DNA from: Microcella indica
Lineage (GTDB): Bacteria > Actinomycetota > Actinomycetes > Actinomycetales > Microbacteriaceae
DNA: 64,000 nt
Assembly (NCBI RefSeq): GCF_013414345.1
Contig: NZ_CP058670.1
Coordinates: forward strand, 744,001 to 808,000
Direction: 5' to 3'
Shown here: in pieces, positions 1 to 64,000 of the stretch
Layout: the number at the start of each line of letters is the position of its first letter
Numbering within the stretch: position 1 is the first letter of the stretch
The notes under the pieces: model-generated
The model's input: the letters and a program-made list of their open reading frames with translations, nothing else
Told to the model about the DNA's origin: nothing
Databases searched by the model: none
Translations under genes and position numbers: made by a program

Positions 1-84
1 CGTCGTCGACCGGTTCTCGGTCGCGCGCGGCGGCGCTTCGGTGGTCTCGGTCTCGCTGGCAGCGCTGAGTTCGGTGTCGGCCAT
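1..84 (-). CDS. N-terminal fragment of an unidentified protein (runs off the window)
   Basis: An ATG at 84 read leftward gives 28 codons before the window edge (MADTELSAASETETT...). The visible part is polar, rich in Glu, Thr and Ala, and probably disordered. No domain can be recognised from it. The next gene to the right is on the same strand and ends at 180, so the two are tandem with about 95 bp between them. Identity unknown. Confidence 0.5.
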   Translation of the reverse strand, partial: MADTELSAASETETTEAPPRATENRSTT

Positions 85-179
85 GCGCCCATTCTGGCAC
101 CGGATGCTCAGGGCCGGCCCGGAGCATCCACCCAGTTGTTCCGCCCTTCTGCGACGGTCGCCCGCCGCAGAGCCGCGCC

Positions 180-1199
180 TCAGAGAATGAGCCGCGCGAC
201 GATCGGACGGTGGTCGCTGCCCGTGCCGTCCTCGGTGGTGATGACGCGGAAGCCGGTGACGGTGATGTCGTCGGTGACCATGATGTGGTCGATGGGCGCG
301 CCGAGGATCGCCGGGAGGCGGGTGGGCCACGTGCCGACGGCGCCGTTGCCGGTGAGGAGGCCCGCGTCGAGGCAGTCGCCGAGGCCGAGGCGCAGTGCCC
401 CGCCGGAGTCGCCGCCGATGGTGCGGAAGTGGTCGGCGGTCGCGTTCAGGTCACCGGCCAGGATGGTCTGCTCGCCGCGGCAGATGCCGTTGATCCAGTC
501 GAGGTCGGCGCGCCAGTTGGCGAGCTGGCTGGGCAGCGGAGCCACCGGGTGCACGCCGATGATGGTGGGGCCGTCGTGCCCGTCGGGGCGCAGCACCATG
601 CTCGGCAGCACGGTCGTGTTGCCGACGCTGTCGTCGACCACGTACTCGCCGATCGCGGCGGAGACGAGGACGGTCGTCGAGCGCGCTTTGGCGATGTAGT
701 CGAAGGCGAACGAGTACACCCACATGGGTCGGCCGGCAGCACGCAGGCCTTCGGCGACCTCGACCCCCGTCTCCTGACTGGTTTCGGGCAGCACGATGAT
801 GTCGGCCTGCTCGTCGAGGGCGAGCTGCGTGATGCGGTCGGTGCCGGGGGCGTCGCCGAGGGTGTTCCAGCTGAGCACGGAGAGTTCTGCGGGTGCCCGG
901 GTCGGGAACGACTCGTTTCCGAACCCGCGCGTCGACAGCACGGCGACGTTTACTCCCGCAAAGACGATCGCGATCAGGGCGAGGGAGGCGAGGAAGCGCC
1001 GCGCCGCGGGCCACAGCATCGCCACGAGGGCGAGCGTGAGGGCTCCGAGAATCGCGAGCGCGGCGCTGAGCGCCCGAATCGATACGAGTTGAGCGACGAC
1101 GGGCGCCTCCGACAACCCGAACAGGGCGGGCCACGCGATGACGAGCAGCGCGGCACCCACACCGAGCAGCACGGCGGCGGAAACAACTCGGCGGATCAT
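180..1199 (-). CDS. Membrane-anchored endonuclease/exonuclease/phosphatase (EEP) family protein
   Basis: 339 aa. Three hydrophobic segments (about residues 5-28, 40-62 and 69-88) place the C-terminal domain on one face of the membrane, probably outside. The EEP fold follows, with the expected active-site stations: WNTLG (111-115), LPET with Glu139, GDLNAT, a DHIMVT segment and the terminal GSDHRP motif. The family hydrolyses phosphodiester or phosphomonoester bonds in nucleic acids, inositol phosphates or sphingomyelin. The sequence alone does not give the substrate. All catalytic motifs are intact, so it is probably active. Start ATG at 1199. Confidence 0.85.
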   Translation of the reverse strand: MIRRVVSAAVLLGVGAALLVIAWPALFGLSEAPVVAQLVSIRALSAALAILGALTLALVAMLWPAARRFLASLALIAIVFAGVNVAVLSTRGFGNESFPTRAPAELSVLSWNTLGDAPGTDRITQLALDEQADIIVLPETSQETGVEVAEGLRAAGRPMWVYSFAFDYIAKARSTTVLVSAAIGEYVVDDSVGNTTVLPSMVLRPDGHDGPTIIGVHPVAPLPSQLANWRADLDWINGICRGEQTILAGDLNATADHFRTIGGDSGGALRLGLGDCLDAGLLTGNGAVGTWPTRLPAILGAPIDHIMVTDDITVTGFRVITTEDGTGSDHRPIVARLIL

Positions 1200-1384
1200 T
1201 GTTCCGCGAGCCTATCCCGGCGATCTGGCTAAGGTCCTGTCAACCGGCGGGTTTGCGCAGACGTCACGCGAACTGGGATCCAGCTGCTGTAATTGGCGGC
1301 GAATGTCGTGGGCGCCGCTCGGGGCAATTGGGTTGACCCGGTCGGGGCGGAGGCGCGTTTTCGTCTCCGCCCCAACCAGATTCC

Positions 1385-1804
1385 TCACACTCGGGGCTTG
1401 AGGATTAGTGCGCCGACCGCGAGCAATAAGGAAGCAGCAACTAAGAGTTGCCAACTGCTGGTGAGTATCACACCGACTATCGCGGCTATCACCACGATGA
1501 GAGCCGCCGCGAGCACCAGGGTGGCCCGCAGTCCCGGCCGAGTGTTTCCTGAGCCGGACAGGTTTCGGTGCGACCAGAAGAATCCTGCGTAGGCGATCGC
1601 AGAAACCGCTGCAAACGACCCATTCGCGAGTGACGGGTCGATGGTGCGGTACTCCAACAGCGCAACCATCAGTGCGCCGATCGCGCACAAAGCCGCTGTC
1701 AGGCTGAGGAGCCGTGCTGAGTAGCTTGACCGTCGCCTAGGGTTCACAGTGGGGTCCACCTCTTGATCACCCCTCTCGCTAGTAGCAGTTGCCGCCCGGG
1801 CCAT
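1385..1804 (-). CDS. Small multi-pass membrane protein, unknown function
   Basis: 139 aa with a hydrophilic Arg-rich N-terminus and about four hydrophobic segments (roughly residues 30-50, 60-77, 92-115 and 117-136), ending in KPRV. I do not recognise a family. Its start lies 26 bases inside the end of the secreted-protein gene upstream, which implies translational coupling and a shared transcript. Codon use is less GC-biased than in the core genes, suggesting acquired DNA. A membrane partner for the co-encoded secreted protein (immunity, export or anchoring) is plausible but only inferred from position. Confidence 0.6.
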   Translation of the reverse strand: MARAATATSERGDQEVDPTVNPRRRSSYSARLLSLTAALCAIGALMVALLEYRTIDPSLANGSFAAVSAIAYAGFFWSHRNLSGSGNTRPGLRATLVLAAALIVVIAAIVGVILTSSWQLLVAASLLLAVGALILKPRV

Positions 1805-2693
1805 AAATGACCGGGTGCATTGTCGCTGTGGGACTGTAGATCATGGCCCTAATGCCCAAGCACTTTCCCTGGTCATAGGCGTCTGCAGCCGTGCCTTGAA
1901 TCCACAGTGCCATCCCGGCGATTGCTGCGGCGCAGATCGCGGCCGGCCAACCTGCAGCAGGCAACAGGGGGGCGCATATTCCCGCCGTGAGGGTGCCGAG
2001 CCCACCGTAGAAGCCGATCTGGCGAGTCTCCCATCGGTTCATTTCTACCGTGCAGAACAGCCAGTCGCAGGCGAGCGCGGGATCGGCGACAACGGGGTAA
2101 GACTCCTTGCCTGTGAGCGCAACTTCTTGCACAAGAGTTGATCCATCGATCTCGTAGTGTGTCTGGACGGGCTTTCCTTGTGCATCGAGCGCCCATGCAG
2201 GCGAAATTATGTTCTCGAGGTTCCCGGCCTCGTCGGAGATTGTCACCCAACCGCCATCAAGAGACTTCAAGGTCGCGGGCTGTCCGTCAATGGTGATCGT
2301 GAATCGGTGAATGGCATCGCTCGTTGGTTCTTCGAGAACCACGTATGCCGATCCGGGTGTGCCCTTTCCACGCGTCAATACGTACGAGTGTGACTTGTTG
2401 GTGGCGACTACGGTGGTGTCGCGCTCGACACTCGTTCGAATTGTGCCGCGGTCTACTGCGGGTTCGATCCCAACTAGGCGGCCTGACGGAGAGCGAACCT
2501 CAAGAACGCTGCTGCGTCCGGGCTTCAAGGCGGAATTTGCGAGGTTAGCGCCCACGATCTCATCTACCGCTTCGATTGCTCGAAGAGCGGCCGCATCGTC
2601 GGCCATCGCGGGTGTGGCTCCGACTCCGGAAAGCATTGCCGCCAAGGCCAGTGCGGCCAATGTCTTGATCTTTTTCAGATTAGCTCCGTTCAC
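1779..2693 (-). CDS. Secreted protein with YPVVADP linker and hydrophobic Cys-containing C-terminal domain
   Basis: 304 aa from a GTG start. Residues 1-31 form a Sec signal peptide (KK then a hydrophobic stretch, cleavage near PAMA-DD). A mature region of about 165 residues leads to a YPVVADP motif at 199-205. The last 100 residues hold a Gly/Ala-rich hydrophobic stretch (about 227-270) and six cysteines (209, 214, 240, 254, 278, 303). From memory, actinobacterial secreted proteins of unknown function share this arrangement, with a pro-like region, the YPVVADP motif and a C-terminal Cys-containing domain. That resembles a precursor whose C-terminal part is released. It overlaps the small membrane-protein gene. 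A bacteriocin or adhesin role is speculation. Confidence 0.65.
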   Translation of the reverse strand: MNGANLKKIKTLAALALAAMLSGVGATPAMADDAAALRAIEAVDEIVGANLANSALKPGRSSVLEVRSPSGRLVGIEPAVDRGTIRTSVERDTTVVATNKSHSYVLTRGKGTPGSAYVVLEEPTSDAIHRFTITIDGQPATLKSLDGGWVTISDEAGNLENIISPAWALDAQGKPVQTHYEIDGSTLVQEVALTGKESYPVVADPALACDWLFCTVEMNRWETRQIGFYGGLGTLTAGICAPLLPAAGWPAAICAAAIAGMALWIQGTAADAYDQGKCLGIRAMIYSPTATMHPVIYGPGGNCY

Positions 2694-3176
2694 TCGAAGG
2701 TATTGACCATTGATCAGGTCACCTACACCCAGGCAAACAGATATAGAACGATATGTCTACCCTCGGCCGCTGCGCCTTCGTCGGTCGACGGTCTCTAGCT
2801 CGCATCGGGATGGTCCTACTGTCCAAAAGTCCTCGTGAGGTCCGCGGCGGCCTGATGATCGACGAAGCGACAAGAAGTGGAATGGCATGAGGCATAGTCT
2901 GATCGAGGCGAAACCGTGGACAGGAGATGATGGAGAATTTCTGTTCATCGCACCGTCCGTGAGCCTCTCTGCCGCATGAAGCTTTCCGGCGTGGGTGATT
3001 CTGACTATGTGCATGGGGACGCCAGGGCGCCGACAGCCGCTCGTGACTTCGGCGTCGTTGCCGTTGGGGCTTTCCCCAGGTCGTTTCCGTCACAGCGTCG
3101 TTTCAGCCTGAATGGACGAGCGAAGGCGCCAACACGATTGCCCTGACGTACGGCTGTTTGCCTTAGTTCTCGTCGC
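2694..3176. other. Intergenic stretch without a convincing gene
   Basis: About 480 bp of lower-GC DNA between the secreted-protein gene and the left flank of the IS256-type element. A 124-codon minus-strand reading frame crosses it, but it has no ribosome site, no recognisable domain and an implausible composition. Presumably holds the promoter of the secreted-protein operon at its left end; I cannot assign promoter boxes. Confidence 0.4.
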
Positions 3177-3184
3177 CGAAACTC
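3177..3184. repeat. Left target-site duplication of the IS256-family element (CGAAACTC)
   Basis: The octamer CGAAACTC here recurs at 4594-4601 on the other side of the element. Eight or nine bases is the usual duplication length for the IS256 family. Confidence 0.85.
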
Positions 3185-4593
3185 GGTCAAGTCCCTGGAA
3201 GTGGTGTAACGGCTGATCCTTCGCTTTATGCGCTGAGCGCGATGAAGGTGTCGGCGACCACCTCGTCTCCGTTGTTGGGCAGCACCCGCATGCGGGAGCG
3301 TGCCAGGACCTCCAGGCCCAAGTAGCGGCGCCCCTCTGCCCACTCGTCGGTCTGCTCGGCCAGAACGCCGCCGACCAGGCGGATGACGCTGTCGCGGTTG
3401 GGGAAGATGCCCACGGAGTCGGTGCGGCGGCGGATCTCGCGGTTGAGGCGCTCGTTGGGATTGTTCGACCAGATCTGCGACCAGACATCTTTGGGGAACT
3501 CGGTGAAGGCGAGAATGTCGGCCCGAGCGGTATCGAGGTGCTCGGCGACCGCGGGGAGCTTCTCGGCGACGTAATCCAGGGTCCGATCGAACTGGGCGTG
3601 GACGTCGGAGGCGGTGGGCTGGTCATAGACGGAGTGCAGCATCGCCTTCACCGCCGGCCACATGCTCTTCGGGGTCACGCTCATCAGGTTCGCCGCGTAG
3701 TGGGTGCGGCAGCGTTGCCAGGTGGCGCCGGGCAGGTTCGCTGCGATCGCGTCTTTCAGGCCGGCGTGCGCGTCACTGGTGACGAGCTGCACGCCGGTGA
3801 GCCCGCGGGCGACGAGGTCGGCGAAGAACGCATTCCACGCCGACCCGGTCTCGCTCGTGGCCGTCTGCAGGCCGAGGACTTCCCGGCGGCCGTCGCCGTT
3901 GACCCCGGTGGCGATCAGCACGACCGTGTTCACCACCCGGCCGCCCTCGCGAACCTTCATCGTGAGAGCGTCGGCAGCCACGAACGTGAACGGGCCCGCC
4001 TCGACCAAAGACCGGTGCCGGAAGTCGGCAACCTGCTCGTCGAGCTCGGCAGCCATCCGCGAGACCTGCGACTTCGATAGAGCGTTGATGCCGAGAGTCT
4101 TCACCAGCTTGTCCATCCGCCGGGTGCTCACCCCGGCGAGGTAGCAGTCGGCAATCACGGTGATCAGAGCCGCCTCGGAGCGTTTCCTGCGCTCCAGCAG
4201 CCACTCCGGAAAGTAGGTGCCCGATCGTAGTTTCGGGATCGCGACATCGATCGTGCCGATGCGAGTGTCCAGGTCACGGTGCCGGTAGCCGTTGCGGTGC
4301 GTCACCCGATCAGGGCTGGGCTTGCCCCACTCGGCGCCGACCACAGCGTCGGCATCAGCGGACAGCAGGGCGTTGATCATGGTCTGCAGCAAATGCCTCA
4401 TCAAATCCGGCGACGCCTCCGAGAGGGCTTCACCCAGAACGGTCGCAGGGTCGACAATGTGTGGAGCGGTCATCGTGTTGATGCCTTTCGAGTGGAGGTA
4501 AGAGACTTCTCGAAGGATCACACGGTGACCGCGTCCACGTCAGCAACGACGTGCGCGACCACCGTGCGTTACACCACTATGTGGGACTCCACT
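3185..4593. mobile_element. IS256-family insertion sequence, complete
   Basis: 1409 bp bounded by 8-bp direct repeats (CGAAACTC at 3177-3184 and 4594-4601). The ends are imperfect 26-bp inverted repeats, 3185-3210 and 4568-4593, matching at 19 of 26 positions. The best-matched parts are AGTCCC and the inner GTGGTGTAAC. One transposase gene fills the element. Intact repeats, an intact transposase and exact target duplication indicate a recent, probably mobile copy. It lies in intergenic DNA and breaks no gene I can identify. Confidence 0.9.
3226..4473 (-). CDS. IS256-family (mutator-type) transposase
   Basis: 415 aa from the ATG at 4473 (MTAPHIVDP). An upstream in-frame extension exists, but an AAAGG ribosome site precedes this ATG. 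DDE catalytic residues are visible: Asp in VAADALTMKV, Asp in VTSDAHAGLKDAI and Glu in NPNERLNREIRRRTDSVGIF, the last being the mutator-family signature. The central WQRCRTHYAANL segment is also typical. It catalyses cut- or copy-out movement of its own element through the flanking inverted repeats. No frameshift or truncation, so likely functional. Confidence 0.93.
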   Translation of the reverse strand: MTAPHIVDPATVLGEALSEASPDLMRHLLQTMINALLSADADAVVGAEWGKPSPDRVTHRNGYRHRDLDTRIGTIDVAIPKLRSGTYFPEWLLERRKRSEAALITVIADCYLAGVSTRRMDKLVKTLGINALSKSQVSRMAAELDEQVADFRHRSLVEAGPFTFVAADALTMKVREGGRVVNTVVLIATGVNGDGRREVLGLQTATSETGSAWNAFFADLVARGLTGVQLVTSDAHAGLKDAIAANLPGATWQRCRTHYAANLMSVTPKSMWPAVKAMLHSVYDQPTASDVHAQFDRTLDYVAEKLPAVAEHLDTARADILAFTEFPKDVWSQIWSNNPNERLNREIRRRTDSVGIFPNRDSVIRLVGGVLAEQTDEWAEGRRYLGLEVLARSRMRVLPNNGDEVVADTFIALSA

Positions 4594-4601
4594 CGAAACT
4601 C
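4594..4601. repeat. Right target-site duplication of the IS256-family element (CGAAACTC)
   Basis: Exact copy of 3177-3184. Deleting the element and one copy joins 3184 to 4602 and leaves an uninterrupted intergenic sequence. Confidence 0.85.
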
Positions 4602-4682
4602 CCGGATTGATTGCTGAGACACCATGTGCGACAGCAGTTGTAGTCAAGGATTGGTACACCCGCGCCACCTACGATTAACCCC

Positions 4683-5534
4683 ATGCCCCGCGGCCCCATC
4701 GACCTGCACACGCACAGCAGCGTCAGTGACGGCACCGAGACCCCCACGCAGCTCATCCGCGCCGCGCTCGAGGCGGGCCTCGACACAGTCGCGATCACCG
4801 ACCACGACTCGACGGCCGGGTGGGATGAGGCGCTCACGGCGGCGAGCGGCACGGGCATCCAGATCATTCGGGGCATGGAGCTCAGCACGCGGTACGAGTG
4901 GCGCAGCGTGCACGTGCTCGGCTACCTCTTCGACCCCAACGACGGCGAGCTCGTCGCCGAGACGGCGCACATTCGCGCCGACCGCCTCGGCCGGGCCGAG
5001 CGCATGGTCACCAACATCGCGCGCGACTACGACGTCAGCTGGGATGACGTGCTCGCGCAGAGCGGAGGCGACAGCATCGGCCGCCCCCACATCGCCGACG
5101 CGCTCGTGGCCCGCGGCATCGTGCGCACGCGCAGCGAGGCCTTCGCGTCGATCCTGCACTTCACGGGCGGCTACTACCTGCCGCACGAGGCGCCGACCGT
5201 GCTCGACGGGGTGCGCATGATCACCGAGGCCGGGGGAGCCGCGGTGCTCGCCCACCCGGCGACGCGCGGACGTGAGGCGGTCGTCGACGACCGCGGCATG
5301 GCGGCGCTCGTCGAGGCGGGGCTCGTGGGGCTCGAGGTCGGTCACCGTGAGAACACGCCCGACGGCCGCGCCCGCCTGCTCGAGCTCGCCGCCCAGTTCG
5401 ACCTCGTCGTCACCGGGTCGAGCGACTACCACGGCGAGGGCAAGCCCAACCGCCTCGCCGAGAACACGACCGAGCCCGAGGCACTCGAGCGCCTCATCGC
5501 GCGCACGAGCGGCGTGCGGCCCGTGCGCGCCTAG
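4683..5534 (+). CDS. PHP-domain metal-dependent phosphoesterase (TrpH/YciV-like)
   Basis: 283 aa. PHP-domain metal-binding motifs run in order: DLHTHS (7-12), TDHD (39-42), a mid-protein RPHIADAL segment, VLAHPATRG and the terminal GSSDYHG. The family includes E. coli YciV (RNase AM), which acts on 5'-phosphorylated RNA and on 3',5'-nucleotide bisphosphates, so a small-RNA or nucleotide phosphoesterase role is likely. All metal ligands seem present. The gene stands alone, facing the MFS transporter gene, with a long inverted repeat between their ends. Confidence 0.88.
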   Translation: MPRGPIDLHTHSSVSDGTETPTQLIRAALEAGLDTVAITDHDSTAGWDEALTAASGTGIQIIRGMELSTRYEWRSVHVLGYLFDPNDGELVAETAHIRADRLGRAERMVTNIARDYDVSWDDVLAQSGGDSIGRPHIADALVARGIVRTRSEAFASILHFTGGYYLPHEAPTVLDGVRMITEAGGAAVLAHPATRGREAVVDDRGMAALVEAGLVGLEVGHRENTPDGRARLLELAAQFDLVVTGSSDYHGEGKPNRLAENTTEPEALERLIARTSGVRPVRA

Positions 5535-5550
5535 GGCGGGCGCGAGGCGA

Positions 5551-5612
5551 GTCACGCCGATTGTGACAAGACACGCGAAACGTTCGGCGTGGTGTGTCAC
5601 GAACGGCGTGAC
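5551..5612. terminator. Long inverted repeat between convergent genes, probable bidirectional terminator
   Basis: Arms 5551-5573 and 5590-5612 match at about 18 of 23 positions around a 16-nt loop. The core GTCACGCCG pairs with CGGCGTGAC. It lies 17 bp past the PHP gene stop and 60 bp before the end of the convergent transporter gene. There is no T-run, so transcription may stop by a Rho-assisted or structure-only mechanism. Confidence 0.5.
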
Positions 5613-5671
5613 GGGGTGCGCTCGAGCGGCAACGCGCACAAGTGGTGTCGCGCGCCACCGAGCCAGAGCCC

Positions 5672-7216
5672 CTAGCTCGTCGGCTCGGCCTCCGTGTGCA
5701 GCGGCGTCTGCGCTGCGATCTGACCGGTGGCCGTCGGCGGCTCGGCAGGGATGACCCGGCGCACGAGCAGGACGACCGGCAGCACGAGCGTCGCGATGAT
5801 CGCGCCGACCATGAAGGCGAGCTGGATGCCCGGCACCGAGACCTCGCTCGCCACGCTGCCCGGCCCGCCGGCGGCGGCCGCGACCGAGATGAAGAGCGCG
5901 ATGCCCGCGGCCCCGGAGACCTGCTGAATGGTGCCGACAATGGCCGAGCCGTAGGAGTTGAGCTCGGGGCGAATAGCGGAGAGCCCGTTCGTGAGAAGCG
6001 GCGTGAACAGCAGCGCGAGGCCCATGCTGAGCCCGATGTGCGCGGCGGTGATGAGCCACAGCGGCGTCGTGGCCGAGAGGAACGTCATGCCCCACATGGC
6101 GACGGCGAGCAGGATCGCTCCGCTCAGGGCGAGGCCGCGCGGCCCGACCGCGTCGTAGCGGCGCCCGATGAGCGGCGCGATGAGCCCCTGCAGCAGCGCT
6201 CCCGGCAGGATGAGCAGTCCTGAGACGAGCGGGCTCAGGCCGAGCACCTGCTGCACGTAGAGCGGGATGAGGATGATCGCCCCGAACAGCGCCATCGACG
6301 CGACCGACACGGTGATGATGGAGAGGGTGAACTGCCGCGCCTGGAAGGTGCGCAGGTCGAGCAGCGCGCGCTCTCCGCGGCGCTGCAGGACGAGCTGGCG
6401 CCAGACGAACAGCGCGAGACCGAGCATCCCGATGGCAATCGCGATGATCGCGGTCGTCGTCGCTTCGCTGATCGCGGATGCTCCCGCCTCGCCGCCCGCG
6501 CCCCCACTCTGCCCGGCCTCGCCGAGCAGGCTCAGCCCGTAGACGAAGCCGCCGAACCCGATCGCCGAGAGCGGCACCGAGAGCAGGTCGAGGCGGCCCG
6601 GCTGCGGCTCGCCCACGTTGACGACGCGCAGCGCGCCGAGGGTCAAGGCCGCGAGCGCGATCGGCAGCATGACGATGAACAGCCAGCGCCAGCCGAGCGA
6701 GTCGAGGATGAGGCCCGAAACGCTCGGCCCGAGCGCGGGCGCGACGGCGATGACGATCGAGATGCGCCCCACGATGCGGCCGCGAATCTGCGGCGGCACG
6801 AGCCCGAACACGGTCGTGAACAGCAGCGGCATCATGATGGCCGTGCCGCTCGCCTGCACGATGCGCGCCACGAGCAGCATCTCGAAGCCGGGGGAGAGCG
6901 CGCCGAGGAGCGTGCCGAGGCCGAACAGGCTCATCGCGACGATGAACATGGGCCGCGTCTGGAAGCGCTGCAGCAGGAAGCCCGTGATGGGGATGATGAC
7001 GGCGAGGGTCAGCATGAACGCGGTCGTCAGCCACTGCGCCATCGCCGCCGTGACGCCGAGGTCGTCGATGAGCTCCGGGATCGCGACCCCGAACAGCGTC
7101 TCGTTGAGGATCACCACGAAGGCGGAGACGAGCAGGAGCGAGATGACGAGGCTGTGCCGAGCGTCCATGGTGGGCGCGGGCGCCGAGGAGACGCGCGCGG
7201 AAGGGGAGGTGGTCAC
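5672..7216 (-). CDS. DHA2-type multidrug MFS transporter (EmrB/QacA-like)
   Basis: 514 aa with about 14 membrane segments. The N-half carries the drug-efflux motif around NETLFGVAIPELIDDLG and the motif-A-like segment after TM2. This layout fits the proton-coupled DHA2 family that exports drugs, dyes or metabolites. The start is taken as GTG 7216; an internal Met at residue 17 is an alternative. It lies 12 bp after the helicase gene on the same strand and could be co-transcribed with it. No regulator is adjacent, and substrates cannot be inferred. Confidence 0.85.
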   Translation of the reverse strand: MTTSPSARVSSAPAPTMDARHSLVISLLLVSAFVVILNETLFGVAIPELIDDLGVTAAMAQWLTTAFMLTLAVIIPITGFLLQRFQTRPMFIVAMSLFGLGTLLGALSPGFEMLLVARIVQASGTAIMMPLLFTTVFGLVPPQIRGRIVGRISIVIAVAPALGPSVSGLILDSLGWRWLFIVMLPIALAALTLGALRVVNVGEPQPGRLDLLSVPLSAIGFGGFVYGLSLLGEAGQSGGAGGEAGASAISEATTTAIIAIAIGMLGLALFVWRQLVLQRRGERALLDLRTFQARQFTLSIITVSVASMALFGAIILIPLYVQQVLGLSPLVSGLLILPGALLQGLIAPLIGRRYDAVGPRGLALSGAILLAVAMWGMTFLSATTPLWLITAAHIGLSMGLALLFTPLLTNGLSAIRPELNSYGSAIVGTIQQVSGAAGIALFISVAAAAGGPGSVASEVSVPGIQLAFMVGAIIATLVLPVVLLVRRVIPAEPPTATGQIAAQTPLHTEAEPTS

Positions 7217-7228
7217 CGCGAGGTCAAC

Positions 7229-8689
7229 CTAGGAGTTCGCGGCGGTATTCCCGCCCGAATTCTGACCGCCGCCTCCGCCGCTGCGACGACGACGGCGCCG
7301 ACGCGGGGCACCACCCTCGCCCGACGAGGATGCTGCGCTCGAGCCCTCGGACGCACCAGCATTGCGGCCGCCGCCGGAGCGCTCGCCGCCACGCTGCTCC
7401 CCGCCACCCTGGCCGCCGCGACCCTCGCCGCCACCGCCACCACCGCTGCGCCGGCTGCGCTCGCGCGGAGGCCGCGAGGCCTCGCGCTCGACGCGGGGGA
7501 TGGGGGTCGCCTTGAGGCGGCCCTTCGAGCCCTCGGGAATGTTGAGGTCGGCGTAGAGGTGGGGCGACGAGGAGTACGTCTCGACCGGGTCGGGCTGGCC
7601 CATGTCGAGGGCGCGGTTGATGAGCGCCCACTTGTGCATGTCGGCCCAGTCGACGAAGGTCACGGCGATGCCGGTCTTGCCCGCGCGGCCGGTGCGGCCC
7701 ACGCGGTGCAGGTAGGCGTCGTGGTCGTCGGGCACGGTGTGGTTGATGACGTGCGTGACGTCGTTGACGTCGATGCCGCGCGCGGCGACATCCGTCGCGA
7801 TGAGGATGTCCTTCTTGCCGGCCTTGAACGCGGCCATGGAGCGCTCGCGCGCCTCCTGCGTCATGTCGCCGTGCACGGCGCCCGCGCTGAAGCCGCGGTC
7901 GTTGAGCTCTTCGACGATCTTCGCCGCGGCGCGCTTGGTGCGCGTGAAGACGACGGTCTTGCCGCGCCCCTCGGACTGCAGGATGCGGCCGATGACCTCA
8001 TCCTTGTCGAGCGCGTGCGCCCGGTAGACGATGTGCTTGATGTTCGACTGCCACAGGCCCTCGTCGGGGTCGGTCGCGCGAATATGAATCGGCCGCGTCA
8101 TGAACCGGCGCGCCAAGGCGACGATGGGGCCCGGCATGGTGGCCGAGAACAGCATGGTGTGACGCGTGGGCTTGGTCTGCGCGAAGAGCTTCTCGATGTC
8201 GCCGAGGAAGCCCAGGTCGAGCATCTTGTCGGCCTCGTCGAGCACCATGACCTGCACGTCGGCGAGCGACAGCAGCCGCTGGCTCGCGAGGTCGAGCAGG
8301 CGGCCTGGAGTGCCGACGACGATCTGCGCGCCCGCCTTGATCTGCTCGATCTGGCCCTCGTAGGCCTTGCCGCCGTAGATGGAGACGATCTTGACGTCGC
8401 GGTTGGCGGAGGCGAGCTCGAGGTCTTGCGTCACCTGCACGCAGAGCTCGCGCGTGGGCACGACGACGAGCGCCTTGACGCCCGGCTCGGGGTGCAGGCC
8501 GAGGTGCTGGATGAGCGGAAGCCCGAAACCGAAGGTCTTGCCTGTACCGGTCTTGGCCTGGCCGATGATGTCCTGCCCGCTGAGCGCGAGGGGGATCGTC
8601 TGGGTCTGGATGGGGAAGGGCTCGATGATGCCCTTGCTTGCGAGGGCTTCGACCATGTCGGTCTCGATGCCCAGGTCGGAGAAAGTCAC
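7229..8689 (-). CDS. DEAD-box ATP-dependent RNA helicase (RhlE-like)
   Basis: 486 aa from the GTG at 8689 (reads TFSDLGIE, the usual family start). A longer in-frame start at 8785 would run into the divergent gene and is rejected. Motifs: Q-motif FPIQTQTIPLAL, Walker A AKTGTGKT (45-52), PTREL, TPGR, DEAD, SAT, and the C-lobe HRVGRTGRAG. The last 80 or so residues form an Arg/Gly/Ser-rich basic tail, as in RNA-remodelling RhlE/CsdA types. In M. tuberculosis the rhlE gene is likewise next to a ferritin-like protein gene. Likely works in rRNA or mRNA structure remodelling. Confidence 0.93.
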   Translation of the reverse strand: MTFSDLGIETDMVEALASKGIIEPFPIQTQTIPLALSGQDIIGQAKTGTGKTFGFGLPLIQHLGLHPEPGVKALVVVPTRELCVQVTQDLELASANRDVKIVSIYGGKAYEGQIEQIKAGAQIVVGTPGRLLDLASQRLLSLADVQVMVLDEADKMLDLGFLGDIEKLFAQTKPTRHTMLFSATMPGPIVALARRFMTRPIHIRATDPDEGLWQSNIKHIVYRAHALDKDEVIGRILQSEGRGKTVVFTRTKRAAAKIVEELNDRGFSAGAVHGDMTQEARERSMAAFKAGKKDILIATDVAARGIDVNDVTHVINHTVPDDHDAYLHRVGRTGRAGKTGIAVTFVDWADMHKWALINRALDMGQPDPVETYSSSPHLYADLNIPEGSKGRLKATPIPRVEREASRPPRERSRRSGGGGGGEGRGGQGGGEQRGGERSGGGRNAGASEGSSAASSSGEGGAPRRRRRRRSGGGGGQNSGGNTAANS

Positions 8690-8778
8690 GTGGGTGTATC
8701 GCCTGTCTATATAGATGAGTGGCACCAGTTTAGCCGCCACGAGGCCGGGCGGTCGTGGGCATCGCTTAGGCTGAGCGG

Positions 8779-9495
8779 GTGGCACCGTGGTTTAGACGTT
8801 CCCGCCCGCGCGCTGAGGCTCCTTCCCTCACCCCGCGGGACGCCGCTGTCGCCGCCCTGCGCGTCGATCTGGCCGAGCTCACCCCGCCCGTCGAGCACTT
8901 CCTCGGTCAATGCGCCGCACTGCATATGACGTTCTTCGAGGCGCTCAGCCACGCGACCGCGAACGCGCCGCGCATCGCCGACAAGGACGCGCTGGCGCGC
9001 GTGTGCGACATCTCGCTGCGCCGCTACCTGGCTCTCGTCGCCGAGTTCGAGCGGCACAAGCTCGACCGCACCGACGTCATGGAGCCGCACCTGCTGGGCG
9101 TGGAGGAGTTCGAGCGGCGTACGCAGGGCGCCGACTGGCATGAGCAGGTCGCGAGCGCGCACGTCACGATCGGCTTCCTCACCGACTTCTGGATGCGCCT
9201 CGCCGGCGGTCTGCCGAGCCCCACGCGGGAGGCGGTGCAGGCGGCCTTGAGCGAGGGAGACCTGCAGTCGCCGATGCACCGCATCATCGAGGGTCAGATC
9301 GCCGCGAACCCGCGGTTGTCGTCGCGGCTCGCGCTGTGGTGCCGCCGCCTCGTCGGCGACACGATGCTGCAGGCCCGCTCGGCTCTCGTCTTCCACGGCG
9401 ACCACGCCCGCGAGGAGGCGCAGATCGAGCCGGTCTTCACCGAGCTCATCGCCGCGCACACGCGCCGCATGGACCGCTTGGGGCTCACGGCCTAA
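8779..9495 (+). CDS. Ferritin-like fold protein (MiaE-like family)
   Basis: 238 aa, all-helical, GTG start. From its position beside an RhlE helicase it matches the actinobacterial ferritin-like fold proteins (Rv3210c type), distantly related to the tRNA hydroxylase MiaE. Long amphipathic helices with Glu and His (VEHFLGQCAALH, VAEFERHKLDR, FHGDHAREEAQIEP) are visible, but I cannot confirm a full di-iron ligand set. It is divergent from the helicase and overlaps the next gene by one base. Function unproven in the family. Confidence 0.75.
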   Translation: MAPWFRRSRPRAEAPSLTPRDAAVAALRVDLAELTPPVEHFLGQCAALHMTFFEALSHATANAPRIADKDALARVCDISLRRYLALVAEFERHKLDRTDVMEPHLLGVEEFERRTQGADWHEQVASAHVTIGFLTDFWMRLAGGLPSPTREAVQAALSEGDLQSPMHRIIEGQIAANPRLSSRLALWCRRLVGDTMLQARSALVFHGDHAREEAQIEPVFTELIAAHTRRMDRLGLTA

Positions 9496-9809
9496 TGGCG
9501 TACAACGACGGACCTCGGCCGCAGATGCCGGAGACGGAGCTCGGGCGCCGCTCGGGCATCCTCGCGATCGTCGCGATCGCGGCGGGCGCGATCATCCCGT
9601 TCCTCGCTCCCGTCCTCGTGAACCCGCTCGGCACGGTCGGCGCGATTATCTACGTGACGCTCAACGCCGCCGCGACGATCGCGCTCGTGATCGCCGCCAT
9701 CATGGGCTGGATCGCGATCGCGCGACGCAAGGACCGCTCGATCGTGCTGCTCGTCGTGACGATCATCGCCACAGTGCTCGGCGTGCTGTCGCTGCCCGCC
9801 CTCTTCTAG
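9495..9809 (+). CDS. Small membrane protein of the RhlE-ferritin-like locus
   Basis: 104 aa. ATG at 9495 shares a base with the previous stop (TAATG), so the two are translationally coupled. A 20-residue polar N-terminus is followed by three hydrophobic segments with a short RRKD loop between the second and third. In mycobacteria a conserved membrane protein gene (Rv3209) follows the ferritin-like gene in the same way. Role unknown. Confidence 0.7.
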   Translation: MAYNDGPRPQMPETELGRRSGILAIVAIAAGAIIPFLAPVLVNPLGTVGAIIYVTLNAAATIALVIAAIMGWIAIARRKDRSIVLLVVTIIATVLGVLSLPALF

Positions 9810-9832
9810 CTTTCGCGCGATCGCGAGCGGGA

Positions 9833-9856
9833 GCCGGGGCGCCGCAGCGCCCCGGC
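9833..9856. terminator. Perfect 10-bp stem, 4-nt loop hairpin between convergent genes
   Basis: GCCGGGGCGC (9833-9842) pairs perfectly with GCGCCCCGGC (9847-9856) around CGCA. It sits between the ends of the small membrane-protein gene and the convergent surface-protein gene. The stem is very stable but has no T-run. Probable bidirectional terminator. Confidence 0.65.
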
Positions 9857-9864
9857 GATCACGC

Positions 9865-11025
9865 TCAGACTGCGCGTCGACGCAGAGCGATGACGCCGGC
9901 TCCGGCGAGGAGCAGCAGGCCCGCGAGGGCGGCGAGAGGCAGCGTGTCGCCCGCTCCCGTGTCGGCAAGTTCAGGCTCGGCGGCGGGGTTCCAGTTCAGC
10001 ACGGCACTCGGGTCGGTGATTCCGGCCGCATCGCGGGCGCTGAGCGTGTCGAAGCGGTCGCGCGCATCCCACGACTCTTCGACCGCGGCGAGAGCGGAGG
10101 GCACGAAGAGGGCGGCGGGCTCGAGGAAGGCGGTCTTGCTGAAGCCCTCGTCAGTCACAACATCCTCGGTCGCCCGCAGGCTCTCGTCCGTGCTGGCGGG
10201 GGCGTCGACGGGCACTTGCTCGGGGTCGAAGGCGAAGAAGTTCCAGACGTAGAACTGCACGACCTCGACGGTGTCGCCCGGCGCAATGTCGGGCAAGGGG
10301 TACAGGGTCGCCTGCGTGTCGTTTTCGTCTCCCGCCGCATCAGCGATCCTGGGCGCGACTGCAGCGTCGGTGGTGCCGGCTGCGGTCAGGATGACCGGAA
10401 CCTCGTAGCTGTCCTCGTCGATGATGTCGTAGATGACCCAGAGCAGGTCGCCGTCCACGACGGTGTCGGTGGCGTCAGCAGGGTGGCCGGCGGTGGTCGA
10501 CGCGCCGAGGCGGGTGTCATCGTCCTGGTAGTAGTTGTCGCGGAAGCCCACTTCGGCGCCGCTGATGGTGTCGCCGGTTGTGTTCGTGACGGTGATGCGC
10601 GCCCGCACGGTCGCGCCGTCGCTGAAGAAGCGGAGCTCGTAGGTCGCGTCGAGTGTGCCGTCGCCGGTCAGGAGGGGCTCGAGGGCGCACGTCGCGATCT
10701 CGTCGCCCGTGCTGTCTGTCGCCGTGGAGAGGTCGCCGTCCGCGGCGCACTCCGCGAAGTCGAAGTCGCTCGGCCCCGTGGCGTCGTTGGCCAGGTAGAT
10801 CGGCTGGAGGCCCGCGTCGAACGAGTAGTCGCCGCCGTCCCAGTCGTCGCGCGTCGCTTCGTCGAGTTCCGGCGGCTCACCCGCTTCGAAGTACTCGACG
10901 TTCCAAAGGGTGTCGCCCACCGTGATGTCGCCGCCTGAGAACGGCGCGGCCGTGGCGGGCGTGGCGACGACGAGCGTCGCCACCAGGGCGAGGCCGAGGG
11001 CAGAGAGGGGGAGTCGAGCGCGCAT
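9865..11025 (-). CDS. Acidic secreted surface protein with LPXTG-like (LADTG) C-terminal anchor
   Basis: 386 aa. Signal peptide (about 1-27, ending ATPATA), a highly acidic Asp/Glu/Thr-rich extracellular region, then a C-terminal sorting cassette: LADTG, a Gly/Leu/Ala hydrophobic span and a terminal RRRAV. This is the order expected for sortase attachment, although the motif is a variant of LPXTG. The body resembles DUF11-like or beta-sandwich surface proteins (ARITVTNTTGDTISG) but I cannot name the domain. ATG at 11025. No sortase gene lies in this window. Confidence 0.75.
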   Translation of the reverse strand: MRARLPLSALGLALVATLVVATPATAAPFSGGDITVGDTLWNVEYFEAGEPPELDEATRDDWDGGDYSFDAGLQPIYLANDATGPSDFDFAECAADGDLSTATDSTGDEIATCALEPLLTGDGTLDATYELRFFSDGATVRARITVTNTTGDTISGAEVGFRDNYYQDDDTRLGASTTAGHPADATDTVVDGDLLWVIYDIIDEDSYEVPVILTAAGTTDAAVAPRIADAAGDENDTQATLYPLPDIAPGDTVEVVQFYVWNFFAFDPEQVPVDAPASTDESLRATEDVVTDEGFSKTAFLEPAALFVPSALAAVEESWDARDRFDTLSARDAAGITDPSAVLNWNPAAEPELADTGAGDTLPLAALAGLLLLAGAGVIALRRRAV

Positions 11026-11157
11026 GATGGCTCCGATGAGGAGAAGGGGTGGGGGAAGCAGTTCGCGTAGCTGATTCGACTCTAGTGGTTCAGGGTGCGC
11101 ACAACGAGCACGTCATCGCAGAGATTCTCGAGACGGCAGGCCGGCTCGCAGCATCCG

Positions 11158-11457
11158 TCAGACGGCGGTGGGCTTCATGAGCCGCTCGAGCAGCTCGGCG
11201 TCGGCGTTCTCGCGGCGCTTCGGCAGTGCGAGCGCGACGGCGAGCGAGGCGAGCGGGCCGAGCACGAGCGCGATGACCCAGATCCAGCCGCCGTCGAAGG
11301 TCAGCCCGAGCCACACGCAGATCGCCCACACGGCGGCCGTCGCGGCGGCGCCGACGGCGGGCACGAGGAGGGCGCCGTGCGTCTGCCGTCCGGGGACGAG
11401 GTAGCGCACGCCGAGCGAGATCGACGCGCCGATGACGGTGACGAAGAGCAGCTCCAC
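11158..11457 (-). CDS. Small membrane protein, unknown function
   Basis: 99 aa, GTG start. Three predicted membrane segments (about 3-20, 30-52, 58-78) and a basic cytoplasmic tail (PKRRENADAELLERLMKP). It begins 9 bp after the DUF3107 gene on the same strand, so the two form a likely operon. Not recognised as a named family. Confidence 0.6.
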   Translation of the reverse strand: MELLFVTVIGASISLGVRYLVPGRQTHGALLVPAVGAAATAAVWAICVWLGLTFDGGWIWVIALVLGPLASLAVALALPKRRENADAELLERLMKPTAV

Positions 11458-11466
11458 GGTGCGCTC

Positions 11467-11691
11467 CTAGCCGACGAAGCCGACGCGGCGGGCGGAGTCT
11501 GAGCCGATCTCGACGTAGCCGATCGCGCTCGTCGGCACGAGGTAGTGCTTGCCCTTGTCGTCGGTCAACTCGAGGAGGGGCGCGCCCTTCTCGATCGCCG
11601 CGGTCACGGCCTTCTGGATGTCGGCGGCGGGCTGCGACGACTCGAACGAGAGCTCGCGGGGGCTGTTGAGAATTCCGATGCGAATGTCCAC
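11467..11691 (-). CDS. DUF3107 family protein (TB9.4-like)
   Basis: 74 aa, GTG start, full length for the family. MDIRIGILNSPRELSFES, the ELTDDKGKHYLVPTSAIGYVEIG core and the C-terminal RRVGFVG match the DUF3107 proteins that lie near rhlE and adnAB in actinobacteria. Molecular role unknown. It is divergent from adnA with about 100 bp between starts. Confidence 0.85.
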   Translation of the reverse strand: MDIRIGILNSPRELSFESSQPAADIQKAVTAAIEKGAPLLELTDDKGKHYLVPTSAIGYVEIGSDSARRVGFVG

Positions 11692-11795
11692 GTCCGTCAG
11701 CGTACCTTTTCGCTCTGCCGGCGGCGGCCGCGTTCACTGTGGGCGCAGTGCAGACCGCGCCCGACGGTGTCCGACCCCGCCAGTAGCGTGGAGCC

Positions 11796-14700
11796 ATGAC
11801 CGCCCTCGATGCCGCGCCTCCCGCGCAGCTCGCGCATCCGGTCTCGCTGGACGCCTCGCAGGAGGCGGTACTGGATGCCCGGCGCGGGCCCGGCGCTGTC
11901 GTGCTCGGGGCGCCCGGCACGGGCAAGACGGCGACCGTCGTGGAGCTCGTCTCCCGCGCGATCGAGGTCGACGGCCTCGACCCGCAGCGCGTGCTCGTGC
12001 TGACGCCGTCACGGCGCAGCGCGACGGCGCTGCGCGACCGCCTCGCCCTGCGCCTCGCGGGCCCCGCCTCGGTGCTGCCCGGCCCGCTCGCGCGCTCGAT
12101 CGCCTCGTACGCGTTCGGCGTCGTGCAGGCGGATGCTCGACTCACGGGCACAGCAGAGCCGCGGCTGCTCAGCGGTGCCGATCAAGACTCCGACATCGCC
12201 GAGCTGCTCGACCGCAGCGCGCTCGAGGCCGTGCTGGGCGAGGTCGCGTCGCCCGGGCCCGCGTGGCCCGAGCACCTGGGGCCGGAGGTGCGGCAGCTCA
12301 CGGCCTTCCGCACCGAGCTGCGCGACGTGCTCGCCCGGCTGTCGGAGCACGGCTGGAGCACCGACGACCTGCGGGCGGCGGCGGCACGGCTCGATCGGCC
12401 GGAGTGGGCCGCGGTCGCCGACTTCGCCGATGAGTACCGCGACAGCCTCGGCGGGGCGCGACTCGGGCAGCAGGACCCGGCGGAGCTCGTGCGGGCCGCG
12501 GTCGGTCTGCTCGCCGACCCGCACCCGGCGGCGCCCGAAACGCCGTCGCTCGTCATCCTCGACGACGCCCACGACGCGACCCCGAGCGGCTTCGACCTGC
12601 TCGCGGCGCTCGCCGCTCGCGGTGCGACCGTCATCGCGCTCGGCGATCCGGACGTCGCGACCAACACCTTCCGCGGGGCCGAGCCGGAATCCCTCACGCG
12701 ACTCGCGGGCCTTCCCACCCTCGTGCTGGAGACGGCGCACCGGCAGAGCCCCACGCTGCGCGCCCTCACGTCGCAGCTCACGAGCCGTATCGGTGCGGCG
12801 GCGGCCGGTGCGCAGCGTCGCGCACGGCCGGGGCACAGCGTCGGGCCCAGCGGTGACGAGCACAGCGGTGACGAGCACAGCGGCGCGGAGGCCGAGGCGC
12901 CCGAGCTCGGCGGCCCCCTGCTCGCACTCATGGCCTCGAGCCCCGCGCGCGAGCGCACCCTCATCGCCGATGTGCTGCGCGAGCGCCACCTCATCGACGG
13001 GGTGCCGTGGTCGCGCATGGCCGTCATCGTGCGCAGCGGGGCTCTCGTGCCACCGCTCGTGCGCGCGCTCGCCCTGGCCGAGGTGCCCGTGCGCAGCATC
13101 GCTCCCGGGCGACCGCTGCGCGAGCATCCCGCCGCCCGCGCCCTCATCCGCCACGTCGACCTCGGCGTGGGGCGTGCGCCGCTCACGGCGGAGGCCGCGA
13201 CCGAGCTGCTGCTCGGGCCGCTCGGCGGCCTCGACCGCGTCGACCTGCGCCGACTGCGGCGTGCGTTGCGCGCCGAGGAGCTCGCCGGTGACGGCGCGCG
13301 CACGGCCGACGAGCTGCTCGTCGACGCGCTCTCGGCGCCCGATCGGCTCGCGACCATCGATCACCGGGTCGCACGCCGCGCCGCCAGACTCGCTCGTACG
13401 CTCGCCCGCATCGCCGAGCGGCATGCGGAGGGCGCGACCGTCGACGAGCTGCTGTGGATCGCGTGGGACGACGCACGCGTCGTCGAGCGCTGGCAGCGTG
13501 ACGCCGTCGCGGGCGGCACGACCGGGGGCGAGGCCGATCGTGCGCTCGACGCCGTCGTCGCCGTCTTCACGACGGCGACCGTCATCGTCGACACGGTGCC
13601 AGAGGCGACCGTCGAGACGTTCCTCACCGGCGTGCTCGACAGCGACGTCGCCGACGACATCCTCGCACCCGCCCGCACGACCGAGGCGGTACTCGTCACG
13701 TCCCCCTCCGCGGCGGCCGGCCTCGAGGTCGACGTCGTCGTCGTCGCGAACGTGCTCGACGGGGTATGGCCCGATCTGCGCCTGCGCGGCAGCCTCCTGC
13801 ACGCGCCCCTGCTCAGCCGCGTCGCGCGCGGCCTGCCCACGGGCGACCTCGACGAGCGGCGTCTCGTGCTCGAGGACGAGCTGCGCATGTTCTCCCTCGC
13901 GATCTCCCGCGCTCGCCGCCAGGTGGTCGTCACCGCGAGCGCGGGAGAGGACGAGCAGCCGAGCGCCCTGCACGAGATCGTGGCCGAACGCGAGCGTGCA
14001 CTGAGGGAGGGCGACACCGGCAGGTCCGGCACGGCCGGTGCGGCGCCCTCGCGCCGCGAGGGGGCACAGTACGCGGCGCCGCCGCGCCGCGTCATCCGCG
14101 CCCGCTCGTTGCGCCGCACCGTCGGCCAGTTGCGCCGTGTGCTCACCGACCCCCGCGAGAGCCACGACCGGCGGGCGGAGGCCGCGACGGCGCTCGCGCG
14201 CCTCGCCGCCGAGCGCGTGCCCGGCGCCGACCCGGACGAGTGGTGGGGCCTGCTCGATGTCTCCACCGAGGCGCCGCTGTTCGTCGAGGAGGAGACCGTC
14301 GGGCTGTCGCCGAGCAAGATCGAGAGCATCGAGCGCTCGCCCCTCGACTGGTTCCTCGACACGATCGCGCCGGGCGAGAGCACCCCCGCGATGGGCATCG
14401 GCACGATCGTGCACTGGGCTCTCGAATCACTCAGCGCCGACGTTCTCGACCCCGCTGCCCCGCCCGCAGTGGGCGTCGAGGAGGTGTGGGCGGCGATCGA
14501 GGCGCGGTGGAGCGAGCTGAGCTTCGAATCGCCGTGGCTCGCCGAGCAGCAGCGCCGCCTCGCGCGCCGCTACGCCGTCGGTCTCGCCGATTACCTGCGG
14601 GATGCCGCTGGCGACGGCCGCGCGGCCGTCGCCGCCGAGCAGCGCTTCACCGTGCAGGTCGACCGCGTGCAGGTGCGCGGCATCGTCGACCGCATGGAGG

Positions 14701-15137
14701 TCGGCGCCGACGGCGCGCTGCGCATCATCGACCTCAAGACGGGCCGGCCCGAGACGAACGCCGCCAAGGTCGCCGCGAACGCTCAGCTGGGTGCGTACCA
14801 GCTCGCCTTCGCGGACGGCGCCTTCGACGACGCGCTCGAGGAGGCGCTACGGCCCCTGCGCGACCGCGGGGCGCTCGACCCCGCGGCACCCGTGACCGCG
14901 GGCGGAGCCGTGCTGCTCTACGTGCGCGAGGGCAAGGGCGACCAGTCCTACCGCGAAGCCGTGCAGGCCGTGCTCGACGACGAGGCGCTCGAGGCGTTCC
15001 GCGAGCGGTTGCGCCTCGCCCTTGCGGCCATCACCGTCGATCAGCTCGCGGGGCCCCGCACGGTCGGGCGCTACGACTACGGGTCTCTCGCGCACCGCGT
15101 GCACCGCGTGCCGCCCGTCACGGGGGACGACTCGTGA
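11796..15137 (+). CDS. adnA: AdnA-type UvrD-like helicase/nuclease subunit
   Basis: 1113 aa. N-terminal SF1 motor: VLGAPGTGKT Walker A at 36-45 and a degenerate Walker B LVILDDAHD where UvrD proteins have DEYQD. C-terminal PD-(D/E)XK nuclease: GIVDRMEV, RIIDLKTG (Asp979, Lys981) and QLGAYQ. In mycobacteria AdnA pairs with AdnB as a dimeric motor-nuclease that resects double-strand breaks. The stop overlaps the next start by 4 bases (GTGA), supporting stoichiometric co-expression. The altered Walker B suggests this subunit is the weaker motor, which agrees with the known division of labour in AdnAB. Confidence 0.88.
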   Translation: MTALDAAPPAQLAHPVSLDASQEAVLDARRGPGAVVLGAPGTGKTATVVELVSRAIEVDGLDPQRVLVLTPSRRSATALRDRLALRLAGPASVLPGPLARSIASYAFGVVQADARLTGTAEPRLLSGADQDSDIAELLDRSALEAVLGEVASPGPAWPEHLGPEVRQLTAFRTELRDVLARLSEHGWSTDDLRAAAARLDRPEWAAVADFADEYRDSLGGARLGQQDPAELVRAAVGLLADPHPAAPETPSLVILDDAHDATPSGFDLLAALAARGATVIALGDPDVATNTFRGAEPESLTRLAGLPTLVLETAHRQSPTLRALTSQLTSRIGAAAAGAQRRARPGHSVGPSGDEHSGDEHSGAEAEAPELGGPLLALMASSPARERTLIADVLRERHLIDGVPWSRMAVIVRSGALVPPLVRALALAEVPVRSIAPGRPLREHPAARALIRHVDLGVGRAPLTAEAATELLLGPLGGLDRVDLRRLRRALRAEELAGDGARTADELLVDALSAPDRLATIDHRVARRAARLARTLARIAERHAEGATVDELLWIAWDDARVVERWQRDAVAGGTTGGEADRALDAVVAVFTTATVIVDTVPEATVETFLTGVLDSDVADDILAPARTTEAVLVTSPSAAAGLEVDVVVVANVLDGVWPDLRLRGSLLHAPLLSRVARGLPTGDLDERRLVLEDELRMFSLAISRARRQVVVTASAGEDEQPSALHEIVAERERALREGDTGRSGTAGAAPSRREGAQYAAPPRRVIRARSLRRTVGQLRRVLTDPRESHDRRAEAATALARLAAERVPGADPDEWWGLLDVSTEAPLFVEEETVGLSPSKIESIERSPLDWFLDTIAPGESTPAMGIGTIVHWALESLSADVLDPAAPPAVGVEEVWAAIEARWSELSFESPWLAEQQRRLARRYAVGLADYLRDAAGDGRAAVAAEQRFTVQVDRVQVRGIVDRMEVGADGALRIIDLKTGRPETNAAKVAANAQLGAYQLAFADGAFDDALEEALRPLRDRGALDPAAPVTAGGAVLLYVREGKGDQSYREAVQAVLDDEALEAFRERLRLALAAITVDQLAGPRTVGRYDYGSLAHRVHRVPPVTGDDS

Positions 15138-18100
15138 GCGGCGCGCGCGCCACGATCAGCGGTGGTTCCCTCAGTGCAGATGCGATCGCCGATGCGCTCG
15201 GCATCTACCGGCCCACCGACGAGCAGCGCGCCGTCATCGAGGCACCGCTCGGCCCGGCTCTCGTCGTCGCGGGGGCCGGCTCGGGCAAGACCGAGACGAT
15301 GGCCGCGCGGGTGCTGTGGCTCGTCGCCAATGGGCACGTCGCACCCGAGGGCGTACTGGGGCTCACCTTCACCCGCAAGGCGGCGGGGGAGCTCGCCGCG
15401 CGCATCCGCTCCCGCCTCATCGCCCTCGGCGCGAGCGGTCTGCTGCCGCCCGGCCCCGACGGCGGCCCCCTCGTGGATGCCTTCACGCAGCCGACCGTGT
15501 CGACCTACAACTCCTTCGCCTCGAGCCTGTACCGCGACCACGCGGTGCTCATCGGCCGCGACCCCGACGGCGTCGTGCTCGGCGAGGCGGGCGCGTGGCA
15601 GCTCGCACGCGACATCGTCGCCTCCGCGACGGATGCCCGGCTCGCCGACCTCGACCTCTCCGTCGACTCCGCGACCGAGGCCGTGCTGCGCCTCGCCCAC
15701 GGCCTCGCTGAGCACCACGCGACCGTCGACGACCTGCGGGCCCTCATCGTCGAGCTCGTGCGCATGCGCGACCTGCCGAGCCCCGACCGGCACGCGCGCG
15801 CCGACGTCGACCGACTCGCGACGACCCTCGAGGCGACCCTGCCGCTCAGCGACCTCGTCGAGCGTTTCGAGCTGGCCAAGCAGCGCGAGGGATACGTGGC
15901 GTTCTCCGACCAGGTGACGCTCGCCCTGCAGATCGTGCGCGCTCACACCGAGGTCGCGGCGGGCATCCGCGCGCGGTACCGCGTCGTCCTGCTCGACGAG
16001 TACCAGGACACCAACGTCGCGCAGACCTGGCTGCTCGCCGAGCTGTTCGGGGGCACCCCGGTCATGGCCGTGGGCGACCCTCACCAGTCGATCTACGGCT
16101 GGCGCGGCGCGAGCGCGGCGGGGCTCGACGACTTCGCGACGCGGTTCCGCGGTGCTGCCGCTGAAAGTGGTGCGGGGGAGCCGGTCGCTCGCTACTCATT
16201 GAGCGTGAGCTGGCGCAACGGCGAGCGCATCCTCGACGTCGCCAACGCGCTCGTGGAGCCCCTCACGACGTCGGGCAGCGTCGCCGTCGCGCGACTCGAG
16301 AGCGGTCCGAGCGCGAGCGCGCACGCCGTCGAGACAGTCTTCGAGGAGCAGCTGCACGAGGAGGCCGCCGCCGTCGCGGCATGGCTCGCCCAGCGTCTGG
16401 GAGAGCCCGTCGCGGGAGCCGCGTCTGGCGCGACCGACGATCACGGCCGGCCGCTGCGACCCAGTGCCGCGCTCGTCATGCGCAACCGCACGACCCAGCC
16501 CGTCTTTCTCGCCGCCCTGCGGGAGGCGGGGGTGCCGTTCCACGTACTCGGCATCGGCGGTCTGCTCGAGGAGCCCGAGATCAGCGACCTCGTGTGCGCC
16601 CTCGCCGTGCTGCACGACCCGAGCGCGGGCACCGAGCTCGTGCGCCTGCTCGCGGGCCCGCGCTGGCGCATCGGCGTCGCCGACCTGCACGCGCTCTCCC
16701 GTGTCGCGAGCTGGCTGCGCGACCGCGACCTCGCCCAGCGCCCCCTCGCCCCCGAGGTCATCGAGGCGCTGCGGGCCTCCGTCGCCGCGGGCGACGGCGT
16801 CTCGCTCGTCGACGCACTCGACTTCGTCGCCACCGCGCGCGAGGACCACGGGCAGCTGCGCCGCTTCAGCGCAGCCGGCCTCGCCCGGCTGCGCGAGGCC
16901 GGCCGGGTGCTCGCCACCCTGCGCGGGCGCAGCTCGCTCGCGCTGCCGGACCTCGTCGTCGCGGTCGAGCACGAGCTGCAGCTCGACATCGAGGTCGCCG
17001 CGAACCCGTACCGCGTGCTCGGGGACGCTCCCCGCACTGCCTTCCTCGACGCCCTCGACAGCTACCTCAGCCTTGCCGACCACGCGACGCTCGGGGGCTT
17101 CCTCTCCTGGCTGCGGGAGGCCGAGTGGCGTGACAACCTCTCGCCGCGCTCCGAAGACCCCGAGCCCGGCACCGTGCAGGTACTCACCATCCACGGCGCG
17201 AAAGGGCTCGAGTGGGATCACGTCGCCGTGCCGCGCTGCGTCGACGGCGAGCTTCCCGCGCGCCCGCGCGACGGCACAAAGGGCTGGCTGAGCCTCGGCG
17301 TGCTTCCCTACGAGCTGCGGGGCGACGCCGCCGAGCTGCCGCAGCTCGCTTGGCGCGGCGCCGCCGACCGCAAAGAGCTGCTCGACGCGGTGAAGGACTT
17401 CCAGTCGGAGGTCGCCGCCCACCACGAGCGGGAGGAGCGACGGCTCGCCTACGTCGCCGTCACGCGCGCGCGGCACCGCCTGCTGCTGAGCGGATCGTGG
17501 TGGGCGAGCCAAACCCAGCCGCGCGGGCCGAGCAGCTTCTTCCGTCCCCTCGCCGAGCGGAGCATCCTGCCCCCGTGGCCCGAGCAGAGCGAGCATGAGG
17601 AGAACCCCCGCCCGCCGGACGACGACACCGCCGCGTGGTGGCCAGGCGACCCGCTCGGTCGGCGACGCGGCGAGCTCGAGGCGGCCGCGCAGCGCGTGCG
17701 CGCCGTCGACGCGAGCCGGTACGAGGATGCCCGCGCTCGACCCGGCACCGACCCCTACGGCTGGCACGCCGACGTCGACCTGCTGCTCGCCGAGCGCGAC
17801 GAGCGCCGCCGCCGCGCCGACCTCGTGCCCGTGCCCCTGCGCGTGCCCGCCTCGGCGTTCAAGGACTTCGTCGGCGACCCCGCCGGCTCGGCCGAGCGGC
17901 TGCGCCGCCCCGTACCGCAACGCCCCTACCGTCAGACGCGGCTCGGCACGGTCTTCCACCGCTGGGTCGAGCAGCGCTACGGCCTCGCCGCGCTGCCCGA
18001 CACCGTCGACGGCCTGGCCCTGCCCTTCGGGGGAGAGAGCGACGACGGGCCGGGGGAGGACGTCGACGAGGCCGCGCTCGCCGCACTGCAGCGCACCTTC

Positions 18101-18469
18101 GAGAGCTCGCCGTGGGCCACCCGCCAACCGCTCGACGTGGAGCGCGAGCTGCACGTGCCCTTCGCGGGGCGCATCCTCGTCTGCAAGATCGACGCCGTCT
18201 ACGCGACGACGCTGCCCGACGGGCGCGAGGGCGTCGAGATCGTCGACTGGAAGACCGGGCGCGCTCCCCGCGACGACGACGACCGCCGCGCGAAGGAGCT
18301 GCAGCTGGCCCTCTACCGGCTCGCCTACGCCCGCTGGAGCGGGCGACCTCTCGACGACGTCAGTGCCGCGTTCTACTTCGTCGCCGACGACGCCGTGCTG
18401 CGGCCGGAGACACTGCCAGACGAGGTCGAGCTCGCCGCTCTGTGGGCCGCCGCGCTCACCCCGCCGTGA
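15134..18469 (+). CDS. adnB: AdnB-type UvrD-like helicase/nuclease subunit
   Basis: 1111 aa from the GTG at 15134, inside the adnA stop. Intact SF1 motor: VVAGAGSGKT (44-53), TFTRKAAGELAARI, LLDEYQDTN, VGDPHQSIYGWRGA, IHGAKGLEWDHV and LAYVAVTRARHRL. C-terminal RecB-type nuclease: CKIDAV, EIVDWKTG (Asp1038, Lys1040) and LQLALYRLAYA. Known AdnB is the lead translocating motor of the AdnAB end-resection complex. Both nuclease sites of the pair are intact here. A very long upstream extension of this frame is only a shadow in adnA. Confidence 0.9.
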   Translation: MSGARATISGGSLSADAIADALGIYRPTDEQRAVIEAPLGPALVVAGAGSGKTETMAARVLWLVANGHVAPEGVLGLTFTRKAAGELAARIRSRLIALGASGLLPPGPDGGPLVDAFTQPTVSTYNSFASSLYRDHAVLIGRDPDGVVLGEAGAWQLARDIVASATDARLADLDLSVDSATEAVLRLAHGLAEHHATVDDLRALIVELVRMRDLPSPDRHARADVDRLATTLEATLPLSDLVERFELAKQREGYVAFSDQVTLALQIVRAHTEVAAGIRARYRVVLLDEYQDTNVAQTWLLAELFGGTPVMAVGDPHQSIYGWRGASAAGLDDFATRFRGAAAESGAGEPVARYSLSVSWRNGERILDVANALVEPLTTSGSVAVARLESGPSASAHAVETVFEEQLHEEAAAVAAWLAQRLGEPVAGAASGATDDHGRPLRPSAALVMRNRTTQPVFLAALREAGVPFHVLGIGGLLEEPEISDLVCALAVLHDPSAGTELVRLLAGPRWRIGVADLHALSRVASWLRDRDLAQRPLAPEVIEALRASVAAGDGVSLVDALDFVATAREDHGQLRRFSAAGLARLREAGRVLATLRGRSSLALPDLVVAVEHELQLDIEVAANPYRVLGDAPRTAFLDALDSYLSLADHATLGGFLSWLREAEWRDNLSPRSEDPEPGTVQVLTIHGAKGLEWDHVAVPRCVDGELPARPRDGTKGWLSLGVLPYELRGDAAELPQLAWRGAADRKELLDAVKDFQSEVAAHHEREERRLAYVAVTRARHRLLLSGSWWASQTQPRGPSSFFRPLAERSILPPWPEQSEHEENPRPPDDDTAAWWPGDPLGRRRGELEAAAQRVRAVDASRYEDARARPGTDPYGWHADVDLLLAERDERRRRADLVPVPLRVPASAFKDFVGDPAGSAERLRRPVPQRPYRQTRLGTVFHRWVEQRYGLAALPDTVDGLALPFGGESDDGPGEDVDEAALAALQRTFESSPWATRQPLDVERELHVPFAGRILVCKIDAVYATTLPDGREGVEIVDWKTGRAPRDDDDRRAKELQLALYRLAYARWSGRPLDDVSAAFYFVADDAVLRPETLPDEVELAALWAAALTPP

Positions 18470-18499
18470 GGCGAATGGCTGAGTCTGCCGCTGCTCGGT

Positions 18500-19552
18500 T
18501 TACGGCGAGCTCGGGTGCCGCGGGCCCGACCAGCCCGGTTCGGCGTGCGAGTCCCCCAACGGCGGGCCGGGCGGCGTCGACTCGCTGAGCTCGATCGCGT
18601 CGATGAGCGTCGCGCTGCGCGACGGCTCGGGGGTCAGCGGGTTCATGACGTCGCCCTGCACGCGGTCGAGCAGAGCGCCGAGCATCTCGACGGCGTCGTC
18701 GACGATCTCTGTCGAGCGCTGCTCGGTGCCGTGAAGAAGCCAGCGCGCCACCTCGAGCTCGGCGGCGAACACGGCACGGCGGCCGACCTGGCGGTCGTGC
18801 ATCCCGCGCGCCTGGTGGTAGGCGTCGAGGCCGCTCTCGGCGACGACCGGGTCGCTCGCCCCGAGCAGCCAGAACAGGTCGCGTGCCGGGTCGCCGACCT
18901 GCAGGTGCGACCAGCCGAGCACGCCCGTGACGGTCTCGCCGACGGTGAGGAACGAGGATGCCCCCAGCGAGCCGTTGATGACGGCCGGGGTGAACTGCCA
19001 CAGCGTGGAGTCCTCCGCCGCGGCCTCCCAGCGGGCGAGCAACGCCGCCGGCACGAGCCCGGTCGCCGCGGCGCGATCCATCGTGACGACGGCGTCGCGC
19101 ACGACGTCGGTCGGGCGGCGCTGCGGAAGTCCCACGTCGGCGACGACGCTCGTCGGCAGGCCGTGGATCGCCGCGATCGCGTGACCGATCGACGCGGCGA
19201 TGCCGGGGGTGATGCCCTCGAGGGCGAGCGGCGTGCCGGCCACGAACTCGGAGACGAGGGCGCGGGTTCCGTCGACGGGGGCCTGGCCGAGCATCCGGGG
19301 CACCGCGAAGGGCAGCCGCGACCGTACGCCGTCGCTCAGTGCGCGCAGCGCGACGAGGTCGGCGGACTGCTCGTTCTCGGCGGCCGGTGTGCGCGGAACG
19401 CGAATCACGAGCGAGCGCCCGTCTCGTGTCGACAGCAGTGCGGAGTCGACGTCGCCCCGCCCCTGCGAACCGAGCGCCGCGGCTCCCGCGACCTCGAGCC
19501 CGGGCACGGCGGCCGTCGCGAGCGCGGCTAGAGTGAGGGGCGAACGGGCCAT
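18500..19552 (-). CDS. Aminoglycoside/macrolide phosphotransferase-fold protein with degenerate active site
   Basis: 350 aa. The fold is recognisable: an N-lobe with LVIRVPR where the ATP-binding Lys would be, FVAGTPL in the hinge region and VGDPARDLFWLL near the end. The catalytic loop HGDLxxxN is replaced by NGSLGASSF, and the metal-binding Asp of the usual V(I/L)DW motif is replaced by Gly in VLGWSH. This predicts no phosphotransferase activity. The tail after about residue 300 is Pro/Ser-rich. It converges on adnB and is divergent from nudC. Probably not a resistance enzyme; a binding or regulatory role is inferred. Confidence 0.75.
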   Translation of the reverse strand: MARSPLTLAALATAAVPGLEVAGAAALGSQGRGDVDSALLSTRDGRSLVIRVPRTPAAENEQSADLVALRALSDGVRSRLPFAVPRMLGQAPVDGTRALVSEFVAGTPLALEGITPGIAASIGHAIAAIHGLPTSVVADVGLPQRRPTDVVRDAVVTMDRAAATGLVPAALLARWEAAAEDSTLWQFTPAVINGSLGASSFLTVGETVTGVLGWSHLQVGDPARDLFWLLGASDPVVAESGLDAYHQARGMHDRQVGRRAVFAAELEVARWLLHGTEQRSTEIVDDAVEMLGALLDRVQGDVMNPLTPEPSRSATLIDAIELSESTPPGPPLGDSHAEPGWSGPRHPSSP

Positions 19553-19627
19553 ACCGACAGAGTAGGTCGAGGCGCGTGCTCGACGGCCCGCGCCACGCAG
19601 TGCGCCCGGTCAAGAAGAGGGCTCACC

Positions 19628-20572
19628 ATGCATCGATCACTCACCGCTCAGTTGCCGCTGTCGCGCTACCGCATCGACCGCGACCACCTGACGCGGGAGC
19701 GGCCTCGCCTGTTCGAGGAGCTCGCGGAGGACCCTCGCACGCGCGTCATCGCCCTGTGGCGGGGCGAAGTGCTCATCGCCGACGACGATGAGGCCCCCGC
19801 GCTCGAGTACCTCACGACCGATGCCGTGCCCGCGGGACTGCTGCGCATCTACCTGGGTCGCGCACTCGACGTCGACCCGGCGCTGCCCGCCGGCTCGCCC
19901 ATCGTCGCCGCGGTGTTCGACGACGAGTCCGCGAAGGCGCTCGACGTCGACATCGCCCGCTGGCGCAGCCCGCGCACGCTCGGCCACCGTCTCGGCGATC
20001 GTGACGCCGGCCTCGCGATCGAGGCGCTCGGTATCGCCAACTGGCATGAGACTCACCGGTTCTCGCCGCGCACCGGGCACTCGACCACTCCGGCGAAGGG
20101 CGGCTGGGTGCGCATCGATGATGAGGACGGCATGGAGATGTTCCCCCGCACCGACGCCGCGATCATCGTCGGCATCACCGACGCGCAGGATCGCCTCGTG
20201 CTCGGCAGCAATGCGCTGTGGGAGTCGAACCGTTTCTCGCTCCTGGCAGGGTTCGTCGAGCCGGGGGAGTCGCTCGAGGCCGCCGTCGTGCGCGAGGTGT
20301 TCGAGGAGACGGGCCTGCGCATCGTCGACCCGCAGTACGTCGGCTCGCAGCCGTGGCCGTTCCCCGCCTCGCTCATGCTCGGATTCCGCGCGACGCTCGA
20401 CGCGGACGCCGAGAACCTCCTGCGCCCCGACGGAACCGAGATTCTCGACCTGCGCTGGTTCAGCCGCGACGACCTCGCCGCGGGCCTCGACTCGATCCTG
20501 CTGCCGGGCCGCACCTCGATCGCGCGCGCGATCATCGAGGACTGGTTCGGCGGCCCGCTCGAGGATTCGTGA
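19628..20572 (+). CDS. nudC: NAD(+) diphosphatase NudC (Nudix), zinc ribbon lost
   Basis: 314 aa with AGAGGG upstream of ATG 19628. The Nudix box (GFVEPGES, REVFEETG) is complete, and SQPWPFPASLM downstream is the NudC-specific signature. Known NudC hydrolyses NAD(H) to NMN(H) and AMP and removes NAD caps from RNA. The zinc-binding segment normally has four Cys (CPRC and CxxC). Here it reads FSPRTGH and later RIDDEDG, so all four are missing while the surrounding WH..HRFSPRTG and FPRTDAA text is conserved. The stop overlaps the uvrD2 start by 4 bases. Confidence 0.88.
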   Translation: MHRSLTAQLPLSRYRIDRDHLTRERPRLFEELAEDPRTRVIALWRGEVLIADDDEAPALEYLTTDAVPAGLLRIYLGRALDVDPALPAGSPIVAAVFDDESAKALDVDIARWRSPRTLGHRLGDRDAGLAIEALGIANWHETHRFSPRTGHSTTPAKGGWVRIDDEDGMEMFPRTDAAIIVGITDAQDRLVLGSNALWESNRFSLLAGFVEPGESLEAAVVREVFEETGLRIVDPQYVGSQPWPFPASLMLGFRATLDADAENLLRPDGTEILDLRWFSRDDLAAGLDSILLPGRTSIARAIIEDWFGGPLEDS

Positions 20573-22305
20573 GCGATCCCGACCGGCTGCTCGCGGGTCT
20601 CGACGAGCGGCAGAAGGAGGTCGCCGAGACGCTGCGCGGACCGCTGTGCGTGCTCGCCGGTGCGGGCACGGGCAAGACGCGCGCGATCACGCACCGCATC
20701 GCATACGGCGTCGCGACGGGCACCTACGACCCGCAGCGCGTCATGGCGCTCACCTTCACCACGCGCGCGGCGGGTGAGCTGCTGGGCCGCCTGCGCGCCC
20801 TGGGGGCGGATGGCGTGCAAGCACGCACCTTCCACTCCGCGGCCCTGCGTCAGCTGCACTACTTCTGGCCCGTCGTGGCGGGCGGCAGCCCGCCGCGCAT
20901 CCTCGACGGCAAGGGGGCCCTCATCGGCCATGCCGCGAGTGCGCTCAAGCTGCGCCTGGATACGGCGGCGCTGCGGGACACCGCCGCCGAGATCGAGTGG
21001 CGCAAGGTCTCGCGCCTGCGGCTCGAGGAGTACGCGCGCGTCGCCCACTCGCGCGCGCTCCCCGCGCAGCTGAGCGTCGACGCGATGGTCGCCCTGCACC
21101 AGCGCTATGAGGACCTCAAGGACGAGCGCAAGCAGATCGACTTCGAGGATGTGCTGCTCGCGACGGCGGGCATGATCGAGAACGAGCCGCGCGTCGCCGA
21201 GCAGGTGCGCGAGCAGTACCGCTTCTTCGTCGTCGACGAGTACCAGGATGTCTCGCCGCTGCAGCACGACCTGCTCGCCCTGTGGCTCGGCGGACGGCGC
21301 GAGCTGTGCGTCGTCGGCGATGCCTCCCAGACGATCTACTCCTTCGCGGGTGCGACGAGCGACTACCTCGTGCGCTTCGGCAGCGAGTACCCGGAGGCGC
21401 GCGTCGTGCGGCTCGAAGACAACTACCGGTCGAGCGCGCCCATCGTCACGCTCGCCAACCGGCTCATGCGCGGCCGCCCTGGAGCCCTCACGCTGCACGC
21501 CGCCACGGAGGGCGGGCAGTCGGGCCCGACGCCGCGCGTGAGCGCCCACGTCGACGACGCAGCGGAGGCGGCGAGCATCGCGCAGTCGATCGCGCAGCGC
21601 ATCGCCGACGGCACTCCGCCGGAGTCGATCGCCGTGCTGTACCGCATCAACACGCAGTCGATCGCGCTCGAGGCGGCCCTGCGGCGCTTCGAGGTGCCCG
21701 TGCAGTCGCGCGCCAACAGCCGATTCTTCGACCAGCAGGAGGTCAAGCAGGCGATTCTGCTGCTGCGCGGCGCGTCGATCTCGATCGTCGACGAGCCCCT
21801 GTTCAAGAGCGTGAGCGACGTGCTGCGCGGTCTCGGCTGGCGGCAGGACCCGCCGGAGGGCGGCGGTGCCGAGCGGGTCGCGTGGGAGAGCCTCAACGCC
21901 CTTCTCGGTCTCGCGGAGGAGGCGCCGCCGGGCACGACCCTCGCCGACTTCGCGCGCGAGCTGCAGCGTCGCCAGCAGCAGCAGCACGAGCCGACGCGCC
22001 AGGCGGTGACCCTGTCCACCCTGCACGCGGCGAAGGGACTCGAGTGGGACGCCGTGTACATCGCCGGGCTCAGCGAGGGGCTCGTGCCGATCACGTTCGC
22101 GCAGGGGCTCGAGGCGGTCGACGAGGAGCGTCGACTGCTGTACGTGGGCATCACGCGCGCCCGGCGGGCCCTCGAGCTCTCGTGGAGCAAGCGAGCCTCG
22201 AGCGCCCGAGCAGAGCGTGCCCCGAGCCGCTTCCTCGACGAGGTGCGGGCTCCCGCGGCGCCGAGCGGCGCCGGCGTCAGCGCGTCCCGCTCGCGGGCGC
22301 GCTGA
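20569..22305 (+). CDS. uvrD2: UvrD/PcrA-family DNA helicase (UvrD2-like, without HRDC)
   Basis: 578 aa from GTG 20569. SF1A motifs: LAGAGTGKTRA, LTFTTRAAGEL, VVDEYQDVSPLQ, VGDASQTIYSFAGA, VRLEDNYRS, LHAAKGLEWDAVYIAG and LLYVGITRARRAL. The 4-base overlap with nudC repeats the mycobacterial nudC-uvrD2 arrangement. M. tuberculosis UvrD2 is about 700 aa with a C-terminal HRDC domain. This protein ends about 50 residues after motif VI in a basic Ser/Ala/Arg tail, so that domain is absent. Likely unwinds 3'-tailed DNA in repair. Confidence 0.85.
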   Translation: MSDPDRLLAGLDERQKEVAETLRGPLCVLAGAGTGKTRAITHRIAYGVATGTYDPQRVMALTFTTRAAGELLGRLRALGADGVQARTFHSAALRQLHYFWPVVAGGSPPRILDGKGALIGHAASALKLRLDTAALRDTAAEIEWRKVSRLRLEEYARVAHSRALPAQLSVDAMVALHQRYEDLKDERKQIDFEDVLLATAGMIENEPRVAEQVREQYRFFVVDEYQDVSPLQHDLLALWLGGRRELCVVGDASQTIYSFAGATSDYLVRFGSEYPEARVVRLEDNYRSSAPIVTLANRLMRGRPGALTLHAATEGGQSGPTPRVSAHVDDAAEAASIAQSIAQRIADGTPPESIAVLYRINTQSIALEAALRRFEVPVQSRANSRFFDQQEVKQAILLLRGASISIVDEPLFKSVSDVLRGLGWRQDPPEGGGAERVAWESLNALLGLAEEAPPGTTLADFARELQRRQQQQHEPTRQAVTLSTLHAAKGLEWDAVYIAGLSEGLVPITFAQGLEAVDEERRLLYVGITRARRALELSWSKRASSARAERAPSRFLDEVRAPAAPSGAGVSASRSRAR

Positions 22306-23098
22306 GCTCGAGCCCGCGGCATCCGCATCGCGCTGAGGCGGCCCACTGCGTGACGGTGCGCGAGTCGTCGGCGACATCGAGGCGGATGCTCGTGCCGCTC
22401 GTTCCCCGCCCGGCCGCGAGCTCGCGCAGCATCGTGAGCGCCTCGAGCGCCGCGAGCGTCGCGGTGAGGCCCGACTCCGCGGCCGCCCGTCGACCCCACA
22501 GCTGACTGCCGATGGCGAGCCACGCGGGGTCGGCGTCCGCGCGCTGCTGCTCGAGGCACGCGAGGCACGGGCTCACGCCGGGCACGACGAGCGGGCCGAT
22601 CGTGACGGCGCGCTCGCCGAACACGATCGGAAGATGCGGAATGTCGCGCCGCAGCCACGTCAGGTGCTCGAGCGGGTCGGCGACGTGATGGCTCACGAGC
22701 ACGGCGGCCTGCGCCGCGGGCGCGCGCGCGGTACCGCTCGCGGGGCCGTCGACGATCGTGCACCCGGCCTCGGCGAGCACACGGCCGATGCTTGCTCGAC
22801 CGTCGACCGCGCCGCGCACGGCGACGCGCTCCGGGGGCTCGGTGATCGCGCGCGAGCCGCGCAGGAGTGCAGGCTCGAGGCGCTGCAGGAGCTCGTCGAC
22901 CCGCGCGGGCCGTACCCCCGCGGCGGTGGCAGAGCGGTCGAGAGCGGTGCGCGTGGCTCCCGTCGCGAGCGTCGCGATGATGCGCGCATCCCCGTCGTCG
23001 ACCTCGTCGAGCACGACGGCGACGGGGTCGACGCCGATCTGCAGACTGAAGGGCGAGCGCCACACGAGGGGACGGGAGGGGTCGAGTCGCAGGATCAT
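22277..23098 (-). CDS. ThiF/TOMM-cyclodehydratase-like protein (Rv3196 type)
   Basis: 273 aa if started at ATG 23098 (MILRLDPSRPLVW, the family's usual opening); in-frame ATGs at 23107 and 23155 are alternatives. The centre resembles the ThiF/ocin-ThiF precursor-binding proteins: VSHHVADPLEHLTWLRRDIPHLPIVF in two stretches, then VPGVSPCLACLEQQR and DPAWLAIGSQLWG. The C-terminus has a CGC motif. No intact E1 ATP-binding site (GxGxxG...DxD) is visible. It ends 29 bp inside uvrD2 on the opposite strand. No peptide precursor or dehydrogenase gene is nearby, so a natural-product role is doubtful. Confidence 0.65.
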   Translation of the reverse strand: MILRLDPSRPLVWRSPFSLQIGVDPVAVVLDEVDDGDARIIATLATGATRTALDRSATAAGVRPARVDELLQRLEPALLRGSRAITEPPERVAVRGAVDGRASIGRVLAEAGCTIVDGPASGTARAPAAQAAVLVSHHVADPLEHLTWLRRDIPHLPIVFGERAVTIGPLVVPGVSPCLACLEQQRADADPAWLAIGSQLWGRRAAAESGLTATLAALEALTMLRELAAGRGTSGTSIRLDVADDSRTVTQWAASARCGCRGLELSAPASGTR

Positions 23099-23166
23099 GC
23101 CGCACATGATGCGCGCGCGGCTGATCGCGCTGCGGCAACTCTGCACAGCCCGCACTCGCCGAGGAG

Positions 23167-24585
23167 CTAGGCCCGGGGAGAGTCCTCGTCATCGTCGGGG
23201 CCGCTCGGCTCCTCGCCGGAGGCGCCCTCGCCTGGACTGCCCTCGACCGGACGATCGCTGCTGTCGTCGGCGAGCAGGTCGCTCAGCGCGCGGTCGACGT
23301 CGTCGGGCTCGGCGCTCTCGCCCGTGAGGCTCGCGATGACGCGCTGCGGGTCGTCGATGTCGTCGCTCGAGGGCAGCAGGTCGGGGTGCGCCCACAGCTC
23401 ATCGCGGCGCGTCGCGCCCACGGCGTCGGTGATCGCCTGCCAGAAGGCCGCGGCCTCCCGCAGTCGGCGCGGGCGCAGCTCGAGGCCCACCAGGGTCGCG
23501 AAGGCGCGCTCGGCCGGTCCGCCGGAAGCGCGGCGGCGTCGCACGGTCTCGGCGACCGCATCGGCGCGGGGGATGCGGGTCGTCGCGTGCGCGGTGACGA
23601 CATCGACCCAGCCTTCGATGAGGGCGAGGGTGGACTCGAGGCGGGCGAGGGCGGCGAGCTGAGCATCCGACTTCGGCGGGATGAGCGCGCCGCTCGTGAG
23701 CGCCTCCCGCAGGCTCTCCGGGTTCGCGGGGTCGAATTCGGCCGCAAGCGACTCGATGCGCTCGGTGTCGATGCGGATGCCCCGGGCATACTCGGTGATG
23801 GCGCTGATGAGGTGCTGCCGCAGCCATCGGGCGTGGCGGAAGAGGCGGGCGTGCGCGAGTTCGCGCACCGCGAGGTAGAGCTGCACCTGGTCGTGGGGAA
23901 TGTCGAGGTCGGCGCCGAACGCGGCGACGTTCTGCGGCAGGAGGGAGGCTTGCACGTCGTGCTCCTCGCGCCCCGGGAGGAGGGGGATGCCGATGTCGCC
24001 GCCCGAGACGACCTCGGCCGATAGCTGGCCGACCACGTGCCCGAGCTGGAGGGCGAAGAGCGTGCCGCCGAGCGAGCGCATCATCTGGCCCGCGTTCTCG
24101 ACCATGCTCTTGAGCTCCTCCGGCACCTGATCATCGAGCACCTCGGTGAGCGAGTCGGCGATCGAGAGCGCGACGGGCTCGGCGAGCTGCGTCCACACCG
24201 GCAGGGTCAGCCGAGCCCAGTCGGCGCGCGTCGTGAGGCTCGGCTCGCTCGTGAGCTGCGTGATGCTCGTGGCCTCGTCGAGCCACAGCGCGGCGAGGTG
24301 CAGCGCCTGGCGCAGCTCGTCGAGCTGGGTCTGGTTGGGCCGCAGCGAGCCCTCGGCGGCGATGCGGCCGGCCTCGTCGCGCGCGAGCTGCCAGTTGATG
24401 CCCTCGCCGGTCGAGTTCATGGCCTGCTGCAGCTGGCCCATGAGGCGCGCGACCATGAGCGGGTCGGTCGGCAGCCCTGCGGCACCCGCGAGCTTCGAAG
24501 GGTCGATATCGCCCTCGCCCGCGAGGAATTTGCGCATCATCTCGCGGAACTCGTCCTCCGCACCGCCTAGGGGATCCTCAGCCAT
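23167..24585 (-). CDS. Zinc-dependent metalloprotease-like protein (DUF2342, zincin_2)
   Basis: 472 aa from ATG 24585 (MAEDPLGGAEDEFREMM). The frame stays open far upstream, but that part is the shadow of the divergent protease gene. The family's metal motif ExxH-x-RLFxHxxWL is present as RELAHARLFRHARWL. The preceding LGHVVGQLSAEVVSGGDIGIPL segment is also typical. The actinobacterial family (Rv3195 type) is annotated as zincin-like or F420-associated, with no demonstrated substrate. The tail is acidic Ser/Glu/Asp-rich. Divergent from the PDZ-Lon protease, as in mycobacteria. Confidence 0.85.
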   Translation of the reverse strand: MAEDPLGGAEDEFREMMRKFLAGEGDIDPSKLAGAAGLPTDPLMVARLMGQLQQAMNSTGEGINWQLARDEAGRIAAEGSLRPNQTQLDELRQALHLAALWLDEATSITQLTSEPSLTTRADWARLTLPVWTQLAEPVALSIADSLTEVLDDQVPEELKSMVENAGQMMRSLGGTLFALQLGHVVGQLSAEVVSGGDIGIPLLPGREEHDVQASLLPQNVAAFGADLDIPHDQVQLYLAVRELAHARLFRHARWLRQHLISAITEYARGIRIDTERIESLAAEFDPANPESLREALTSGALIPPKSDAQLAALARLESTLALIEGWVDVVTAHATTRIPRADAVAETVRRRRASGGPAERAFATLVGLELRPRRLREAAAFWQAITDAVGATRRDELWAHPDLLPSSDDIDDPQRVIASLTGESAEPDDVDRALSDLLADDSSDRPVEGSPGEGASGEEPSGPDDDEDSPRA

Positions 24586-24690
24586 GGCCCCTACGCTAGT
24601 GCGAGTGTCTGGCGCCGACCGATCAGGTTCGCGCCGGGCGGAATGACCCGGCAGTCTGCCGTGGATCGGCACGGTGAGAAGAGGGTGCGG

Positions 24691-25803
24691 GTGAGTCTGT
24701 TCAGTGAGGAAGCGGCAACCGCCGAGTTCGAGGCGCGGTCGCGGGGCCGCCGGGTCGGTTGGACTCTCCTGGCTCTCACGCTGTTCGGCGTCGTCGCCCT
24801 CGCGATCCTGCCCTCGCCGTACGTGATCGAACGGCCGGGGCCGGTGTTCGACACGCTCGATGCCGTCTCGGTCGATGGCGAGGACGTACCGCTCATCGAC
24901 ATTCCCACCGAGCCCACCTACGACACTCCCGGCTCGCTCGCCCTCCTTACGGTCAACGTCGTCGGCAATCGTGACAGCCGCCCCTCCTGGTTCGACGTGC
25001 TGCAGGCGTGGATCGACCCGACGCAGGCCGTCGTGCCGGTCGACTCGGTCTTTCCGGAGGGCGTGTCGACGGAGGATCGCCGTGAGCAGTCCCGGGTCGA
25101 CATGCAGAACTCTCAGCGCGAGGCCGTGGCCGCCGCATTGCGTGCCCTCGGCGAGCCGTACGAGAGCTCCCTCGTCGTCGTCGAGTCGATGCAGGCCGGG
25201 CCGGCGGAGGGCGTGCTCGAGCCCGACGACGTGATCGTGTCGGTCAACGGCACGGCTGTGCGCGATGTCACGGCTCTGCGCGAGCTCATCAGCGTGAACG
25301 GCACGGGCGGCCCCGCGGAATTCCTCATCGTGCGCGGAGGAGCCGAGCAGACGGCGCTCATCACACCCGTCCTCAGCGACGGTCAGGATCGCGTGCCGAT
25401 CATCGGCGTGCTCGTCGCGGGCGAGTACGAGTTCCCCTTCGAGGTGGAGATCGAGCTCAGCAACGTGGGCGGCCCGAGCGCGGGCATGATGTTCGCCCTC
25501 GGCATCGTCGACAAGCTCACGCCGGGTTCGCTCGCGGGCGGCGCCGAGGTCGCCGGCACGGGCACGATCGCGGCGGATGGCGCGGTCGGCCCGATCGGGG
25601 GCATCCAGCAGAAGATGCACGGCGCGGTCGACTTCGGGGCCGACTGGTTCCTCGCCCCCTCGGCGAACTGCGACGAGGTTGTGGGCGCGGTGCCCGACGG
25701 GCTCGAGGTGTTCTCGGTCGCGAGCCTGGACGAGGCGATCGTCGTGCTGCAGACGATCGCCGACGAGGGCGACCTCGACGCTCTGCCGCGCTGCGGCGCG
25801 TGA
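24691..25803 (+). CDS. Membrane-anchored PDZ plus Lon-type (S16) serine protease
   Basis: 370 aa from GTG 24691, which has GAAGAGG at a good distance; an ATG 48 bp upstream is less well placed. One N-terminal membrane anchor (about 20-45), a PDZ-like domain (around VEPDDVIVSVNG) and a C-terminal Lon proteolytic domain with the Ser-Lys dyad: Ser in GGPSAGMMFALG and Lys in GGIQQKM. Family: YlbL/Rv3194c secreted proteases. The active site is outside the membrane. Divergent from the DUF2342 gene. Confidence 0.88.
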   Translation: MSLFSEEAATAEFEARSRGRRVGWTLLALTLFGVVALAILPSPYVIERPGPVFDTLDAVSVDGEDVPLIDIPTEPTYDTPGSLALLTVNVVGNRDSRPSWFDVLQAWIDPTQAVVPVDSVFPEGVSTEDRREQSRVDMQNSQREAVAAALRALGEPYESSLVVVESMQAGPAEGVLEPDDVIVSVNGTAVRDVTALRELISVNGTGGPAEFLIVRGGAEQTALITPVLSDGQDRVPIIGVLVAGEYEFPFEVEIELSNVGGPSAGMMFALGIVDKLTPGSLAGGAEVAGTGTIAADGAVGPIGGIQQKMHGAVDFGADWFLAPSANCDEVVGAVPDGLEVFSVASLDEAIVVLQTIADEGDLDALPRCGA

Positions 25804-25810
25804 GCCCGCC

Positions 25811-27154
25811 CTACTTGTAGACGGTCGGCAGCGCCGGGTCGCCGTCGCCCAGGCGCATCGCCTCGGCGGGCAGCTCGGCCACGGCGGCCGCGCAGTAGGC
25901 GCGCGCGAGCCGCACCCCCTCCTGGCCCATCCAGCGGGCATCCGCCTCGCCGTCGGTCACGAGAGGCACGGTGAGCGAGCGGATGCTCGCCCCGCCCTCG
26001 CCGTCGACCCCGCTGTTCGTGGCTCCGCCGTCGGGCAGGCCGTCCCTCGTGTCGTCGATGATGACGTGCTCGGCGACCGCGCGACCGCGGCCGTCGATCA
26101 GGCGCTCACCGCGCTTCGTGCCCCCGCGCGAGACCTTGCCGGGGGAGGCCTTCGCGACGGGCTGCCAGTCCCCACCCTCCTGCGACTGATGGGCTACCAG
26201 CTTGTAGACGAGGCCGGCGGCGGGCGCGCCCGAGCCGGTCACGACGGACGTGCCGACGCCGAAGCTGTCGACGGGAGCGCCGCGCAGGCCCGCGATCGTG
26301 TGCTCGGTGAGGTCGCTCGTGACGGTGATGCGCGTGCCCGTCGCCCCGAGGGAGTCGAGCTGGGCCCGCACCTCCCGCACGAGAGAGGGCAGGTCGCCCG
26401 AGTCGAGGCGCACGGCGCCGAGCTCGGTGCCGGCGACGCGCACGGCGGTCTCGACGCCGCGCTCGACGTCGAAGGTGTCGACGAGGAGCGTCGTGCCCGT
26501 GCCGAGGGTCTCCACCTGGGCGCGGAACGCGTCTTCCTCGCTGTCGTGCAGGAGCGTGAACGAGTGCGCGGCCGTGCCCATCGTCGGCACACCCCAGCGA
26601 CGCCCGGCCTCGAGGTTCGAGCTCGCGTCGAACCCCGCGATATGGGCGGCCCGCGCCGCGGCGACCGCGGAGGCCTCGCTCGTGCGGCGCGACCCCATCT
26701 CGGCGAGCGGCCGGCCGTCGGAGGCCGCGACCATGCGAGCGGCCGCGCTCGCCACCGCGCTGTCGTAGTTGAGCGTGCTGAGCACGAGCGTCTCGAGCAC
26801 GACCGCTTCGGCGAAGGTGCCGGTGACGGTCAGCAGCGGCGAGCCGGGCACGTACACCTCGCCCTCGCGGTAGCCCGTGATCGATCCGGCGAAGCGGTAG
26901 TCGGCGAGCCACTCGAGCGTCGTCTCGCTCACGACCCGCTCACGGGCCAGCCAGGCGAGATCGTCGGCATCGAAGCGGAAGTCGGCGAGAGCATCCAGCA
27001 GTCGCCCCTGCCCGGCGACGACGCCGAATCGGCGCCCGACGGGCAGTCGGCGCGCGAACACCTCGAACACGCACGGGCGCAGGCCGCGGCCCGAGTGCAG
27101 GGCCGCATCGATCATGGTGAGTTCGTAGCGGTCGGTCAGCAGCGAGGTCGTCAC
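25811..27154 (-). CDS. pncB: Nicotinate phosphoribosyltransferase
   Basis: 447 aa, GTG start. Motifs: TDRYELTM at the N-terminus, EMGSRRTSE, the catalytic-His region GTAAHSFTLLHDSEEDAF, LLVDTFDVERGV and VRLDSGDL. It converts nicotinate, PRPP and ATP to nicotinate mononucleotide in NAD salvage. Full length. It converges on the protease gene with 7 bp between stops and is divergent from the photolyase gene with 30 bp between starts. Confidence 0.92.
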   Translation of the reverse strand: MTTSLLTDRYELTMIDAALHSGRGLRPCVFEVFARRLPVGRRFGVVAGQGRLLDALADFRFDADDLAWLARERVVSETTLEWLADYRFAGSITGYREGEVYVPGSPLLTVTGTFAEAVVLETLVLSTLNYDSAVASAAARMVAASDGRPLAEMGSRRTSEASAVAAARAAHIAGFDASSNLEAGRRWGVPTMGTAAHSFTLLHDSEEDAFRAQVETLGTGTTLLVDTFDVERGVETAVRVAGTELGAVRLDSGDLPSLVREVRAQLDSLGATGTRITVTSDLTEHTIAGLRGAPVDSFGVGTSVVTGSGAPAAGLVYKLVAHQSQEGGDWQPVAKASPGKVSRGGTKRGERLIDGRGRAVAEHVIIDDTRDGLPDGGATNSGVDGEGGASIRSLTVPLVTDGEADARWMGQEGVRLARAYCAAAVAELPAEAMRLGDGDPALPTVYK

Positions 27155-27184
27155 GCGCCCAGACTACGTCCGTAGCCTGTCGGC

Positions 27185-28678
27185 ATGACGACTGCGCCGA
27201 CCCGGTGGCTCACGGCCGAGCAGCTGGGGCCGCACTTCGACGACGGCGGCCCCGTGATCCTCGTCGAGAATCACGCGGTGTTCCGGCGCCGCCCGACGCA
27301 CCGTCAGAAGGCGCACCTCTACCTCTCGGCGCTGCGGCATCGGTCGCGGTCGGGCGGTGACCGTGTCGCGCTCGTCACCGCCGACTCCTATGAGGATGCC
27401 CTGCGCGAGCGCGGCCTCACGGGCGAGTCGCTCGAGGTCGTCGGCGCGACCTCGTGGGCGGTGCGCGCGCTCGCCGAGCGGCTGGGTGCGACGGTGCTGC
27501 CCGACCGCGGATTCGTGACCTCGCGCGCGAGCTTCGCGGCGTGGGCGGAGGGTCGGAAACCCTCCCAGTTGGTCATGGACCGCTTCTACCGTTCCGTGCG
27601 GGAGGAGACGGGCATCCTCATGGAGGGGTCGCAGCCGGCGGGCGGCCAGTTCAGCTTCGACCATGACAATCGCGAGCGCCCGCCGAAGGGCGCCGCGACG
27701 CTCGGCCTGCCGGCCCCGTGGACGCCGGTCGAGGACGACATCGACACCGAGGTGCGGGAGACGCTCGATGCGCTCGAGGCCGACGGCGTGCACTTTCTCG
27801 GGTCAGACGGCCCGCGACGCGTCGCGGCGACGCGAGAGGAGGCGCTCGCCGCCCTCGACGACTTCCTCGACGTGCCGCTGGGCGACTTCGGGCCGTTCGA
27901 GGACGCGATGCTCGCGGGCGACGGCGTCATGGCGCACTCGCGCCTGAGCGTGCCGCTCAATCTGGGGCTGCTGCATCCGCTCGAGGTCGTCGAGCGCGTC
28001 GTCGCCGAGTACGAGGCGGGGCGCGCGCCGCTGGGCAGTGTCGAAGGCATCGTGCGGCAGCTCATCGGCTGGCGCGACTGGGTGTGGCACCTGTACTGGC
28101 ATCTCGGCCCCGACTACACGACGAGCAGCAACGCGCTGGATGCTCGCACCCCGCTGCCCGCATCGTGGTGGTCGCTCGACAGCACCGAGTTGGCTGCCGA
28201 GCTCGACGCCGCGTGCCTCAGCAGCGTGCTCACGCAGGTCGGGCGCGAGGGCTGGGCTCACCACATTCCGCGCCTCATGGTGCTCGGCAACCACGCGCTG
28301 CAGCGCGGCTACGACCCCGCCGAGCTCACCCGCTGGTTCCAGGGCGCCTTCGTCGACGGCACCCCGTGGGTCATGCCGGCGAACGTCGTCGGCATGAGCC
28401 AGTGGGCAGACGGGGGAGTCGTGGCGACCAAGCCCTACGCGAGCGGCGGCGCCTATATCGACCGCATGAGCGACTACTGCGGGTCGTGCCGCTACAACCC
28501 GAAGAAGCGTGTGGGCGAGGATGCCTGCCCCTTCACCGCGGGGTACTGGGCGTTTCTCGATCTGGTCGAGCCGAGCATCCGGGGCAATCACCGCATGGCG
28601 CAGCCGCTCGCGGGCCTGCGCCGCCTCGCCGACCGCGACCAGCTCGTCGCCCACGAGCGCGCCCGCACCCACTACTGA
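27185..28678 (+). CDS. Cryptochrome/photolyase-related protein of the FeS-BCP (PhrB) class
   Basis: 497 aa. The N-terminal Rossmann part binds the antenna pigment; the C-terminal helical part binds FAD. Four Cys expected to hold the [4Fe-4S] cluster are visible: Cys344 in AACLSSVL, Cys432 and Cys435 in YCGSC, and Cys448 in DACPF, with the 13-residue spacing known from PhrB. HHIPRLMVLGNHAL is the conserved helix between them. Characterised members repair (6-4) photoproducts in light. ATG 27185. Expressed alone, ending at a hairpin. Confidence 0.88.
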   Translation: MTTAPTRWLTAEQLGPHFDDGGPVILVENHAVFRRRPTHRQKAHLYLSALRHRSRSGGDRVALVTADSYEDALRERGLTGESLEVVGATSWAVRALAERLGATVLPDRGFVTSRASFAAWAEGRKPSQLVMDRFYRSVREETGILMEGSQPAGGQFSFDHDNRERPPKGAATLGLPAPWTPVEDDIDTEVRETLDALEADGVHFLGSDGPRRVAATREEALAALDDFLDVPLGDFGPFEDAMLAGDGVMAHSRLSVPLNLGLLHPLEVVERVVAEYEAGRAPLGSVEGIVRQLIGWRDWVWHLYWHLGPDYTTSSNALDARTPLPASWWSLDSTELAAELDAACLSSVLTQVGREGWAHHIPRLMVLGNHALQRGYDPAELTRWFQGAFVDGTPWVMPANVVGMSQWADGGVVATKPYASGGAYIDRMSDYCGSCRYNPKKRVGEDACPFTAGYWAFLDLVEPSIRGNHRMAQPLAGLRRLADRDQLVAHERARTHY

Positions 28679-28680
28679 CC

Positions 28681-28699
28681 GGGGGCGCACGCCCCCTTT
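28681..28699 (+). terminator. Hairpin downstream of the photolyase gene
   Basis: GGGGGCG and CGCCCCC pair around CA at 28681-28696, followed by TTT. It begins 3 bp after the photolyase stop. A reasonable short intrinsic terminator. Confidence 0.55.
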
Positions 28700-28726
28700 G
28701 GGCCAGATCTGGCACGAATGGGCGCT
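28691..28726. repeat. Dispersed palindromic intergenic repeat, copy 1 (core CCAGATCTGG)
   Basis: The core palindrome is at 28703-28712 with CCCCCTTTGGG to the left and CACGAATGGGCGCTC to the right. It is similar to the unit at 40593-40630. It lies downstream of the photolyase gene. Confidence 0.6.
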
Positions 28727-28738
28727 CACCCTCGCCGC

Positions 28739-28772
28739 AAGCGCCCCTTTGCACCAGATCTGGCGCGTGCGG
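28739..28772. repeat. Dispersed palindromic intergenic repeat, copy 2
   Basis: AAGCGCCCCTTTGC, then CCAGATCTGG (28754-28763) and CGCGTGCGGG. Its core is 51 bp from that of copy 1. It lies about 40 bp before the murI start, so it could also touch the murI promoter region. Confidence 0.6.
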
Positions 28773-28804
28773 GTAGGGGAGGGCGCGCGCCTAGACTGAG
28801 GGGC

Positions 28805-29644
28805 GTGAGCAACGCGCCGATTGGGGTCTTCGACTCGGGGGTTGGCGGGCTCACTGTGGCCCGCGCGATCATCGACCAGCTGCCGCGCGAGCAGCTGCTC
28901 TACCTCGGCGACACCGCTAACGGTCCCTACGGCCCGCGCCCGATCGCTCAGGTGCGCGAGCACTCGCTCGCCGTGCTCGACGAGCTCGTCGCGCAGGGTG
29001 TGAAGCTCTTGGTGATCGCCTGCAATACCGCGAGTGCGGCGATGTTCCGGGATGCTCGCGAGCGGTTCGAGCAAGGCCACGGCATCCCCGTGGTCGAGGT
29101 CATCCAACCGGCCGTGCGCCAGGCCGTGCGCCGCACGCGCTCGAAGCGCATCGGCGTCATCGGTACGGAGGGCACGATCCGCTCGGGCGCCTACTCCGAG
29201 GCGTTCGTCGCCGATCCGCAGATCGAGCTGACCCTCGCGGCGGCACCGCGCTTCGTCGAGTTCGTCGAGGCCGGCGTCACGACAGGCCCCGAGCTGCTGG
29301 CGCTCGCCGAGGAGTACCTGGCCCCGATGAAGGCCGCCGACATCGACACGCTCGTGCTCGGCTGCACGCACTACCCGCTCCTGGCCGGTGCGATCCAGTT
29401 CGTGCTCGGCCCCGACGTCTCCCTCGTCTCGAGCGCGGAGGAGACCGCATACGACGTCTACCGCCGGCTCGTCGACCACGGCCTCGAGACGACGCGACGG
29501 GATGCTCCCGGTCACGTCTTCGAGGCCACGGGTTCTGACACCGCGCGCTTCCGCGCGCTGGCCGCACGGTTTCTCGGGCCCGAGATCGGCCACGTCGAGG
29601 CCTTCCCGACCGGCACCATCCCCCTTCCGAAAGGCACACCATGA
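28805..29644 (+). CDS. murI: Glutamate racemase
   Basis: 279 aa from GTG 28805 ([14 protein letters not shown]). It has the two catalytic-Cys motifs of the family, [10 protein letters not shown] and GCTHYPLL. It makes D-glutamate for peptidoglycan. It heads a compact run with rph and rdgB in which each start overlaps the previous stop by 4 bases, an arrangement common in actinobacteria. Frame-compatible upstream sequence is rejected because it covers the palindromic repeats. Confidence 0.95.
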
Positions 29645-30393
29645 ACGCCACCATCGCTGAGACGAGCGGCCTGCGCGCCGACGGACGCACCGAGTCGCAG
29701 CTGCGCCCCGTCACGATCGAACGCAACTGGAGCGCCCAGGCGGAGGGCAGCGCGCTCATCAGCTTCGGCAGCACCAAGGTGCTGTGCACCGCGAGCTTCA
29801 CGAACGGCGTGCCGCGGTGGCTCGTCGGCAAAGGCTCCGGCTGGGTGACCGCCGAGTACGGCATGCTGCCGCGCTCGACGAACGAGCGCATGGACCGCGA
29901 GAGCGTCAAGGGCAAGATCGGTGGGCGCACGCACGAGATCTCGCGGCTCATCGGCCGCAGCCTGCGCGCCGTCATCGACACCCGGTCGCTCGGTGAGAAC
30001 ACGATCAAGATCGACTGCGACGTGCTGCAGGCCGACGGTGGCACGCGCACCGCGGCGATCACGGGCGCGTACGTCGCGCTCGCCGACGCCGTCGAGTGGG
30101 GTCGCGAGAAGGGCTTCATCGGCAAGAAGGCCGTCGCGCTGACCGACTCGGTCGCCGCCGTGAGCGTCGGCATCATCGACGGCACCCCCATGCTCGACCT
30201 CGCCTACGTGGAGGACGTGCGGGCGGAGACCGACATGAACATCGTCGTCACCGGCTCGGGCAGCTTCGTCGAGCTGCAGGGCACGGCCGAGGGCGCTCCC
30301 TTCGATCGCGACGAGCTCAACGCCCTGCTCGACCTGGGTCTCGCCGGCGGCGTCGACCTCACGCGCCTGCAGCGCGAGGCGCTCGCCTCATGA
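29641..30393 (+). CDS. rph: Ribonuclease PH
   Basis: 250 aa. [11 protein letters not shown] at the start, [36 protein letters not shown] (phosphate and RNA binding, seen in two stretches) and the C-terminal [11 protein letters not shown]-like segment are all typical. It trims tRNA 3' ends by phosphorolysis. The ATG overlaps the murI stop, and its own stop overlaps the rdgB start. Full length. Confidence 0.95.
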
Positions 30394-30977
30394 GGGTCGT
30401 CGTCGCGACGCACAACGCCCACAAGGTGGCCGAGCTGCAGCGGATTCTCGAGCAGCAGCTGCCGGGCATCCAGTTGGAGGCGTACGACGGCCCCGCCCCC
30501 GTCGAGGATGGCGGCACCTTTGCCGCCAACGCGCTCATCAAGGCGCGCGCCGCGGCCGCCCACACGGGTCTGCCCGCGATCGCCGACGACTCCGGCGTGA
30601 GCGTCGAGGCACTCGGCGGCGAACCGGGCGTCGATTCGGCCCACTACTCGGGGCGCCGCGACGATCGCGCCAACCTGCGGCTCGTGCTCAAGAATCTGGC
30701 CGACGAGAAGCACCGCGTCGCCGCGTTCACGTGCGCCGCCGCGCTCGTCGACCCGGGAGAGGACCCGGCATTCGAGCACGTCGAGCTCGGCGTGTGGCCG
30801 GGCACCATCGCACGCGAGGAGGCGGGGGGCGGCGGCTTCGGCTACGACCCGATCTTCGTTCCCGAGGGTCACGAGGTGACGAGCGCCGAGCTCACCGCGG
30901 ACGAGAAGAACGCCATCAGTCACCGTGCGCGTGCCTTCACGGCGCTCGCCGCGGTGCTGCGCAACCGCTACCGCTGA
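30390..30977 (+). CDS. rdgB: RdgB/HAM1 family non-canonical purine NTP pyrophosphatase
   Basis: 195 aa from ATG 30390. [11 protein letters not shown] (substrate loop), [20 protein letters not shown] and [10 protein letters not shown] are the family motifs. It hydrolyses dITP/XTP to monophosphates to keep deaminated purines out of DNA. Last gene of the murI-rph-rdgB set; the next gene begins 37 bp later and may share the transcript. Confidence 0.93.
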
Positions 30978-31014
30978 GCGCACGGCGGGCGGTCGCCGCC
31001 TACGCTGGATCGTG

Positions 31015-31959
31015 ATGGCCGAGCACCCCGCGTCCTCCACCCCGCCGCCGCGCCGACGGGGCCACGACCATGCCCACGCGGCGTCGCGCTCACGCCTGCT
31101 TGCCGCGATGGCGATCGTCGCCGTCGTGCTCGTCGTGCAGCTGGTCGGCGCCGTGCTCACCGGCTCCCTCGCACTCGCCGCCGACTCGGGGCACGTCGCG
31201 AGCGACCTCGTCGGGCTCATCGTCGCGCTCATCGCGCTGACCGTCGCCCGTCGCCCCGCAACTGAGCGCCAGACCTACGGCTTTCGCCGTGCGGAGGTCT
31301 TCGGCGCCGCCCTCAACGCAGGAATCCTCCTCGCGGTCGCCGTCGTCGTAGCCGTCGAGGCGACCTCGCGCTTGCTGGAGCCCGAGGCCGGCGAGGTGCA
31401 GAGCCTGCCCATGCTGCTCGTCGCCGTCGCGGGCCTGCTCGGCAACATCGCCGGGGCCCTCCTGCTGCGCCGTGAGGCTCAGCACTCGCTCAACATGCGC
31501 GGTGCCTACCTCGAAGTGCTCGGCGACCTCCTCGGCTCACTCGCGGTCATCGTCGCCGCCGGCGTCATCCTCCTCACGGGATGGGCGCCCGCGGACGCGG
31601 TCGCCTCCCTCGTCATCGTCGCGATGATCGTGCCGCGTGCGCTCGTGCTGCTGCGCGACGTGCTGCGCGTGCTCAGCCAGGCCGCGCCGCCGGAGACGAG
31701 CATCGCCGAGATACGCGAGCACGTGCTCGCCGCCCCCGGCGTCGTCGGCGTGCACGACGTGCACGTGTGGTCGATCACGAGCGGAGCATCCGTGTTCAGC
31801 GCCCACGTCGTCGTGCGCGACGACGTCTTCGACGGCGACCGGGCGAGCGCGCTCCTCGCCCACCTCGACGAGTGCCTCGACGAGCACTTCGATGTGGCGC
31901 ACTCGACCTTCCAGCTCGAGCCGCAGGGGCACGAGCGCCGCGAGAGCGTGCACCCGTGA
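31015..31959 (+). CDS. Cation diffusion facilitator (CDF) metal exporter
   Basis: 314 aa from ATG 31015. His-rich cytoplasmic start (GHDHAHAAS), six membrane segments, then a ferredoxin-like cytoplasmic domain ending DEHFDVAHSTFQLEP. The TM2 metal site is HVASD (HxxxD). The TM5 site, usually HxxxD in zinc exporters, reads EVLGD (ExxxD), so the metal may not be zinc. Its stop overlaps the start of a DtxR-type regulator gene, which fits regulated export of Mn, Fe or a similar ion. Confidence 0.87.
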   Translation: MAEHPASSTPPPRRRGHDHAHAASRSRLLAAMAIVAVVLVVQLVGAVLTGSLALAADSGHVASDLVGLIVALIALTVARRPATERQTYGFRRAEVFGAALNAGILLAVAVVVAVEATSRLLEPEAGEVQSLPMLLVAVAGLLGNIAGALLLRREAQHSLNMRGAYLEVLGDLLGSLAVIVAAGVILLTGWAPADAVASLVIVAMIVPRALVLLRDVLRVLSQAAPPETSIAEIREHVLAAPGVVGVHDVHVWSITSGASVFSAHVVVRDDVFDGDRASALLAHLDECLDEHFDVAHSTFQLEPQGHERRESVHP

Positions 31960-32645
31960 ACGGCACCTCGACCTCCATCGCGATCGACGACTACCTCAAG
32001 GTCATCTACTCGCACACCGAGTGGCAGGCCGAGCCCATCACGCCCAGCCAGCTCGCCGTGCGGCTCGGGCTCGCGCCGTCGAGCGTCACCGAGATGGTCA
32101 AGAAGCTCGCGGCCGCCGGGCTCGTCGACCACCGGCCCTACAGCGCCATCCGGCTCACCGAGCAGGGGGAGGAGCGGGCGGTCGCGATGGTGCGGCGGCA
32201 TCGGCTCATCGAGACCTGGCTCGTGCGCGTGTTCGACTACGGCTGGGACGAAGTGCACGACGAGGCCGAGGTGCTCGAGCACGCCCTGAGCGACCGCCTG
32301 CTCGACGCGATCGACGCCCAGCTCGGGTACCCCGGGCGCGACCCGCACGGCGACGTCATCCCCGCCGCGGACGGCACGCTGCGTCGGCCCGCCGCCGTGC
32401 GCCTCGACGAGGCGCCTCCCGGTTTCGAGGGAGTCATCGTGCGCATCAGCGACCGCGACCCCGACGTGCTGCGTGTCGTCGACCGCCTGGGGCTCGCGCT
32501 CGACGATGCCGTGACGGTGGAGCCGGCCGACGGCGTCGGGGCCGGTGTCGGCGTGCGCCGTCGGGGAGGCTCGGTCGTGGTGCTCGCGCCTGCCGTGGCG
32601 GGCGCGCTGTGGATCGCGGCGGAGAACCGGGCAGCGGTGCCCTAG
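31956..32645 (+). CDS. DtxR/MntR-family metal-dependent transcriptional regulator
   Basis: 229 aa from GTG 31956 within the CDF stop. N-terminal winged HTH (SQLAVRLGLAPSSVTEMVKKLAAAGLV), then the metal-binding and dimerisation region with RRHRLIETWLV, WDEVHDEAEVLEHALSD, and a C-terminal SH3/FeoA-like domain (GFEGVIVRISDRDPDVLRVVDRLGL, in parts). The family represses or activates metal transport genes when loaded with Fe(II) or Mn(II). Being coupled to the exporter gene suggests direct control of that transcript. No operator was identified. Confidence 0.88.
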   Translation: MNGTSTSIAIDDYLKVIYSHTEWQAEPITPSQLAVRLGLAPSSVTEMVKKLAAAGLVDHRPYSAIRLTEQGEERAVAMVRRHRLIETWLVRVFDYGWDEVHDEAEVLEHALSDRLLDAIDAQLGYPGRDPHGDVIPAADGTLRRPAAVRLDEAPPGFEGVIVRISDRDPDVLRVVDRLGLALDDAVTVEPADGVGAGVGVRRRGGSVVVLAPAVAGALWIAAENRAAVP

Positions 32646-33685
32646 CTCTCGCGCTCTCCGGCGTCCCGGTCCTCGGCAGCGACGGCATCCTGCGCCTGCG
32701 CCTGCGTCTCGTCGAGCGCGCGGGACTCGTCGACGACGCTCAGCGCCGGGTCTGCGGCGACGTCGGCCGACAGGAGGCGGCGGCGCAGCAGGAACGCTTC
32801 GAGGGCGATGAGGCCGAGCACGAAAGCGGCGCCCGCGATCGCGAGCACGACCGCGAGCGGAAGGTCGTCGCCGGGCGCGAGCACGCCGCCCGTGTCGTCC
32901 TGCCACGGCCACAGGGCACGCAGGGAGCCGACCATGAGGCCGGTCATGATGACGAGCGTCACCCTGCGCCGGTGGGCGAGCAGCCACTGCAGGCCCGAGA
33001 CGAAGACGCCGAGCCCGAGGATCGCGCCGAGCACGAAGACTCCGAGGTAGGCGATGTTGCGGTCGTTGACGGCGGCGAGCGTCGGCGCGTACATGCCGAC
33101 CGTGAGGAGCAGATAGGAGCCGGAGACGCCCGGCAGCACGAGCGCGCACACGGCGATCGCGGCGGCGATCGCGACGACCCACAGCGCCGGGTCCTGGTCC
33201 GGCGCCTGCGGCAGCCCTGTGAGCAGGAAGGTGGCGACCGCGGCGAGCAGCCCGAGCGCGTACTCGCGAGCGCTCCAGCGAACGCCGACCATGCGCGCGG
33301 GAACGATGAGGGATGCCGCGATGAGGCCCGCGAAGACTGCGCGGGTCGCCGTCGGGTAGCCCTCGACGAGGGGGGCGAGAACGGCGGCGCCGGCGACGAT
33401 GGCGGCGAGCATCCCGATGCCGATCGGCAGGACGACCGCCCAGCGAACCGAACGGAAGTGGCCGACCGCGGGGGCGATGCTGCGACCGCGCAGTCCGTCC
33501 GTGACGAAGCGCGCGACACCGCGCGCGAGGTGGCCGGCCCCGTCGATGAGCGCGTCGTACACGCCGACGATGAGGGCGATCGTGCCGCCACTGACCCCTG
33601 GCACGATCTCGGCGAGGCCGATGAGAGCGCCGCGGACGGCGTCGAGCACCGTGCGCGTCAGGCGGCGCGTGCGGGACGCGGTCAC
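32642..33685 (-). CDS. DUF368 family protein, probable undecaprenyl-phosphate translocase (PopT-like)
   Basis: 347 aa from GTG 33685, which overlaps the dedA stop by 4 bases (GTGA). About eight or nine membrane segments. The DUF368 signature EIVPGVSGGTIALI recurs in shorter form in the second half as LVLPGVSGSYLLL, which suggests an internal repeat. DUF368 (PopT) proteins were reported to recycle undecaprenyl phosphate across the membrane, so it probably supports cell-envelope lipid-carrier return. The C-terminal 40 residues are polar, Ala/Asp/Glu/Gln-rich. It converges on the DtxR gene and overlaps it by 4 bases. Confidence 0.85.
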   Translation of the reverse strand: MTASRTRRLTRTVLDAVRGALIGLAEIVPGVSGGTIALIVGVYDALIDGAGHLARGVARFVTDGLRGRSIAPAVGHFRSVRWAVVLPIGIGMLAAIVAGAAVLAPLVEGYPTATRAVFAGLIAASLIVPARMVGVRWSAREYALGLLAAVATFLLTGLPQAPDQDPALWVVAIAAAIAVCALVLPGVSGSYLLLTVGMYAPTLAAVNDRNIAYLGVFVLGAILGLGVFVSGLQWLLAHRRRVTLVIMTGLMVGSLRALWPWQDDTGGVLAPGDDLPLAVVLAIAGAAFVLGLIALEAFLLRRRLLSADVAADPALSVVDESRALDETQAQAQDAVAAEDRDAGERES

Positions 33686-34488
33686 GGCAGCTCGTCGTTC
33701 TTCTCGTGCTTGCCATCGTGCGGGCCGATGCCGTACGTGCGGCGGCTCGACGCGGGCTCCTTCGCCTCGTGCTTGCCGTCGTGCTCGGGCTCGTCCTGCC
33801 AGATCTCCACGGGAGGCAGCTCGACGCCCTGCCTCTCGAGCTCGTCCTCCTTGCGCTGCTGGTGGCGCTCGTGGAACCAGTGGTACGCGATGCCGATGAG
33901 CACGAGGCCGATGAGGATGATCAGCACGAGGTCGATGTACTCCACGACCCACGCGGCCACACCCGGAATCTGCGCGATGCCGTAGCCGAGTGCGGGCAGG
34001 CCCACGCCCCACAGCGCGGCACCGAGGGTGTCGAAGAGGAAGAACTTGCGGTACTGCATCTTGCCGACGCCCGCGGCGACGGGCGAGATGGTGCGCACGA
34101 CGGCGATGAAGCGCGCGATCGTGACCGCCCAGCCGCCGTACTTCGCGAAGAACGCCTCAGTGCGGGCGACGCTGCGGCGGCTGAAGAAGCCGGCCGACTT
34201 GCGCTCGAAGATGGGCGGCCCGACCTTGCGGCCGATCAGGTACCCGAGGTTGTCGCCCGCCATCGTCGCGAGCATGATGCACAGGGCCACGAGCCAGATC
34301 GGCTGCGGGATGACCCCGGTGAAGGTGAGCACGCCCGTGAGGATGAGGAGCGTGTCGCCCGGCAGGAGGAAGCCGACGAGGAGGCCGGTCTCGACGAAGA
34401 CGATGAGGCACACGACCGCGAGAGCCCAGGGCCCCGCTCCCGTGATGATGCCTTCCACGTCGAAGAGACCGATATCCATCGGCAGCAT
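33682..34488 (-). CDS. DedA family membrane protein (undecaprenyl-phosphate translocase family)
   Basis: 268 aa from ATG 34488, which has GGAG five bases upstream. A TTG 30 bp earlier is possible but lacks a site. Family features: FVETGLLVGFLLPGDTLL, GDNLGYLIGRKVG, the amphipathic ARFIAVVRTISPVAAG helix and a C-terminal membrane span. Some DedA proteins (UptA/YghB group) translocate undecaprenyl phosphate. It is the first gene of a two-gene operon with DUF368. The tail is charged (KHEAKEPASSRRTYG) and cytoplasmic. Confidence 0.88.
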   Translation of the reverse strand: MLPMDIGLFDVEGIITGAGPWALAVVCLIVFVETGLLVGFLLPGDTLLILTGVLTFTGVIPQPIWLVALCIMLATMAGDNLGYLIGRKVGPPIFERKSAGFFSRRSVARTEAFFAKYGGWAVTIARFIAVVRTISPVAAGVGKMQYRKFFLFDTLGAALWGVGLPALGYGIAQIPGVAAWVVEYIDLVLIILIGLVLIGIAYHWFHERHQQRKEDELERQGVELPPVEIWQDEPEHDGKHEAKEPASSRRTYGIGPHDGKHEKNDELP

Positions 34489-34498
34489 GGCGACTCCG

Positions 34499-34538
34499 GT
34501 CGTGACGTGGGCGGACAACCGCGTGGTGCGGTCACGAC
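34499..34538. promoter_or_regulatory. Inverted repeat in the dedA/lctP divergent intergenic region
   Basis: GTCGTGAC (34499-34506) and GTCACGAC (34531-34538) form perfect 8-bp arms separated by 24 bp. They lie between the two divergent starts (34488 and 34575), so a shared operator is possible. No regulator is identified. Confidence 0.3.
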
Positions 34539-34574
34539 AGAGTATCGTGCCGATGCCCCCGTACGCTGGGTCGC

Positions 34575-36134
34575 GTGCTGACCATAGTCGCGCTCGCCCC
34601 CGTCCTGCTCGTGCTTGTCCTCATGACGGTGCTCGGCTGGTCGGCCGCGCGCGCAGGCCTCGTCACGGCCGCCGTGACGCTCGTGCTCGCGCTCACCGTG
34701 TTCGGCTTCGGTGGCGAGGACGCCCAGGTCGGTGTCGCCGCGAGTCTCGCCGGGGTGCTCGCGGAAGCCGGCTTCATCGCGCTCACCGTGATCGGCATCA
34801 TCGGGCCGGCCCTGGGCATCCACTATCTGCAGCGCAGCACGGGCGCCGCCGCCCGCCTGCGCCAGGCGCTCGCGATGCTGCACCCCGACCCGCGATTGGG
34901 CGCGATCCTCGTCGCGTGGTTCTTCGCGCTCTTCCTCGAGGGCGCGGCAGGCTTCGGCACGCCCGTCGCTCTCGCGGCGCCCTTCCTCGTCGCTGCGGGC
35001 ATGCCCGCCCTGCCGGCCGTCGCCGCGGCGCTCGTCGGTCACGCGGCGGGCGTCTCGTTCGGGGCGATCGGCACGCCCGTGCTCGCCCAGAGCGCCCTCG
35101 TCGACGCGACCAGCGCCGAGCTCGCGCAGTCGACGGTCGTGTACCACCTCGCCCTCGGGGTCGTGCTCGTTGCCGTCATGGTGGTCATCATCGGGCGCGC
35201 CTACGGGCACTTCCGCGGCCTGTGGTGGTGGGGGGCGCTCGCCGCCGTGTGCTTCTTCGTGCCGTACGGGCTCATCGCGTGGTTCCTCGGGCCTGAGCTG
35301 CCCACCCTCGGCGGGGCTCTCGTGGGCGTGCTGGTGTTCTCGTTCGTGCTCGTGCGGCATCGGCGGCGCGTCCACGCGCGCGGCGAGACGGGAGTGCCCG
35401 ATGAGGTGGTCACCACCCATCCGCATCCGGATGCTCGCGACGTCGTCACCGCGGAGATCACGGTTCTGCGCGCCGCCGCCCCGTACCTCGTGCTGGTCGG
35501 CGTCGTCCTGCTGACGCGGCTCATCGGCCCTCTGCGGGAGACTCTGCAGTCAGTCACTCTGGCGTGGGAGCTGCCCGGAGGCTTCGCCGGCAGCGTGCAG
35601 CCGCTCTACCACCCCACGATGCTGCTCACGATCGCGTTCCTCGCGGGGGCGCTGCTGCAGCGGGCCTCCTGGCGGCGCATCCGCGTGGCCTTCGTCACGG
35701 CGACGCTGCAGCTCGGCCCCGTGCTCGTCGCGCTCGTGGCGATGATCACGATCGCGCGCACCATGACCGCCTCGGGCATGACCGAGCAGCTCGCGCTCGC
35801 CGCCGCCGGGCTGGGGCTCGCGTGGCCCGTCTTTGCGCCCCTGGTCGGCGCGTTCGGCACGTTCATCACCGGCTCGGCGACCGCCTCGAACCTGCTGTTC
35901 ACCGACCTGCAGAGCTCGACCGCACGGGCGCTCGCGCTGCCCGAGCTGCCGCTGCTCGGCGCGCAGGGCTTCGGCGCCGCGGTCGGCAACATTATCGCGC
36001 CGCACAACATCGTGGCCGCGGTCGCGACCGTGGGCCTCACGGGCCAGGAGGGGAAGGTGCTGCGCACGACCGTGCCGACCGCGCTCGCCTACCTCGTGCT
36101 CGGCGGGCTGCTCGCGCTGCTGTTCGTGTTGTAG
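34575..36134 (+). CDS. lctP: L-lactate permease family transporter
   Basis: 519 aa, GTG start, about 13 membrane segments. Conserved LctP stretches: FLEGAAGFGTPVALAAPFLV, GHAAGVSFGAIGTPVLAQ and, near the end, GAFGTFITGSATASNLLF and NIIAPHNIVAA. The family imports lactate or glycolate with protons. There is no lactate dehydrogenase gene beside it. Divergent from dedA; followed by a GC-rich repeat-containing region and the opposing tRNA gene. Confidence 0.88.
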   Translation: MLTIVALAPVLLVLVLMTVLGWSAARAGLVTAAVTLVLALTVFGFGGEDAQVGVAASLAGVLAEAGFIALTVIGIIGPALGIHYLQRSTGAAARLRQALAMLHPDPRLGAILVAWFFALFLEGAAGFGTPVALAAPFLVAAGMPALPAVAAALVGHAAGVSFGAIGTPVLAQSALVDATSAELAQSTVVYHLALGVVLVAVMVVIIGRAYGHFRGLWWWGALAAVCFFVPYGLIAWFLGPELPTLGGALVGVLVFSFVLVRHRRRVHARGETGVPDEVVTTHPHPDARDVVTAEITVLRAAAPYLVLVGVVLLTRLIGPLRETLQSVTLAWELPGGFAGSVQPLYHPTMLLTIAFLAGALLQRASWRRIRVAFVTATLQLGPVLVALVAMITIARTMTASGMTEQLALAAAGLGLAWPVFAPLVGAFGTFITGSATASNLLFTDLQSSTARALALPELPLLGAQGFGAAVGNIIAPHNIVAAVATVGLTGQEGKVLRTTVPTALAYLVLGGLLALLFVL

Positions 36135-36254
36135 CCGCGCGTCGCGTCGCGCCGCGCCGCGTCGCGTCGCGGTGTCGTGGGCGCCCCTACGCGAGCGCCC
36201 CCACGCGAGCCCGCGCGCTTAGATTCGCCCCAAACTGGGCCTTGGCCGCTCGTC
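36135..36254. other. Low-complexity GC-rich intergenic segment after lctP
   Basis: Begins with iterated CGCGTCG/CCGCG units (36136-36173) that can fold on themselves, followed by two GCGAGC-type repeats. No open reading frame of interest. Probably transcription-termination or replication-slippage sequence. Confidence 0.4.
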
Positions 36255-36290
36255 AAGCGCCCTTTCGCGCCAGATCTGGCACGACGTGCG
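36255..36290. repeat. Dispersed palindromic intergenic repeat, copy 3
   Basis: AAGCGCCCTTTCGCG, then the core CCAGATCTGG at 36270-36279 and CACGACGTGCGG. It lies 22 bp beyond the 3' end of the tRNA-Leu gene on the minus strand, so it could serve as that gene's terminator. Confidence 0.6.
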
Positions 36291-36312
36291 GTGCGCGGCG
36301 CGCGGCGCACCG

Positions 36313-36394
36313 TGCGGAAGGAGGGACTTGAACCCTCACGCCCGAAGGCACAGGAACCTAAATCCTGCGTGTCTGCCGATTCCACCACTCCCGC
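36313..36394 (-). tRNA. tRNA-Leu (anticodon UAG)
   Basis: Read on the minus strand, the acceptor 5' strand GCGGGAG pairs with CTTCCGC (one G-U), followed by discriminator A. The anticodon stem AGGA/TCCT encloses the loop TTTAGGT, giving anticodon UAG (CUA codons). A long variable arm (GTGCCTTCGGGCGT) marks it as a class II leucine tRNA, and GGTTCAAGTCC forms the T arm. CCA is not encoded. 82 nt including the discriminator. Confidence 0.95.
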
Positions 36395-36425
36395 TGGTGG
36401 GGCCAGTGTATCGGCGGCGAAACCC

Positions 36426-37541
36426 TCAGAGGCGGGCCTCGGCGTGCAGCGCGGCCCACAGCTCTGCGCGCGCCGCGAGCGACGACAGGTCGCGATCGAG
36501 CACGTCGCCGGCGCGGCGTACGCGGGCGCGCACCGTATGACGGTGGATGCCCAGCCGCAGCGCCGCCGCCTCCGCCACGGCGTCCTCCTGCAGCCAGGCG
36601 GTGAGGGTCGCCTCGAGCTGCTCGCCTGTCGAGGAGTCGTGCGCGCGCAGTGTCGCGAGCAGGTCGGCGGCTGTCTCGTCGCCGAGCTCAAGGAGGAGCG
36701 GGGGAGCCGGGTCGCTCTCGGCGAGCAGTCGCGCCAGGTGCGTGCGCAGGTGCTCCAGCCGCTCGCCAGCATCACCGCTCTCGGACGAGTGCAGGGCGCG
36801 CGGTGCGAGCCCGGCCATGGCGACGACGCTCGTGACGACGGCGCGCACGGCGTCGTCGTCGGGCGTCGTCGGGCCGACGGCGAGCACGCCCGCAAGCGAC
36901 CCGGGTGCGCCGACGGTCTGCAGGCTCCAGCCGTCGACCGTGCGGGCGGCGCGGCGACCCGCGGCGAGCATCCGGTGCGCTGCGTCGGCCACAGTCTCAG
37001 GAGCCTCGCCGTGCGCGCCGGCGGCCTCCACGAGCGCGACCGGTGCCTCGATACGGCGGGCGAGCTCCGCGAGCACGGCCGCGACCCCCTCGCGTCGCAG
37101 CGCGGCGAGGGCGAGGGCGCGCTGGGTCTCGAGCGTCCACCGCACGCGGGCGTACCTCTCGCGTGCGTCCGCGTCGGCGACGGCGCGCGTGACGGCGATG
37201 AAGGGGGTGCGGTACGGCACCTCGAGCAGGGCGATGCCGTGCCGCTCGCACGCCTCCACGAGCGCCTCCGGCGTGCCGTCGCGGATCACCTCCGTGCCGA
37301 AGCCGACGCCGGGCACGCCGGCGGCCGCGAGGCGTGCGACCCACGGCTCGATGTCGTCGTCGTTGCTCCACTGCGTGCCGGTGGTCAGCAGGGCGTCGCC
37401 CTCGCCGAGAAAGGGGGTGGGGTCGGCGAGGTCGCTCGAGTGCACCCAGCTCCAGGGGCGCGCGGCGGCCCGCTCGTCTGCCCACACGATGCGCAGCCCG
37501 AGCTGCGCGTGCGAGGTGAGGTCGGCGACGGTGATGGGCAT
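36426..37541 (-). CDS. PucR-family transcriptional regulator, likely of the gab genes
   Basis: 371 aa from ATG 37541 with GGGAG upstream. N-terminal PucR sensor domain (MPITVADLTSHAQLGLRIVW, ending with VPYRTPF) and a C-terminal PucR-type HTH (LQEDAVAEAAALRLGIHRHTVRARVRRA, in parts). It is divergent from gabT. In Corynebacterium a PucR-type GabR activates gabTDP, which supports a role as GABA-responsive regulator here. A tandem inverted repeat lies between the starts. Confidence 0.85.
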   Translation of the reverse strand: MPITVADLTSHAQLGLRIVWADERAAARPWSWVHSSDLADPTPFLGEGDALLTTGTQWSNDDDIEPWVARLAAAGVPGVGFGTEVIRDGTPEALVEACERHGIALLEVPYRTPFIAVTRAVADADARERYARVRWTLETQRALALAALRREGVAAVLAELARRIEAPVALVEAAGAHGEAPETVADAAHRMLAAGRRAARTVDGWSLQTVGAPGSLAGVLAVGPTTPDDDAVRAVVTSVVAMAGLAPRALHSSESGDAGERLEHLRTHLARLLAESDPAPPLLLELGDETAADLLATLRAHDSSTGEQLEATLTAWLQEDAVAEAAALRLGIHRHTVRARVRRAGDVLDRDLSSLAARAELWAALHAEARL

Positions 37542-37562
37542 GGGGCTCCCTGCTCGAGAGGC

Positions 37563-37610
37563 GTGTACGCGACGTACACACGTGTGGTCGAGAGTGTACG
37601 CCGTGGACAC
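37563..37610. promoter_or_regulatory. Tandem inverted repeat, probable operator of the PucR/gabT divergent promoter
   Basis: GTGTACG-CGA-CGTACAC (37563-37579) is a perfect 7-bp inverted repeat. An imperfect second copy, GTGTACG-CCG-TGGACAC, lies at 37594-37610. Equivalent points are 31 bp apart, close to three helical turns, so two dimers would bind the same face. The whole lies 22 bp from one start and 34 bp from the other. Confidence 0.6.
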
Positions 37611-37644
37611 TGACGAAGCGCACTCCCGCACCTACGCTGGCCGC

Positions 37645-39012
37645 ATGAGCATGATGATGGATGCCCCCGCAGCCGACCGCCCACCCGTCACCGGGGGCCC
37701 GAGCCTGCCCCAGAAGCGCGAGCTCGTGACGAGCATCCCGGGCCCGAAGAGCGAAGCCTGGATCGCCCGCAAGCAGGCCGCCGTCTCGAGCGGCGTCGGC
37801 ACCATGATGCCCGTCTACGCGGTCGCCGCGGGCGGCGGCGTCATCGTCGACGTCGACGGCAACAGCCTCATCGACCTGGGGTCGGGCATCGCCGTGACGA
37901 ACGTCGGCAACGCCGACCCGCACGTGACCGCGGCTGTCATCGAGCAGGTGCAGCGCTTCACCCACACGTGCTTCACGGTCACGCCGTACGACGGCTACGT
38001 CGAGGTCGCCGAGGCGCTCAACCGCCTGACTCCCGGCGACCACGCCAAGCGCACCGCCCTCTTCAACTCGGGCGCCGAGGCCGTCGAGAACGCCATCAAG
38101 ATCGCGCGCTACTACACGGGCAAGTCGGCCGTCGTCGCCTTCGACCACGGCTACCACGGCCGCACCAACCTCACCATGGCGCTCACCGCGAAGGCGATGC
38201 CCTACAAGGCCGGCTTCGGCCCCTTCGCGCCCGACGTGTACCGCGCGCCCATGTCGTACCCCTACCGCGATGGGCTGAGCGGAGCGGAGGCCGCGGCCCG
38301 CGCCATCCACACGATGGAGAAGCAGATCGGCGCCGACCGCCTCGCCGCGATCATCATCGAGCCGATCCAGGGCGAGGGCGGCTTCGTCGTGCCCGCCGAG
38401 GGCTTCCTGCCCGCGCTGCAGGCCTGGGCCAACGAGAACGACGTCGTCTTCATCGTCGATGAGATCCAGACCGGCTTCGCCCGCACGGGTGCGATGTTCG
38501 CGAGCGAGCACGAGGGAATCGTGCCCGACATGATCACCCTCGCGAAGGGCATCGCGGGCGGGCTGCCGCTCGCGGCCGTCACCGGCAGGGCCGAGATCAT
38601 GGATGCTCCCCACGCGGGCGGCCTCGGCGGCACGTACGGCGGCAACCCGATCGCGACCGCTGCGGCTCTCGGTGCGCTGCGTGCCTACGACGAGCACGAT
38701 CTGCTCGGGCGTGCGCGCGAGCTCGAGGCGATCATCCTTGATTCGTTGACGACCATGCAGGCGCGCGACGGACGCATCGGCGACATCCGCGGGCGCGGCG
38801 CCATGATGGCGATCGAGCTCGTCGACGAGGACGGGGCTCCGGATGCTGCGCTCACGTCTGCCGTCGCGAAGCACTGCCACGTGAACGGCGTCGTGGTGCT
38901 CACCTGCGGCACCGACGGCAACGTCATCCGCCTGCTGCCCCCGCTCTCGATCAGCGACGACCTGCTGCGCGAGGGTCTCGGCGTCATCGCCGAGGCGCTC
39001 GAGGCGAACTGA
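37645..39012 (+). CDS. gabT: 4-aminobutyrate aminotransferase
   Basis: 455 aa from ATG 37645. Class III PLP-dependent aminotransferase: LIDLGSGIAVTNVGN at the N-terminus, NSGAEAVENAIKIAR, IVDEIQTGFARTG with the PLP-pairing Asp, and the Schiff-base Lys in TLAKGIAGGLPL. It converts GABA and 2-oxoglutarate to succinate semialdehyde and glutamate. gabD follows after 14 bp with an AGGA site. A long frame extension into the opposite-strand regulator gene is rejected. Confidence 0.92.
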   Translation: MSMMMDAPAADRPPVTGGPSLPQKRELVTSIPGPKSEAWIARKQAAVSSGVGTMMPVYAVAAGGGVIVDVDGNSLIDLGSGIAVTNVGNADPHVTAAVIEQVQRFTHTCFTVTPYDGYVEVAEALNRLTPGDHAKRTALFNSGAEAVENAIKIARYYTGKSAVVAFDHGYHGRTNLTMALTAKAMPYKAGFGPFAPDVYRAPMSYPYRDGLSGAEAAARAIHTMEKQIGADRLAAIIIEPIQGEGGFVVPAEGFLPALQAWANENDVVFIVDEIQTGFARTGAMFASEHEGIVPDMITLAKGIAGGLPLAAVTGRAEIMDAPHAGGLGGTYGGNPIATAAALGALRAYDEHDLLGRARELEAIILDSLTTMQARDGRIGDIRGRGAMMAIELVDEDGAPDAALTSAVAKHCHVNGVVVLTCGTDGNVIRLLPPLSISDDLLREGLGVIAEALEAN

Positions 39013-39026
39013 ATCGGAGGAACGAC

Positions 39027-40487
39027 ATGATCACGGAAGCCGACCTGCTCGCGAAGGTTCCGCGCGGCCTCTACATCGACGGCGCGTGGGTGGATGCCGA
39101 GGGCGGCCGGACGCTCGCGGTGACCGACCCATCGACGGGGCAGACCCTCGTCGAGATCGCCGACGCCTCCGTCGCCGACGGCCAGCGTGCGATGGACGCC
39201 GCGGCGAACGCCCAGGCCGACTGGGCGGCGACGGCGCCGCGCGCCCGCGGGGAGATCCTCCGCCGCGCTTTCGACCTCCTGCAGGAGCGCGCCGACGAGT
39301 TCGCCCTGCTCATGACGCTCGAGATGGGCAAGCCGCTCGCCGAGGCACGTGGCGAGGTCACCTACGGCGGCGAGTTCCTGCGCTGGTTCAGCGAGGAGGC
39401 CGTGCGCATCACGGGCCGCTTCGGGCAGAACCCCGAGGGTACGGGGCAGATCGTCGTCTCGCACGCCCCCGTCGGGCCCTCGTTCCTCATCACGCCCTGG
39501 AACTTCCCCCTCGCGATGGCGACGCGCAAGATCGCGCCCGCGATCGCCGCGGGCTGCACCTCGATCATCAAGCCGGCCGCGCTCACGCCGCTCACGACGC
39601 TCCTATTCGTCGCGCTGCTGGAGGAGGCGGGCCTGCCGAAGGGTGTCGTCAACGTCGTCACGACCTCGCAGTCGAGCGCGGTCTCGGGCGAGATCATCGC
39701 CGACCCGCGCTTGCGCAAGCTGAGCTTCACGGGCTCCACGGGGGTCGGTCGCGCGCTCATGAAGCAGGCGGCCGACGGCATTCTGCGCACGTCGATGGAG
39801 CTCGGCGGCAACGCTCCCTTCGTCGTGTTCGGCGACGCCGACCTGGACAAGGCGGTCGACGGCGTCATGCTCGCCAAGTTCCGCAACATCGGGCAGGCGT
39901 GCACGGCGGCGAACCGCATCCTCGTGCAGAGCGACGTGGTCGAGGAGTTCAGCCGTCGCGTGACGGAGCGGGTCGCGGCCATGCGCATGGGTCGCGGCAC
40001 CGAGGAGGGCGTGCAGATCGGTCCGCTCGTCGACGACAAGGCCGTTGCGGGCTCGCACGAGCTCGTCGAGGATGCGGTCGCGCGCGGCGCGACCGTCACC
40101 ACGGGCGGGCAGATTCCGGACGGCGCGGGTTCCTTCTACCCCGCGACGGTGCTCACGGGCGTGGCAGCGGGCACGCGCCTGCTGTCGGAGGAGATCTTCG
40201 GCCCCGTGCTCGCGATCGTGCCGTTCGACACTGAGGACGAGGCGGTCGAGCTCGCCAACGCGACCGAGTACGGCCTCATCTCCTACGTCTACACGCAGGA
40301 TCTGAACCGCGGCATGCGCATGATCGACCGTCTCGAGACAGGGATGATGGGCCTCAACGCGGGCGTCATCTCCAACGCCGCGGCGCCGTTCGGCGGCGTC
40401 AAGCAGTCCGGCATCGGCCGTGAGGGCTCGCTGGAGGGCATCCACGAGTACCTCACCACGAAGTACACCTTCATCCCGAAGAACTGA
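39027..40487 (+). CDS. gabD: NAD(P)-dependent succinate-semialdehyde dehydrogenase
   Basis: 486 aa, full length. Aldehyde dehydrogenase motifs: TPWNFPLAMATRKIAPA, KPAALTPLT, FTGSTGVGRALM, catalytic Glu in MELGGNAPF and the catalytic Cys in GQACTAANR, EEIFGPVLAI and PFGGVKQSGIGREG. It oxidises succinate semialdehyde from GabT to succinate for the TCA cycle. Ends at a strong hairpin. No GABA permease is adjacent. Confidence 0.92.
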   Translation: MITEADLLAKVPRGLYIDGAWVDAEGGRTLAVTDPSTGQTLVEIADASVADGQRAMDAAANAQADWAATAPRARGEILRRAFDLLQERADEFALLMTLEMGKPLAEARGEVTYGGEFLRWFSEEAVRITGRFGQNPEGTGQIVVSHAPVGPSFLITPWNFPLAMATRKIAPAIAAGCTSIIKPAALTPLTTLLFVALLEEAGLPKGVVNVVTTSQSSAVSGEIIADPRLRKLSFTGSTGVGRALMKQAADGILRTSMELGGNAPFVVFGDADLDKAVDGVMLAKFRNIGQACTAANRILVQSDVVEEFSRRVTERVAAMRMGRGTEEGVQIGPLVDDKAVAGSHELVEDAVARGATVTTGGQIPDGAGSFYPATVLTGVAAGTRLLSEEIFGPVLAIVPFDTEDEAVELANATEYGLISYVYTQDLNRGMRMIDRLETGMMGLNAGVISNAAAPFGGVKQSGIGREGSLEGIHEYLTTKYTFIPKN

Positions 40488-40499
40488 GTGCGCGATGCT

Positions 40500-40521
40500 C
40501 GTCGGGCCTGAAGGCCCGACG
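40500..40521 (+). terminator. Hairpin terminator after gabD
   Basis: CGTCGGGCC pairs perfectly with GGCCCGACG around the loop TGAA. It starts 13 bp after the gabD stop. No T-run follows. Confidence 0.7.
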
Positions 40522-40541
40522 GCATCCCGCACCCCACACTT

Positions 40542-40577
40542 CCGTGGCCGGGCGCTATGGTGGCCGCCCGGCCACGG
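40542..40577. repeat. Perfect 13-bp inverted repeat in the gabD-tadA intergenic region
   Basis: CCGTGGCCGGGCG (40542-40554) pairs with CGCCCGGCCACGG (40565-40577) around a 10-nt loop. It is the second of several hairpins stacked in about 170 bp before the tad genes. Confidence 0.7.
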
Positions 40578-40592
40578 ATCCCCTGGCGCCCC

Positions 40593-40630
40593 AGCGCCCT
40601 TTCGTGCCAGATCTGGCGCAAAAGGGCGCT
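40593..40630. repeat. Dispersed palindromic intergenic repeat, best copy (copy 4)
   Basis: A 38-bp near-perfect palindrome: AGCGCCCTTT at the left end, the core CCAGATCTGG at 40607-40616 and AAAGGGCGCT at the right end. This copy defines the full repeat unit. It lies about 105 bp before the tadA start. Confidence 0.65.
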
Positions 40631-40645
40631 CGGCGTGCGGCAACG

Positions 40646-40676
40646 GCCCCGTTTGCGTCCAATCTGGCGCGCGCCA
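40646..40676. repeat. Degenerate copy of the palindromic intergenic repeat (copy 5)
   Basis: GCCCCGTTTGCG, then CCAATCTGG (core changed) and CGCGCGCC. Core 51 bp from that of copy 4, the same spacing as copies 1 and 2. Confidence 0.4.
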
Positions 40677-40736
40677 TCGCCCTCGCGGCACACGGCTGTG
40701 GAGAACGGGCGGGATGCTCGGGGCCGCCTTTGCAGA

Positions 40737-42047
40737 ATGGCGGCCATGCCCTCCGCCGCCTCGCTCATCACCGCCCGGGTGCGCGACCGGGTGCGCGCCG
40801 AGCGGCTCGACCTGCACCGTGATCCGGCTGCGGCCGACCGGCTGGCCCGCGAGGAGCTGCGGCGCTACGCGGAGCGCTCGCTCGGCGGCGGCACGCTGCC
40901 CGTCATCGACGACGAGGCGCAGACGCTCGGCGAGGTGCTCGCTGGCCTGATCGGCTACGGCCCACTGCAGCCCTACTTCGACGCCCCCGAGGTGGAGGAG
41001 ATCTGGATCAACGCCCCCGACGCGGTCTTCATCGCGCGCGACGGGGTGAGTGAGCGCACGACGCTCGAGCTGACCGACGAGGAGGTGCGCACGCTCGTCG
41101 AGCGCATGCTGCAGTCAACCGGGCGCCGCGTTGACCTCAGCAGTCCGTTCGTCGATGCGAGCCTGCCCGACGGCTCGCGCCTGCACGTGGTGATCCCCGA
41201 CGTCACGCGCCGCCACTGGTCGGTCAACGTGCGCAAGTTCTCGCAGCGCATCGGTGATCTGTCCCGCCTCGTCGAGCTCGGGTCGCTACCCCCGCCGGCC
41301 GCCGAGTTCCTGCGCATGAGCGTCCTCGCGGGGGCGAACATCCTCGTGAGCGGCGCCACGCACTCCGGCAAGACGACCCTCATGGGCGCGATGCTCGCGG
41401 GCGCACGACCGAGCGAGCGCATCGTCACGGTCGAGGAGACCTTCGAACTCGACCTCAGCGCCCCCGACGTCGTCGCGATGCAGTGCCGCAGCGCCAACCT
41501 GGAGGGCTCGGGCGAGATCAGTCTGCGCCGCCTCATCAAGGAGGCCCTGCGCATGCGCCCCGACCGGCTCGTCGTCGGCGAGGTGCGCGAGGCAGAATCC
41601 CTCGACCTCCTCATCGCCCTCAACAGCGGGCTGCCGGGCATGTGCTCGATTCACGCGAACAGCGCTCGGGATGCTCTCGTCAAGCTCGCCACCCTGCCAC
41701 TCCTCGCCGGGCGCAACATCGACTCGTCGTTCGTGGTGCCGACGGTCGCGAGCGCGATCGACCTCGTCGTGCACTGCGAGCTTGTGCGCGGCGGGCGCCG
41801 CCGGGTGGCCGAGATCGTCGCGCCGACGGGCGACGTCGTCGAGGGCACGATCGAGGCGGAGTCGATCTTCAGCCTGCGCGGGGAGGAGCTCGCGGCGACG
41901 GGCACGCTGCCCCCGCGGGAGCAGGTGTTCGCACGCGCGGGGCTCGACCCGCGCCCGCTGCTGCGCTCGGCCGTCGCCCCAGCACTCGACCCAGCACTCG
42001 ACCGAAACGTCACCTCGGCCGCTGGCCCGCGAGCGGTGCCCGCGTGA
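40737..42047 (+). CDS. tadA: Tad pilus assembly ATPase TadA/CpaF
   Basis: 436 aa from ATG 40737; ATG 40746 is equally possible, as neither has a clear ribosome site. Type II/IV secretion ATPase: VEEIWINAPDAVFIARDG in the N-domain, Walker A SGATHSGKTTL, the Asp/His-box-like VTVEETFELDL, LVVGEVREAESLDLLIALNSG and SIHANSA. It powers Flp pilus polymerisation from the cytoplasm. First gene of the Tad locus, with tadB starting in its stop codon. Confidence 0.9.
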   Translation: MAAMPSAASLITARVRDRVRAERLDLHRDPAAADRLAREELRRYAERSLGGGTLPVIDDEAQTLGEVLAGLIGYGPLQPYFDAPEVEEIWINAPDAVFIARDGVSERTTLELTDEEVRTLVERMLQSTGRRVDLSSPFVDASLPDGSRLHVVIPDVTRRHWSVNVRKFSQRIGDLSRLVELGSLPPPAAEFLRMSVLAGANILVSGATHSGKTTLMGAMLAGARPSERIVTVEETFELDLSAPDVVAMQCRSANLEGSGEISLRRLIKEALRMRPDRLVVGEVREAESLDLLIALNSGLPGMCSIHANSARDALVKLATLPLLAGRNIDSSFVVPTVASAIDLVVHCELVRGGRRRVAEIVAPTGDVVEGTIEAESIFSLRGEELAATGTLPPREQVFARAGLDPRPLLRSAVAPALDPALDRNVTSAAGPRAVPA

Positions 42048-42910
42048 GCGTCGCGCTCGGTCTCGTTCTCGCGGCGGGCGTGCTGCTCGTCGTCTCCCCG
42101 TGGCTGTGGCCGCGCGACCACGATCGCCGGCCCGCCGAGCGCAGTCGGACGCTCGGCGCCGTCGCCGACCTGCTCGCGCGCGCGGGCGTGACGGGGGTCG
42201 CGCCGGCGACGTTCGTGGCCCTGGACATCCTCGTCGGTCTGATCGGTGCCGCCCTCACGCTCATCCTCGTACCGGTCGTCGCGCTCGCCCCCGTGGCGGG
42301 AGTGGTCGCCGCGGCGCTGCCCGTCGTCGCGCTACGGGCGAGGGCGGCGGCGCGGCGGCGCGCACTGCGGTCGGTGTGGCCCGACGTGGTCGATCACCTG
42401 CTGTCGGGCATCCGGTCGGGGCTCGGCCTGCCGCAGGCGATCGTGACTCTCGCCGAGTCGGCGCCGGGCAGCGTGCAGGAGCCTTTCCGCCAGTTCCGCC
42501 GCGACTACGTGCGCACGGCGCGCTTCGAGGAGTCGCTCGACACCCTCAAGGCGAACCTCGCCGACCCGGTCGCCGACCGCATCATCGAGACGCTGCGCAT
42601 GGCGCGCGAGGTGGGCGGCACCGAGCTGCCGATGGTGCTGCGCTCGCTCTCGCAGTACTTGCGGGCCGACGCGGCCGTGCGCGGTGAAGTGGATGCTCGG
42701 CAATCGTGGGTGCGCGCCGCCGCCCGCCTGGGCGTCGTCGCGCCCTGGGTCGTACTCGTGCTGCTCGGCACGAGGCCCGAGGCCGCGGCCGCCTACAACT
42801 CGGTCGGCGGCGCCGTGCTCGTCGTCGCGGGCCTCGCGGTGACTCTCGTCGCCTACCGCATCATGATCGCGCTCGGGCGCCTGCCCGAGGAAGGTCGGTG
42901 GTTCCGATGA
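42044..42910 (+). CDS. tadB: Tad pilus inner-membrane platform protein TadB
   Basis: 288 aa from GTG 42044 overlapping the tadA stop. Two N-terminal membrane spans, the type II secretion F domain (VVDHLLSGIRSGLGLPQAIVTLAESAPG in parts, then FRRDYVRTARFEESLDTL), and C-terminal spans. TadB and TadC form the platform that transfers ATPase force to the growing pilus. Full length for the family. Confidence 0.88.
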   Translation: MSVALGLVLAAGVLLVVSPWLWPRDHDRRPAERSRTLGAVADLLARAGVTGVAPATFVALDILVGLIGAALTLILVPVVALAPVAGVVAAALPVVALRARAAARRRALRSVWPDVVDHLLSGIRSGLGLPQAIVTLAESAPGSVQEPFRQFRRDYVRTARFEESLDTLKANLADPVADRIIETLRMAREVGGTELPMVLRSLSQYLRADAAVRGEVDARQSWVRAAARLGVVAPWVVLVLLGTRPEAAAAYNSVGGAVLVVAGLAVTLVAYRIMIALGRLPEEGRWFR

Positions 42911-42914
42911 AGCG

Positions 42915-43877
42915 GTGGTTCCGGTGAGCGGCGCGCTCGTGAGCCCGCTGCTCGGCTGGGCGCTGCTGTGCGGCGTGGGGCTCGGTGCGGGGCTCTGGCT
43001 GCTCGTGAGCCTCTTGCCTCGGCTCGGCCGCCCGAGGCTCGTGCACCGCCTCGCCCCGTACCTCGTCGATGTCTCGCCCGCTGCGCACGCGATGACATCG
43101 GGGCAGCGCAGCGATCCGCTGCCGGTCGCTTCGGCGCTGCTCGCCCCGCTCGTGGAGGGCGCGAGTCGCGTGCTGGAGAGCGTGCTCGGCGGTGAGGAGG
43201 CGATCCGCACGCGCCTGCGGCAGTCGGGCGCGTCGACGACGATCGCGGGGCATCGCACGCGGCAGCTCGCGGGTGCCGCGCTCGGGGCCGCCGCAGGGGT
43301 CGCGGTCGCGAGTGTCGCGGTGCGCGACGCGGGCACGATCGTGCTCGCCGCGGTCGGGGGAGTGCTCGCGGGCTCGATCGCCGGGCTCGCTCTTGTCGAC
43401 CAGCTGCTCGCCCGGGCGGCGAAGCGTCGTGTCGCCCGTATCGCCGACGAGTTCCCGACCATCGTCGAGTTCCTCGCCCTGAGCGTCTCGGCGGGCGAGT
43501 CGATCCTCGACGCGGTCCGCCGCGTCGCCCGCACGGGCTCGGGCGAGCTCGCCACCGAGTTCGACCGTGTTGTGACGCGCGCCGCGACCGGTCAGCCGGT
43601 GGCGGCCTGTCTCGCAGAACTGCGTGACGACCTCGGGATGCCCTCCATCACGCGCCTCGTCGACCAAGTGCTCGCGGCTCTCGACCGCGGGTCGCCGCTC
43701 GCCGAGGTATTGCGCGCCCACGCGCTCGACGCCCGCGAGGAGTCGAAGCGTGCCCTACTGGAGGCCGCGGGCACGCGCGAGGTCACGATGCTCGTACCGC
43801 TCGTGTTCCTCATACTCCCGGTCACGGTGCTCTTCGCGGTCTGGCCGGGCCTCATGGTGCTGCAGCTCGGGTTGTGA
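42915..43877 (+). CDS. tadC: Tad pilus inner-membrane platform protein TadC
   Basis: 320 aa from GTG 42915, or 317 aa from GTG 42924; the choice is open. Type II secretion F domain: RVARIADEFPTIVEFLALSVSAGESILDAV in parts, CLAELRDDLGMPSITRLVDQVLAALDRG in parts, and the terminal VFLILPVTVLFAVWPGLMVLQLG span. Gene order tadA-tadB-tadC is standard, but the pilin gene expected next is 11.7 kb away beyond inserted DNA. Confidence 0.88.
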   Translation: MVPVSGALVSPLLGWALLCGVGLGAGLWLLVSLLPRLGRPRLVHRLAPYLVDVSPAAHAMTSGQRSDPLPVASALLAPLVEGASRVLESVLGGEEAIRTRLRQSGASTTIAGHRTRQLAGAALGAAAGVAVASVAVRDAGTIVLAAVGGVLAGSIAGLALVDQLLARAAKRRVARIADEFPTIVEFLALSVSAGESILDAVRRVARTGSGELATEFDRVVTRAATGQPVAACLAELRDDLGMPSITRLVDQVLAALDRGSPLAEVLRAHALDAREESKRALLEAAGTREVTMLVPLVFLILPVTVLFAVWPGLMVLQLGL

Positions 43878-44174
43878 TCAGCGACTCAGCGAGAGCTCCT
43901 CAACTTCGAGGTTGGCCCCGTTTGTGCACCCGGGTATCGAGCATCCCGGCTCAATTGCTGCCGATGCATCTCTAGTCATCGGTGCCGTCGACGTGTTCAC
44001 GACCGGCAACCCCCATCCTCTTCGGCACAGCGAACGCTGCACGACGACAGGAAAGAAGATTGGTCTGGTGGACCAAGGATCAAGCGCCCCTATGTCGCTA
44101 GCGTGAGCGTTCGGTGGAGTCACTCGCCAGAGGGTTGGGGTTCGACGACTCGCACGCTCATCAAGGAGGATAGC
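43878..44174. other. Left junction of the inserted region and leader of the hydratase-aldolase gene
   Basis: About 300 bp in which composition changes from the very GC-rich tad genes to more balanced DNA. It holds a GCGAGAGCTCCTC motif (43889-43901) that recurs at 45177-45189, and the TTGGTC inverted repeat at 44060-44076. No gene is recognisable. A 24-codon extension of the aldolase frame starts at 44103 but lacks a ribosome site. Confidence 0.45.
44060..44076. promoter_or_regulatory. Inverted repeat upstream of the hydratase-aldolase gene, possible operator
   Basis: TTGGTC-TGGTG-GACCAA: perfect 6-bp arms with a 5-bp spacer, about 100 bp before the TTG start. A candidate site for the PucR-type regulator encoded further down the unit or for another repressor. 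Confidence 0.35.
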
Positions 44175-45164
44175 TTGGCGCAAAAGTACACAGCACAGGA
44201 TCTCGTGGGGATTGTCGGAATCGTTCCGACGCCGTCGACTCCCGACTCGGCACGCTGGGACACGGACAATACGATTGAGACGAGCGTGACTACCGCGATG
44301 ATCCAAGGTGCTGCGCCGGCCGTCGACGCACTGTTGACCCTCGGTACCTTTGGCGAAGGCGCGACGGTAACCGAGCTTGAGGTCGCCGCGTTCATGAGAA
44401 TTGTGGTGTCTGAAAGTGGGAAGACGCCAGTATTCGCAGGTGCGACAACATTAAATACCCGCGACACGATCCGCCGCGCTCGAATGCTTCTCGACATCGG
44501 CGTTGATGGCTTGTTTCTCGGGCGCCCGATGTGGTGCGAGATGGATGACGATGCGATCGTCGGCTTCTACTCCGACATCGCCGAAGCTCTGCCCGAAGTC
44601 CCCGTCATCTTGTACGACAACCCTTCGGCTTTCAAGAGCAAGCTCTCGCCAGCGCTGTACTCAAGGCTATCCGAGATTCCCACGCTCATCGGCGCGAAGT
44701 ACACTTTCCTCGGCCCCCAGTACGCGGATGACGTCGAAGCGTGTGGTGATCGAATCCGGTTGCTCCCTATGGATGCCGATTGGCTAGACGCACACCGGAT
44801 TGTGGGGGATGCCGCCGCTGCCTGCTGGAGCCCCAGTGCCGCATGTGGCACCGAACCCCTCGAACGGCTACGCAACGCGATGGTCTCCTCGGATTGGGTC
44901 GCTGCGGAGGCAATCTCCCAGGAGATAGAATACGCGTACTCAACGCTCATGCCCCAGGGCGACTTCGCAAGTTTCTCGCGGTACAACATCCCCCTCGACA
45001 AGGCGCGCATTGCGGCAGCCGGTGTCATCGATCCCGGCCCGCCGCGCCCGCCCTATCAAACCGCTCCCCAGTCGTATCTAGACGGGGCCACTGAGGCGGG
45101 CACCAGGTGGGCCGAATTGCGGAGCAGCTACACGGTTGGTGCCGTAGCTGGCCCCGCCCGCTAG
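44175..45164 (+). CDS. DapA-superfamily hydratase-aldolase, trans-o-hydroxybenzylidenepyruvate hydratase-aldolase-like
   Basis: 329 aa from TTG 44175, preceded by an excellent AAGGAGG five bases away. TIM-barrel class I aldolase. GIVGIVPTPSTPDSARWD, TLNTRDTIRRARMLLDIGVDG (in parts), GRPMWCEMD and ILYDNPSAFKSKLSP resemble the NahE/PhdG hydratase-aldolases that split side chains in naphthalene and phenanthrene degradation. The Schiff-base Lys is the one in LIGAKYTF. Such enzymes release pyruvate and an aromatic aldehyde. Substrate here unknown. Codon use differs from the tad genes, indicating transfer. Confidence 0.75.
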   Translation: MAQKYTAQDLVGIVGIVPTPSTPDSARWDTDNTIETSVTTAMIQGAAPAVDALLTLGTFGEGATVTELEVAAFMRIVVSESGKTPVFAGATTLNTRDTIRRARMLLDIGVDGLFLGRPMWCEMDDDAIVGFYSDIAEALPEVPVILYDNPSAFKSKLSPALYSRLSEIPTLIGAKYTFLGPQYADDVEACGDRIRLLPMDADWLDAHRIVGDAAAACWSPSAACGTEPLERLRNAMVSSDWVAAEAISQEIEYAYSTLMPQGDFASFSRYNIPLDKARIAAAGVIDPGPPRPPYQTAPQSYLDGATEAGTRWAELRSSYTVGAVAGPAR

Positions 45165-45174
45165 TCGGACATCG

Positions 45175-45193
45175 TTGCGAGAGCTCCTCGCAA
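45175..45193 (+). terminator. Hairpin after the hydratase-aldolase gene
   Basis: TTGCGAG and CTCGCAA pair around AGCTC, 10 bp past the stop. No T-run. The right arm lies within the target duplicated by the IS481-type element, so that element landed at the foot of this hairpin. Confidence 0.45.
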
Positions 45194-45199
45194 ACTGCA
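45184..45199. repeat. Left target-site duplication of the IS481-family element (16 bp)
   Basis: CTCCTCGCAAACTGCA, repeated exactly at 46529-46544. Confidence 0.8.
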
Positions 45200-45228
45200 T
45201 GTGTGGTTTCAGTACATCGTGGACACCT

Positions 45229-45290
45229 GTCTCACGTCATCGTGGACAGCAGTGCCGGTGAAGCCGTGATGTCTCACGTCATCGTGGACA
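45229..45290. repeat. Iterated subterminal repeats at the left end of the IS481-family element
   Basis: Two identical 20-bp copies beginning GTCTCACGTCATCG, at 45229-45248 and 45271-45290, spaced 42 bp (about four helical turns). They match the right terminal repeat better than the outermost left end does. Likely transposase-binding sites. Confidence 0.65.
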
Positions 45291-45299
45291 CCCTGGCCG

Positions 45300-46469
45300 G
45301 TGCAGTGTCAGCGGGTGAGCAAAGCCGAAGTGTTGATCCTCGCCGTCACCGTTCAGGGTCTCTCCGTGCGGGAAGCGGCCCGCATTCACGGGGTCTCGAA
45401 GTCGCTGGTCCATAAGCTCCACCAGCGGTGGCTCACCGAGGGCGAGGCGGCCTTCGCACCGCGCTCGAGAGCGCCAGGATCCAGTCCTCGTCGAACCCCG
45501 GACGCCGTTCGGGCCCGGGTGCTGCAGTTGCGCGCCCAGCTCACCGCCGATGGGCTCGATGCCGGCGCCGACACGATCGTCGCCGTCCTGGCCGCTGAGG
45601 GCACGACGGTGTCACGGTCGACGATCTGGCGGATCCTGCGCGGCGCTGAAGCGATCACCCCGCAACCCCAAAAGCGACCCCGGTCCTCGTGGCAGAGGTT
45701 CACCGCCGAGCGGCCCAACGAGCTCTGGCAGTCCGACACCACCCACTGGCAGCTCGCCGACGACAGCGAGGTGGAGATCATCGCCTGGCTCGATGACCAC
45801 TCCCGATTCCTGACCCACCTCAGCGCCCACGCCCGCGCCAACGGCCGCACCGTCACCGACACCTTCCAGCAGGCCGCGATGGAGCACGGCTATCCGGCGG
45901 CGACGTTGACGGACAACGGCAACATCTTCACCACCCGCTTCGCCGGCGGCACCCGTGCTCGCACCTCCGGCAATGCCTTCGAGACCCTGCTGGCTCTGCA
46001 CGGCATCACCCAGAAGAACGGCCGCCCCTACAAGCCCACCACGCAAGGCAAGATCGAACGGTTCTGGCAGACGCTGAAGAAGCGCCTCACCGTGCGCCCC
46101 GCCGCAACGCTTGCCGAGCTGCAGCACGAGCTGGACGAGTTCCGCACCCACTACAACCAGCACCGTCCGCACCGCTCGTTGAACCGGCGCACCCCGGCCT
46201 TCGCCTACGCCCTGATCCCCAAGGCGGCACCGACCCAGCCGGACGACCCGAACATTTGGCGAGTGCGCTACGACACCATCGACGCCGGCGGGAAAGTCTC
46301 CCTACGGTTCGCGAACCGCATGATGCACCTCGGCTACGGCCGAGCCCACGCCCGCATCGCGGTGATCGTCCTCATCCACGGACTCCACGCCACCACGATC
46401 ACCCCCGACGGCGAGGTCATCGCCGAGCACATCATTAACCCCAACAAGGGCTACCAAGCCAAAGAATGA
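45300..46469 (+). CDS. IS481-family transposase
   Basis: 389 aa, GTG start (GTG 45315 is an alternative). N-terminal HTH (SVREAARIHGVSKSLVHKLHQRW in parts), then an rve integrase domain with DDE residues: Asp in LWQSDTTHW, Asp in TLTDNGNIF and Glu in QGKIERFWQTLK. HRPHRSLNRRTP follows. C-terminal extension with an SH3-like fold is normal for the family. Intact and probably active. Confidence 0.9.
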   Translation: MQCQRVSKAEVLILAVTVQGLSVREAARIHGVSKSLVHKLHQRWLTEGEAAFAPRSRAPGSSPRRTPDAVRARVLQLRAQLTADGLDAGADTIVAVLAAEGTTVSRSTIWRILRGAEAITPQPQKRPRSSWQRFTAERPNELWQSDTTHWQLADDSEVEIIAWLDDHSRFLTHLSAHARANGRTVTDTFQQAAMEHGYPAATLTDNGNIFTTRFAGGTRARTSGNAFETLLALHGITQKNGRPYKPTTQGKIERFWQTLKKRLTVRPAATLAELQHELDEFRTHYNQHRPHRSLNRRTPAFAYALIPKAAPTQPDDPNIWRVRYDTIDAGGKVSLRFANRMMHLGYGRAHARIAVIVLIHGLHATTITPDGEVIAEHIINPNKGYQAKE

Positions 46470-46474
46470 AAAAC

Positions 46475-46503
46475 GGGCGAACCCCGCAACCGCGGGTTCA
46501 CCC
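46475..46503 (+). terminator. Terminator of the IS481-family transposase gene
   Basis: GGGCGAACCCCGC pairs with GCGGGTTCACCC (one bulge, one mismatch) just after the transposase stop, inside the element. Confidence 0.55.
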
Positions 46504-46528
46504 GTCCACGATGTCGTGAGACATCACA

Positions 46529-46544
46529 CTCCTCGCAAACTGCA
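46529..46544. repeat. Right target-site duplication of the IS481-family element (16 bp)
   Basis: Exact copy of 45184-45199. Confidence 0.8.
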
Positions 46545-46619
46545 CCATCGAACCCCCAACAAGGAACGACACAAGGCGTGTCGGGCGACGGAGCCCGACC
46601 GCGATGAAAGGAAGCTCCA

Positions 46620-47951
46620 GTGACGATCAATGATTCGACTCTGACCTCTTCGGAAGCACCAGAAGTTCCCCGTAGAACCCTTCGCACGGTTGCGGCGACT
46701 GCGGCCGGCACCGCCATGGAGATGTATGACTTCGTCCTCTACGGAACTGCGGCTGCACTTGTGTTCGGCCCGCTGTTCTTCCCGCAGGTGGATCCCGTGA
46801 TCGGCACGTTGGCGTCGTTGGCAACTTTTGGGGTTGGCTTCGTCGCCCGTCCGCTTGGCGGCATAATCTTCGGGAATCTTGGTGACCGAATCGGTCGCAA
46901 GAAGGTGCTCATCATCACCATGATCGGGATGGGCATCTTCTCGACGATCATCGGGTTGCTTCCGACGTATGAGACGATCGGGATCTGGGCTCCCATACTG
47001 CTAGTCCTTCTGCGGCTCTTTCAGGGGGTCGCGATGGGGGGCGAGCAAGGTGGCGCTATCGTCATGGCCGCAGAATCCGATGGTCAGCGTTCACTGCGCC
47101 GTGGTTTCTTAGGTGCATGGCCCGGAGTGGGCATGGCAGGCGGGCTTGTTCTGGCGACGCTCATCTTCGGTGCGTTCGCCGGGGCGCTTGACGAGGCGGC
47201 GTTCCTCTCCTGGGGATGGCGAGTACCATTCCTCATCAGTCTCGTCCTGGTCGCAATCGGTCTTGCCATTCGACTCGGCGTGCCCGAGACCAGCGTGTTC
47301 GAGGCCGCCAAGACCGGGCAGCGCACGACACGCTCGCCCATGATCGATGTCATACGTAGCTACTGGCGTCAAATTCTGTTGGTGATCGGGATGAAGTCGG
47401 GCGAGACCGCGGCATTCTTCCTCATCGCAACGTTCTCGGTGAGCTACGGAAGTCAGTTCCTGGGCATCGCACGTGCTGACATCCTCAACGCTGTTCTCGT
47501 TGCCGCAATCGTGGAGATGATCACACTTCCGCTCTGGGGTGCTCTGTCCGACCGAGTCGGACGTCGGCCGGTGATGATTTTCGGCGCGGCGTTCCTGCTC
47601 GTTTTCACAGTACCGTTCTTCCTGTTGTTGAACACCACGGCCATGCCTCTGGTGTACCTTGCCCTGATCCTTGCAATGGGAATGGGCCACGCACCTCTTG
47701 CGGCACCATCGGGCGCGTTCTTCGCCGAGGCTTTCCCCACGCGCGTGCGGCTCAGCGGCGTGTCGCTCGGTGTGCAGCTCACTGCAGCTATTGCGGGAGG
47801 CTTCACGCCGCTCATCGCGACGGCACTGCTCGCCGCCACGGGGAACACCTGGTCCGTTGCCGGGTACATCGGGGCGCTCGCACTGATCTCCCTCATCGCA
47901 ACACTCATGACGCGTGAGACTTTCAAGACAGGCGAACTGCCGGTCGACTAG
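46620..47951 (+). CDS. MFS transporter of the metabolite:H+ symporter (MHS) family
   Basis: 443 aa, GTG start with AAAGGAAG six bases upstream. MHS features: AGTAMEMYDFVLYGTAAALVFG in parts, GFVARPLGGIIFGNLGDRIGRK in parts (motif A), LLRLFQGVAMGGEQGGA and 12 spans. Family members import organic acids and aromatic acids (shikimate, 2-oxoglutarate, proline betaine). Its place between the hydratase-aldolase and cupin genes suggests uptake of the compound degraded by this unit. Confidence 0.85.
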   Translation: MTINDSTLTSSEAPEVPRRTLRTVAATAAGTAMEMYDFVLYGTAAALVFGPLFFPQVDPVIGTLASLATFGVGFVARPLGGIIFGNLGDRIGRKKVLIITMIGMGIFSTIIGLLPTYETIGIWAPILLVLLRLFQGVAMGGEQGGAIVMAAESDGQRSLRRGFLGAWPGVGMAGGLVLATLIFGAFAGALDEAAFLSWGWRVPFLISLVLVAIGLAIRLGVPETSVFEAAKTGQRTTRSPMIDVIRSYWRQILLVIGMKSGETAAFFLIATFSVSYGSQFLGIARADILNAVLVAAIVEMITLPLWGALSDRVGRRPVMIFGAAFLLVFTVPFFLLLNTTAMPLVYLALILAMGMGHAPLAAPSGAFFAEAFPTRVRLSGVSLGVQLTAAIAGGFTPLIATALLAATGNTWSVAGYIGALALISLIATLMTRETFKTGELPVD

Positions 47952-47995
47952 CTCACACAAAATGTTCAGCATAGAGAAGGAAAGGAACGCCGACT

Positions 47996-48502
47996 ATGGG
48001 CAACGACAGTGCGAAGCTCAGCGAAGAAGGACTCCAGGAGTTCATGCAGGAAATTGACCGCATGCACCACCGGGATGATCAGCACGTGACCGAACCTCAT
48101 CTCGTCACGCATTCGGAGGACGCCTACTGGCTCACGGGTGGGACGGACAATCCCTCCCACCTCGGTCTGCTGCGTCACGTGCCGATGAAGACTGTGGAGT
48201 TCGTACTCCAGGTGATTCCGGCGGAGACCTCGACGGACCTCCAGAGGCACGTCCACGAGTCCGTTCACTACGTGGCGGACGGTGGCGGATGGTCGGAGAT
48301 CGGCGACCAGGTTGTCACCTGGAGCAAAGGTGACTTTGTCTTCACTCCCCCCTGGATTTGGCACCGGCACTATGCCAATTCGGAGGACGTGCACATGATC
48401 ATCATCGAGAATTCTCGGCTCCTGAACAGCCTCGACGCTGGTCGTCGCGAAAGCCGTGGCAAAGTCAGCTTTGCTGAAGAGTTCGGCGTTCAAGACACAT
48501 GA
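47996..48502 (+). CDS. Single-domain cupin protein
   Basis: 168 aa with AAGGAAAGGA upstream of the ATG. One cupin barrel: HVHESVHYVADGGG carries motif 1 with His residues, and WSKGDFVFTPPWIWHRHYANS carries motif 2 in part. The His/Glu set can hold a metal. It could be a dioxygenase or an isomerase/binding protein; ring-cleavage gentisate-type enzymes have two such domains, this has one. Its stop overlaps the regulator start (ATGA). Confidence 0.75.
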   Translation: MGNDSAKLSEEGLQEFMQEIDRMHHRDDQHVTEPHLVTHSEDAYWLTGGTDNPSHLGLLRHVPMKTVEFVLQVIPAETSTDLQRHVHESVHYVADGGGWSEIGDQVVTWSKGDFVFTPPWIWHRHYANSEDVHMIIIENSRLLNSLDAGRRESRGKVSFAEEFGVQDT

Positions 48503-49857
48503 GTGCATTCGTACTCGACGGTCAGGAGTACAATCACGCGATGACACAACCCGCCACGTCGCCTCCGATCGATACAGGGGCCTCGGGAAGGTCCCCGCAC
48601 ACCTTCACGTGGATACTGGAGCTTTCTTCCGTCTCCGACGTTCCCGGCGAGCTGACCGACACGGCGCGCGAGGTAGCGCGCCAGCATCTTGGCCCCGGCC
48701 CCGCTCAGTGGGTTGCGTCTGAAGCGGCCGGTGTCGCGAATCTGATCGTCAGGACGGATCCGTCTCTCGCGTCTCTAGGGAGAACAGTCCATGAGACAAC
48801 GGAGCTATTGTTCCTGGACACCATCCTCCGGTTAGTGGATCCGAATCTTGGCCGGCTCACGAGGCCCCTGGTCCTGCAATTGGCGCAAGGGGCCATGAAT
48901 GAGGGCGCGACTCTGGCCGCCGTCCTGAGAGCTCTCAACCTCGGGCAAGCTGGAATCACCGAAGCGCTCCTTCACGAGTGTGAACGGCTCATTCCCGTGG
49001 GTGAGCAGGGCGCCAACATGCGGGCACTTGTCAGCAGCGTGGTCGATACGCACAACCAACTCGCGGATGTCATCACCGACATGCATCCAGCAACGGAGAA
49101 TCCGGTGCGGGGTCTTCATGAAACGGAATCTGGAGTCCTCGCTGCTCTCTTGAGCGGTCGAGGCCGACCGGAACGATTCGAACAGGTCACCCGATATCCG
49201 CTTGACCGAATCCACGTGGCCGCAGTCGCATTCAGCCAGCGGGAAGAACCCGAGAAGCTCGTGGCCACGACCGTAAAGGCGCTCGAGGGGATGGGATGCG
49301 ATCAGATCTTCAAGGTGAAGATCGCACCCAACGTGCTCTGGGCGTGGGGGAGCGTTCGCACTGCTGGCGATCTCCGTCTAGAGCCACCGCCACCGTGTAA
49401 TGGATGGACCATGACGGTCGGTCTCCCCGGTAGCGGCGCAGCGGGGTTCATCGCCAGTCATGACGAGGCGCGTGCTCTGCAGAAGGTCGCCATGATGGCC
49501 GGCTGGCGCAACCTCGGGCGAATCCTGCCGTATGACCGTTATGGGGCAGTCGCTGAACTCGCCGCTCGTCCCGAACGTCTTCAGAGGTTTCTCGAGGTTC
49601 AGCTCGGCGGACTCCTCGGGGACAGCGGTCGCGAGACGGACCTTCGAAGCACCATGCTGGAGTATCTCAATGTCAATCGCAGTCAGTACGCCGCGGCTCA
49701 GCGGCTTCATGTCTCGAAGAACACCGTGAGTTACCGGCTTCGCCGAGCTGAGGAGATCCTTGGCAGGGACATCGGTGAGGATCTCAGTCCGCTTCATACT
49801 GCGCTGCTGGCCACTGATATTCTCGGAGCAGACTTCGCTGCGCAGGTGGTGGCATGA
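48499..49857 (+). CDS. PucR/CdaR-type HTH transcriptional regulator of the catabolic unit
   Basis: 452 aa from ATG 48499 overlapping the cupin stop; ATG 48541 with an AGGAG is an alternative. The central region is GGDEF-like, as in CdaR-type proteins. The C-terminal PucR HTH is clear: MLEYLNVNRSQYAAAQRLHVSKNTVSYRLRRAEEILGRD in parts. Such proteins usually activate the operon they sit in when an organic acid is present. The stop overlaps the DUF5519 gene by 4 bases. Confidence 0.85.
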   Translation: MSAFVLDGQEYNHAMTQPATSPPIDTGASGRSPHTFTWILELSSVSDVPGELTDTAREVARQHLGPGPAQWVASEAAGVANLIVRTDPSLASLGRTVHETTELLFLDTILRLVDPNLGRLTRPLVLQLAQGAMNEGATLAAVLRALNLGQAGITEALLHECERLIPVGEQGANMRALVSSVVDTHNQLADVITDMHPATENPVRGLHETESGVLAALLSGRGRPERFEQVTRYPLDRIHVAAVAFSQREEPEKLVATTVKALEGMGCDQIFKVKIAPNVLWAWGSVRTAGDLRLEPPPPCNGWTMTVGLPGSGAAGFIASHDEARALQKVAMMAGWRNLGRILPYDRYGAVAELAARPERLQRFLEVQLGGLLGDSGRETDLRSTMLEYLNVNRSQYAAAQRLHVSKNTVSYRLRRAEEILGRDIGEDLSPLHTALLATDILGADFAAQVVA

Positions 49858-50387
49858 ATCGCGAGGACGAGATGACGGAATATCCACGACGCTCTGGCCC
49901 GCGCCCGTCGACGACGTCGACGAACCCGCACACACAGCTCGACCAACAGCCCGTGGATCATCAACCTAGGTTGCGGCTGATCGAATTGCTGGGCGACCTT
50001 CCGGTTGTATGGGCGGGCTCAATGATCTCAGTGCCCGGGGCGCAAGCGCTGACGTTGCCTCCTGGCACCGGCCAAGGGCCGCCCGAGGCCTTCATGATCG
50101 ACAGGGAGTTTGCGCACCTCCACCCGGCACCAGACTTTTCCCTGCACCTTGTGCTGCCGCAAGCCGTTGCCGAAGCAGCGATCGAAGCTGGCTGGGCCGA
50201 GCAGCATCCCATTGCGCGCCTCGGTTTTATCTCGCCCGGAGCTGTTATGGTTTACTCCCCACGTGATGCTGGTGAAGCGGCGATTGCGGCGGGCTTGATC
50301 AGGCAGTCGTATGCCTATGCGACGGGCGTTCATCCAACGTCCACCCAAGTAGGCGAGTCCACCGAAGTAGGCGACACGGGCCGTTGA
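49854..50387 (+). CDS. DUF5519 (luciferase-domain) family protein
   Basis: 177 aa. After a Pro/Thr-rich start of about 40 residues, FAHLHPAPDFSLHLVLP, AIEAGWAEQHPIARLGF, PGAVMVYSPRD and IRQSYAYATG match the small domain family named after its similarity to luciferase-associated sequences (DUF5519, PF17648). No catalytic function is established. Coupled to the PucR gene by ATGA, so made with the regulator. Confidence 0.65.
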   Translation: MNREDEMTEYPRRSGPRPSTTSTNPHTQLDQQPVDHQPRLRLIELLGDLPVVWAGSMISVPGAQALTLPPGTGQGPPEAFMIDREFAHLHPAPDFSLHLVLPQAVAEAAIEAGWAEQHPIARLGFISPGAVMVYSPRDAGEAAIAAGLIRQSYAYATGVHPTSTQVGESTEVGDTGR

Positions 50388-50462
50388 CGGCGCGTGTCGG
50401 TCAGACAATATCGGTGCTTCACAATCCAGAGAACCATCATTGCAGGACGGAAGGACAAGCTC

Positions 50463-51317
50463 ATGGCAGGACGCCTGGAGGGAAAAGTTGCTCTCATCAC
50501 CGGCACCGCGGACGGACAGGGCAGGGCGGCGGCACTAGCCTTCGCTGCCGAGGGCGCCAAGATCGTGGGATGCGATCTCAAGGCAGACCTCGCTGAAGAG
50601 ACGGTCGAGATGGTGCGCGCGAAGGGAGGCGACATGGTGTCGATGCAGCCTCTGAACTTGAGCGACGAAGCCGGGGTGCAGAGCTGGATTGACTTCGCTG
50701 TCGACGCGTATGGCGACTTCGACATCCTCTACAACAATGCCTCTGGGGTGAGAGGAGGCACCATCGAGTCCCTCACTCGCGCTGACTGGGACTTCGACAT
50801 GACGAACGAGGTCACCATCTTGTTCCTGGCGATCCAGAAGGCACTGCCGGTGTTCAAACGCAAGGGCCACGGCGTCATCCTGAACACTGGATCGGTCGCC
50901 GCTATGGTGGGCTCGGCAATGCCCGGAAACGTTGCGGGCAACCTGGTGCACAACGTGGCGAAGGGTGCGGTGCTGCGGCTGACGACCAACCTGGCAGTTG
51001 AGTTGTCTCCGTGGAACATTCGGGTCAACACCGTCTCGCCAGGTTTCATCGACACCCCCGCCACGCGACCACTGCTCGACGCCGGAGGGCGCGAGCCAGT
51101 CGAGAATTCGTTGCTCAACCCTCGCGTTGGCCGGCCCGAGGATATTGCTTTGGCGGCCGTGTACCTGTGTTCTGACGAGGCAGACTATGTGACCGGGTCC
51201 AACCTCGTGGTCGACGGTGGCTGGGTCGCTGGTGGCGGTGTTGGCCGCCCAGACCCTGCGATCGAGCGGATCTTCGGCGAGGTGATGAGTAAGCTGGCAA
51301 ACGCCCCCTCGGCCTAG
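50463..51317 (+). CDS. Short-chain dehydrogenase/reductase with Tyr-to-His in the active site
   Basis: 284 aa from ATG 50463 with GGAAGGA upstream. Cofactor loop TGTADGQG, NNASG (usual NNAG), catalytic Ser in NTGSVAA, and PGFIDTP near the end. The YxxxK catalytic motif reads HNVAK, so Lys is kept but the Tyr is His. It may be slow, act by a different mechanism, or be a decayed copy. Last gene of the catabolic unit; probably oxidises or reduces an alcohol or aldehyde intermediate. Confidence 0.8.
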   Translation: MAGRLEGKVALITGTADGQGRAAALAFAAEGAKIVGCDLKADLAEETVEMVRAKGGDMVSMQPLNLSDEAGVQSWIDFAVDAYGDFDILYNNASGVRGGTIESLTRADWDFDMTNEVTILFLAIQKALPVFKRKGHGVILNTGSVAAMVGSAMPGNVAGNLVHNVAKGAVLRLTTNLAVELSPWNIRVNTVSPGFIDTPATRPLLDAGGREPVENSLLNPRVGRPEDIALAAVYLCSDEADYVTGSNLVVDGGWVAGGGVGRPDPAIERIFGEVMSKLANAPSA

Positions 51318-51689
51318 AACCTTGCTTCGCTGTACGGCGCGGTGTCGAGGTCGCCGCAGTCGAATTCGCGGGTGATTTTCACGGAACCCACCCGTGCCGA
51401 TTGCTGACATTCAGCGGTCGCCTTCACCATCGGGTCATTGTTGCGGTTGTCACGCCAGGACAGAGAACGGGGCGCCCTGTCAGGTGCACAGACGAACTCC
51501 TGACACTCGACCTCGCTCGGAGCGCGGTGCGGTCGGGCAGCGCTCGAGCTTGTCGTAATCGACGGGTTCGCGTGCGTCTCGCCTGCCGTGGCCGAAATGT
51601 CGCCGTGCCCGACTGAGTTGGGGTGCCCGGCCGGGCCGACGAGTGCGCCGGCGATATGAATCGTCTTAGACCGTGGTGTCAACACCGAC
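51318..51689. other. Junction between the catabolic unit and decayed sugar genes
   Basis: About 370 bp with no convincing gene. A minus-strand frame ends at 51317 (…SVKITREFDCGDLD…) and its last 70 residues look protein-like, but its upstream part is antisense to the binding-protein fragment. It may be the remnant of an unidentified gene. Composition returns to high GC near 51690. Confidence 0.35.
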
Positions 51690-51942
51690 TGCCCGACGAC
51701 GTTCATCCACCCCATCGGTGGATTTGCGTGGGGCATCGAGTCGGCCAACTTCCTCATCGACAACCTCGAGGAGGGCGACAAGGTCGTCGCGCTGCGCATC
51801 CTGCCCGGCGTCGACGTGCTCGAGCAGCGCTGGGCCACGGCCGAGCGTCTCTTCGAGGAGGTCGGCATCGCGGCCGTCGACTACTTCACGGGAGCCGACC
51901 CGGCAGAGATCAAGAACATCATCTCTGACGAGCTCGCCGCCC
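51690..51942 (+). pseudogene. Internal fragment of a sugar ABC transporter substrate-binding protein
   Basis: About 84 codons with no start and no natural end: FIHPIGGFAWGIESANFLID, KVVALRILPGVDVLEQRW and FEEVGIAAVDYFTGADP. This resembles the middle of a periplasmic-binding-protein domain of the ribose/LacI type. It passes directly into an isomerase fragment in another frame near 51942, so a deletion fused the two. Confidence 0.55.
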
Positions 51943-52356
51943 CTCAACCGCTACGAGACGAGTCTCGTCAACACCGTCGAACAGGCGCTCGACGCACTCG
52001 AGCCTCCGCTCGGCCATGGCGTCGGGCTCGCGCTCGACAGCTATCACCTCAAACATCGAGCAGAACAGTCCCGCGGCCGCGATCCGGCTCGCGGGCGACC
52101 ACCTGACGCACGTACAGGTGTGCGGCAACGACGCGGTGTCGTCGGCGACGACCACACCGATTGGCCCGCCATGCTCGACGCGCTCGACGACGTCGGCTAC
52201 GCGGGCCCGCTCAACTTCGAGAGCTTCACCGCCGACAATGACACGATCGCGACTGCTGCCTCCATCTGGCATCCCCTCGGGCAGAGTCAGGATGCTCTGG
52301 CTGAGCGCACGTACGACTACTTGACCGCGCTGCAGAACGAGAGGTACTCCGCATGA
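51943..52356 (+). pseudogene. C-terminal fragment of a sugar-phosphate isomerase/epimerase, two compensating frameshifts
   Basis: LNRYETSLVNTVEQALDAL ... GLALDSYHL, then a one-base insertion in the AAA at 52051-52053. NIEQNSPAAAIRLAGDHL and HVQVCGND continue in the next frame, and a base lost near 52132 restores the first frame (GDDHTDWPAMLDALDDVGYAG to ALQNERYSA). Reconstructed, it is the second half of a TIM-barrel xylose-isomerase-like protein. The N-terminal half is gone. Its stop overlaps the next start (ATGA), an old operon trace. Confidence 0.65.
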
Positions 52357-53376
52357 GCACGCACCCCGTCACCCTGTTCACCGGCCAGTGGGCCGATCTG
52401 AGCCTCGAGGAGGTGGCGCGGTATGCCTCCGAGTGGGGTTACGACGGGCTGGAGACCGCGTGCTCCGGCGAGCACCTCGATGTCGCTCGCGCCGTCGAGG
52501 GCGACCCGTACGTCCAGGAGCGGCGTCCAGGAGCGCCTCGACATCCTCAAGAAGTACGACCTGAAGGTGTGGGCGATCTCGAACCACCTCAAGGGTCAGG
52601 CCGTGTGCGACGACCCCATCGACTTCCGCCACCAGGCGATCGTTGGCTCGCGCGTGTGGGGCGACGGCGAGGCGGAGGGCGTGCGACGGCGCGCAGCCGA
52701 GGAGATGAAGCTCACCGCGAAGGCCGCGCGCCGACTGGGCGTCGACATGGTCGTCGGGTTCACGGGCTCGAAGATCTGGCCGTACGTCGCGTTGTTCCCG
52801 CCCGTCGGCGCCGACGTCATCGAGGCGGGGTTCCAGGACTTCGCCGGCCGGTGGAACCCCATCCTCGACGTCGTCGACGGCGAGGGGGTGCGCTTCGCCC
52901 ACGAAGTGCACCCGAGCGAGATCGCCTATGATTACTGGTCGAGCGTGCGCTCCCTCGAGGCGATCGAGCACCGAGAGGCGTTCGGCTTCAACTGGGAACC
53001 CTCGCACATGATGTGGCAGGGCATCGACCCGGTCGGTTTCATCGTCGACTTCCAGGACCGCATCTACCACGTGGACTGCAAGGACACGCGGATGCGTCCG
53101 GCGAACGGTCGCGCGGGAATCCTCGGCTCGCACCTGCCGTGGGGCGACCCGCGGCGCGGCTGGGACTTCGTCTCCACCGGTCACGGCGACGTGCCGTGGG
53201 AAGACTCCTTCCGCGCGCTGCGGTCGATCAGCTACGAGGGGCCCATCTCGGTCGAGTGGGAGGACGCCGGCATGGATCGACTGCACGGGGCGAAGGAGGC
53301 CGCGGGGTTCATCCGTTCGCTGCTGTGGGGTCAGCCGACCGCGTCCTTCGACGCCGCCTTCAGCAACCAGGACTGA
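52353..53376 (+). pseudogene. Sugar-phosphate isomerase/epimerase (IolE/IolH-like), broken by a 13-bp tandem duplication
   Basis: Starts MSTHPVTLFTGQWADL. At 52512 GTCCAGGAGCGGC is duplicated in tandem (52512-52524, then 52525 onward), which shifts the frame. After it, [20 protein letters not shown], the metal-site segments [10 protein letters not shown] and HVDCKD, and [10 protein letters not shown] continue to 53376. Without one copy the gene reads through as about 336 codons. TIM-barrel isomerases of this kind act in inositol and rare-sugar catabolism. Sequencing error is the alternative explanation. Confidence 0.75.
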
Positions 53377-53397
53377 ACGGCGGCGCCGTCCTCGAGG

Positions 53398-53640
53398 TCA
53401 GCGCCGCGGCGCGTCCGGGTCCTCCGGTGACTCCTCGCGGCGCTCCTCGACGAGGTCCTTCGTGCGCAGCAGCCGCAGAGCAGTGACGAGCAGCAGGCCG
53501 CCGACGACGTTGAGGATGAGGGTCCACCAGAACCAGGAGAGCCACTCGAGGTAGCCGAAGTCGGCGCCCGCCTGGATCGCGCCGAAGATGAGGAGCGAGT
53601 CGAGGATCGAGTGGAAGAGCGGCACGCCCGCGAGCAGGAA
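53398..53640 (-). pseudogene. C-terminal part of an FNT-family transporter gene, separated by an IS3 element
   Basis: 81 codons, FLLAGVPLFHSILDSLL ... GGLLLVTALRLLRTKD ... DAPRR then stop. It covers the last two membrane spans and the tail of the formate/nitrite transporter-type protein whose N-terminal part is at 54886-55528. It continues in frame with that part when the insertion is removed. Confidence 0.85.
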
Positions 53641-53723
53641 TGGCCTGACCCCAGATTTTCGGTCCGTTCGTTATGAGAGTCGTCTTGTTGCCCCGCTCGT
53701 CGGGGAGGAAGACTGGATTCATC

Positions 53724-54008
53724 ATGACCACGAGAAGGCGCCGGCACACGCCGGAACAGATCGTTCGCAAGCTCGGCATCGCTGACCGTGTCCTGGCCGA
53801 TGGCGGCGACGTTGCAGCTGCCTGCCGGGAGCTCGGCGTGTCGGAGCAGACCTACTACCGGTGGCGCAACCAATACGGCGGCCTGAAAGCAGAAGACGCG
53901 AAACGGCTCAAAGAGCTCGAGAAACAGAACGCGACCTTGAAGCGACTGCTGGCTGAGGCGGAGCTGGAGAAGGCGGCGTTGAAGGAGCTGGCAGAGGGAA
54001 ACTTTTAG
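53724..54008 (+). CDS. IS3-family transposase OrfA
   Basis: 94 aa from ATG 53724. N-terminal HTH_Tnp_1 (RRRRHTPEQIVRKLGIADRV) and a leucine-zipper-like coiled coil (AKRLKELEKQNATLKRLLAEAELEKAALKEL in parts) used for multimerisation. The last codons are GAG GGA AAC TTT TAG, containing the heptamer GGGAAAC for -1 frameshifting into OrfB. Confidence 0.9.
   Translation: MTTRRRRHTPEQIVRKLGIADRVLADGGDVAAACRELGVSEQTYYRWRNQYGGLKAEDAKRLKELEKQNATLKRLLAEAELEKAALKELAEGNF
53996..54002 (+). promoter_or_regulatory. Programmed -1 ribosomal frameshift site (GGGAAAC)
   Basis: G GGA AAC in the OrfA frame fits the X XXY YYZ slippery rule. Slipping back one base gives GGG AAA CTT TTA GGC, which enters the OrfB frame before OrfA's TAG at 54006-54008. 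This would produce the OrfAB transposase. Confidence 0.65.
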
Positions 54009-54844
54009 GCCCGGGCAGACGCCGCGCCGCGATCCGTCACTTGCTGAGCGTGTTCGACATCAGTGAGCGGATGGCGTGTCGTCTGGTCGGGCTGAGCAGA
54101 TCGGCCTGGCGCCGACCCTTGGTCTCGGAGACCTGCGCCGACCCAGACGCTGCATTGCGGACGTGGCTGCGAGCGTGGGCGAAGACTCATCCTCGGCGCG
54201 GCTACCGCAACGCCCACGCCGACGCCGTCGGTGAGGGCTGGGTGGTGAACGTCAAGAAGATCCAACGGCTCTGGCGTGAGGAAGGCCTGCGGGTGATCGT
54301 GCGTCGTCGCCGCAAACGCGTCGGCGCCTCCACCGCTGAACCTATCCCGGCTGACGCGCCTAACACGGTGTGGGCGGTGGATTTCCAGTTCGATGCCACC
54401 GAGAACGGTCGCAACCTGAAGATCGCCTCGATCATCGATGAGCACACCCGCGAATGCGTCGGCGGGCTCGTGGAGCGCTCGATCACCGCCGACCGGCTCG
54501 TGGACGAACTGGAGCGCATCGTCGCCCACCGTGGCCTGCCGACTGTGTTGCGGTGCGACAACGGGCCCGAGTTCGTCTCCCAAACCCTCGCCGACTGGGC
54601 GAACGACTCGGTGGGGATCTCCTACATTCCGCCGGGCCAGCCGTGGCGCAACGGCTACGTGGAATCGTTCAACTCCCGCATTCGCGACGAGTGTTTGAAC
54701 CTGAACAGTTTCTACAGCCTGCACCATGCCCGGGTCGTGATCGGCGACTGGAAAAGGGACTACAACCATGGCCGTCGCCACTCCGCGCTCGGCTACCGGA
54801 CCCCGGCGGCCTATGCTCGGGACTGCACGCATCGAAACCCGTGA
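53996..54844 (+). CDS. IS3-family transposase OrfB (catalytic part, made by frameshift)
   Basis: About 280 codons in the -1 frame from the slippery site; a separate TTG start at 54041 is possible. HTH_21 segment (WAKTHPRRGYRNAHADAVGEG in parts), then the rve domain with DDE residues: Asp in VWAVDFQFD, Asp in LRCDNGPEFVS and Glu in NGYVESFNSRIRDE. C-terminal GRRHSALGYRTPAAYA is typical. Intact. Confidence 0.9.
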   Translation, partial: GKLLGPGRRRAAIRHLLSVFDISERMACRLVGLSRSAWRRPLVSETCADPDAALRTWLRAWAKTHPRRGYRNAHADAVGEGWVVNVKKIQRLWREEGLRVIVRRRRKRVGASTAEPIPADAPNTVWAVDFQFDATENGRNLKIASIIDEHTRECVGGLVERSITADRLVDELERIVAHRGLPTVLRCDNGPEFVSQTLADWANDSVGISYIPPGQPWRNGYVESFNSRIRDECLNLNSFYSLHHARVVIGDWKRDYNHGRRHSALGYRTPAAYARDCTHRNP

Positions 54845-54885
54845 CGACTCCCAAACGGCGTGGACCGAAACACGGGGTCAGGCCA

Positions 54886-55528
54886 GGAAGGCTGCGGCGA
54901 CCGACGCGATGATCTTCGCCACTGTCGACTCCGTGCCCTGGTGCATGCGCGTCAGAAGAGTAATGGTGCTGCCGCCGAGGATCGCGAGGGCCGCCGTCTC
55001 GAGGGTCAGCGGGGCTTCGGCGAACTCCCGCGCGGTCTCGATGACGAGCTCGTGCCACGCGGGCACGGCGATCATGAGCAGCCCCATGAAGAGCCAGCCG
55101 CCGGCGAGGTTGGCGACGACGGTGCCGCCCCACAGCATCGCGAGCCGCTTCACCGACGCTTCGCGGGCGATGACGGCGGCGACGGGCATGAGGAAGTTCT
55201 CGGTGAACAGCTCGCTGCCGGCGAGCAGGAGGGCGATGAACCCGATGCCGAACGCGAGCGCCGCGAGGAGGTGGTTGCCGGTCTCATGGAGCACGAAGAG
55301 GTATGCCATGACGCCTAGCCCCACCTCGAGTCCGCCGAAGAACCCCGTGATGAGCATGTTCGGGAAGGTGCGCTGCAGCCGCTCGGCGCCTTCTTCGACG
55401 GTCGCGTCGAACGTCTTCTCGAGCTCCCCCTCGACGGGGGCGTCGTTGTCGCCGAGCTCGGCGCGTCGCTCGCGCTGCTTCTCCTTGTGTTCCTCGTTGT
55501 GGTGATCGTCGTCGCGCTTGTCGCTCAT
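54886..55528 (-). pseudogene. N-terminal part of an FNT-family transporter gene, interrupted by IS3
   Basis: ATG 55528. A charged N-terminus of about 50 residues (HHNEEHKEKQRERR) precedes the channel domain: NMLITGFFGGLEVGLG, LLAGSELFTENFLMPV (GSELFTEN corresponds to the FNT GAELFTGN motif) and LTLETAALAILGGSTI. It breaks off at VAAAFL. With 53398-53640 rejoined, it reads AAAFLLAGVPLFHSI without a shift. FNT-type channels carry small monovalent acids. The gene is inactivated; lone translation would stop inside the IS end. Confidence 0.88.
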
Positions 55529-55620
55529 GCGCTAACGCTCGCCTAGCCCGGGCCGATTGGCAAGTTCGATCCTGTGAACAACTCGACTCTGACCGGCGGG
55601 ACTCTTGGCACACTGCATGC

Positions 55621-55797
55621 ATGCATGCACTCATGGGGAAGATCGAGCAGTGGCGGGGCGACGAGCGAGGGGACGTGCCCGGCTGGGTGCTCATCACCTT
55701 GATGACGGCGGGCCTCGTCATCATGATCTGGGCCCTTGCGGGTCCCGCGCTGCAGGGCGTGTTCCAGCAGGCGATCGACCGGGTGACCGCGTTCTAG
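55621..55797 (+). CDS. flp: Flp-type pilin (short)
   Basis: 58 aa from ATG 55621 (ATG 55633 possible). A short charged leader, MHALMGKIEQWRGDERGD, is followed by a single hydrophobic helix from VPGWVLITLMTAGLVIM to the C-terminus AIDRVTAF. The layout is that of Flp pilins, whose leader is removed by a TadV-type peptidase at a Gly near GDVPG. The usual Glu at +5 is not present. It is the gene expected after tadC, now 11.7 kb from it, and is followed by tadE on the same strand. Confidence 0.7.
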   Translation: MHALMGKIEQWRGDERGDVPGWVLITLMTAGLVIMIWALAGPALQGVFQQAIDRVTAF

Positions 55798-55855
55798 CGT
55801 GGACGCCGGCCCTTCGGCGCTGAGCGTCGCGAGCCCGTCGTGGTTCGACGGTGCG

Positions 55856-56368
55856 TCAGTCGCGCAGGCGCGCCATTATGACGGCGTCCATCCAGTCGCC
55901 GTCGCCGTAGCCGACGCGGCGCATGATGCCCTCGTGCTCGAAGCCGAGGCGCTCGTAGAGGGCGATAGCGCGGTCGTTGCCGACGAAGGCGATGAGGGAG
56001 AGGCGCTTGAGGTCGAGCCAGTTGTCGGCGAGGTCGATCATGGAGTCCATGAGGGCGGAGCCGACTCCTTGACTCTGCGAGTCTTCGCTCACCGCGACGA
56101 GGTCGATCTCGCCGGCATGACGGGCGCGCGGCTCGTCGGGCGTGGTGATGAGTTCGCCGAATCCGACGATCTCCTCCGTCTCGTTGTCGACCGCGACGAT
56201 CTGGTGCACGCCGTTGCGCGGCGAGAGGCGGGCCTTCGAGTAGTCCGTGCTCGCGAGGGGCACCCGCAGGGTTCCCTGCATGATGTGGGGGCTGGTGAGG
56301 ATCGCGTGCACGCCCTCGTAGTCGTCCTCGGTGGCTCCGCGGATCGTGAAAGTGGGCTCAGTCATCAT
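55856..56368 (-). CDS. GNAT-family N-acetyltransferase
   Basis: 170 aa. Acetyl-CoA-binding motif A SQSQGVGSALMDSMIDLA, preceded by GEIDLVAVSED, and motif B ALYERLGFEHEGIMRR. This is the typical Gcn5 layout (RimI/YhhY-like). Amine substrate unknown. It is on the opposite strand between flp and tadE, so it interrupts the pilus operon. Start ATG 56368 or the next codon. Confidence 0.85.
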   Translation of the reverse strand: MMTEPTFTIRGATEDDYEGVHAILTSPHIMQGTLRVPLASTDYSKARLSPRNGVHQIVAVDNETEEIVGFGELITTPDEPRARHAGEIDLVAVSEDSQSQGVGSALMDSMIDLADNWLDLKRLSLIAFVGNDRAIALYERLGFEHEGIMRRVGYGDGDWMDAVIMARLRD

Positions 56369-56421
56369 CAGTTCCGTTCAGTGCGTGCGGGGGAGGACAC
56401 TCCAGAGTACCGGGGTGCCGC

Positions 56422-56832
56422 GTGAGGATGCTCTGCCGACGTGTCACTCGCCGATACCCGCACGACCGAGGTTCGGCGCCCGTCGAGTTCGTCCTCGTCG
56501 GCGCCCTGCTGACCCTCGTGACCGTGTCGGTGCTGCAGCTCGCGCTCGCCCTCCACGTGCGGTCGACTCTCATCGATGCGGCGGCGGAGGGCGCCCGGCA
56601 CGCGGCGCTCGCCGACAGCAGCCTCGCGGCCGGGGTGGAGCGCAGCCGCGACCTCATCGCGACCGCCGTCGGGGAGTCCTACGCGGGCGACATCTCGGCA
56701 GGATTCGGCAGCTACGAGGGCCACCCGGTCGTTGTCGTGACGGTGCGCTCCCCGCTGCCCCTCCTCGGGCTCGCGGGGCTCGACCGCGGGTTGGAGGTGA
56801 GCGGGCGTGCCGCGCTCGAACCGCTGCGCTGA
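56422..56832 (+). CDS. tadE: TadE-family minor pilin
   Basis: 136 aa, GTG start. The TadE signature follows a basic leader: DRGSAPVEFVLVGALLTLVTVSVLQLALALH in parts, with Glu at +5 of the mature helix. A periplasmic or surface domain follows. TadE proteins are processed like prepilins and needed for pilus assembly. The next gene starts 26 bases before its end. Confidence 0.85.
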   Translation: MRMLCRRVTRRYPHDRGSAPVEFVLVGALLTLVTVSVLQLALALHVRSTLIDAAAEGARHAALADSSLAAGVERSRDLIATAVGESYAGDISAGFGSYEGHPVVVVTVRSPLPLLGLAGLDRGLEVSGRAALEPLR

Positions 56833-57307
56833 GCGGTGTCGCCCGGCGCGTTCGCGCCCGGTAGGTACGCGCGCCGCCGACGACCGCGGTTCGGCATCGC
56901 TCGAGTTCCTCACCGCGGGAATGCTGTTGCTCGTGCCGCTCGTCTACCTGGTGCTCGCGCTCGGCGCCATCCAGTCGGCGGCGCTCGCCGCGGAGGGAGC
57001 CGCGCGGCAGGCGGCGCGCGTGTTCGTGCAGGCCGAATCTATGACAGCGGGCAGCGCGGCGGCCGAGCGAGCCCTCGCCCTGGCCCTGGCCGACCACGGG
57101 GTGACGGCGAGTGACGTGGCCCTGAGCATCCGGTGCTCGCCCGTGCCCGCGCAGTGCCACACGCGCCGCGGATGGGTCACCGTGCAGGTGAGTGTGCGCG
57201 TTCCGTTGCCGCTGCTGCCGCCCGTCGTCGAGCTCGGCGGGCCGCTCGCGGTGCCGATCGACGCGAGCGCCACCCAGCAGGTCTCCCGGTTCTGGGGCGC
57301 GCGGTGA
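56807..57307 (+). CDS. Second TadE/TadF-like minor pilin
   Basis: 166 aa from GTG 56807, overlapping tadE. Basic leader, DDRGSASLEFLTAGMLLLVPLVYLVLALG helix (in parts) with Glu at +5, then a variable domain with two Cys (RCSPVPAQCH) that may form a disulfide. The stop overlaps the next start by 4 bases. Part of the pseudopilin set of the Tad system. Confidence 0.8.
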   Translation: MPRSNRCAERCRPARSRPVGTRAADDRGSASLEFLTAGMLLLVPLVYLVLALGAIQSAALAAEGAARQAARVFVQAESMTAGSAAAERALALALADHGVTASDVALSIRCSPVPAQCHTRRGWVTVQVSVRVPLPLLPPVVELGGPLAVPIDASATQQVSRFWGAR

Positions 57308-57789
57308 GTGGCCCGGTGTCGGCGAGGCGCAGTGCTGACGTGCACCGTTGGCGACGGGCCCTTCACGACGACCGCGGCTCGACCCTGCCGCTCATCATCG
57401 GCTACGCGGGGCTCGCGCTCGTGGTCGTGCTGCTCGTCACGGCGGCGACGGCGCTGTACCTCGAGCGCGCGCGCCTGTTCACGCTCGCCGACGGCGCGGC
57501 GCTCGTCGGCGCCGAGTCGTTCGACCTCGGCGACGTGACCGTGCGCGAGGGGGAGGTGCTGAGGCCGAGGCTCACCGACGCGCGCGTGCGCGCGGACGTC
57601 TCGGCGTACCTCGCCGCGGCTCCGACCGGCTCCGTCGAGGGGCTCGCGCTCGAGTCTGCGACAAGCCCCGACGGGTTGAGCGCGCGCGTGACCCTCTCGA
57701 GCTACTGGCGTCCGCCCGCGCTCACCGTCTTCGTGCCCGACGGCCTGCGCCTCGAGGTCACCGCGACGGCGCGCAGCGTCTTCGACTGA
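57304..57789 (+). CDS. TadG-like pilus-associated protein
   Basis: 161 aa from GTG 57304. DDRGSTLPLIIGYAGLALVVVLLVTAATALYLER (in parts) resembles the Flp-pilus TadG N-terminus (RG...PL...G), followed by LFTLADGAALVGAESFD. Actinobacterial versions (Rv3654c type) are short like this one. It closes the tad operon. Role in pilus tip or anchoring is inferred. Confidence 0.75.
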   Translation: MSGPVSARRSADVHRWRRALHDDRGSTLPLIIGYAGLALVVVLLVTAATALYLERARLFTLADGAALVGAESFDLGDVTVREGEVLRPRLTDARVRADVSAYLAAAPTGSVEGLALESATSPDGLSARVTLSSYWRPPALTVFVPDGLRLEVTATARSVFD

Positions 57790-57828
57790 CCGCGCCCCGA
57801 GACTGCGCGCACGGTCTAGCGTGGTGCT

Positions 57829-58395
57829 ATGCCCGACCCTCGACCCGTCACCCTCATCTCCGTCGACATCGAGGCCGCGGGCCCGAGCCCGAGCGACTAC
57901 GCGATGCTCTCCATCGGCGCATGCCTTGTCGACGACCCCGAGCAGGCGTTCTACATCGAGCTGCAGCCCGACCGCGAGACGGTCGACGACGCGGCGATGA
58001 GCATCGGCGGCTTCACGGTCGACGAGCTGCGAGCATCCGGCACCGCGCCCCGCGAGGCGATGGCGGCTTTCGCCGACTGGATCGAGGCGGTGACGCCGCG
58101 GCAGTCCCGCCCGCTCCTCGTCGGCTTCAACGCCCCCTTCGACTGGATGTTCGTCGCCGACTACTTCCACCGCTACCTCGGCCGCAACCCGCTCGGGCAC
58201 GCCGCGCTCGACGTCAAGGCCTACTACGCAGGCGTGACCGGCGTTCCCTGGGGCGAGACGAGCCTGCACCGCGTGGCCGAGCACTATCGCCTGAAGATGG
58301 TCCTGACGCATAATGCACTCGACGACGCACGCGATCAGGCGACCCTGTTCCGGGCCATCCGGGCCGAGCAGCAGGAGCGCTCCGCGGGCGCCTGA
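57829..58395 (+). CDS. DEDDh-family 3'-5' exonuclease
   Basis: 188 aa. Exo I SVDIEAAG (Asp/Glu), Exo II VGFNAPFDW (Asp), Exo III HNALDDARDQ (His and Asp): all five catalytic residues visible. Size fits RNase T/oligoribonuclease-like or single-domain epsilon-like enzymes. The gene is 39 bp after tadG-like and 42 bp before the nucleotidyltransferase-like gene, same strand. Substrate (RNA or DNA) not decidable from sequence. Confidence 0.87.
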   Translation: MPDPRPVTLISVDIEAAGPSPSDYAMLSIGACLVDDPEQAFYIELQPDRETVDDAAMSIGGFTVDELRASGTAPREAMAAFADWIEAVTPRQSRPLLVGFNAPFDWMFVADYFHRYLGRNPLGHAALDVKAYYAGVTGVPWGETSLHRVAEHYRLKMVLTHNALDDARDQATLFRAIRAEQQERSAGA

Positions 58396-58437
58396 AGCGT
58401 GCGGGCCGCCGCGCGCGCTACCCGAGAGGTCTCACCG

Positions 58438-59805
58438 ATGAGCTCCGCAGCCCCCGCCGACGCCCCCACCCCCGACACCGGTCAGTACCCCGGCAACGCG
58501 CCTGACGACGACCTGGCCCGCATCATCGAGTCGGCCCAGCGCCTCGGCGTGCAGCTCGACGAGGAGGGTGCCCTGCAGTGGCTCGCCGCGATCGCGGCCG
58601 ACTCCGCGAGCGACGACCACATCGTCGCCCACGAGAGCGGCACATTCGGCCACCGCGTGAGCATGCTCGACTTCACCCCCCGCGATCTGGAGCGCTTCCG
58701 CCGCATCGGCGCGATCGTCGAAGTGACGGGCCCGTCCGGCGTCGCCGAGAGCGCCCTCGCCCTGAGCGGCTCGGCCGCGCAGTCGAAGATCCAGTCCTTC
58801 CCCGGCGACTGCGACTACTTCCAGCGGCTCAACATCAGGGCGGACACGCGCGAGGAAGCGTGCCGCATCATGGCCGACCTCATGCGCGACGCTGCTCGCC
58901 GCACGGCGACGGGCGACCCCTTCCAGTTCCTCGAGGCCAAGCTCGGCAACTACCCCGAGAACTGCGAGCACGGCGGCCAGGCGCGCAAGAAGGGCACGCC
59001 GATTACGTGGACCCCCGCCGAGGTCGAGGAGCAGAGCATCCGGCTCGACCTCGCCGACGGCACGACACGCACCCTCACCTGGCACGAGGCCGCGCTCGAC
59101 CCCGGCTGGTGCAAGCTCGACTGGGTCGTGGCCGACCCCGAGCGCAAAGCGCTCTCCAACGCGAGCAACGTCATCGACGTCACGTGGGAGGCCCCCGACG
59201 GTGAGATCGTGCCCCTCGACGGCTACCTCGACGCCTACTTCCAGGAGGTCTACCTCGACGCCGACGCCATGCCGACCTTCGCGAAGGTCGCGAAGTTCGT
59301 GAGCGACGACGCCCTCGACGAGTACGTCGAGCGGCTCGAGAGCGAGGTGCGCAAGTACCTCACGAAGCAGGTCAACTACGGCAAGGCCGCCAAGCGCATG
59401 TACAACATCTTCCGGCTCTCCGGCCGCCACGTGGATGCCGCATACGTGCGCGAGCTCTTCGACGAGCCGGCGACCATCCTGTACCAGGTGTGGTCGCTCC
59501 TCTCCACGCTCGACAACGCCACCCAGCCGGGCACGAGCATCCCGATCGACGCTGTGCGCGACCAGGCCGACGCCCTCATCATGCAGGTCATCGCCGAGCT
59601 CGAGGGCGAGGAGGAGGCGGAGATCGTCGCAGCCCTCATGACCCTGCGGCGCACGCTCGAAGACCAGGATGCGGGGGAGCGGCGCACGAGCGACCTCGAG
59701 GCGGCCCGTGCTCACGTGATCAACCTCGTGAACACGTTCTTCCGCGACAAGCTCGAAGGCGTGCCGACGATCCGCGAGTACATCGAGCAGATGCAGCGGG
59801 ACTGA
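58438..59805 (+). CDS. Unrecognised protein with a polymerase-beta-type nucleotidyltransferase signature
   Basis: 455 aa from ATG 58438 with GAGAGG upstream. I do not recognise a named family. Near residue 114 LALSGSAAQSKIQSFPGDCDYF fits hG[GS]-x9..13-DhDh of pol-beta nucleotidyltransferases, with 11 residues between GS and DCD. A possible third Asp lies in WCKLDWVVAD. KLGNYPENCEHGG has an unusual Cys/His cluster. The C-terminal half is helical and ends DKLEGVPTIREYIEQMQRD. Follows a DEDDh exonuclease gene. Function unknown. Confidence 0.55.
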   Translation: MSSAAPADAPTPDTGQYPGNAPDDDLARIIESAQRLGVQLDEEGALQWLAAIAADSASDDHIVAHESGTFGHRVSMLDFTPRDLERFRRIGAIVEVTGPSGVAESALALSGSAAQSKIQSFPGDCDYFQRLNIRADTREEACRIMADLMRDAARRTATGDPFQFLEAKLGNYPENCEHGGQARKKGTPITWTPAEVEEQSIRLDLADGTTRTLTWHEAALDPGWCKLDWVVADPERKALSNASNVIDVTWEAPDGEIVPLDGYLDAYFQEVYLDADAMPTFAKVAKFVSDDALDEYVERLESEVRKYLTKQVNYGKAAKRMYNIFRLSGRHVDAAYVRELFDEPATILYQVWSLLSTLDNATQPGTSIPIDAVRDQADALIMQVIAELEGEEEAEIVAALMTLRRTLEDQDAGERRTSDLEAARAHVINLVNTFFRDKLEGVPTIREYIEQMQRD

Positions 59806-59900
59806 GCCCACGCACTGCTGAGCTCCCGCAGCGCCAAGCCCGCGTCGCACTGCCTGAGTGTTGTCTGCGTGCTCCCAGTGAGTCGCCCTACCCTTCGACT

Positions 59901-60806
59901 ATGACCACTCTGCAGGGATCCTCCATCCTCGTCGTCGGAGCGACGGGCGGCCTCGGTCGGCACCTGGCTCGCCAGCTCGCCGACGCGGGCGCGCACCTCA
60001 CCTTGAGCGCGCGCTCCATGACCGACCTCGAAGCCCTCGGCATCCCCGGCCAGCTCGTGCCCGCCGACCTCACCGACCCGGCCGCCGTGCGCACCCTCGT
60101 CGCGACGGCGGTCACGGCCCACGGCCAGCTCGACGGCATCGTCAACGCCGCGGGCGCCGTCGCCTTCGGCGCGCTCGCCGACACCGCCGACGACACGATC
60201 GAGGCACTGTGGGCGATCAACGCCCTCGCCCCCATGAGGATGCTCCGGGCCGCGCTCCCCTCCCTGCGCGAGAGTGCCGAGCAGGGCAGGGAGCCCTTCG
60301 TGCTCACGCTCAGCGGAGTGGTGAGCGAGCACCCCACCAACGGCATCGGCGCGTACTCGGCCGTCAAGTCCGCCCTCGCCGCCTACGTGCAGGTCGCCGC
60401 TCGCGAGGTGCGCCGGTCGGGCATCCGCGTCATCGATGCGCGTCCCGGCCACACGGAGACCGAGCTCTCCCGCCACCCGATCGCCGGCGAGACGCCGAAG
60501 TTCCCGACCGGCCTCGAGCCGGCTGCCGTCGCGCAGCGCATCGTCGCGGCGATCGCCGGAGACGAGAAGGATCTGCCGTCGACGGCGTTCAGCGAGGTGC
60601 CCGCGGCGACCAGCCAGATGGTGAAGGCCGAGGAGGCGACGACGCCGACGGGCGCCCACCCGGCCGTCGCGATGGCCGCGCAGATGCCGCTCGAGACGGC
60701 GGAGTCGGCGCCGGCCGCGGGCTCGGCTGCAGACGGCGGGTCTGCGCCTGGCGGTGGTTCTGCGGCTGACGGTGGTGCTGCGCCAGACGGCGGCCACCAC
60801 GCCTGA
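59901..60806 (+). CDS. Short-chain dehydrogenase/reductase with Gly/Ala-rich tail
   Basis: 301 aa from ATG 59901. VVGATGGLGRHLA cofactor loop, NAAGAV, catalytic Ser in LSGVVSE and YSAVK (Tyr, Lys), ARPGHTETEL. A complete SDR. The last 40 or so residues are repeats of Ala/Gly/Ser/Asp (GSAADGG, GSAPGGG) ending HHA, an unusual low-complexity extension. Substrate unknown. Separate from its neighbours by about 95 and 60 bp. Confidence 0.85.
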   Translation: MTTLQGSSILVVGATGGLGRHLARQLADAGAHLTLSARSMTDLEALGIPGQLVPADLTDPAAVRTLVATAVTAHGQLDGIVNAAGAVAFGALADTADDTIEALWAINALAPMRMLRAALPSLRESAEQGREPFVLTLSGVVSEHPTNGIGAYSAVKSALAAYVQVAAREVRRSGIRVIDARPGHTETELSRHPIAGETPKFPTGLEPAAVAQRIVAAIAGDEKDLPSTAFSEVPAATSQMVKAEEATTPTGAHPAVAMAAQMPLETAESAPAAGSAADGGSAPGGGSAADGGAAPDGGHHA

Positions 60807-60866
60807 CGAGTCACGACGGCGCCGGCCGCGCCTCGCGCCGGTACGCGGCGATAGGCTGGGGCAGAC

Positions 60867-61976
60867 ATGATCGACCTGGACTTTTCTGAGCGCATCGGCG
60901 CCGCCCGCAGCACCTTCGCCGACATTCGTGCCGTCGTCGACGTCGACCGACTGCAGTCGGAGATCGCCGCGCTGAGCGAGCAGGCCTCCGCCCCCGACCT
61001 GTGGGACGACACGACTCACGCGCAGAAGGTCACGAGCGATCTCAGCCACCGCCAGACCGAGCTCGAGCGCATCGAGGCCCTGCAGCAGCGACTCGACGAC
61101 CTCGACGTGCTCATCGAGATGGCGAAGGAGGCCGACGACGAGGACGCCGCGGCCGAGTGCGCCGCCGAGCTCACGGCGATCGAGAAGACCCTCGGCGAGA
61201 TGGAGGTGCGCACCCTCCTCGACGGCGAGTACGACGCGCGCCCCGCGGTCGTCACGATCCGCGCCGGAGCGGGAGGGGTCGACGCCGCCGACTTCGCCGA
61301 CATGCTCCTGCGCATGTACCTGCGCTGGGCCGAGCAGCACGACTACTCCACGACCGTCATGGACATCTCCTACGCGGAGGAGGCGGGCATCAAGTCCGCG
61401 ACCTTCGAGGTGGATGCGCCCCACGCCTTCGGCACCCTGAGCGTCGAGGCGGGCACGCACCGCCTCGTGCGCATGTCGCCCTTCGGCGCCGCGGGCAAGC
61501 GCCAGACGAGCTTCGCCGCGGTCGAGGTCATTCCCCTGCTGGAGGAAAGTGCGGCGATCGAGGTGCCGGAGACGGACATCCGGGTCGATGTGTTCCGCTC
61601 GTCCGGGCCGGGCGGGCAGTCCGTCAACACGACCGACTCAGCGGTGCGCATCACCCACCTGCCGACCGGTCTCGTGGTCTCGATGCAGAACGAGAAGAGC
61701 CAGATCCAGAACCGCGCCGCGGCGATGCGCGTGCTGCAGTCGCGCCTGCTCATCCTCCAGAAGGAGCAGGAGGCTGCGACGAAGAAGGAGCTCGCCGGCA
61801 CGATCACGGCGAGCTGGGGCGACCAGATGCGCTCCTACGTCCTCGCGCCGTACCAGATGGTCAAGGACCTGCGCACGGAGTACGAGGTCAACAATCCCTC
61901 GGCCGTCTTCGACGGAGACCTCGACGGCTTCATCGCCGCGGGCATCAAGTGGCGCAAGCGCGCTCCCGTGGTGTAA
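60867..61976 (+). CDS. prfB: Peptide chain release factor 2
   Basis: 369 aa, full length. The codon-recognition tripeptide SPF is in [15 protein letters not shown], and the peptidyl-tRNA hydrolysis motif GGQ in [15 protein letters not shown]. It releases peptides at UGA and UAA. The frame is continuous from ATG 60867, so the autoregulatory UGA frameshift known from E. coli prfB is absent. prfB-ftsE-ftsX-smpB is a common actinobacterial order. Confidence 0.95.
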
Positions 61977-62051
61977 GCACCGGCTGAGAAAGGCAACGCG
62001 GCAGGGTGTCGCACCGCGGCGTCGCTGGGGCACCCGCATACTCTGATCGCG

Positions 62052-62804
62052 ATGATTCGCTTCGAAGAGGTCACCAAGGTGTACCGCGGGACGGCTCGAC
62101 CGGCGCTCAACGGCGTCAGCCTCGAGATTCTCAGCGGTGAGTTCGTGTTCCTCGTCGGCGCCTCCGGCTCGGGCAAGTCGACCTTCCTGCGCCTCGTGCT
62201 CAAGGAGGAGAAGCCGACGAGCGGGTCCATCCATGTGCTCGGGCAAGACCTCGGCGCGATCTCGAGCCGCAAGGTTCCGTACTTCCGCCGCAATCTCGGT
62301 GTCGTCTTCCAAGACTTCCGGCTGCTGCCCAACAAGACGGTCTTCGCCAACGTCGCCTTCACCCTGCAGGTCATCGGCAAGAGCAAGGGATTCATCCACG
62401 AGGCCGTGCCCGATGCCCTGCGCACGGTCGGCCTCGAGGGCAAGGAGGGGCGGTTTCCGCACGAGCTCTCCGGCGGAGAGCAGCAGCGCGTCGCCATCGC
62501 ACGTGCGCTCGTCAACAAGCCCGCGATCATGCTCGCCGACGAGCCCACCGGCAACCTCGACCCGGCGACGAGCGCGGGCATCATGACCCTGCTCGAGCGC
62601 ATCAACGCCAACGGCACGACCGTCATCATGGCGACGCACGACGCTGGCATCGTCGACCGCCTGCAACGTCGCGTCATCGAGGTCATCGGCGGCCGCATCG
62701 TGCGCGACGAGCGCGGCGGCGGGTACCAGACGCAGGCGAACCCCGTGCTGTCGCACGCGGGCCAGTCGCAGTCGGGCGTGTCGCAGGCGGGTGAGCCGCG
62801 ATGA
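62052..62804 (+). CDS. ftsE: Cell-division ABC transporter ATP-binding protein FtsE
   Basis: 250 aa. Walker [11 protein letters not shown]-loop VFQDFRLL, signature LSGGEQQRV, Walker [12 protein letters not shown]-loop ATHD. With FtsX it relays division signals to peptidoglycan hydrolases. A tail of about 25 residues ([16 protein letters not shown]) extends past the usual end. The stop overlaps the ftsX start by 4 bases. Confidence 0.95.
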
Positions 62805-63715
62805 GGCTCGGTCTCGTCCTCAGCGAGGTCGGCCAGGGGCTGCGCCGCAACCTCTCCATGGTCGTCTCCGTCGTGCTCGTGACGTTCATCTCCCTCACCT
62901 TCGTGGGTGCCGCAATGCTGCTGCAGATGCAGATCACCGAGATGAAGTCGTACTGGTTCGACCGCGCTCAGGTCGCCGTGTACCTGTGCACGGAGTTCGC
63001 GACGATCGGCGGGTGCGAGCAGCAGGCCGCGACGCCCGAGCAGATCGCCCAGGTGGAGGCGCAGCTGGAGTCCGCGACACTCGCGCCGTTCATCGACACG
63101 TACTACTTCGAGACGCAGGAGGAGGCGTACGCGAACTTCCAGGACCAGTTCGCGGGCACCGCGGCCGCCGAGCTCGTCTCGCCCGAGTTCCTGCCTCCCG
63201 CCTTCTGGGTCGACCTCGTCGACGTCGACCAGAGCCAGATCCTCGTCGATGCGCTCGGCGGCCTCGCCGGCGTCGAGAGCATCGAGGATGAGCGGGCCTA
63301 CCTCGACGGCGTCTTCGACGTGCTCAACGCCTCGAGCATCACGGCGGTCGGCATCGCGGCGCTCATGCTCGTCGCCGCCGTGCTGCTCATCGCCACGACG
63401 ATCCGGCTCAGCGCGTTCTCGCGCCGCCGCGAGCTCGGCATCATGCGGCTCGTCGGCGCGTCCAACCGGTTCATCCAGACGCCGTTCATCCTCGAGGGCG
63501 TCGTCGCCGCGCTCATCGGCTCGGCCCTCGCGGGGGTCGCGATCATCGCGATCGTCGAGTTCTTCGTGCAGGGCTACCTGACGCAGGCGCTGCCTCTCAC
63601 GTCCCTCGTGGGGCTCGATGAGGCGCTGCTCGTCGCACCCGTGCTGCTCGTGGCGGGGGCGCTGCTCGCCGCAGTGTCGGCGAACGTCGCGATCACGCGC
63701 TACCTGCGCGTCTGA
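62801..63715 (+). CDS. ftsX: Cell-division ABC transporter membrane protein FtsX
   Basis: 304 aa. A first span (about 22-45), a large extracellular domain with two Cys ([15 protein letters not shown]), then three C-terminal spans with the FtsX motif [22 protein letters not shown] in parts. It partners FtsE and in actinobacteria acts on the hydrolase RipC. ATG 62801 lies in the ftsE stop. Confidence 0.93.
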
Positions 63716-63804
63716 TCGAATCCGCATCGGCGCGGGTATGCTGGAGGGCTGCCGCGACACGCGCGGTGAGCATCCGCATCGGGCGTGAACGGGAGGTGAG
63801 CGAC

Positions 63805-64000
63805 GTGCCGAAGGAGCAGGGCAGGAAGGTCGTCGCGACCAACCGCAAGGCGCGCCACGACTACACGATCGAGGACACCTACGAGGCCGGTCTCGTGCTG
63901 AGCGGTACCGAGGTCAAGTCGTTGCGCATGGGGCGGGCGAGCCTCGTGGACGGCTACGGCTTCATCGACGGGGGTGAGGCATGGCTCGACGCCGTGCACA
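63805..64000 (+). CDS. smpB: SsrA-binding protein SmpB (5' part, runs off the window)
   Basis: 65 codons from GTG 63805, with GGGAGG eight bases upstream; GTG 63796 is in frame but overlaps that site. [21 protein letters not shown] (in parts) and [15 protein letters not shown] are SmpB hallmarks. It delivers tmRNA to stalled ribosomes. Its 3' end and any ssrA gene lie beyond the window. Confidence 0.93.

Follow-up and report, generated by a model that had tools for sequence, protein, structure and literature searches.

The 64-kb stretch of Microcella DNA analyzed here (the window) carries what its genes alone identify as an actinobacterial Tad-type pilus operon, now in two parts. Upstream (plus strand throughout unless noted), a gene for a TadA-type secretion ATPase (tadA, 40746–42047; Pfam T2SSE, 1.9e-40) is adjoined by two genes for T2SSF membrane proteins, tadB (42044–42910; 2.5e-9) and tadC (42915–43877; 9.3e-17), and a tadC match is present in 24/26 genomes of the genus, the window's own included. 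Downstream, locus comparison with congeners places a pilin-like gene of 58 aa at the flp position (55621–55797), and beyond it lie tadE (56422–56832; Pfam TadE, 1.6e-10), a second TadE-like gene that has orthologues in congeners (56807–57307; TadE 0.043, below the cut-off), and a Tad/TadG-like gene (57133–57789; Pfam Tad, 2.1e-5) whose true start is probably near 57340; the matches of tadE and the Tad/TadG-like gene are above the cut-off. A preliminary description had tadABC ending at 43877, a pilin gene at 55621 and both halves intact, and the gene positions are as described, with reading frames open on both sides of the gap. It also had flp followed by the tadE-like genes, which do lie downstream, but a GNAT acetyltransferase gene on the minus strand (55856–56368; gene calls and Pfam) separates flp from tadE; among the loci compared, a GNAT gene in this interval is common to the window and its nearest relative, M. 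pacifica (G009), only. As for the pilin itself, the position fits, but the prepilin site G/XXXXEY (PMC4322843) is absent from the product and from the 17 congeneric proteins compared with it, all of which have G-DVPGW without Glu at +5, and a Pfam search of the 58-aa product gave zero matches. Because the site is missing, we label the gene flp-like by position rather than an Flp pilin, and write flp for brevity. The sole known RNA in the window at gathering thresholds is a tRNA-Leu.

The DNA between tadC and flp is foreign and partly decayed. GC content falls from 0.74–0.75 in tadB/tadC to 0.60–0.63 in the 1-kb windows that begin at 44000 and 44500 and is 0.66–0.69 across the IS481-type element and across the sugar genes, and the catabolic genes have a GC3 of 0.67–0.77 versus 0.89–0.92 in the tad genes. 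The catabolic unit includes a predicted PhdJ/NahE-type hydratase-aldolase (44103–45164; Pfam and PDB matches), which is far closer to the trans-o-hydroxybenzylidenepyruvate hydratase-aldolases (PDB 6dan, 6dao, 9frt; best match PhdJ, 2.8e-88) than to DHDPS (best match 1.8e-13), and an MFS metabolite/H+ symporter (46620–47951; TIGR00883, 412 bits against a cut-off of 443). Domain searches add a cupin that is weakly gentisate-dioxygenase-like (47996–48502), a PucR-type regulator (48499–49857), a luciferase-domain protein (49854–50387; PF17648) and an SDR oxidoreductase (50394–51317). Unlike PhdJ/NahE systems, the gap genes include no ring-hydroxylating dioxygenase that we could find, and the unit alone therefore does not amount to a complete aromatic pathway. 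A syntenic aldolase-MFS-cupin-PucR set with about 75% DNA identity occurs in another Microbacteriaceae genus. We rejected a plasmid origin of the unit, as coverage of it reaches 80% in no plasmid record and matches are to single genes; the aldolase has matches in 398 plasmid records, 44 of them spanning at least 80% of it, with a top identity of about 51%.

Two insertion sequences, broken sugar genes and a split transporter gene complete the gap, and on all of these, as on codon use, the preliminary description holds. An IS481-type element (45200–46528; Pfam; two identical copies in the genome) is flanked by 16-bp direct repeats (45184–45199 and 46529–46544). Remnants of two genes (51660–52356) comprise one fragment at 51660–51950 without a Pfam match and an isomerase-type C-terminal fragment extending to 52356; next to them, translation and Pfam reveal an isomerase-type gene whose frame is disrupted near its start (52353–53376). 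The formate/nitrite transporter gene fnt (53398–55528, minus strand; gene calls and locus comparison), intact in G009, is split by an IS3-type element (53641–54885) with GGAA on each side, one of six identical copies in the genome. Both elements have an integrase-core transposase, terminal inverted repeats and flanking direct repeats (the IS481 repeats were found by tool, the IS3 ends and GGAA by eye), and both look recent.

This gap was originally read as an 11.7-kb insertion that cut the tad locus, but comparison with relatives suggests a longer history. In G009, tadC and flp are already apart, with two dynamin-like GTPase genes and fnt between them. Homology to G009 extends to 43873 and is found again from 53406, and fnt is common to both, so the part unique to the window is only about 43878–53405. 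This segment occupies the place of the dynamin-like GTPase pair, which is absent from the window's genome, where catabolic genes, decayed sugar genes and the two IS elements are found instead. The pair in the gap of relatives resembles bacterial dynamin-like protein pairs in consisting of two adjacent Dynamin_N proteins and differs in sitting inside a split tad locus. Among the 20 congeners compared with the window, G009 and nine others are split by other genes (11/21 Microcella split, 10 contiguous, with the window), and the window is therefore most likely a replacement at an older split, not a first cut. The expectation that tadC and flp would be uninterrupted in relatives holds outside the genus, though not for the nearest relative: they are contiguous in 66/66 non-Microcella loci (among the best 80 of 103 tadC loci) and in 43 of 56 other Microbacteriaceae in which flp was found, the remaining 13 being split by various cargo. 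Breakage of the tad operon by foreign genes thus recurs within the family.

These counts rest on the following samples. All 66 non-Microcella loci among the 80 retained were used. For the family set, tadC was found in 84/120 genomes, 82 of them non-Microcella, from which we took the 60 with the best E-values, passing over G138; 56 of these yielded flp, the exceptions being G061, G054, G093 and G100. Gap counts are without G014, G025, G013, G012 and G021 (contig ends or no tadC match), and L154–L156, loci for three genomes excluded from these counts, were likewise left out. "Split" denotes a gap above a 600-bp cut, chosen after gap sizes were known, and none of the 56 gaps lies between 291 and 705 bp; the 79-bp gap of G010 is a manual entry that was later checked.

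Upstream of tadA we find a promoter-like element (40697–40738) consisting of TGTGGAGAA (40697–40705) and a -10-like CAGAAT (40733–40738), with the start codon 49 nt downstream of the first T; this is the sole occurrence of TGTGGANAR in the window. The architecture, with a -10-like hexamer beginning 36 nt, and the tadA start codon 47–50 nt, from the first base of TGTGGA, is present in 20/20 resolved Microcella and 48/48 resolved other Microbacteriaceae (47 by script plus G142, whose tadA element the script's anchor missed and which was counted by eye), compared with 2/320 background 120-nt windows. No tadA start could be resolved in G005 (among 21 Microcella), in 8/56 family genomes and in 11/66 outside loci. 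TGTGGA was searched exactly, which makes its invariance among collected copies a matter of construction; the argument is the share of genomes with a match. A -10-like match (A at +37 and T at +41, offset 35–37) is found in 67/68 tadA copies and in 34/34 flp copies profiled (the G010 flp copy lies outside this profile), against 0–2 at three control offsets, and ATG or GTG, taken as candidate starts, lies 47–50 nt past the first T in 67/68 tadA copies. Outside the genus, among the best 80 of 103 loci, TGTGGA precedes tadA in just 18/55 resolved loci, mostly at other distances. No published tad promoter motif for Microbacteriaceae was found in literature titles and abstract openings. Upstream of a SAF/FlgA-like (CpaB-like) gene, the window's genome also has TGTGGATAA, followed by CAGTAT at +36; the start of this gene is at +88. 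A large regulon was rejected: the Microcella form CTGTGGASAG, searched genome-wide in six genomes, has 0–5 sites in each, overall not above the reversed control.

A second copy with an altered core precedes flp (55573–55614), with TGTGAACAA (55573–55581), CACACT (55609–55614) at exactly +36 and the start at +48. Its core is TGTGAA instead of TGTGGA, and of the 24 split loci only the window's has its core altered; the copy is otherwise in register, and CACACT serves as the -10-like hexamer in other copies too. The unaltered element lies upstream of flp in 23/24 split loci, including 13/13 split non-Microcella Microbacteriaceae, versus 2/43 contiguous non-Microcella loci (G048 and G154), of which 15 have a gap below 48 bp, too short for the element between the genes. 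In 19/24 split flp copies, the window's among them, ATG or GTG stands at 47–50 nt as a candidate start. Within Microcella, 20/21 genomes have the flp element (0.78 expected), including 10 contiguous ones, so element and split are not related one-to-one. Across 82 scored tree tips, 23 are split with the element, 1 (the window) is split without it, 12 are contiguous with it and 46 contiguous without it; by Fitch counting, the split state changes 10 times and the element state 9 times, with the states of Microcella and five outgroups entered by hand. Fisher's exact test for split versus element gives P = 5.6e-11, which overstates independence because the genomes are related. Similarity of tadA and flp promoters is 0.41 within genomes versus 0.39 between genomes and thus lends no support to a recent local duplication of the tadA promoter.

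The preliminary description had envisaged two promoters or lost co-regulation; the data mostly favor two promoters, which share one architecture, with a single-base change in the window's flp copy. This arrangement points to a shared regulator behind both halves. Probably, the break in the Tad operon between tadC and the flp-position gene is an old one, and one factor jointly drives tadA, flp and the SAF/FlgA-like gene. The older gap occupant, a dynamin-like GTPase pair, would have been lost in the window's lineage, with foreign catabolic genes, decayed sugar genes and IS elements now in its place. The split would do little harm because both halves have a promoter of the same architecture, and the tadA and flp halves would be co-expressed. 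The geometry fits an activator bound just upstream of the -35, and the mRNA may be leaderless at tadA and at most split flp copies. The window's single-base core change may weaken flp expression.

Other accounts of the locus fit less well. That a recent insertion cut an intact operon in the window strain, leaving the downstream genes silenced or on a fortuitous promoter, agrees with the contiguous state of the 66 outside loci and of most of Microcella clade B, and with the recent look of both IS elements; yet the nearest relative is already split by other genes, which rules it out as the whole story, and the promoter stands in exact register upstream of flp. The gene order in G009 goes most of the way to refuting this account, which is very unlikely. 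The association could instead reflect loss: an flp element ancestral to the family may have disappeared where tadC and flp are close. Such loss would account for the element in G048, G154 and the 10 Microcella whose loci are contiguous, and for its keeping the same register in distant lineages, but it is at chance level outside Microcella (2/66 versus 2.0 expected, among the best 80 of 103 tadC loci), is absent from 41/43 contiguous family members and changes state nine times on the tree, and we regard ancestry with loss as rather unlikely.

The identity of the factor invites a further suggestion, that the element is a DnaA box and DnaA controls the Tad regulon. The DnaA-box consensus is TTRTCCACA, and 34/48 non-Microcella tadA copies fit it, with TTATCCACA or TTGTCCACA on the opposite strand; sites of the same sequence also lie at 1.6–1.9 kb of G000 and G113, a position that would suit an origin. 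However, just 2/20 Microcella tadA copies keep the consensus, whereas 10 are TTCTCCACA or CTCTCCACA (the window's copy, TTCTCCACA, falls outside it), TTATCCACA is retained at G000:1652 and 1821, and the fixed spacing to the -10 fits an ordinary activator, all of which leaves DnaA control improbable. Finally, the altered flp core, unique among split loci, and the adjoining IS activity and gene decay might mean that the pilus locus is heading for loss in the window strain. Open tad frames and a -10-like site and spacing still in register, with a hexamer found in other copies, make this doubtful. The reading of a long-split operon served by one factor stays in front: a repeated promoter appears to keep the halves of split Tad operons under common control.

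Rhodoluna lacicola, a heterotrophic freshwater actinobacterium, belongs to Microbacteriaceae. Like those of the window, its tad/flp pilus genes are not confined to a single operon: they form two operons yet are expressed together, going up with comEC and dprA after light-off, while its relative Aurantimicrobium photophilum lacks such joint expression (PMC8591293); the available part of that report describes no promoter element, a difference from the loci studied here. In the actinobacterial tad/Flp pilus loci tad-1 and tad-2 of Micrococcus luteus, as far as the excerpted account goes (PMC4322843), the comparison differs in three respects: the window is split after tadC by unrelated genes, its flp-position product is without the G/XXXXEY site and it has a conserved promoter at each half. 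Control of Tad pili and Flp-dependent DNA uptake in high-GC Gram-positives is stated to be open, with upstream signals or a regulatory cascade still to be identified, in the portion available of a 2026 M. luteus paper (PMC12849477).

More broadly, and tentatively, one activator may govern a Tad-pilus (possibly DNA-uptake) regulon throughout Microbacteriaceae by means of mostly leaderless promoters of the form TGTGGANAR-N27-(nAnnnT). The operon could then be broken repeatedly at tadC|flp by dynamin, catabolic or transporter genes, which we propose is tolerable because that promoter is either already present at the flp half or acquired by it; if true, co-regulation outlives the tad operon throughout the family. 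The element before tadA in 68/68 resolved Microbacteriaceae, before SAF/FlgA-like genes and before separated flp halves offers a bait with which to find the regulator, and the roughly ten operon-state changes on the family tree provide a natural series for co-regulation surviving operon breakage.

The two halves of the tad locus in Microcella indica (G000; one 2.585-Mb contig, the window being C1:744001-808000) are intact, as the preliminary description had it: the tadA, tadB and tadC frames are open, the last ending at 43877, and a gene in the flp position starts at 55621 on the plus strand; downstream of it are tadE, another TadE-like gene and one of Tad/TadG type. The expected order of flp and then tadE-like genes was seen, but a minus-strand GNAT gene (55856-56368) comes between flp and tadE, an arrangement that the window shares, among the congeners compared, with Microcella pacifica KN1116 (G009) only. 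Homology to G009, the closest relative among the genomes compared, ends at 43873 in the last tadC codons, restarts at 53406 in a formate/nitrite transporter gene (fnt, 53398-55528, minus strand) and again within flp. Since identity is 82–83% in fnt vs. 92–94% in the flanks, fnt may have a history of its own. Between tadC and fnt, G009 has a pair of minus-strand genes for dynamin-like GTPases. The proposal that insertion of the window's segment first cut the locus is therefore not supported: G009 is already split, by this GTPase pair, and judged from this comparison the tadC-flp split is most likely older than the window's insert.

The GTPase pair (L033:13281-16656 in G009) lies inside the split tad locus of G009 and eight other congeners. 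Among 26 Microcella genomes searched, the larger GTPase has a match in nine and none in G000; Pfam Dynamin_N matches something in 25 of the 26, including one weak match in G000 (1.1e-4) of a kind common to nearly every congener. A tree built on locus proteins confines the pair to the window's clade, within which it is absent from the window, G007 and G023, and we therefore infer its loss in the window's lineage. The larger GTPase is 89–95% identical to that of G009 across species, and tadC in those genomes is 68–74% identical to the window's. By tblastn the pair occurs in 0/13 gaps of split loci outside Microcella; in G093, where flp was not found, a dynamin-like gene lies 10 kb downstream of tadC.

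Within the window's gap, GC falls to 0.60–0.63 and stays throughout below the 0.74 of the tad genes. Different codon use was borne out (GC3 of 0.67–0.77 in the catabolic genes vs. 0.89–0.92 in the tad genes). These catabolic genes encode a PhdJ/NahE-type hydratase-aldolase, an MFS symporter, a small cupin, a PucR-type regulator, a luciferase-domain protein and an SDR. The aldolase has a match at E ≤ 1e-20 in 3/299 family genomes, G000 counted, and aldolase-MFS-cupin-PucR synteny at ~75% DNA identity recurs in one other family genome, of a different genus. Both predicted insertion sequences were found: an IS481-type element (45200-46528) with a 16-base direct repeat at both sides and one identical copy elsewhere in the genome, and an IS3-type element (53641-54885; five identical copies elsewhere) that lies inside fnt and accounts for the split transporter gene. 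The broken sugar genes are likewise present, as pieces only.

An uninterrupted tadC-flp arrangement in relatives holds only in part. Outside Microcella, flp lies 18–412 bp after tadC in 66/66 loci among the best 80 of 103 tadC loci; in other Microbacteriaceae (60 fetched, the best by E-value of 82 with tadC; flp found in 56), 43 have gaps of ≤291 bp but 13 have gaps of 705–10802 bp, and 11/21 Microcella genomes scored, window included, exceed 600 bp. Across nine of the 13 split non-Microcella loci, 7/10 gap proteins match Pfam families: a DEAD-box helicase, ABC transporter ATPase, aldo/keto reductase, chloride channel, DUF5692, PQQ-repeat protein and small kinase-like ATPase. One such gap (L211, G131) contains two genes, for the exonuclease and for a 468-aa protein, that Microcella has downstream of tad; in the genus of G131, then, tad neighbors have moved into the locus. 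In one congener (G004), a ~9-kb element (L052:3053-12189) interrupts flp itself and truncates the conserved part of its product; its genes include a large serine integrase (PHROG integrase, 2.5e-68), a major head protein, HNH, an endonuclease VII-like gene and a methyltransferase piece, and it resembles a phage or a phage satellite with the pilin-like gene as attachment site. A second variable spot lies between the TadG-like and exonuclease genes of congeners (L034, L035, L036, L043 and L049).

A shared element, TGTGGA with a −10-like hexamer starting 36 nt on, precedes tadA and, in many loci, flp. The sole TGTGGANAR of the 64-kb window lies 49 nt upstream of tadA; about one is expected by chance, so that position and not occurrence is informative. 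The element precedes tadA in 20/20 Microcella with resolved starts and, in other Microbacteriaceae likewise resolved, in 47/48 by script plus G142 by eye, against a background of 2/320 windows of 120 nt. TGTGGA also occurs at a fixed distance upstream of flp in 20/21 Microcella (expected 0.78), 48–49 nt in the window's clade and 72–76 nt in the other, where the flp leader is Shine-Dalgarno-like. It is absent upstream of tadE in the window and G009, both with the GNAT gene there. The −10-like pattern stands at exactly +36 (from the first T) in 51/68 tadA and 28/34 flp copies, and within one base in 67/68 and 34/34 (0–2 at three control offsets). ATG/GTG follows 47–50 nt past the first T in 67/68 tadA, 19/24 split flp (window included) and 1/11 contiguous flp copies. 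Because no −35 box is prominent in the profile of tadA and flp copies, the element is a candidate activator site. The window's putative tadA promoter reads TGTGGAGAA with CAGAAT at +36, and its flp promoter TGTGAACAA at 55573 with CACACT at +36 and the start at +48; CACACT is present in other genomes' copies too, so the single clear departure of the flp promoter is one core base.

Before flp, the element is found in 13/13 split non-Microcella loci (220-nt window) and 2/43 contiguous ones (130-nt window taking in the tadC end; gap <48 bp in 15/43). Over 82 tips (non-Microcella family loci, Microcella and five outgroups), the element is present in 23 split and 12 contiguous loci and missing from one split locus (that of the window) and 46 contiguous ones, counts for which kinship of the genomes makes simple association tests overconfident; Fitch parsimony gives 10 changes of split state and nine of the element. 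The flp copy is also present in all 10 Microcella with a contiguous locus; in this genus a promoter before flp thus accompanies either state. One promoter type appears to run Tad operons in the family, with the split flp half carrying the same type.

Across 10 Microbacteriaceae genomes, the 13-mer CTGTGGATAACTT has 45 occurrences (none in G103), against 0 for its reversed control. Our regulon reading covers 42/45 sites, which precede tadA (five), SAF/FlgA-like genes (seven), a short conserved protein immediately before the latter, DUF559/MTES_1575-type nuclease-like genes, a GIY-YIG protein and a TOMM/ThiF-like protein; the remainder have no clear gene, some being origin-like. By inspection, no comEA or comEC was recognized downstream of the 42 sites. 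The G000 SAF/FlgA-like gene (at 2006776; TGTGGATAA, CAGTAT at +36, start at +88 preceded by a ribosome-site-like AAGGAG) gives a weak family match (0.0026, below cut-off) and no Pfam match, its relative L326 2.6e-7; going by the known components of Tad systems, it would be CpaB-like. The nuclease-like genes and one GIY-YIG gene begin 39–48 nt past the 13-mer, which hints at a regulon with a DNA-processing side. The loci of these genes are L321, L330, L349, L350, L352, L355 and L358, the DUF559/MTES_1575-type call resting on Pfam for L321, L330, L350 and L355 and on resemblance for L352 and L358. A TOMM-leader-binding/ThiF-like protein stands behind the element in three genomes (L324, L345 and L353), with a weak family match for L353 alone (1.8e-5, below cut-off).

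Transformation of M. luteus requires tad genes (PMC4322843, restated in PMC12849477), and the regulator of its competence is reported as still to be identified (PMC12849477); two tad operons and comEC/dprA go up in the dark in R. lacicola, and tad operons and comEC/dprA show no joint movement in A. photophilum (both PMC8591293). These data are compatible with the proposed shared-promoter model.

The window's flp-position protein (55621-55797) has Trp at +5. Pilins usually have Glu there, and the window's TadE-like proteins retain GSAPVEF and GSASLEF; judged by sequence, the flp-position protein is possibly a tip or minor subunit rather than the major pilin. Paired TTATCCACA sites occur at the same spot in two genera (positions 1652 and 1821 of contig C1 in G000, 1674 and 1854 of C1 in G113), probably the replication origin.
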